From IMG/VR virus record IMGVR_UViG_3300008339_004850, positions 1-21,803 of that record: a DNA stretch of 21,803 nt. The stretch is one strand, 5' to 3'. This DNA comes from a virus. Below, piece by piece: positions 1-21,803 of the stretch (the first letter of the stretch is position 1; every line of letters starts with the position of its first letter). Made by a program: the position numbers and the translations under genes. The notes beneath the pieces were generated by a model. That model had not been told where the DNA came from. It made no database searches and saw nothing but the letters and a program-made list of their open reading frames with translations.

Positions 1-132
1 GTGTGCTTATCTTTTTGGATTTGTGTAATATCTATTCAATTTGATTTAATTCACTACACACAAGCATTTGCCATAGCAGGTTATGCTGCCTATTTTTCAA
101 TGATACTAAAACGAATAATGTATAAAATATGA
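1..132 (+). CDS. 3' end of a small membrane protein gene (5' truncated by window edge)
   Basis: The frame beginning at base 1 is open for 43 codons and stops with TGA at 130-132. The visible C-terminal part is hydrophobic and aromatic (a run like FWICVISI, then a second run AFAIAGYAAYFSMIL) and ends in a basic tail (KRIMYKI), which fits one or two membrane segments with a cytoplasmic basic end. Its stop overlaps the start of the next gene (ATGA), as is common for co-translated phage genes and as seen elsewhere in this window. I do not recognise the family. The true start lies outside the window, and the GTG at base 1 is only the edge. The frame is short, so it could be chance, but the overlap and composition favour a real gene. 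Confidence 0.5.
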   Translation: MCLSFWICVISIQFDLIHYTQAFAIAGYAAYFSMILKRIMYKI

Positions 133-389
133 GAAACTTTGATGAAATTTATTTTGCAATGAAGAAAAAGGGCGATAACCGATTCAGTCTTTTGGAATTA
201 CTAAAAATATTTGATAATGAAACAAGTTGGGTAGGTACAAGCCAACAGTTACTTGAAATTAAATCATTAAGCCACGAGGTTACCGGTATGAGAAGTGGCG
301 ATTGTTCTGCTTGTAATCTTGATGCAGTTAAGAATATGGTTAGGTGGGTAAAACAAAATGAACCTAATATAAAAATAAAGAAAAAATAA
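129..389 (+). CDS. hypothetical protein, 86 aa
   Basis: This is a small soluble protein of unknown function. It is mostly charged and helical, with a basic N-terminal part (MKKKGDNR), a central GDCSACNLDA stretch containing a CxxC pair near residues 59-62, and a lysine-rich end (KIKKK). The CxxC pair could bind a metal or be redox-active, but a single pair is weak evidence. The start overlaps the upstream stop by ATGA, and the stop TAA shares a base with the ATG of the following glycosyltransferase, so it sits inside a tightly packed operon. This coupling to the sugar-transfer genes is the only hint of function. Confidence 0.6.
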   Translation: MRNFDEIYFAMKKKGDNRFSLLELLKIFDNETSWVGTSQQLLEIKSLSHEVTGMRSGDCSACNLDAVKNMVRWVKQNEPNIKIKKK

Positions 390-1147
390 TGGCACTAATC
401 GCAATGGCTGTGTATGACACAGAAGAAAACCAAAGAAGTAAATACACATTACAAACACTTGAAAGTTTAGTAAATACAACTGATTTAAATAACCATAGAA
501 TAATAGTTATAGATAATAATTCATGTATAGAAACTAAAAATATTTTAGAAGACCACGAACAATTTATAACTGTAATAACCAACACTGAAAATGTAGGTAC
601 TGCAAAAGCAATAAACCAAGCATGGGCATTCAGACAACCAAACGAAACAGTTATCAAGATGGATAACGATGTTGTAATAAATAACTATGGTTGGGTAGAA
701 GAAATGGAGTTAGCAATGAAACTCGGTGGCTATGGCATATTAGGATTAAAACGTAAAGACTTAATGCAGTCACCAAACGCAAGTAATCATTGGAAAACTG
801 AACTAAAAATGCTCCCACACGAAAAAGGCGACAACTGGGTAGTAGTAGAAGAAAGTGCAGACATAATGGGAACAGTACAAATGTTTCATCCTGAATTGAT
901 AAATAAAATGGGTGGGTTAATGCAAGCAGGAGTTTATGGATTTGATGATACATTAGCCTGCATTAGAGCAATACTACTTGGATATAAATTAGCATTCCTG
1001 CCACATATTGACATAGACCACATTGATGTAGGTGGCGATGCTTACACCGAATGGAAACGAAAATATGCAGGAGAGAAAATGGAAGAATTTTATAAAATCA
1101 AAGATGGATTAATAAATGGCACAATACCAATAAAAGTACAACTATGA
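389..1147 (+). CDS. GT-A fold glycosyltransferase, family 2-like
   Basis: This 252-residue protein looks like a family 2 glycosyltransferase, which moves a sugar from a nucleotide-sugar donor. The N-terminal part has the Rossmann-like pattern of that fold: IIVIDNNS near residues 38-45, then TENVGTAKAINQAW near 66-79, then a metal-binding DND triplet at residues 92-94 inside VIKMDNDVV. The second half has GFDD near 184-187 and a late IDIDHID stretch that could supply the acceptor-side acid. No membrane segment is visible, so it should be soluble. It overlaps the next glycosyltransferase gene by four bases (ATGA), so the two probably act together. In phages such enzymes decorate modified DNA bases, capsid or tail proteins, or host surface polymers. 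The nearby Mom-like and ParB-like genes make DNA a reasonable target, but that is inference. Confidence 0.85.
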   Translation: MALIAMAVYDTEENQRSKYTLQTLESLVNTTDLNNHRIIVIDNNSCIETKNILEDHEQFITVITNTENVGTAKAINQAWAFRQPNETVIKMDNDVVINNYGWVEEMELAMKLGGYGILGLKRKDLMQSPNASNHWKTELKMLPHEKGDNWVVVEESADIMGTVQMFHPELINKMGGLMQAGVYGFDDTLACIRAILLGYKLAFLPHIDIDHIDVGGDAYTEWKRKYAGEKMEEFYKIKDGLINGTIPIKVQL

Positions 1148-1782
1148 TAGTATTAACAGTAGCAGATAACCGAAGTAAATGTTTTCAGTTAGAACGAAGT
1201 TTAAATCACTTTAGTTGGCAGTATCATATAATTGAAGTAAACCAATGGCAAGGATTTGGAATGAAGTTAAACCGAACCTATGAATACTTAAAAGCTAATC
1301 CAACTATTAAAGATTTTATATTTGTTGATGCATACGATACATTCTTTTTAGATACACCTGCAAATACTAAACGTAAAATATATTGGAACTGTTTATTTAA
1401 TTCAGAAGTAAACTGCTGGCCTGATGTAGACCAATTATCTAAATATGAAGAACGTGAGCAGTACACAAAACCAAACACTAAATTTAGATTCCTAAATTCA
1501 GGTGCTTACTATATGCAGTCAGAAACCTTTATAAAACTAATGGAATTAAAACAAATACACGATAGCGAAGATGACCAAAGAGTAGCAACTAAATGGCTAT
1601 TTGATAACCCAAGTATAGGTATTGACCACGATTGCAGAGTATTTCAAACATTATGTGGAATATTGCCAACAGATTACAAAATAGAAAATAATATATTTAT
1701 AACCAAAGATAACTTTAAACCAACTATAATTCACGGCAATGGCAAAGCAGATATGAATTTTATATACGAACTAATTAATTAA
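1144..1782 (+). CDS. glycosyltransferase resembling the PLOD / family 25 type
   Basis: This 212-residue protein has the layout of the glycosyltransferase domain found in procollagen lysyl hydroxylases and related phage and viral enzymes. Visible landmarks are FIFVDAYDTFFLD near residues 58-70 (acidic metal-binding motif D62-x-x-D65), FLNSGAYYM near 117-124 (the usual FLNSG acceptor-side loop), DDQ at 143-145, and TIIHGNGKADM near 194-204, whose histidine normally contacts metal and donor. It starts four bases before the end of the family 2-like gene. Two different transferases in tandem suggest a two-step or two-sugar decoration. The acceptor cannot be read from the sequence. The alternative role, modifying host envelope glycans, is possible. 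Confidence 0.82.
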   Translation: MIVLTVADNRSKCFQLERSLNHFSWQYHIIEVNQWQGFGMKLNRTYEYLKANPTIKDFIFVDAYDTFFLDTPANTKRKIYWNCLFNSEVNCWPDVDQLSKYEEREQYTKPNTKFRFLNSGAYYMQSETFIKLMELKQIHDSEDDQRVATKWLFDNPSIGIDHDCRVFQTLCGILPTDYKIENNIFITKDNFKPTIIHGNGKADMNFIYELIN

Positions 1783-1787
1783 AAATT

Positions 1788-1985
1788 ATGAGCAAATTTA
1801 CATACAAAGATATTACACTTGAAATAGTTGAACGCTCAATAACAATTAGTGGTTATCATAAAATAATTTTAAAAGCACCAAATAATAGTTTAGTAAATCT
1901 AATTTCAAAAAAAAGCATAAGAATTGCCCAAATAGAAAAAAGCATTGAAGATAATTACGAACAAGTGCAAAGATTAATAGCATAA
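1788..1985 (+). CDS. hypothetical protein, 65 aa
   Basis: This is a small unrecognised protein. The N-terminal half is beta-like with alternating hydrophobic residues (YKDITLEIVERSITISGYHKIILKA), and the C-terminal half is a charged amphipathic helix (KSIRIAQIEKSIEDNYEQVQRLIA) that could form a short coiled coil. There is no membrane segment or cysteine motif. It begins five bases after the second glycosyltransferase and is followed by a 26-base gap before the ParB-like gene. The position suggests expression with the modification genes, but I can assign no role. Confidence 0.55.
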   Translation: MSKFTYKDITLEIVERSITISGYHKIILKAPNNSLVNLISKKSIRIAQIEKSIEDNYEQVQRLIA

Positions 1986-2011
1986 TAGAATTTGGAAACG
2001 AAATAAATAAT

Positions 2012-2611
2012 ATGAAAATAGAAACAGTAAAAATAAGCGCAGTAAAAAGCAATCCAAATAACCCAAGAATTATTAAAGATGACAAATTTAAAAAACTTGT
2101 AACATCAATAAAAGAATTTCCACAAATGTTGGATATAAGACCAATAGTTGTAAATGATGAAATGATAGTGCTTGGTGGCAATATGAGATTAAAGGCTTGT
2201 ATTGAAGCAGGTTTAAAAGAAGTATCAATAATCAAAGCAAGTGAATTGACACCAGAACAACAGAACGAATTTATAATAAAAGACAATGTAGGGTTTGGTG
2301 AATGGAATTGGGATGACTTGGCTAACAGTTGGGACACCGAGCAATTAACTGAATGGGGTATTGATTTGCCAATATTTTTTAATGATAGTGATGAGTTAGG
2401 AACTGATTTTAGTTTAGCAGATGGTGATAAAGCACCATTCCAACAAATAACATTTACACTTGCAGATGAACAGGCAATACAAATACAAAACGCAATAGCA
2501 GATATAAAGCTAACAGATGAATATAAGTATGCTGAAACAATGGGGAATGAAAATAGTAATGGTAATGCACTTTATTTAATTATTATGCAATGGGCAGAGC
2601 AAAAGAAATAA
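2012..2611 (+). CDS. ParB-like nuclease-domain protein (phage type)
   Basis: This 199-residue protein has a ParB/Srx-type N-terminal domain: VKSNPNNPR near residues 11-19, then the conserved RPIVVNDEMIVLGGNMRLKA near 43-62 with the GGNMR signature at 55-59, which in this superfamily binds nucleotide. It lacks the helix-turn-helix and dimerisation domains of partition ParB. The middle is acidic and tryptophan-rich (FGEWNWDDLANSWD, then LTEWGIDLP). The C-terminal part (FTLADEQAIQIQNAI ... GNALYLII) resembles tails on ParB-like proteins that phages keep beside DNA methyltransferases. It is therefore more likely a DNA-modification or nuclease partner than a segregation protein. It overlaps the Mom-like gene by 22 bases, so the two are probably translationally coupled. 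Confidence 0.85.
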   Translation: MKIETVKISAVKSNPNNPRIIKDDKFKKLVTSIKEFPQMLDIRPIVVNDEMIVLGGNMRLKACIEAGLKEVSIIKASELTPEQQNEFIIKDNVGFGEWNWDDLANSWDTEQLTEWGIDLPIFFNDSDELGTDFSLADGDKAPFQQITFTLADEQAIQIQNAIADIKLTDEYKYAETMGNENSNGNALYLIIMQWAEQKK

Positions 2612-3306
2612 TCGTAAAGGTTATACCAAGTAAAATAGCAAATGAGTTTGTAAAGAAAAATCATTATAGCGGTAAGGTAGTGCCAAACTCAACTTTACAC
2701 TTTGGTTGCTTTTTGGATAATCAATTACATGGTGTATTAAGTTATGGAAGCCCAATGGTAAAAGCAAAAGTTATTCATTATGTAGAAAATACAAAATGGA
2801 ATGAAGTAATAGAATTAAATAGAATGGCTTTTGATGATTATTTGCCAAAGTATTCAGAAAGTAGGTGTATAGCAATTACCATAAAGTTAATTAAAAAGAA
2901 TGCACCACATATAAAATGGATTTTAAGTTTTAGCGATGGTAATTTATGTGGAGATGGAACTATTTATAGAGCAAGTGGATTTAAGTTAATAGGTGTAAAC
3001 AAAAACACAAGCACTTATCAAATGCCAAATGGAGAAGTAGTATGCAGTTTAACAAGTTCCGCACATAGAACAAAAGAAAGTAATGGCAAAAGCGGTACAA
3101 GTTGGATAAAAGATAATGGAGGTAAAAAATTAGACGGTTTTCAAATTAGATATATTTACTTAATAGATAAAGCAAATAAAATTACAGTTCCAATATTACC
3201 ATTTAGCAAAATAGATGAAATGGGTGCAGGAATGTATAAAGGGGAAAAGCTAACAATGTTAGAAAGAAAATTGAGCGATGTGGTAGATTCGAACTCCAAC
3301 TCTTAA
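2590..3306 (+). CDS. Mom-like DNA adenine modification protein (GNAT fold)
   Basis: This 238-residue protein resembles phage Mu Mom, which converts adenine in DNA to a carbamoylmethyl form and shields phage DNA from restriction. Visible features are HYSG at residues 25-28, a beta-hairpin with LHGVLSYGSP near 47-55, VIELNRMAF near 73-81 (ELxR motif), and SFSDGNLCGDGTIYRASGF near 113-131. The histidine-tyrosine pair, the arginine of ELNR and the aspartate of FSD agree with residues I recall as important in Mu Mom. The last third (from about residue 155) is extra and unassigned. The start overlaps the ParB-like gene. The last 10 residues (DVVDSNSNS end) are read through DNA complementary to a minus-strand tRNA-like gene, so the C-terminus may be dispensable. 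Substrate and donor are inferred from the family only. Confidence 0.8.
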   Translation: MGRAKEIIVKVIPSKIANEFVKKNHYSGKVVPNSTLHFGCFLDNQLHGVLSYGSPMVKAKVIHYVENTKWNEVIELNRMAFDDYLPKYSESRCIAITIKLIKKNAPHIKWILSFSDGNLCGDGTIYRASGFKLIGVNKNTSTYQMPNGEVVCSLTSSAHRTKESNGKSGTSWIKDNGGKKLDGFQIRYIYLIDKANKITVPILPFSKIDEMGAGMYKGEKLTMLERKLSDVVDSNSNS

Positions 3307-3344
3307 CTGGAATGTTAAGCATGTAACCATTACACTAACATCGC
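3274..3344 (-). tRNA. tRNA-Gly(UCC)-like gene with unusual anticodon arm
   Basis: Read on the minus strand, this 71-base segment folds as a tRNA. The 7-bp acceptor is GCGATGT/ACATCGC. The D-stem is GTGT/ACAT, closing an AATGGTT loop with the conserved GG, and the T-loop is TTCGAAT. Bases reported as glycine identity elements are all present: G1-C72, C2-G71, G3-C70, C35, C36 and U73. The anticodon arm is CTTAAC-ATTCCA-GTTAAG, so it forms either six pairs with a 6-base loop or five pairs with an 8-base loop, not the normal five and seven. The T-stem TGGAG/CTACC has two mismatches and the variable loop is only three bases. CCA is not encoded (CAA follows). It could be a functional odd tRNA, a decaying tRNA or a tRNA-like element. 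It overlaps the end of the Mom-like gene by 33 bases, antisense. Confidence 0.62.
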
Positions 3345-3400
3345 TTATGATTTTACAAACATATATAAAGATAAATTACAATAATACACAATATACTAAC

Positions 3401-3793
3401 ATGGCATACGACAAGACTAAAATATTTGAACAAGCAAAAGAAGCAATAGTAAAACATAAACTATTCTTTGTTGAAGACATAGTTGCATTCTTACCTTGTG
3501 ATAAAACAACATTTTATTCATTTTTTAAAGTAGATTCCAACGAACTCAACGAGCTAAAAGGATTACTTGAACAAAATAGGGTAACACTAAAAGTATCAAT
3601 GCGTTCTAAATGGTACACATCAAATGCACCTGCTTTACAAATGGCATTAATGAAATTAATTGCAACACCTGAAGAACTTAAAAAGCTATCAATGACATTT
3701 GTTGAAAGTGAAAACACAAACAGAAATGAAAACTTTGATATAAGCAAACTATATGATAGCAAGGCACAAACCGATTTGGAATCAACTGAATAA
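3401..3793 (+). CDS. terS: putative terminase small subunit
   Basis: This 130-residue protein lies directly before the large terminase gene, the usual place of the DNA-recognition subunit. The N-terminal half reads as a helix-turn-helix: FEQAKEAIVKHKLFFVEDIVAFLPCDKTTFYSFF, which matches the 'lfFiedi.a.lp..ktTfY' pattern of small terminase subunits in Bacteroidota phages. The second half (LKVSMRSKWYTSNAPALQMALMKLIATPEE) is a helical region like their oligomerisation part. I chose the ATG at 3401 (MAYDKTK) because the in-frame ATG at 3347 lies against the tRNA-like gene and adds 18 residues of low-complexity leader. It overlaps the large subunit by 41 bases in another frame. Confidence 0.72.
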   Translation: MAYDKTKIFEQAKEAIVKHKLFFVEDIVAFLPCDKTTFYSFFKVDSNELNELKGLLEQNRVTLKVSMRSKWYTSNAPALQMALMKLIATPEELKKLSMTFVESENTNRNENFDISKLYDSKAQTDLESTE

Positions 3794-4964
3794 TGATACT
3801 CGTTACTTTATTGTAACAGGTGGCAGGGGTTCGGGTAAGTCTTTTGAGATAGGTAGGTTCGCATCACTATTAAGTTATGAACGTGGGCATCGAATATTAT
3901 TTACAAGGCAAACAATGACTTCTGCTCACTTGTCTATTATTCCTGAATTTCAAGAAAAAATAGAACTGCTAAATTTAGAAAACGATTTTGAAATATTAAA
4001 AAGTGAAATAAAAAATAAGCAGTCAGGCAGTGAAATATTATTTAAAGGTTTAAAAACATCAAGCGGTGACCAGACTGCTAACTTAAAATCATTGCAGGGT
4101 GTAACTACATGGATATTGGATGAAGCAGAAGAATTAGTTGATGAAAAAACATTTGATAAAATAAACCTATCAATAAGGCAAAAGGGTAAAAAGAATCGTA
4201 TAATATTAATTTTAAACCCTGCAACCAAAGAACATTGGATATACAAGAAGTTTTTTGAGGAACGAGGGGTTATAGAGGGTTATACTGGCATACATCAAGA
4301 TGCAACCTATATTCATACTACTTATATGAATAACATTGAAAACCTTGATGAATCATTCTTAAACGAAATAGAACGAATAAGAGAAAACAATCCTGCTAAA
4401 TATAAACACATAATATTAGGTGGGTGGGTAAATAAAGCAGAGGGTGTAGTGTTTACCAATTGGACATTTGGTGCATTTAATCCTGATAACCTACAAACTT
4501 CTTTTGGATTGGATTTTGGATTCAGTATTGACCCTGATGCATTGAGTGAAGTAGCTATTGACAAAAAGCATAAGATAATATACGTTAAAGAACACTTGTA
4601 CTCAAATGGTTTAAAAACCCACGTATTAAGCGAAATACTAAAGGATAGAACACAAGGTAAGTTAATCATAGCAGATAGCGCAGAAGACCGTTTAATAGCT
4701 GATTTAAGGCATGCAGGTATAAATATAAGGGCAGTAAAGAAAGGAACTATTGAAAGTGGTATAATACGAATGCAGAACTATAATATAATAGTTGAGCCAA
4801 ATAGCCATAATATAGCAAAGGAACTAAACAACTATGTGTATGCAGATAAAGCAAGCCACATGTATATAGACAATTGGAATCACATGATAGATTCAATTAG
4901 GTATAACGTAATATTTCAACTTGATAACCCAAGTGCAGGTAGATACGCAACAATGAAAATATGA
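3753..4964 (+). CDS. terL: terminase large subunit (packaging ATPase and nuclease)
   Basis: This 403-residue protein is the motor that pumps DNA into the prohead and cuts the concatemer. It has a Walker A GGRGSGKS at residues 23-30, a Walker B WILDEAEE near 120-127 (D123, E124), and a coupling-type ILNPATKEHW near 153-162. The C-terminal RNase H-like nuclease domain shows LDFGFSID at 253-260 (D254), LIIADSAEDR near 305-313 (D308) and HMIDSIRY near 377-384 (D380), a plausible metal-binding acidic set. The layout is like PBSX-type (Terminase_3) enzymes. The start at 3753 keeps the short N-terminal segment before Walker A. The stop overlaps the methyltransferase start (ATGATAG), so those genes are coupled. 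Confidence 0.95.
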   Translation: MIARHKPIWNQLNNDTRYFIVTGGRGSGKSFEIGRFASLLSYERGHRILFTRQTMTSAHLSIIPEFQEKIELLNLENDFEILKSEIKNKQSGSEILFKGLKTSSGDQTANLKSLQGVTTWILDEAEELVDEKTFDKINLSIRQKGKKNRIILILNPATKEHWIYKKFFEERGVIEGYTGIHQDATYIHTTYMNNIENLDESFLNEIERIRENNPAKYKHIILGGWVNKAEGVVFTNWTFGAFNPDNLQTSFGLDFGFSIDPDALSEVAIDKKHKIIYVKEHLYSNGLKTHVLSEILKDRTQGKLIIADSAEDRLIADLRHAGINIRAVKKGTIESGIIRMQNYNIIVEPNSHNIAKELNNYVYADKASHMYIDNWNHMIDSIRYNVIFQLDNPSAGRYATMKI

Positions 4965-5701
4965 TAGAATTAATTAAAGGAGATTGCTTAATTGAAATGC
5001 AAAAAATACCAAGCGGCAGTATTGATGCAATTATTACAGACCCGCCATACGGAACGACTGCTTGTAAATGGGATAGTGTTATTAATTTTGATTTAATGTG
5101 GGAGCAACTTAATAGAATTATTAAAGATAATGGTGCTATTGTTTTATTTGGTAGTGAGCCTTTTAGTAGTGCTTTGCGAATGAGTAATATTAAAAATTAT
5201 AAGTATGATTGGATTTGGGAGAAAAACAGAGGTAGTAACTTTGCTTTAGTTAAATATCAACCTATGAAAGAACACGAAATAGTTAGTGTATTTAGTAAAA
5301 AAACACATAATTATTATTCTATAAAAGAAAAAAGAAAAGGTAAAGGTCTAGAAAGAATTAATGGAAATTACAATATAGGTAAAGCAAGTAACATAACAGG
5401 AATACAACAAAGTATTTGTAATACACAAGGTCAAGAACTTAGAGAGCCTTCTTCAATACAAAAATTTAATACTACTGAAAAAGGAATAGAAAGAGTACAC
5501 CCAACACAGAAACCAATAGCATTAATGGAATACTTAATTAAAACATACACAAACGAAAACGAAACTGTTTTAGATTTTACAATGGGTTCAGGAACTACAG
5601 GTGTAGCTTGTAAACATACAAACAGAAACTTTATAGGAATTGAAATGGATGACAAATATTTTGACATAGCAAATAAAAGAATTAACGAAACACTTTTATA
5701 G
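4961..5701 (+). CDS. DNA methyltransferase, beta class, probably N6-adenine
   Basis: This 246-residue enzyme methylates DNA using S-adenosylmethionine. The catalytic motif IV, TDPPYGT, is at residues 26-32 and precedes the AdoMet-binding motif I, VLDFTMGSGTTG, at 203-214. This catalytic-first order with the recognition region between them (roughly 60-180) defines the beta class. DPPY usually means amino-methylation of adenine. IGIEMDDKYFDIANKRI near 225-241 is the conserved end of the class. It starts four bases before the end of the large terminase and has no restriction partner nearby, so it is an orphan phage methylase, likely for protection from host restriction or for marking DNA at packaging. 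The next gene begins after a 55-base gap containing a promoter-like motif. Confidence 0.93.
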   Translation: MIELIKGDCLIEMQKIPSGSIDAIITDPPYGTTACKWDSVINFDLMWEQLNRIIKDNGAIVLFGSEPFSSALRMSNIKNYKYDWIWEKNRGSNFALVKYQPMKEHEIVSVFSKKTHNYYSIKEKRKGKGLERINGNYNIGKASNITGIQQSICNTQGQELREPSSIQKFNTTEKGIERVHPTQKPIALMEYLIKTYTNENETVLDFTMGSGTTGVACKHTNRNFIGIEMDDKYFDIANKRINETLL

Positions 5702-5722
5702 AATTGTAAACGAGTTGTATTT

Positions 5723-5749
5723 AGCAAAAAAGTAAAAAATTTATATATT
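5723..5749 (+). promoter_or_regulatory. late promoter motif, copy 1 (tail block)
   Basis: AGCAAA at 5723-5728, then 12 bases, then TTATATATT at 5741-5749. The same two blocks with identical 12-base spacing recur at 12614 and 15845. The second block resembles the Bacteroidota -7 box (TAnnTTTG), and the first would sit near -33. Only seven bases separate the motif from the ATG at 5757, so a start site at the usual distance would give a leader of about zero to two bases. The promoter function is inferred from repetition, position and spacing. Confidence 0.62.
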
Positions 5750-5756
5750 AAAGAGA

Positions 5757-6359
5757 ATGAAGTTTGAAAAAATAACCATAGGTCAGTTTATAAAATGCAA
5801 AACTATTGCAGAGTTGGAAACAGACCCATTGAATAGAAACATTAAATTGTTAGCTGAATTGACTAATAAAACTTTTGATGAAATAGAATCGATGCCAATT
5901 GAACAGTTAACGAAATCATTAAAAGCATTTAGTGAAATAGAAAACCTAAATCCTAACGCAAAGGTTAAAATGGATTTTAAAGTAAAGGGTAGGAGGTTTA
6001 AATGTATTTGGCAAACTCAAAAGTTAAAAGCAGCACAGTACATTGATGCAACTTCTTTCTGCAAAGATGAAGCGAATATCATAAACAACATTCACAATAT
6101 ACTTGCAGCGATATGTGTTGAAAAAACTTGGTATGGCAAAGTAAAAAAATATGATGGCACAAACCATAAACAGGTTGCAGACTTGTTTTTAAACCATATG
6201 AAAATTGAGCAGGCTTACCCTATTATGCTTTTTTTTTGCAGGTACTACAAGGAATTAGCAGACAATATCCTAATCTATTTGGAATTGGAGGCGGAGAAAG
6301 CACTGGCGAAAGTGAAGCCAATACTGGACAAACATTCGAAACTAAATGGGGTTGGATAG
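5757..6359 (+). CDS. tail assembly chaperone, zero-frame product
   Basis: This 200-residue protein occupies the place of a lambda gpG-like tail assembly chaperone, just ahead of the tail genes. It is helical and charged (ITIGQFIKCKTIAELETD..., LLAELTNKTFDEIESMP, LTKSLKAFSEIE), with a beta patch MDFKVKGRRFKCIW near residues 71-84. Such chaperones coat the tape measure protein during tail assembly and are absent from the virion. A run of nine T at 6229-6237 lies at codons 158-160. Ribosomes that do not slip there continue in frame for 40 more residues to TAG. The gene follows a promoter-like motif by seven bases, making it the first gene of the tail block. The annotation rests on position, the slippery site and the downstream frame more than on direct family recognition. 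Confidence 0.8.
   Translation: MKFEKITIGQFIKCKTIAELETDPLNRNIKLLAELTNKTFDEIESMPIEQLTKSLKAFSEIENLNPNAKVKMDFKVKGRRFKCIWQTQKLKAAQYIDATSFCKDEANIINNIHNILAAICVEKTWYGKVKKYDGTNHKQVADLFLNHMKIEQAYPIMLFFCRYYKELADNILIYLELEAEKALAKVKPILDKHSKLNGVG
6228..6237 (+). other. programmed -1 ribosomal frameshift site
   Basis: The sequence is CTT TTT TTT T followed by GC in the zero frame. This provides a T-TTT-TTT slippery heptamer on which P- and A-site tRNAs keep pairing after a -1 step. After slipping, reading continues TTG CAG GTA in the frame that stays open to 6508. No strong downstream hairpin is obvious by eye; only a weak 5-bp ATTAG/CTAAT pairing is visible. Confidence 0.85.
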
Positions 6360-6508
6360 TAGCGATAAACAACCTTGCAAACAATGATAGAAGTAAGTGG
6401 GAATACTTTGAAGATATGAACATAATTGAGTTCTTAAACACATTAGTATTTTATAAGGATAAAAGTGAAGATGATAAAATAAAATGGCAAGCGCAGCAAC
6501 GAACATAG
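6236..6508 (+). CDS. tail assembly chaperone, -1 frameshift extension (T-like domain)
   Basis: This is the second half of the chaperone, made as a fusion by slipping at 6229-6237. Joining 5757-6236 to 6236-6508 gives a 250-residue protein (160 from the first frame plus 90). The new part contains WGWIVAINNLANNDRSKWEYF followed by the MNIIEFLNTLVFYKDKSEDD stretch. It resembles the ends of frameshifted chaperones in other phages and probably contacts the tail tube protein. The frame has no good start of its own: only a TTG at 6236 lies at its head, inside the slippery run. It overlaps the next gene by 25 bases. Confidence 0.82.
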   Translation: MQVLQGISRQYPNLFGIGGGESTGESEANTGQTFETKWGWIVAINNLANNDRSKWEYFEDMNIIEFLNTLVFYKDKSEDDKIKWQAQQRT

Positions 6509-7077
6509 GCAGTAAGTATGGCAGTTCACCTGATACCTTTACAAAGGATTTAAAGACTGGTGTTGATGCTGTGTTCTTAAAGTGGGCTGAAGACTCAATT
6601 GGTATAATGCGAAAGATTATAACTACTAAAGCACGAACCAAGCAAGCGAGTACATTAGCATCTGACTTATATCCAAATGTAATTGATAATGGAATACAAA
6701 TAGTAACTACTCAAAATTATTGGGAGTTTGTAGATGAAGGTGTAAAGGGTGTATTTAATAAAGGCAAAGCACCAAATAGTAGATTCAGTTTTAAGAATTT
6801 AGGAGTGCCAAAAGATATGCTTGAAAGTTTTAAGCAATACATAGCACGAACAGGAAGTAAAGGATTAAGAAAACAAACTTTAATCAGAAAGAATAAAAAG
6901 AAACAAGCAGACTTAATAACAAAGGAAGCAATGAGTATGGCAGTAGCAACCAAGATAGGTGGAATAAAACCAATGAACTATGTTGAACCTGCTGTTGGTG
7001 CTAAAAGATTAAAGGTACTAAACAAAGCACTATCAAAAGAAATGGCAACAACAATACGATTAGCAATTATAAAATAA
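6484..7077 (+). CDS. putative tail-completion or minor tail protein
   Basis: This 197-residue basic protein lies between the tail chaperone and the large tail genes. Visible features are YWEFVDEGVKGVFNKGKAPNSRFSFK near residues 79-104, a motif like the 'yweyvdkGtkG...sP..F' segment of HK97 gp10-like tail-completion proteins. A lysine-rich stretch (RKQTLIRKNKKKQADLITKEA) and PMNYVEPAVGAKRL follow. No signal or membrane segment is present. The C-terminus ends in a helix (LNKALSKEMATTIRLAIIK). The assignment is by position and weak motif similarity. It might instead be another neck or tail-tip component. It starts inside the end of the frameshifted chaperone gene. Confidence 0.6.
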   Translation: MASAATNIGSKYGSSPDTFTKDLKTGVDAVFLKWAEDSIGIMRKIITTKARTKQASTLASDLYPNVIDNGIQIVTTQNYWEFVDEGVKGVFNKGKAPNSRFSFKNLGVPKDMLESFKQYIARTGSKGLRKQTLIRKNKKKQADLITKEAMSMAVATKIGGIKPMNYVEPAVGAKRLKVLNKALSKEMATTIRLAIIK

Positions 7078-7086
7078 TTATAAAAT
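7065..7086 (+). repeat. exact 11-bp tandem duplication at a gene junction
   Basis: AATTATAAAAT occurs twice back to back (7065-7075 and 7076-7086). The first copy holds the end of the upstream gene, with its stop TAA at 7075-7077 spanning the join. The second copy leads directly into the ATG at 7088. It probably arose by slippage and sets the spacing between stop and restart. Confidence 0.85.
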
Positions 7087-7087
7087 A

Positions 7088-8257
7088 ATGGCAATAACAA
7101 TAATAACAACACCAAATGCATTTATGGCCGCTTATAACCAAGTGCCATACACAGTTAGTTCAAACAACACTGCACAACCTAACTTTAATTTTATAGTTGA
7201 TGTAAACCAAACAAGTGGAACAAACAACCCATTAGCGAGGCTTAAATATCCAGTGCAACCAAGTTCAGCACAATTAACTTTTGATGTCGGAAACGTATTG
7301 CAAAACTATGTTAGTTATGATTTCAATAATGTTACAGGTATATTTTCTGCTAACACTAATTCACGTTTAAAATACTTTATTCAATTTAGAGAGTTATACG
7401 ATGTAAGTGGAGTTCCTACATTAAGTGGAGTTTTAGCAAGTAATCCAACGACACCAAGTTCAACAAGTTTTAATTTTGCAGGAAACGGAATATTTGATTT
7501 TGAAGACTATACATCATTAGCATATAGAAATTTAAATGTAAGTGGCTTTGGTTATTTATCAAATGCAGGAAGTACCGAAAGAATAGAAAGTAATCAAGAG
7601 AAGTTCTTATATTGGTTAGACCCAAGTCAAGCAGTAAAGTTTATAAAGTACACAGGCGCAACTGGTAATGTAGTTTCAGCAGTTACCTTAACAGCTAACG
7701 AATACTTATTTAACACAAGAGCAGGAAAATACGCACAAGATGTTTTAATAGCAGGTGGCATATCAATCATTGATACTTACAAAGTTGAGTTATTAGGTGT
7801 AACAAGTAACGTATTAGCATCAAGAACATTTAAATTAAACACCGAATGCAGTCAATACCCAACAATAAGACTACATTGGATGAATAAACTTGGTGGATTT
7901 GACTCGTTTAATTTCAATAAGAATCAAATAAACGCAATGGAAATAGAACGAAAGCAGTTTAAAGCACCATTACCAATAGGATATAGCAAACAAGACAGGT
8001 TAAAAACTAACTACAACACTACAATAAACGATAGAATAAGTATAAATAGTGATTGGATTACTGAAGAAGAAAGTATATTACTTGAAGAATTAGCCACATC
8101 ACCTGTAATTTATTTGGAAAGAAGCACAACTGATTTTGTAGCAGTAAACATAACCAACACAAGTTACGAAGTAAAGAACTTTTTAACCGATAGAAGACTG
8201 TTCAACGTATCATTTGACATAGAATATACTTACTCACGTTATAGACAATCGTTATAA
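7088..8257 (+). CDS. tail structural protein, 389 aa, function unassigned
   Basis: This large beta-rich protein has many threonine, serine and asparagine residues (TVSSNNTAQPNFNFIVDVNQTSGTN...) and no signal peptide or coiled coil. The composition and place between the chaperone and the tape measure gene fit a tail tip, baseplate or fibre-attachment protein. Similar proteins stand beside a long partner in Bacteroidota phages, and here the stop shares a base with the start of the 930-residue gene (TAATG). The C-terminal part has WMNKLGGFDSFNFNKNQ near residues 265-281 and a late charged strand-rich section ending FDIEYTYSRYRQSL, compatible with a beta-sandwich. I cannot name the exact role. 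Confidence 0.65.
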   Translation: MAITIITTPNAFMAAYNQVPYTVSSNNTAQPNFNFIVDVNQTSGTNNPLARLKYPVQPSSAQLTFDVGNVLQNYVSYDFNNVTGIFSANTNSRLKYFIQFRELYDVSGVPTLSGVLASNPTTPSSTSFNFAGNGIFDFEDYTSLAYRNLNVSGFGYLSNAGSTERIESNQEKFLYWLDPSQAVKFIKYTGATGNVVSAVTLTANEYLFNTRAGKYAQDVLIAGGISIIDTYKVELLGVTSNVLASRTFKLNTECSQYPTIRLHWMNKLGGFDSFNFNKNQINAMEIERKQFKAPLPIGYSKQDRLKTNYNTTINDRISINSDWITEEESILLEELATSPVIYLERSTTDFVAVNITNTSYEVKNFLTDRRLFNVSFDIEYTYSRYRQSL

Positions 8258-11049
8258 TGAATCAAAATAGATTAGTAATAAACCAAGTAGCAGGAGCAAA
8301 CATAGTTGAATACGAACTTGACTTATATGATGATGTACCTTTACCGATTAACAAGAGTATAATTGATATTCAGAACATAGCTGAACGCAAAAGTGATTTT
8401 ACAAAAACTATTACTTTGCCAGGCACTCATAACAACAATGATATTTTTAGTAATATATTTAATCTTGCAAGGTCAGTAAATAATACTAACACTTATAACT
8501 TTGCTCCTGATTTCAATCCTAATTTAAAGGCAAACGCAATTCTCTATAAGAACGGAATAGCTATGATTGATGGTTATCTTCAGCTAACAAATATAAATGT
8601 GTTAGACAACTATGAAATAGAATATGAAATAGTAATCATTGGTAAGACTGCAAACTTGTTTCAAGACTTGGGTGATAAGAAATTAAGTGAATTAAATTTA
8701 AGTGCTTACAATCACATTTGGAATTTTGAAAACATAGAAGCAAGTTGGTCACCAAGTCACACAAGAGGTTATTACTATGGAATGATAGACTTGGGATTAA
8801 GCAACAACCAAAGAGGATACTATACTGTTGATTGGAAACCACAAATATTTTTAAGAACAATAGTTGAGCAAATATTTAAAGATGCAGGATACAGAATCCA
8901 ATCTAACTTTTTAACAAGTGGGCATTATAATAATTTGGTAGTCCCTTGCACTCAAAATAAATTACTATTGAGTGAAGAACAAGTAAGGGATAATTCATTT
9001 GAAGCAGATAGAATAACAGATAGTAGCCCTATCACATTTGGGTTTGGTGGTTCTGCATCTGTACCTTTAAACAATGTAATACAAGACACAGTTCCTACTG
9101 GTTACGATAACACTACATTTACATTTACTGTTCAAAAAAGTGCTAAATATAGATTTGGTGCTAATATAATCTCACAATGTTCAACTAATGTTTTTTTTGA
9201 ATACGAAATTCAAAGAACAAGAGGAGCAAATACGGATATTATGTTTAAAAGTATAAGCCAATCTTACGACAACTCATTATCAACTCCATCGGTTAGGACA
9301 AGTAAATTTACAACGGAGTTCTATTGCGAAGCAGGAGATATAATAGAACTTAAATATTTTACTTTAAGATTTTTTACCACAAGCACAGTAAATGTTATTT
9401 TTAAATCAGGTTCTTTTTTTAATGGTGTAATTGATTCAGCTATCGCAGTTGGTGATACTATGTTACTTGCTAATTGTTTGCCAAGTGATGTTAAGCAAAC
9501 TGATTTTTTAGTATCAGTAATTAATCTTTTTAACTTATATATTGAACCTAATCCACTTGACCCTAAAAAACTAATAATAGAGCCACGAGACCAATTTTAT
9601 TTAGAAGAAATAGTTGATTTAACAAGTAAGATAGATGTATCAAGACCGATTGAAATTAAGCCATTATCGGAACTAAAATATAAAGAGTATAACTATCAAA
9701 TGGCAGAAGATAAGGATGCTGCTAATAGTGATTATTTATTAAGATACAACCAACCTTATGGAAGTGCAAAGATACCTATTGTAAATGATTTCGTAAATGA
9801 AACTTTTACAACAAGTGTAGTGTTCGCACCAACACCATTAATAAAATCTAAAAATGATGGTGTGGTGTTTTCTCAAATAGTTTTTAGAGATTCAAGCGGA
9901 AAGAGAACTGATGGCACAAGTAAATTAAGATTACTATACGCAGGTGGATTAAGTGCAAGTTTTGGAACTGATTTCTTTCATTTAAGAGACCCTGATGGAA
10001 GTTATAATTACTTTGATGCCTATCCGTATGTAGGTCATTTAGATGATGTGTTTAACCCAACTTATGATGTTAACTATTATATTCCGAAAGAAGTATTTTA
10101 TACAAACAATTTAGAAGTAGAATATACTGATAACAACCTTTTTAATTTATACCATAAAAAAGGACTTCAAGAGTTAACAAATAAAGATAGTAAAACTATT
10201 ACTTTATATGTAAAATTAAATGAAAACGAAGTAAATAAATTATCATTTAGAAACTATTATTTTATTGATAAACAATACTATCGTTTATATGAAATAGACT
10301 TTGATTCTAATAGCGAAGACCCTGCAAAATTAACATTCTTGAAGTTAGCAGTTGCACCTGTGTTCGTTGGTGATGTTCAAACTTATAATGGTGGTTCGGG
10401 AGAACTTACTTTTTTTAGGAATGTTGACCCAAATGGAAACCAATATGAAAAAGATGTTGACATAAATGTAAGTGGTCAAGAAAACAGAGTGCAGGGTGAA
10501 GCCAACTTAATTAATTCAAATAATAATTTAGTAAATGGCAATTTAATTAATGTTTTAAGTGGGGAAAATAACCAATTAAATAGTGATGGGGGAACTTACA
10601 TAGGCACATCAAATTATACAAGTGTAAGAGCAGGTGAAACAGTAATCAATAATATTGACCAACCATTAGTTGTATCAAGAGTTTTAACGATTTCAGAACT
10701 TCGTACCTTACACACAACACCTGTTCAAATATTAGCATCAACACAAGGATTTTGGACAGAGGTATATGATGCTTATATAACAGTATTCTTCGGTGCAACA
10801 ACACCAAAAACTGCTTATAATAATCATAAGTTACACTTGCAATTTACAGGAGATGGTACTCACATATTAGATTTTGATAATAGTATCACAAGTGTAACAA
10901 CGGCTACAAAACAAAGAGGTATAAATATTAATGATTTACCTTTTAAAAATTTAGCAGTTGAGATACACTCACAAGGGAATTTAGGAGCAGCAGGAAACAG
11001 TCAAATGTTAATAGAATTAGAATATAGATTACACCCAATTATAGTATAA
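8257..11049 (+). CDS. large tail / baseplate-type structural protein, 930 aa
   Basis: This is the largest protein of the window. Its N-terminus contains IDIQNIAERKSDFTKTITLPG near residues 36-56 and NPNLKANAILYKNGIAMIDGYLQL near 88-111, a pattern that recurs in large tail proteins of Bacteroidota phages and looks like a hub or baseplate domain. The middle is beta-rich. Residues about 740-800 are unusually rich in asparagine and glycine (NLINSNNNLVNGNLINVLSG...), as in beta-helical shaft segments of fibres. The final 130 residues (VVSRVLTISELRTLHTTPVQIL...) read as a separate globular beta domain that could bind a surface ligand. It sits between the 389-residue partner and the tape measure gene. 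A combined hub and fibre role is my inference. Confidence 0.7.
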   Translation: MNQNRLVINQVAGANIVEYELDLYDDVPLPINKSIIDIQNIAERKSDFTKTITLPGTHNNNDIFSNIFNLARSVNNTNTYNFAPDFNPNLKANAILYKNGIAMIDGYLQLTNINVLDNYEIEYEIVIIGKTANLFQDLGDKKLSELNLSAYNHIWNFENIEASWSPSHTRGYYYGMIDLGLSNNQRGYYTVDWKPQIFLRTIVEQIFKDAGYRIQSNFLTSGHYNNLVVPCTQNKLLLSEEQVRDNSFEADRITDSSPITFGFGGSASVPLNNVIQDTVPTGYDNTTFTFTVQKSAKYRFGANIISQCSTNVFFEYEIQRTRGANTDIMFKSISQSYDNSLSTPSVRTSKFTTEFYCEAGDIIELKYFTLRFFTTSTVNVIFKSGSFFNGVIDSAIAVGDTMLLANCLPSDVKQTDFLVSVINLFNLYIEPNPLDPKKLIIEPRDQFYLEEIVDLTSKIDVSRPIEIKPLSELKYKEYNYQMAEDKDAANSDYLLRYNQPYGSAKIPIVNDFVNETFTTSVVFAPTPLIKSKNDGVVFSQIVFRDSSGKRTDGTSKLRLLYAGGLSASFGTDFFHLRDPDGSYNYFDAYPYVGHLDDVFNPTYDVNYYIPKEVFYTNNLEVEYTDNNLFNLYHKKGLQELTNKDSKTITLYVKLNENEVNKLSFRNYYFIDKQYYRLYEIDFDSNSEDPAKLTFLKLAVAPVFVGDVQTYNGGSGELTFFRNVDPNGNQYEKDVDINVSGQENRVQGEANLINSNNNLVNGNLINVLSGENNQLNSDGGTYIGTSNYTSVRAGETVINNIDQPLVVSRVLTISELRTLHTTPVQILASTQGFWTEVYDAYITVFFGATTPKTAYNNHKLHLQFTGDGTHILDFDNSITSVTTATKQRGININDLPFKNLAVEIHSQGNLGAAGNSQMLIELEYRLHPIIV

Positions 11050-12605
11050 TGGCAACAGAGAAAATAATATTTGACACCGAATTAAAGACAGGTAATTCAT
11101 CAAACTCAATAAAGAGTTTAAAATCTGAACTTAAAGATTTAAGAAATCAGTTAGGCACACTTGAACAAGGTAGTGAAGCCTTTATAAAAGCAGCAAGTAA
11201 AGCAGGTGAGTTAAAAGACCAAATTCAAGATATAAGCACAACTATAAATGCGTTTAATCCTGAAGCTAAATTTACAGCATTAGCAAACGTTGTTGGTGTA
11301 GCAGCAAATGGATTTGCAGCGATGCAAGGTGCAATGGCTTTAATGGGTAATGAGAGTGAAGACTTAAACAAGGTAATGGCAAAAACACAAGGTGCTATTG
11401 CTTTGTCAACTGGTTTAAATGGCTTGCTTGGTATGAAGGATGCATTTAAATTATTAGGTGCACAAGTAATTCAATTAATACCAAGACTACAAGCAATGGG
11501 TGCTGCTATGGTTGGTGCGGTTACAGGTGGTATAGCAATTGCATTAGTTTTAATTATAGCATATTGGAAAGACTTAAAATTCTTAATTACAGGAACTATT
11601 GATGAAGTTAAATTATCTTCAGAGGAGATGCTTAATGCTGTAAAAAAAGGGCATGAAGAATATAAAAAAGCAGCAAATGAAAGAATAGCAATAGCAGAAC
11701 GTGAAGCCAAACTAAAACTAAAAGGCAAAGAATTAGACATTGAACTTGCAAGACTTGACAAAGAAAGAAAAATAACTGAAGCAGTAACAAGTGGAAAACT
11801 TGCAAGCGAGAAAGAATTAATTGAAGCAGAATATCAAAAAGCAGTCAAAGATATAAAAGATAAATATGCAAAAGACGAAGAAACAAAAAGAAAAGAAAAA
11901 AATAAAAGAGATGATGACTATGCTAAACAAAGGGCATTAGACATACAAAAAGTTGAAGAAGGAAACAGAGAAGCAGATAGGGCAATTCAAGATGTTATAG
12001 ATTTTAATAAGGAAGAAGATAGAAAGAAAAAAGAGGAAGATGATAAAAAGGCTTTAGATAGAAGTAGGGCATTAGCAGCACAGCAAGTTTTAGTAAAACA
12101 AGAACAAGCAGCAGCAGAAAAGCAAATAGATGAAGAAGCATTAGAAGCTAAAAGACAATTATACCAAACAACAAGTAATATACTTGGAACTTTGAGTGAT
12201 TTAGCAGGGAAGCAAACAGAAGAAGGAAAAGTTTTAGCAATAGCACAAGCGACAATAGATACTTATTTAAGTGCAAGTTCAGCCTATGCAGCGGCAGCAA
12301 AGATTGACCCAATAGTATTAGCACCATTAGCAGCAGGAGCAGCAATATTAGCAGGATTCGCAAGAGTGAAAGCAATTGCAGATGTAAAAGTTCCCAATAG
12401 TAGTGGTGGTGGAGGAGGTGGTAATATAACAGCACCAAATATCCCACGTATTCCTCAAACAATGAGTGGAGCAATGCTTAACCAAAACAAACCTTTAGAC
12501 ATAAACAATACTAACCCTGTTGGCAAAGTAATAGTAACTGAAACTGATATCACTGCAACACAAGACAAAGTTAAGGGAATCATACGCAAGGCAACTATCA
12601 AATAA
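11049..12605 (+). CDS. tail tape measure protein, short form
   Basis: This 518-residue protein is helical, alanine- and lysine-rich, and sets tail length. The N-terminus carries a coiled-coil (SLKSELKDLRNQLGTLEQGSEAF...). Residues about 149-174 form a hydrophobic membrane-like segment (MVGAVTGGIAIALVLIIAYW), typical of tape measure proteins that pass into the host envelope. A long charged coiled coil follows (about 190-375), then an alanine-rich hydrophobic stretch (about 400-450), a poly-glycine linker, and a C-terminal VIVTETDITATQDKVKGII end. At roughly 1.5 angstroms per residue, 518 residues would give a tail near 75-80 nm; this is an estimate from the general rule. Its start overlaps the previous stop. 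It is the last gene of the tail block. Confidence 0.85.
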   Translation: MATEKIIFDTELKTGNSSNSIKSLKSELKDLRNQLGTLEQGSEAFIKAASKAGELKDQIQDISTTINAFNPEAKFTALANVVGVAANGFAAMQGAMALMGNESEDLNKVMAKTQGAIALSTGLNGLLGMKDAFKLLGAQVIQLIPRLQAMGAAMVGAVTGGIAIALVLIIAYWKDLKFLITGTIDEVKLSSEEMLNAVKKGHEEYKKAANERIAIAEREAKLKLKGKELDIELARLDKERKITEAVTSGKLASEKELIEAEYQKAVKDIKDKYAKDEETKRKEKNKRDDDYAKQRALDIQKVEEGNREADRAIQDVIDFNKEEDRKKKEEDDKKALDRSRALAAQQVLVKQEQAAAEKQIDEEALEAKRQLYQTTSNILGTLSDLAGKQTEEGKVLAIAQATIDTYLSASSAYAAAAKIDPIVLAPLAAGAAILAGFARVKAIADVKVPNSSGGGGGGNITAPNIPRIPQTMSGAMLNQNKPLDINNTNPVGKVIVTETDITATQDKVKGIIRKATIK

Positions 12606-12613
12606 TTCTAAAA

Positions 12614-12640
12614 AGCAAATACTAAAATAATTTATATTTA
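12614..12640 (+). promoter_or_regulatory. late promoter motif, copy 2 (head block)
   Basis: AGCAAA at 12614-12619, 12 bases, then TTATATTTA at 12632-12640. TATATTTA matches seven of eight positions of the Bacteroidota -7 consensus TAnnTTTG. The ATG of the protease gene follows after seven bases, exactly as in copy 1, so the transcript would be leaderless or nearly so. No obvious terminator lies between it and the tape measure gene, so read-through from the tail block probably adds to expression. Confidence 0.65.
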
Positions 12641-12647
12641 ATAAAGA

Positions 12648-13646
12648 ATGGACAAATTACCTATTTACAGATTCATAGTTTTAGAAGATGATGAAGCGCA
12701 ATTAGAAGCAGTTGCGTTTGTTGATGCTCCTGCAATAGAAATGAACTGGCAAGCATTCAATGCACAGGTTAATATTATAGTTTGTAAAGAGTGCGGACAT
12801 TCGTGGGATATTTTAGATGGTGGCGAGTATCCTTATATGTGTAAATGTGGGGTTGATAATACACCAACAAAAGAAAGTTTTGAAAGCTATACTGACTATC
12901 CAAAAGAAGCAAGTGAGAACGCACAAATAGCTTTGGATTATGCAGAGAAAAATGGTTGGGGTGATTGTGGCACTGATGTAGGTAAGCAAAGAGCAAACCA
13001 ATTAGCAAAAAGAGAACCAATCAGTAGAGATACTATTGCGAGAATGGCATCTTTTGAAAGACAAAGACAGAACAGCGATAGAAAGTTAGGCGATGGATGT
13101 GGTCGTTTAATGTGGCTTGCTTGGGGTGGTGATGCAGGAGTAGAATGGGCATCAAGAAAACTTGCACAGATAGACAAAAAAAGTTTTTTTAAGTTCAAAG
13201 CAGACACAGAAAAACGTATAATATCTGGCCCATTAATGGTTGCAGATTTACCAATATATCGCAGAACAGAAGATGAAGAATATTATGGTGTTTTTCAAAA
13301 AGAAGACATTTATAATTTAAGAAATAAGTTCTTTAAACAAGGTAAAAGTAATTTGGTAAATGAGATGCACAACAGCAATAAAATGATTGATGGAGTGTAT
13401 ATGATTGAATCATTTTTAATTGATGAAGAACGTGGAATATTAGCACCAAAAGGTTATAACTTAACTGATGGTAGTTGGTTCGGTTCTTATAAAATAGATA
13501 ATGATGAAGTTTGGAATGACTTTATAAAAAGTGGTGAGTTTAAAGGATTTTCAGTTGAGGGAATATTTAACACAGTTAAGATTGATGAAAAGCCACAAAC
13601 AATAATAGAGGATATAATTAATATAATCAAAAACATAAATGAATAA
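12648..13646 (+). CDS. XkdF-type prohead protease with N-terminal zinc-ribbon and GGDAG domains
   Basis: This 332-residue protein has a C-terminal part (from about residue 188) that matches the XkdF / S78_2 family of capsid maturation serine proteases: ISGPLMVADLPIYRR, FQKEDIYNLRNKFF, NEMHN with H241, and FKGFSVEG with S302. The H and S are the likely catalytic pair. Before it come two extra domains. The first is a zinc ribbon-like segment VCKECGHSW...MCKCG with cysteines at 46, 49, 65 and 67; the second pair is spaced CxC rather than CxxC. The second (about 79-174) has GTDVGKQRANQLAKREPIS and RLMWLAWGGDAGVEWA, seen as an add-on domain in many phage head proteins but without an established function that I know. 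The gene overlaps the scaffold gene by eight bases and heads the head block after promoter copy 2. Confidence 0.85.
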   Translation: MDKLPIYRFIVLEDDEAQLEAVAFVDAPAIEMNWQAFNAQVNIIVCKECGHSWDILDGGEYPYMCKCGVDNTPTKESFESYTDYPKEASENAQIALDYAEKNGWGDCGTDVGKQRANQLAKREPISRDTIARMASFERQRQNSDRKLGDGCGRLMWLAWGGDAGVEWASRKLAQIDKKSFFKFKADTEKRIISGPLMVADLPIYRRTEDEEYYGVFQKEDIYNLRNKFFKQGKSNLVNEMHNSNKMIDGVYMIESFLIDEERGILAPKGYNLTDGSWFGSYKIDNDEVWNDFIKSGEFKGFSVEGIFNTVKIDEKPQTIIEDIINIIKNINE

Positions 13647-14229
13647 ACCTAAATTAACAGCCAAAGAAGCTATAATGCAAATTGGCAATTTATTAAAAAT
13701 GGATTTTGCAAAAGTAGAGAAATTCGAAAAAGCAAAATTATCAGATGGCACAGTGATTATGTGGGAAGGTGAATTATCAGAAGGAACTGCAATTATGGTA
13801 GTTGCAGAAGATGGTAACCAAATGCCTGCACCTGATGCTAAACACGAGTTAGAAGATGGCACAATAGTAACCACAGTTGGTGGATTAGTAACTGCAATCG
13901 AACCTAAAAAAGAAGTAGAAGTAGAAGTTGAGTTAGCAGAAATGCCTACTATGAAAATGATGGAAGAAAGAATGGCATCTTGCGAAAACAAGATGAAAGA
14001 AATGGAAACCAAAATGGCTGAAATGTTCTCAAACTACGAAAACAAAATTGAAGAAATGGTAAAAAGCAATATGGGTAAGTTTGAAGCAATTAGTAAAATC
14101 GTAGAAGAAATTGCAGCAGAACCAATCGTAGTTGTAGACGCACCAAAGAACACAACATTCAGCAAAAAAGAACGTACAATGTCAACTATTGAACGTATCG
14201 CAGCATACAAAAAATTACAAAACAAATAA
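13639..14229 (+). CDS. putative capsid scaffold protein
   Basis: This 196-residue protein lies between the prohead protease and the major capsid gene, where scaffolds usually sit. It is acidic and methionine-rich. Residues 33-90 contain beta-like repeats built on DGT (LSDGTVIMWEGELSEGTAIMVVAEDG, LEDGTIVTTVGGLVTAI). Residues about 103-159 form a long coiled coil (MMEERMASCENKMKEMETKMAEM...). A short basic tail (STIERIAAYKKLQNK) could bind capsid protein, as scaffold C-termini do. This is an inference from position and composition; no enzyme motif is present. It should be degraded by the neighbouring protease during maturation. Confidence 0.75.
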   Translation: MNKPKLTAKEAIMQIGNLLKMDFAKVEKFEKAKLSDGTVIMWEGELSEGTAIMVVAEDGNQMPAPDAKHELEDGTIVTTVGGLVTAIEPKKEVEVEVELAEMPTMKMMEERMASCENKMKEMETKMAEMFSNYENKIEEMVKSNMGKFEAISKIVEEIAAEPIVVVDAPKNTTFSKKERTMSTIERIAAYKKLQNK

Positions 14230-14252
14230 ACTAAAAACAAAAACTAAACAAA

Positions 14253-15194
14253 ATGGCATTTAACGTAACAGCCCTTGCGGCATACACAAAGACCAACGAA
14301 AACTTGTTGGTAACTCGTTCGTTTTTCGAACCTAAAACTGCATCAAGAATGCAAATCTTAACAGGTGTTAAGTCAACTATTCAAGTACCTGCTTTATCTG
14401 ATTCATTAATTTGGCAAAATGGTGACAATTGTGGTTTCACTGCAAGTGGTGACACAACTATTTCTGCTCGTGTTTTAACAGTAGGTAGAATTAAAGTAAA
14501 CAAAGAATGGTGTATTAATGATTTAGAAACTAAATACACTCAATTATTGTTATCTCCAGGTTCTAATTATGATGCATTGCCAGGCGGTATTGATGCAGCA
14601 TTCGTAGAAACTATTTTAGGAACTACAAAAGAAGATGTTGAGAAAGCAATTTGGAGAGGTGACACAGCAAGTGCAAGTTCACAATTGAAGCAATTTGATG
14701 GTTTGGTAAAAATCATTAATGCAGCATCAGGAACAGTACAAGCAAACGCAACTCCTTTTATTGCAACTGCGGTTACTGCAATCACAGCAGCAAATATTAT
14801 CTCGGTAGTACAAGCAGTTTATTCCGCAATACCTGTTGAGATTTTAGATAAGCCTAACTTGACAGTTTATATGGGTGTAGACAACTTTAGAACTTATCAA
14901 TTAGCTTTAACAAATGCTAACTTGTTTAACTTCATTGCAACTGATAACGCATTAGGTGAAATGAAGATTCACGGTACTAACGTGACTATCGTTTCAACTC
15001 CAGGCTTAACAGGAACAAACGCAATCTATGCTTTAAGAGATTCAAATATGTTCTTGGGTGTTGATTTAGAAAACGAACAAGAAGACTTCAAATTTTGGTA
15101 TTCAGAAGATTTCGATTTAGTTCGTTTTAAATACAGAACTAAATTAGGTGTTCAAGTTTCTCAAGTAGCAGAAATCGTTAAATTCACAATTTAA
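14253..15194 (+). CDS. major capsid protein
   Basis: This 313-residue protein is the main shell subunit, presumably HK97-fold. It follows the protease and scaffold genes and is followed by a strong terminator, as expected for a very highly expressed gene. It has the usual layout: a short N-terminal arm, then TASRMQILTGVKSTIQVPALSD near residues 29-50, a glycine-rich beta section, and an internal helix EDVEKAIWRGD near 127-137. It ends with DLVRFKYRTKLGVQVSQVAEIVKF, typical of capsid C-termini in Bacteroidota phages. No cleaved delta domain is obvious because the protein is short and a separate scaffold is present. Its codon use is more C- and G-ending (GAAATCGTT, GGTGAC) than in neighbouring genes, consistent with high expression. 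Confidence 0.88.
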   Translation: MAFNVTALAAYTKTNENLLVTRSFFEPKTASRMQILTGVKSTIQVPALSDSLIWQNGDNCGFTASGDTTISARVLTVGRIKVNKEWCINDLETKYTQLLLSPGSNYDALPGGIDAAFVETILGTTKEDVEKAIWRGDTASASSQLKQFDGLVKIINAASGTVQANATPFIATAVTAITAANIISVVQAVYSAIPVEILDKPNLTVYMGVDNFRTYQLALTNANLFNFIATDNALGEMKIHGTNVTIVSTPGLTGTNAIYALRDSNMFLGVDLENEQEDFKFWYSEDFDLVRFKYRTKLGVQVSQVAEIVKFTI

Positions 15195-15200
15195 TTCACA

Positions 15201-15233
15201 AAAGGGTAGCAGCAAATAGTTGTTACCCTTTTT
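15201..15233 (+). terminator. Rho-independent terminator after the major capsid gene
   Basis: A 13-bp stem AAAGGGTAGCAGC / GTTGTTACCCTTT (two G-T pairs, none mismatched) closes an AAATA loop, and a T run follows. It begins seven bases after the capsid stop codon. Because the next gene has no visible promoter of its own, it probably allows partial read-through and lowers downstream expression. Confidence 0.92.
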
Positions 15234-15251
15234 AAAACCCCATTTAAAATT

Positions 15252-15770
15252 ATGCCATGTGCAATAGTAGCGGGATATAGTCTCGATTGTAAGGACACCG
15301 TAGGCGGGATTAAGAGCCTATATATAACAGAACAAGCAAACATCACAGCAGTAACAGAAAATGCGAGTGGTTATGTAACAGCAATAACTAAAGCAGCAGG
15401 TAAGAAATATTTTCTTTATGCTTTAGAGCCAAGAGGTGCAAATAGCACTACTAATAACATTCAAACTGACCCTGCAATAGGAACAGTAGCATACGAACAA
15501 ACAATCGCAGCTACGTTTTTAAAGATGGCTTTTGATACCCAATTTAAATTACAACAAATTATTAAAAACAGAACATCGATAATTGTTGAAATGAAATCAG
15601 GTCAATTCTTTTTATTCGGTAGTTCATTCGGTATGGAATGTACTGGTGGAACAGGAACTTCAGGAGCAGCACTAAATGAATTCAATGGTTACTCATTAAC
15701 TTTTGCAGGTATGGAAAAAGTATTTGCACAAGAGGTTGACCCTGCAATAATAGCAGCATTGTTAGTGTAA
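15252..15770 (+). CDS. putative tail-tube or other abundant structural protein, 172 aa
   Basis: This protein begins MPCAIVAGYSLDCKDTVGGIKSLYI and ends with a pattern GTSGAALNEFNGYSLTFAGMEKVFA, a closing glycine-rich hairpin that resembles tail tube-like proteins. It has a beta-rich middle (IIVEMKSGQFFLFGSSFGM) and no signal peptide. I recognise it as a family common in Bacteroidota phages but without an agreed name. Its isolation is notable: a terminator lies before it and another after it, with only 18 bases between the first terminator's T run and the start codon. Tail tube is my best guess from fold-like features and likely high copy number. A capsid decoration protein is the main alternative. 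Confidence 0.6.
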   Translation: MPCAIVAGYSLDCKDTVGGIKSLYITEQANITAVTENASGYVTAITKAAGKKYFLYALEPRGANSTTNNIQTDPAIGTVAYEQTIAATFLKMAFDTQFKLQQIIKNRTSIIVEMKSGQFFLFGSSFGMECTGGTGTSGAALNEFNGYSLTFAGMEKVFAQEVDPAIIAALLV

Positions 15771-15793
15771 TTATTTTTCATTGTTTTCATAGC

Positions 15794-15828
15794 AAAAAGC
15801 CAACTTATTAATTTAGGTTGGTTTTTTT
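15794..15828 (+). terminator. Rho-independent terminator before the portal block
   Basis: AAAAAGCCAAC pairs with GTTGGTTTTTT (five A-T, one G-T, five CCAAC/GTTGG pairs) around a 12-base loop, followed by further T. It separates the head block from the third promoter motif, which begins 16 bases downstream. Confidence 0.85.
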
Positions 15829-15844
15829 GTTTTAAACTATGTTT

Positions 15845-15871
15845 AGCAAACTTTTTTATTTTTTATATTTA
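15845..15871 (+). promoter_or_regulatory. late promoter motif, copy 3 (portal block)
   Basis: AGCAAA at 15845-15850, 12 bases, then TTATATTTA at 15863-15871. It lies directly after a terminator, which strengthens the promoter reading. The GTG start at 15878 is six bases downstream, so the mRNA would begin at or within a base or two of the start codon. The flank TTTAGCAAA is shared with copy 1. Confidence 0.68.
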
Positions 15872-15877
15872 TAGTTA

Positions 15878-16294
15878 GTGATAAGATTCTTAAAAAATAG
15901 CACAAACAATGTAGTAGTAACTTTGACCGAAAATTCAACAGTTACTAATCCTATTTATTTGTTTTTGTTTACCAATCAAACATCAAATGTGAATTACTAT
16001 TTTATAGGTACTGACACAAGCGCATACAAAACAAGATACAATAAGTTTAGTATAGTTGAGAAAACAAGTGCAAACACTTTAAATGGCGAAGTTACGTTAG
16101 GTTTAAAGGGTTATTATAACTATAAGGTATATCAAACATCATTAGCGAATACAAGTGGACTTGCAAACGCAGCAGCAGCAGTTCCATTTATTACTAAAAC
16201 AGTTGAAGTTGGTGTAGTGGATGTTGTTTTTGATGCTATTACTAACACGGAATACGATGTTCAAGATGAAACTAATATAATTTACCAACCATAA
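15878..16294 (+). CDS. structural protein, 138 aa, function unassigned (GTG start)
   Basis: This small beta-rich protein starts VTLTENSTVTNPIYLFLFTNQ, then FIGTDTSAYKTRYNKFSIVE and GEVTLGLKGYYNYKVYQT. This pattern (DTS.YK.RYN.F and G.v.L...G.Y.Y.vY) occurs in a family widespread in Bacteroidota phages and looks immunoglobulin-like. No enzymatic motif or signal peptide is present. The only suitable start is the GTG at 15878; the protein then begins MIRFLKNSTNN, as family members do. It follows promoter copy 3 by six bases and is the first gene of the portal block, just before the portal gene. A neck, decoration or adhesion role is possible but not shown. Confidence 0.65.
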   Translation: MIRFLKNSTNNVVVTLTENSTVTNPIYLFLFTNQTSNVNYYFIGTDTSAYKTRYNKFSIVEKTSANTLNGEVTLGLKGYYNYKVYQTSLANTSGLANAAAAVPFITKTVEVGVVDVVFDAITNTEYDVQDETNIIYQP

Positions 16295-16297
16295 TTT

Positions 16298-18247
16298 ATG
16301 GCATATACAGACAAAACTATTAAAATCGGATTTTCTAATGACAAAGTTCCAATGTTCGTGGAGCAAAAGTCAAAAGTATGGGTTAAATATGGTGAAGAAA
16401 ATAACTATCCTCAATACCTTGTATTACTTTTTAATCGTAGTGCAAAGCATAACGCAATCGTAACAAGCAAACAACTTTATATTAGTGGTAAAGGTTGGAC
16501 ATTTGACCAATCAGAAATGCAAGGTGAAGAAATAATTTCACTACAAGCATTTGTTGATAATCCTAACCAGTACGAAACACTAAACGAATTAGCTAAAAAA
16601 ACTATTTTAGACAATGAATTATTTGGAGGATGTTACTTAAAAGTAGTTGGTACAAAAGGAAAGAAAGGTCAAGAAATATACCACATTGATTATTGCAATG
16701 TTAGGAGCAATGAAGACAATTCAGAGTTCTATATTAGCGATGAATGGATAGATATAAGTGGAAACGAAAACACATCACCAATGTTTACTACTTTACCTGC
16801 TTATAACCCTAACGAGAAACAAGCAGAATCAATTTACTATTACAAGAGTTATAGACCAAATTTAAATACTTACACATTACCTGATTACATTGGTGCTGTT
16901 CCTGCAATTATTACAGATGCAGAAGTAGCAAACTATCATAGGGCTGAAATACAGAATTCTTTCAAGGGCTCGAAAATGATAACGTTTGTAAACGGAATAC
17001 CGTCAGATGACGAAATGAAAGCTACTGAACGCAAGTTAAAGAGCAAATTCACATCAACAGACAGCGCAGGTTCGATAGTTGTAGACTTTGCAGATGACAA
17101 GGATAGGGTAGCAATAATAAACGATTTAAGCGCAGGAGATTTCGCAGATAAATACACTGCATTAAACGATACAATACAACAAGAAATATTTGTAGGGCAT
17201 AAAGTTACTTCACCAATGATATTTGGTGTAAGAGTACCAGGTCAATTAGGTGGCAGAGCAGAAATGATAGATGCGTTTAACCTATTTACAAATACTTATG
17301 TTGCGCCAAGACAAGAAGTTCAAGAGCAAATTTTTAATATTTTCGCACCTGTAAAAGGCAAGTTAAGAATTAAACAACTTGAGCCAATTATGCCAAGTTT
17401 TACCGAACAAACACTAACTCAAATTTTAACCAAAGATGAATTACGTGATATTATAGGTAGAAAACCATTAGAGGTTACAAATGTAATATCAAATGTTGCT
17501 GATTCATTAAGTGCTTTAAGTCCATTAGTAGCTACAAAAGTTTTAAACCAATTAACACCTAACGAGGTTCGTGCAATCATTGGTAAGGAGGCATTAGCAG
17601 GTGGTGATTCAATAGTTCCAAGTGATGAAGTAACTGCACCTGCTGCTTTTAAATTTAGTAAACAAACAAGAGATTTAATAGATTACGAAACATTCAGCAA
17701 GTATGGCGAAAGTGTAGAAAACTTTATGCTTGTAAAAACTAAAAAAGTAATGTTTGGCAAGGAAGATTTTATAAGCAAAATTGAAGAAGGAATTTTAGAC
17801 TTAATAAAAAAGACTCCTGACATAACTATTGAAAGTATAATGGAAGTAATGAACTTGGATAAAACGAAAGTTAACGATGCTTTAGAAACTTTAATCGGTG
17901 ATGGTTTAATTGATAAAAACTTAAAGATAACTATCAAAGGGGAAAACAAAAATGTGCCAACTTTTAGTGAATTATTTATACGTTATAAATATGCTGAAAG
18001 AGATGGTGTGCCATTAGAACCAGGTGGAAAGAGTAGAGATTTTTGTGCAGCAATGATGGCAAACCCTCGTTACTTTAGCAGAGAAGACATAGAGAATATT
18101 GGCAAAGATTTGGGACAAGTTTATGACATACCTAACTATGATGCATTCAGGCGCAGAGGTGGTTGGTATCACGACCCTAATTTAGATGTAAACTTACCAT
18201 ATTGCAGACATATTTGGGTTCAAGAATTAGTTAAAAAAGTTAAATAA
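16298..18247 (+). CDS. portal protein with C-terminal extensions
   Basis: This 649-residue protein contains a phage portal region (about residues 1-450), through which DNA enters the head. Clues are NELAKKTILDNELFGGCYLKVV near 96-117, a crown and clip section, ITFVNGIPSDDEMKATERKLK near 228-248, and HKVTSPMIFGVRVPGQLGGRAEMIDAF near 302-328. Two similar segments follow, LTKDELRDIIGRKPL (about 377) and LTPNEVRAIIGKEAL (about 418). Then come a winged-helix-like part (about 495-550: ILDLIKKTPDITIESIMEV ... ALETLIGDGLI) and a final domain from about 554 with GKSRDFCAAMM and ending LPYCRHIWVQELVKKVK. The extra C-terminal domains are attached to portals or head proteins in Bacteroidota phages and may bind DNA or protein. 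Portal genes usually follow terminase; here it comes 11 kb later. Confidence 0.85.
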   Translation: MAYTDKTIKIGFSNDKVPMFVEQKSKVWVKYGEENNYPQYLVLLFNRSAKHNAIVTSKQLYISGKGWTFDQSEMQGEEIISLQAFVDNPNQYETLNELAKKTILDNELFGGCYLKVVGTKGKKGQEIYHIDYCNVRSNEDNSEFYISDEWIDISGNENTSPMFTTLPAYNPNEKQAESIYYYKSYRPNLNTYTLPDYIGAVPAIITDAEVANYHRAEIQNSFKGSKMITFVNGIPSDDEMKATERKLKSKFTSTDSAGSIVVDFADDKDRVAIINDLSAGDFADKYTALNDTIQQEIFVGHKVTSPMIFGVRVPGQLGGRAEMIDAFNLFTNTYVAPRQEVQEQIFNIFAPVKGKLRIKQLEPIMPSFTEQTLTQILTKDELRDIIGRKPLEVTNVISNVADSLSALSPLVATKVLNQLTPNEVRAIIGKEALAGGDSIVPSDEVTAPAAFKFSKQTRDLIDYETFSKYGESVENFMLVKTKKVMFGKEDFISKIEEGILDLIKKTPDITIESIMEVMNLDKTKVNDALETLIGDGLIDKNLKITIKGENKNVPTFSELFIRYKYAERDGVPLEPGGKSRDFCAAMMANPRYFSREDIENIGKDLGQVYDIPNYDAFRRRGGWYHDPNLDVNLPYCRHIWVQELVKKVK

Positions 18248-18248
18248 G

Positions 18249-18848
18249 ATGGCAGCACAAGTTTTATTTTTAAGCGAACAAACATTAAAGCAGCGTTCTG
18301 TATTGCAGGATAATGTTGATATGAAGATTGTAACCCCAACTATTATCGAAGTACAAGAATTTTATATATTACCGATATTAGGAACAAGTTTATATAACGA
18401 ATTAAAAACACAAATTGCAGCAGGTACAGTAAGCAATGCAAATAAGAATTTAATTGATAACTATATCACAAATACTATGATTTGGTATATGCAAGTGGAA
18501 TTACCATTAGCAATGAACTATAAGTATTTTAACAAAGCAGTAGGAGTTCAGAATGCAGATAATATGCAACCTGCAAGTATGAACGAGATTCGTGATATAA
18601 TGGATGAAGCAAGAAACAAAGCGCAGGTATATGCTGAAAGATTAACTAAATTCTTATTAGCTAATACAACTACTTACCCATTGTATTTAACGCAAACTGG
18701 TGTAGGTATAGACACTATATTCCCACAAAGAACGAATTATAATAGTGGAATGTTATTAGATGGTGATGATTGTTGCAGTGGCAGATATAACTTTCAAGGA
18801 ATAAAAATAGAACCGAGAGAATTAACCAAACCTTGTACATATTGTTAA
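18249..18848 (+). CDS. head-tail connector-like protein (DUF6712-like)
   Basis: This 199-residue helical protein follows the portal gene by one base, where connector (adaptor) proteins usually lie. It contains VQEFYILPILGTSLYNELKTQIAAGTVSNANKNLIDNYI near residues 34-72, a pattern I associate with DUF6712 proteins of Bacteroidota phages. The end is a cysteine-containing, less conserved tail (DDCCSGRYNFQG, KPCTYC). The helical bundle and position suggest the ring that joins portal to tail. Its stop overlaps the ATG of a small overlapping reading frame by one base. Confidence 0.72.
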   Translation: MAAQVLFLSEQTLKQRSVLQDNVDMKIVTPTIIEVQEFYILPILGTSLYNELKTQIAAGTVSNANKNLIDNYITNTMIWYMQVELPLAMNYKYFNKAVGVQNADNMQPASMNEIRDIMDEARNKAQVYAERLTKFLLANTTTYPLYLTQTGVGIDTIFPQRTNYNSGMLLDGDDCCSGRYNFQGIKIEPRELTKPCTYC

Positions 18849-18979
18849 TGAAAACAAAAATAAGAAACATTGAAAAGTTACAAAAATTTATAAAAGAAAA
18901 TGCAATTTTACACACTCAATCAAATAATAAACCTGTTCGAAACAATAGCGACAAACCACGCACAGATAAACGGGTTTAA
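18848..18979 (+). CDS. possible small basic protein, 43 aa
   Basis: An ATG at 18848 shares a base with the upstream stop (TAATG), the same junction used by other genes of the window. The frame encodes a lysine-, arginine- and asparagine-rich peptide (MKTKIRNIEKLQKFIKENA...) that ends at TAA 18977-18979. It overlaps the next gene by 80 bases in another frame. The coupling favours translation, but the large overlap and low complexity mean it could be chance. An alternative is that the frame merely carries ribosomes down to the ATG at 18900. Confidence 0.35.
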   Translation: MKTKIRNIEKLQKFIKENAILHTQSNNKPVRNNSDKPRTDKRV

Positions 18980-19343
18980 TTTTGGTGAAGCATCAGATAT
19001 TTCAGCGAGTGAACAAGAGCAATACCCTTTGTTATGGATTGATGTAATTGATAGTGGAATTGAAAGCAACACTTTAAGTTTGAATATGAACGTAAAAGTA
19101 TTGGATATTCAAAAGGATGACCAAACAAATGAACGTGATACATTAAGCGATTGTTTAAGTATCTCACAAGACGTTTATTCGGCATTGACTAACCCAATAT
19201 ATCAAGACTATTTTTTATTAAGTTTTGCAACAAATTTAGTACCTTTACGTGAAGCATTGGCAGACAAGGTAAATGGTTGGGAGATGAACTTAACTTTTGA
19301 ATTAGCACAAGAAAGAAACAGGTGTCAAATACCTTTAAAATAA
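18900..19343 (+). CDS. putative tail terminator / head-tail joining protein
   Basis: This 147-residue protein begins MQFYTLNQIINLFETIATNHAQINGFNFGEASDIS and has a middle YPLLWIDVIDSGIESNTLSLNMNVKVLDI, then DQTNERDTLSDCLSISQDVYSAL, and an end VNGWEMNLTFELAQERNRCQIP. The beta strands with a conserved late GW and a C-x-IP end fit a family of Bacteroidota phages that I place with tail-terminator (stopper) proteins, partly from its position after the connector gene. The ATG at 18900 follows an A-rich leader (AAAAGAAA). The stop is followed by a 40-base A+T-rich gap with no clear hairpin. Confidence 0.6.
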   Translation: MQFYTLNQIINLFETIATNHAQINGFNFGEASDISASEQEQYPLLWIDVIDSGIESNTLSLNMNVKVLDIQKDDQTNERDTLSDCLSISQDVYSALTNPIYQDYFLLSFATNLVPLREALADKVNGWEMNLTFELAQERNRCQIPLK

Positions 19344-19383
19344 ATAAATTAAATATATTATTAAATAAATAAAAATACAAATT

Positions 19384-19650
19384 ATGTCAACAGCATTAGA
19401 GCAAATAGTAGGGTCACAAAGTTTTGAAGTTATAAGCACAACTTCAGCATTTACAGGTAAAACGTATTCAGCAATTGTAGTAAATGCAGATGCAGTTTTT
19501 AGTGTATTACAAATTGATGGTGTGAGTGTGATGACATCAAAAAACCTTACAGGAGTTACAATCAAAGCAGGAGCATATTTATCGGCAGGTAGTGGTTCGG
19601 TATTTAATGCAATTACATTAACAAGTGGAACAATAATTTGCTATAACTAA
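19384..19650 (+). CDS. small beta-rich surface protein, 88 aa
   Basis: This threonine-, serine- and glycine-rich protein without charged helices contains STTSAFTGKTYSAIVVNAD near residues 18-36, a central beta section (SVLQIDGVSVM) and a closing GAYLSAGSGSVFNAITLTSGTI. The pattern resembles small spike, fibre or capsid-decoration proteins that stand as short genes beside fibre genes in Bacteroidota phages. It lies two bases before the 280-residue lectin-like gene. The role is a guess from composition and neighbour. It starts after a very A+T-rich 40-base leader. Confidence 0.6.
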   Translation: MSTALEQIVGSQSFEVISTTSAFTGKTYSAIVVNADAVFSVLQIDGVSVMTSKNLTGVTIKAGAYLSAGSGSVFNAITLTSGTIICYN

Positions 19651-19652
19651 TT

Positions 19653-20495
19653 ATGCCATTAGGAATAGGAATAGGAACTACTTTTAATAACATAACTGCT
19701 CCAAGTTTAAGTAGTCAAGCATTATCGTGGCAATCAAGAATTATTGCAGCAGGAGGAACTATTGATAATGGAGTTCTAACAATCATTGATGATAATTTGA
19801 TTAAACCAATGGTGTCATCAGGCATCTTTGACTGTCTTGATAAAATGCATTTATTTGCAGGTACAGGCAATAGAACAGCTGCAAAAATTAACTTAATCAA
19901 TAGTTCTTATACGGCAGTTGAAAACAATGTTGCTAATTTAGCTTGGTCAAATACTTATGGATTTTTTAGTACAACAAATTTAAGTACAGGAGGATATTTA
20001 ACATTTGGTTATAATCCAGCTACTGCTCCAAAATGGAGTGCTGACAGATTTAATTGCTCACAATTTTTATATTACGGATTTGCTGATTCTATTACAGGAT
20101 TTGTAATGGGTAGTGGAAGTGGGGCATCAACTGCACATACAGGAATGAAACGTGTTGCATCAGGTGGTTTTGCAATTCAAATGTTTTTAAATCAAACTGC
20201 TACAACTGCGGTAACAAATGCTATGACAGGGGGAACAAGAAATTGGGTATGTGGTACAAGAAGTGGTAATACTGTTCGTGCGATTTTGAACACATCTTCT
20301 AATACATATTCAATAGCACCATCAGCAACGATATTGAGCCAAGAAATTGGTGAATTATGTATTCTGGGCAATACTACAAATGTAAATATAGATAAAAATA
20401 ATGGACATTTTGTGAGTGGTCACGGAAACAATAATTTTGACAATCAATTATTACGAACATATCTTTTAAATACTTACACGGCATTAGGAATATGA
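19653..20495 (+). CDS. putative receptor-binding or fibre-associated protein
   Basis: This 280-residue beta-rich protein has glycine and asparagine enriched. Its N-terminal part contains ALSWQSRIIAAGGTIDNGVLTIIDDNLIKPMV and IFDCLDKMHLFAGTGNRTAAKINLINSS, a pattern of a family repeatedly seen in Bacteroidota phages next to tail or capsid fibres and thought to have a concanavalin-like (lectin) sandwich. The middle has WSNTYGFFSTTNLSTGGYL and repeated aromatic strands. A sugar-binding role would suit host recognition, but no ligand residue can be named. Hydrophobic segments are too short for a membrane protein. It overlaps the next gene by four bases (ATGA). Confidence 0.62.
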   Translation: MPLGIGIGTTFNNITAPSLSSQALSWQSRIIAAGGTIDNGVLTIIDDNLIKPMVSSGIFDCLDKMHLFAGTGNRTAAKINLINSSYTAVENNVANLAWSNTYGFFSTTNLSTGGYLTFGYNPATAPKWSADRFNCSQFLYYGFADSITGFVMGSGSGASTAHTGMKRVASGGFAIQMFLNQTATTAVTNAMTGGTRNWVCGTRSGNTVRAILNTSSNTYSIAPSATILSQEIGELCILGNTTNVNIDKNNGHFVSGHGNNNFDNQLLRTYLLNTYTALGI

Positions 20496-20725
20496 GAACT
20501 ATAACTATTACAACTCAAGAATATTTAAGTTTAGGATTGGTAAATACTTTATCATATCAAATAATGCCATTTGATGAGGTAAACTTTCCGTTCAATTATA
20601 TATTATATTACAATGATTTAATTGTAGAAGCATCGGTTGGGTATATGACTTCTGAAGAGTTAGATGATTGGAGTGTGTATCAAACAATGGATGAAAAAAT
20701 TAAGGCTAAACTTGATTTAATATAA
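20492..20725 (+). CDS. hypothetical protein, 77 aa
   Basis: This small acidic protein (MRTITITTQEYLSLGLVNTLSYQIMPFDEVNFPFNY...) has alternating hydrophobic residues and a helical end with DDWSVYQTMDEKIKAKLDLI. No membrane segment is visible. It lies between the fibre-like gene and the lysis cassette, overlapping the first by ATGA and sharing a base with the second (TAATG). A fibre accessory or chaperone is one possibility from the position alone. I do not recognise the family. Confidence 0.6.
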   Translation: MRTITITTQEYLSLGLVNTLSYQIMPFDEVNFPFNYILYYNDLIVEASVGYMTSEELDDWSVYQTMDEKIKAKLDLI

Positions 20726-20898
20726 TGAAAAAAAATTTTTTACTAATCCTTGAAAACGGATTTGCGTGGAGTGGTGTAATAGCTGCATACGCAATGGCAA
20801 TTTTACCAATCATTCAAGTATTAGCAGGTGTAGCAGCATTCGTGTTTTCGTTATTATCAATCGCTAAAATTTGTAAGAATTGGTATGAAAAAGATTAA
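20725..20898 (+). CDS. small membrane protein, 57 aa (holin-cassette member)
   Basis: This short gene begins at an ATG sharing a base with the previous stop. It codes for MKKNFLLILENGFAWSGVIAAYAMAILP followed by IIQVLAGVAAFVFSLLSIAKI and a basic/charged tail (KNWYEKD). The 40-residue hydrophobic stretch with a proline and glutamine in the middle could form a two-helix hairpin across the inner membrane. It is immediately before a second two-helix protein and a peptidoglycan-active protein, so a holin, pinholin or antiholin role is likely, but the assignment rests on context. It overlaps the next gene by 14 bases. Confidence 0.65.
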   Translation: MKKNFLLILENGFAWSGVIAAYAMAILPIIQVLAGVAAFVFSLLSIAKICKNWYEKD

Positions 20899-21085
20899 AG
20901 AAAATTGGGAATCAAAATTAAGCACTATAATGGGTTTTATAGTTGCGATTTCTACTGCTTGGATAACTATTGACTGGGTTACATTTGACATCAAAAAAGA
21001 ATATCCAAAACTAATATTAAGTGCATTGATTGGAATTGGTGGGTATATGACTAAAATTAAATCAAATGGAACTGAAACTAATTAG
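20885..21085 (+). CDS. holin-like membrane protein, 66 aa
   Basis: Residues about 11-32 (LSTIMGFIVAISTAWITIDWV) and about 43-57 (LILSALIGIGGYM) form two membrane-spanning segments, flanked by lysine-rich ends (MKKIKENWESK and TKIKSNG). This size and charge pattern fits small phage holins, which form pores at the time of lysis. It overlaps the upstream small membrane gene by 14 bases and the DUF5675 gene by 20 bases, making a compact cassette. Which of the two small proteins is the holin, and whether the other restrains it, cannot be told from sequence. Confidence 0.72.
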   Translation: MKKIKENWESKLSTIMGFIVAISTAWITIDWVTFDIKKEYPKLILSALIGIGGYMTKIKSNGTETN

Positions 21086-21458
21086 GGAAACTAAAACAAA
21101 CGATTCTACGATAGGTAAATTATACATTGATGAAATATATCATTGTTATACTTTAGAGGATAAAGAACGTGAAGTAAAGGTGCAAAATGTAACAGCTATT
21201 CCAAAAGGTAAGTATGAAGTAATAATAAATTTTAGTAATAGGTTTCAACAACAAATGCCATTGCTTTTAAATGTACCAAATTTTGAAGGAGTAAGAATCC
21301 ATTGGGGTAATTACTCTAAAGATACTGAAGGATGTATTTTATTAGGCACATCAAAGGCAGTAAATATGATTGGTAATAGTAGAACTGCTTATGCTAAATT
21401 TATGTCGGTTATAAAAAAAGTAACTAAAAAAGAAAAGATATTTATTACCATTGCATAA
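21066..21458 (+). CDS. DUF5675 family protein, probable peptidoglycan-active lysis protein
   Basis: This 130-residue protein has the DUF5675 pattern: CYTLEDKERE at residues 27-36, TAIPKGKYEVII near 43-54, LLNVPNFEGVRIHWGNYSKDTEGCILLG near 67-94 with H79 and C90, and a C-terminal helical end. The RIHxGN...GC arrangement recalls the H...C pair of L,D-transpeptidase-like enzymes, suggesting cysteine chemistry on peptidoglycan. The family is often found in phage lysis positions, and here it follows the holin-like genes and precedes a spanin-like gene, so it may be the endolysin. No signal peptide is present, which fits release through a holin. Direct lytic activity has not been shown here. Confidence 0.82.
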   Translation: MELKLIRETKTNDSTIGKLYIDEIYHCYTLEDKEREVKVQNVTAIPKGKYEVIINFSNRFQQQMPLLLNVPNFEGVRIHWGNYSKDTEGCILLGTSKAVNMIGNSRTAYAKFMSVIKKVTKKEKIFITIA

Positions 21459-21592
21459 TGGATTCAGTTGACAAAGAACGTGCAAGAATAGTCGCTATAA
21501 TCGAAGCAAAATACAAGCAGAAAGAAATAGACAAACGCACAACACAAAGTAATAACAAAACAAGAAATGTTATAACAAATAAACGAAAATGA
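21458..21592 (+). CDS. small charged protein, 44 aa
   Basis: The reading frame starts with the ATG in TAATG at 21458 and ends in ATGA at 21590-21592, so both ends are coupled to neighbours. The product (MDSVDKERARIVAIIEAKYKQKEIDKR...) is one charged amphipathic helix followed by a basic, asparagine-rich tail, with no membrane segment. Its close packing between the DUF5675 gene and the spanin-like gene suggests a role in lysis regulation, but none can be assigned. The family is unrecognised. Confidence 0.55.
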   Translation: MDSVDKERARIVAIIEAKYKQKEIDKRTTQSNNKTRNVITNKRK

Positions 21593-21803
21593 GAAATATA
21601 TACGCAATCTTAATCGCCATTCTTTACTGCTTAATTTGTAGTTGCTACACGAAGAATTCAGCAATAAGAAAATTTTGCACACAAGACACGACAAATATTA
21701 CTATTACCATTCACGATACTATCATAATTGACTCTATACAAGTAGACACAATCTTTAATGATACTATTGATTCGGTATATATAACTAAAGATAAGTTAGA
21801 AAT
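21589..21803 (+). CDS. spanin-like lipoprotein, 3' end beyond the window
   Basis: This partial gene (71 codons visible) begins at ATG 21589, overlapping the previous stop. The product starts with a signal sequence MRNIYAILIAILYCLICSCY, and the ICS-C end is a lipobox-like motif that would be cut and lipidated at C19. The following part is rich in threonine, aspartate and isoleucine (ITITIHDTIIIDSIQVDTIFNDTI), a repeating style often seen at the start of outer-membrane spanin-like proteins in Bacteroidota phages. Such proteins bridge the inner and outer membranes in the last step of lysis of a Gram-negative host. Its position after the holin-like and DUF5675 genes supports this. The C-terminal half is cut off by the window. 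Confidence 0.65.
   Translation, partial: MRNIYAILIAILYCLICSCYTKNSAIRKFCTQDTTNITITIHDTIIIDSIQVDTIFNDTIDSVYITKDKLE

Follow-up and report, generated by a model that had tools for sequence, protein, structure and literature searches.

Candidate bipartite late promoters and a predicted ECF-like sigma factor in a family of siphovirus-like phages with a probable Bacteroidota host

Late promoters of phage T4 consist of a lone -10 element (TATAAATA) and rely on clamp-dependent activation. The system proposed here would resemble that of T4 gp55 in using a phage sigma-family protein for late genes; a T4-type late promoter with a -10 only was rejected as a model because a -35 block is conserved across the lineages described below. 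A late activator of the RinA/ArpU type, with a single region-4-like HTH and no region 2, was likewise rejected because the candidate protein has a region-2-like domain too. Salmonella phage 7-11 encodes the sigma factor SaPh711_gp47, with late promoters of the form GTAAtg-(16)-aCTA (PMC8948821), and gp36 of phiEco32 is a phage sigma of middle and late promoters that have a single element, tAATGTAtA, and no -35 (PMC4331800, PMC8948821). In Bacteroidota, promoters of the primary sigma carry TTTG near -33 and TAHHTTTG at -7 (PMC6847099), and the promoters of flavobacterial cellular ECF sigma factors (motif SM6) contain CGT in the -10 (PMC9723704). For Bacteroidota siphophages, no description of late transcription control was found in open-licence papers.

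The window analysed here (the whole stretch of DNA, a linear virus contig of 21,803 bases) carries three copies of a two-block element. As in phage 7-11, a small phage sigma with region 4 would be matched with bipartite promoters before structural blocks: motif-bearing relatives encode a sigma-like protein, and a repeated bipartite element stands before the late operons. Unlike 7-11, the element reads A[AG]CAA-(13)-TTATAT, the genome is siphovirus-like, the host is probably a member of the Bacteroidota and the placement is near-leaderless. A phage sigma as promoter reader would also be shared with phiEco32, although here there are two blocks. An AT-rich downstream box at a similar position recalls the Bacteroidota primary-sigma promoter, which was nevertheless rejected as the class of these sites because AGCAAA replaces TTTG, the box ends in A/T and not G, and the spacing is different. 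The predicted two-domain sigma fold is that of the flavobacterial ECF system, whereas the CGT of SM6 is absent from the -10 of the window family and present in the P12024S sites discussed below. We take the AAC-like -35 to fit the usual ECF -35, and the A[AG]C-N16-TATA geometry presumably fits ECF-type promoters. By analogy, the system would work like that of 7-11, with a new recognition sequence and geometry and a predicted pairing of sigma and promoter.

The two-block element in the window and in close relatives

An exact search of both strands of the window for AGCAAA-N12-TTATATWTW returned three matches, all on the plus strand (5723-5749, 12614-12640 and 15845-15871), and no further copy on either strand, in agreement with a first-pass annotation that had listed the same three copies with their 12-base spacing. 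The comparison with a shuffled background that it had proposed gave a mean of 0.01 matches per shuffle (100 dinucleotide shuffles) against the three observed, and when two mismatches were tolerated only three extra sites appeared, all weak. The -35-like and -10-like blocks of putative late promoter 1 are AGCAAA at 5723..5728 and TTATATATT at 5741..5749, those of promoter 2 AGCAAA at 12614..12619 and TTATATTTA at 12632..12640, and those of promoter 3 AGCAAA at 15845..15850 and TTATATTTA at 15863..15871. The second block thus reads TATATTTA or TATATATT and at all three sites is without the G that is almost always present in the TAHHTTTG box of the host. The gap between motif end and start codon is 7-8 nt (ATG 5757, ATG 12648 and GTG 15878), with AGCAAA at about -34/-33 relative to the start codon. 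A generic sigma-70 promoter scan returned fewer matches than shuffles and was uninformative for the window.

The suggestion that the copies open tail, head and portal blocks was borne out by the genes behind them, all on the plus strand, with a tape-measure protein, a protease/capsid region and a portal in the respective blocks. The tail block (5757-12605), which contains the tape-measure protein, begins 7 nt past the motif with a 200-aa gene without a family match (5757..6359); in each of the five lineages the ortholog is preceded by the element at an unchanged distance. The head block (12648 onward) starts with the gene of a head maturation protease (Peptidase_S78_2/XkdF-like, 12648..13646; Pfam PF14550, E 2.2e-10), and the capsid region comes after it. 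The portal block opens with a 138-aa gene with a GTG start (15878..16294), the ortholog of which carries the element or at least the -10 in the five lineages, and the portal gene follows directly, starting at 16298. A terminator scan placed an intrinsic terminator immediately 5' of site 3 (15794..15827, plus strand), and a strong hairpin with a U-run occupies this place in 5/5 lineages, with stem sequences that differ between them.

Two further features of this region were observed. Past the capsid gene lies another hairpin that resembles a terminator and has a T-run (15201-15233); it was seen by eye and is not in the output of the automatic scan. The protease (12648-13646) contains an internal stretch with cysteine pairs (residues ~45-178) that is absent from the ortholog in the relative G002 and matches phrog_2859 over residues 84-178, and is apparently an inserted domain.

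The capsid protein was used to gather relatives, which gave 52 contigs, mostly 74-98% identical. Across this set and the window, AGCAAA-N12-TTATATW, the core of the motif, has 77 coding-strand matches and none on the opposite strand, and all 77 sit 32-35 nt 5' of a start codon. Three relatives, taken as complete because their ends overlap exactly or with one mismatch (G001, 34.3 kb; G002, 34.8 kb; G009, 31.8 kb), have exactly three copies each, ahead of the same three genes, and no copy in reverse orientation or match to a backwards control pattern. In an unconditioned test, upstream regions were picked by gene homology alone, not by motif, and distinct sequences were counted. A[AG]CAA-N13-TTATAT was present upstream of the homologs of the 5757 gene in 9/9 sequences (the -10-like block there is conserved in a comparison anchored on the start codon) and of the 12648 gene in 20/20, and a slightly looser element upstream of the 15878 gene in 28/28, of which 25 have AGCAA; in eight control-gene sets the strict element was found 0 times and the looser form at most once per set. 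Close relatives departing from AGCAA read AACAA instead, and the spacer sequence diverges among relatives whereas both blocks stay constant. The motif is retained together with the gene order, against the loss in relatives that had been named as a possible refutation.

The surroundings of site 1 vary. In the window, terminase and site 1 have a methyltransferase gene (4961-5701) between them, but in G002 the terminase stop codon and site 1 overlap; the element thus travels with the tail gene despite a differing terminase-side neighbourhood.

The methyltransferase, of the N6/N4 type, is absent between terminase and tail gene in G002, which suggests that this modification gene was gained or lost recently. 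Elsewhere in the window, two adjoining glycosyltransferase genes (family 2 and PLOD-type GT; 389-1782) are conserved just before the packaging genes, and a Mom-family DNA modification gene lies at 2590-3306. A minus-strand tRNA-like gene (3273-3344) overlaps the 3' end of the Mom-family gene and is the same in the window and four other records; its anticodon loop is abnormal (6 or 8 nt), ARAGORN assigned it no anticodon, and it is possibly a frameshift-type or decayed tRNA.

A sigma-like protein and concerted change of the -10

The first-pass annotation had placed a phage-encoded or phage-modified sigma or activator outside the window, and the relatives do encode a sigma-like protein about 1.14 kb upstream of the equivalent of base 1. 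In G002 the gene lies at 11847-12338 (TTG start, 163 aa); base 13476 of G002 aligns with base 1 of the window, which leaves 1,137 bp between the end of the gene and the window. Orthologs of ~160 aa occupy the same locus in every motif-bearing record covering that locus, a co-occurrence that partly reflects shared ancestry, and no relative without the gene was found that could serve as a negative control. Read from these relatives, the phage of the present record would carry its own copy upstream of the window. In G009 and G019, a host-type TTG-N17-23-TAnnTTTG sits 8-10 nt before the sigma start, which is no more than a hint; the pattern has no genome-wide enrichment.

An alignment of 16 sequences of the protein has about 45 invariant columns. 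The AlphaFold2 model of the 163-aa protein (mean pLDDT 78) consists of two helical domains, with helices in residues 1-76 and 100-154 and a low-confidence linker at 77-97. The best Foldseek matches in the PDB are sigma factors, headed by the mycobacterial ECF sigma L (E 7.9e-4, probability 1.00). In structural superposition, residues ~1-80 align with sigma region 2 structures at an rmsd of about 2.5-3 and residues ~97-158 with region 4 structures at an rmsd of about 3; the Z scores, 6-8, are intermediate for helical proteins and carry weight only jointly with other evidence. Sequence profiles gave a PHROG RNA polymerase sigma factor match (E 7.8e-4, residues 26-150), a match to a cellular ECF sigma of Bacteroidales (hhalign, E 1e-7) and Pfam matches to Sigma70_r2 (E 0.007) and r4_2 (E 0.08), both under the curated cut-offs; a PDB sequence search with the sigma profile returned only a weak TyrR HTH match. 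In the predicted fold a linker connects region 2 to region 4 and no other sigma region is present, which is the ECF-type layout. CGT in the -10 is typical of ECF sigma promoters, although not universal, and is absent from the -10 of the five lineages, which read TTATAT, ATATAT or TCTATTT; we therefore name the protein only ECF-like. Fold model and profiles together point to a two-domain ECF-like sigma factor of ~160 aa. The sole match of the sigma profile in 84,980 bacterial and archaeal genomes (L150) was rejected as an ordinary cellular ECF sigma, beside cellular genes and not in a prophage, and tblastn of the sigma in cultured phages returned three weak faecal fragments only, and none with a lineage-C query.

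Searching with the sigma profile reaches four further phage lineages (B-E, in addition to lineage A of the window), in which the sigma is 40-50% identical and the two-block element recurs at much the same distance ahead of the orthologous tail, protease and 15878 genes. The A[AG]CAA core of the -35 is common to the lineages and the -10 box is lineage-specific, reading TTATATTATA in lineage B (G012, G013), TTATATATTA in lineage C (G016, G023), TCTATTTRT in lineage D (G019-G021) and ATATATTATT in lineage E (G015, G017, G018, G022). Complete genomes of lineage A have three sites each, and lineage C has four to five per genome (five in G016, one of them before the small terminase), and at the third site of lineage E the -10 is kept and the -35 core missing. 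To avoid selection bias, -10 similarity was measured on an alignment anchored on the start codon, not on the motif: it was 0.97 between sites within a genome versus 0.82 for orthologous sites across lineages (control genes 0.63-0.70), a within-genome versus between-lineage difference reached in 0/5000 permutations. The -35 zone is similar everywhere (0.83-0.89 versus 0.66-0.69); the -35 of site 1 shares sequence with the end of the terminase gene in some lineages, where coding constraint may help to conserve it. The concerted change of the -10 at all sites of a genome points to one trans-acting reader per genome with a shifting -10 preference, which would explain the pattern directly.

The cultured Nonlabens phage P12024S (L169, JQ823122) may be a second example of the same design. 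It encodes a sigma-region-2 protein, P12024S_33, before the terminase (Pfam E 1.4e-5, above the cut-off) and AAAC-N16-18-CGTTA elements at seven places (146, 2998, 5379, 21248, 23929, 25168 and 26769) lie 11-12 nt upstream of start codons; the pattern has 9 matches on both strands, compared with 0.76 in one-strand shuffles. An hhalign comparison of the sigma profile with P12024S_33 gave no support for orthology, and the parallel is therefore held as an analogy.

A late-promoter model and competing explanations

Taken from sequence, the three sites are probably bipartite late promoters, read by the host core RNA polymerase with the phage two-domain ECF-like sigma encoded ~1.14 kb upstream of the window; we infer that the sigma binds here, where transcripts start and when. 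Each promoter would be made up of a -35 AGCAAA, a 12-nt spacer and a -10 TTATATWTW, with the -35 read by the C-terminal HTH (region 4) of the sigma and the -10 by its N-terminal region 2. Expression of the sigma gene would fall early or in mid-infection, and the sigma would then turn on the tail, head and portal blocks. In F. johnsoniae, the promoter box runs from T-12 to G-5 and is 4-5 nt away from the start site (PMC6847099); with TATATTTA aligned to this box, transcription would begin 2-3 nt upstream of the start codon and AGCAAA would occupy about -31 to -26. The position near -33 that the first-pass annotation gave for the first block accordingly holds when counted from the start codon, but not from this predicted start site. 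With only 7-8 nt from the -10 to the start codon, the late messages would have little or no leader. Leaderless genes are marked by TA-like signals about 10 nt upstream of their start codons (PMC3160421), and the TA-rich -10 block here ends 7-8 nt before the start codon. In F. psychrophilum, only 5.5% of mapped mRNAs are leaderless (PMC9723704).

A different reader is conceivable, namely the host primary sigma (sigma-ABfr) with AGCAAA as the binding site of an assisting phage activator; there is precedent for small HTH activators of late genes in phages. The second block had been likened to the Bacteroidota -7 box, and TATATTTA does resemble TAHHTTTG (PMC6847099), but the final, nearly invariant G is missing at 3/3 sites and the block is better read as the -10 of a phage sigma. 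A constant host sigma would not drive a -10 that diverges across lineages yet changes in concert within genomes, and the candidate protein has a region 2 fold besides region 4, so that we regard this explanation as unlikely.

Two accounts without a promoter carry still less weight. The presence of the element at only three genes per complete genome, with its -35 block ~34 nt upstream and outside the usual initiation region, argues against a translation-initiation element of a few highly expressed genes, as do the terminator directly before site 3 in five lineages and a two-block geometry with concerted change; we judge this role very improbable, even though the distance to the start codon is fixed and Bacteroidota use A-rich Kozak-like signals and not Shine-Dalgarno (PMC6847099). 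Functionless inherited sequence, kept by coding overlap or recent common ancestry, would suit site 1, where block and terminase stop codon overlap in several lineages, but hardly sites 2 and 3, which are non-coding. Spacers diverge where the blocks remain, and the element stays with the tail gene both in the window, with the methyltransferase between, and in G002, with the terminase-stop overlap; there is scarcely any chance that inheritance alone accounts for it.

Host and significance

A search with the capsid protein for relatives in 84,980 bacterial and archaeal genomes found none and so gave no host assignment. Among cultured phages, the portal matches only phages infecting a flavobacterium, and the Shine-Dalgarno signals of the genes are at or little above chance; for these two reasons a Bacteroidota host is likely.

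On balance, we lean towards an undescribed class of Bacteroidota siphophages that combines an ECF-like sigma, leaderless structural mRNAs, a fixed -35 and a -10 rewritten regulon-wide in each lineage, to which the CGT promoters of P12024S would be parallel or related. The phage ECF-like sigma and its sites provide a specific candidate factor, with its targets, for late control in Bacteroidota siphophages, and leaderless late mRNAs are predicted in a phylum whose cellular mRNAs seldom lack a leader. In the five lineages, the -10 specificity of the sigma and the whole regulon appear to have changed together; if true, this would be a natural series of sigma-promoter co-evolution, and it could supply Bacteroidota, in which standard promoters do not work, with an orthogonal sigma-promoter pair.
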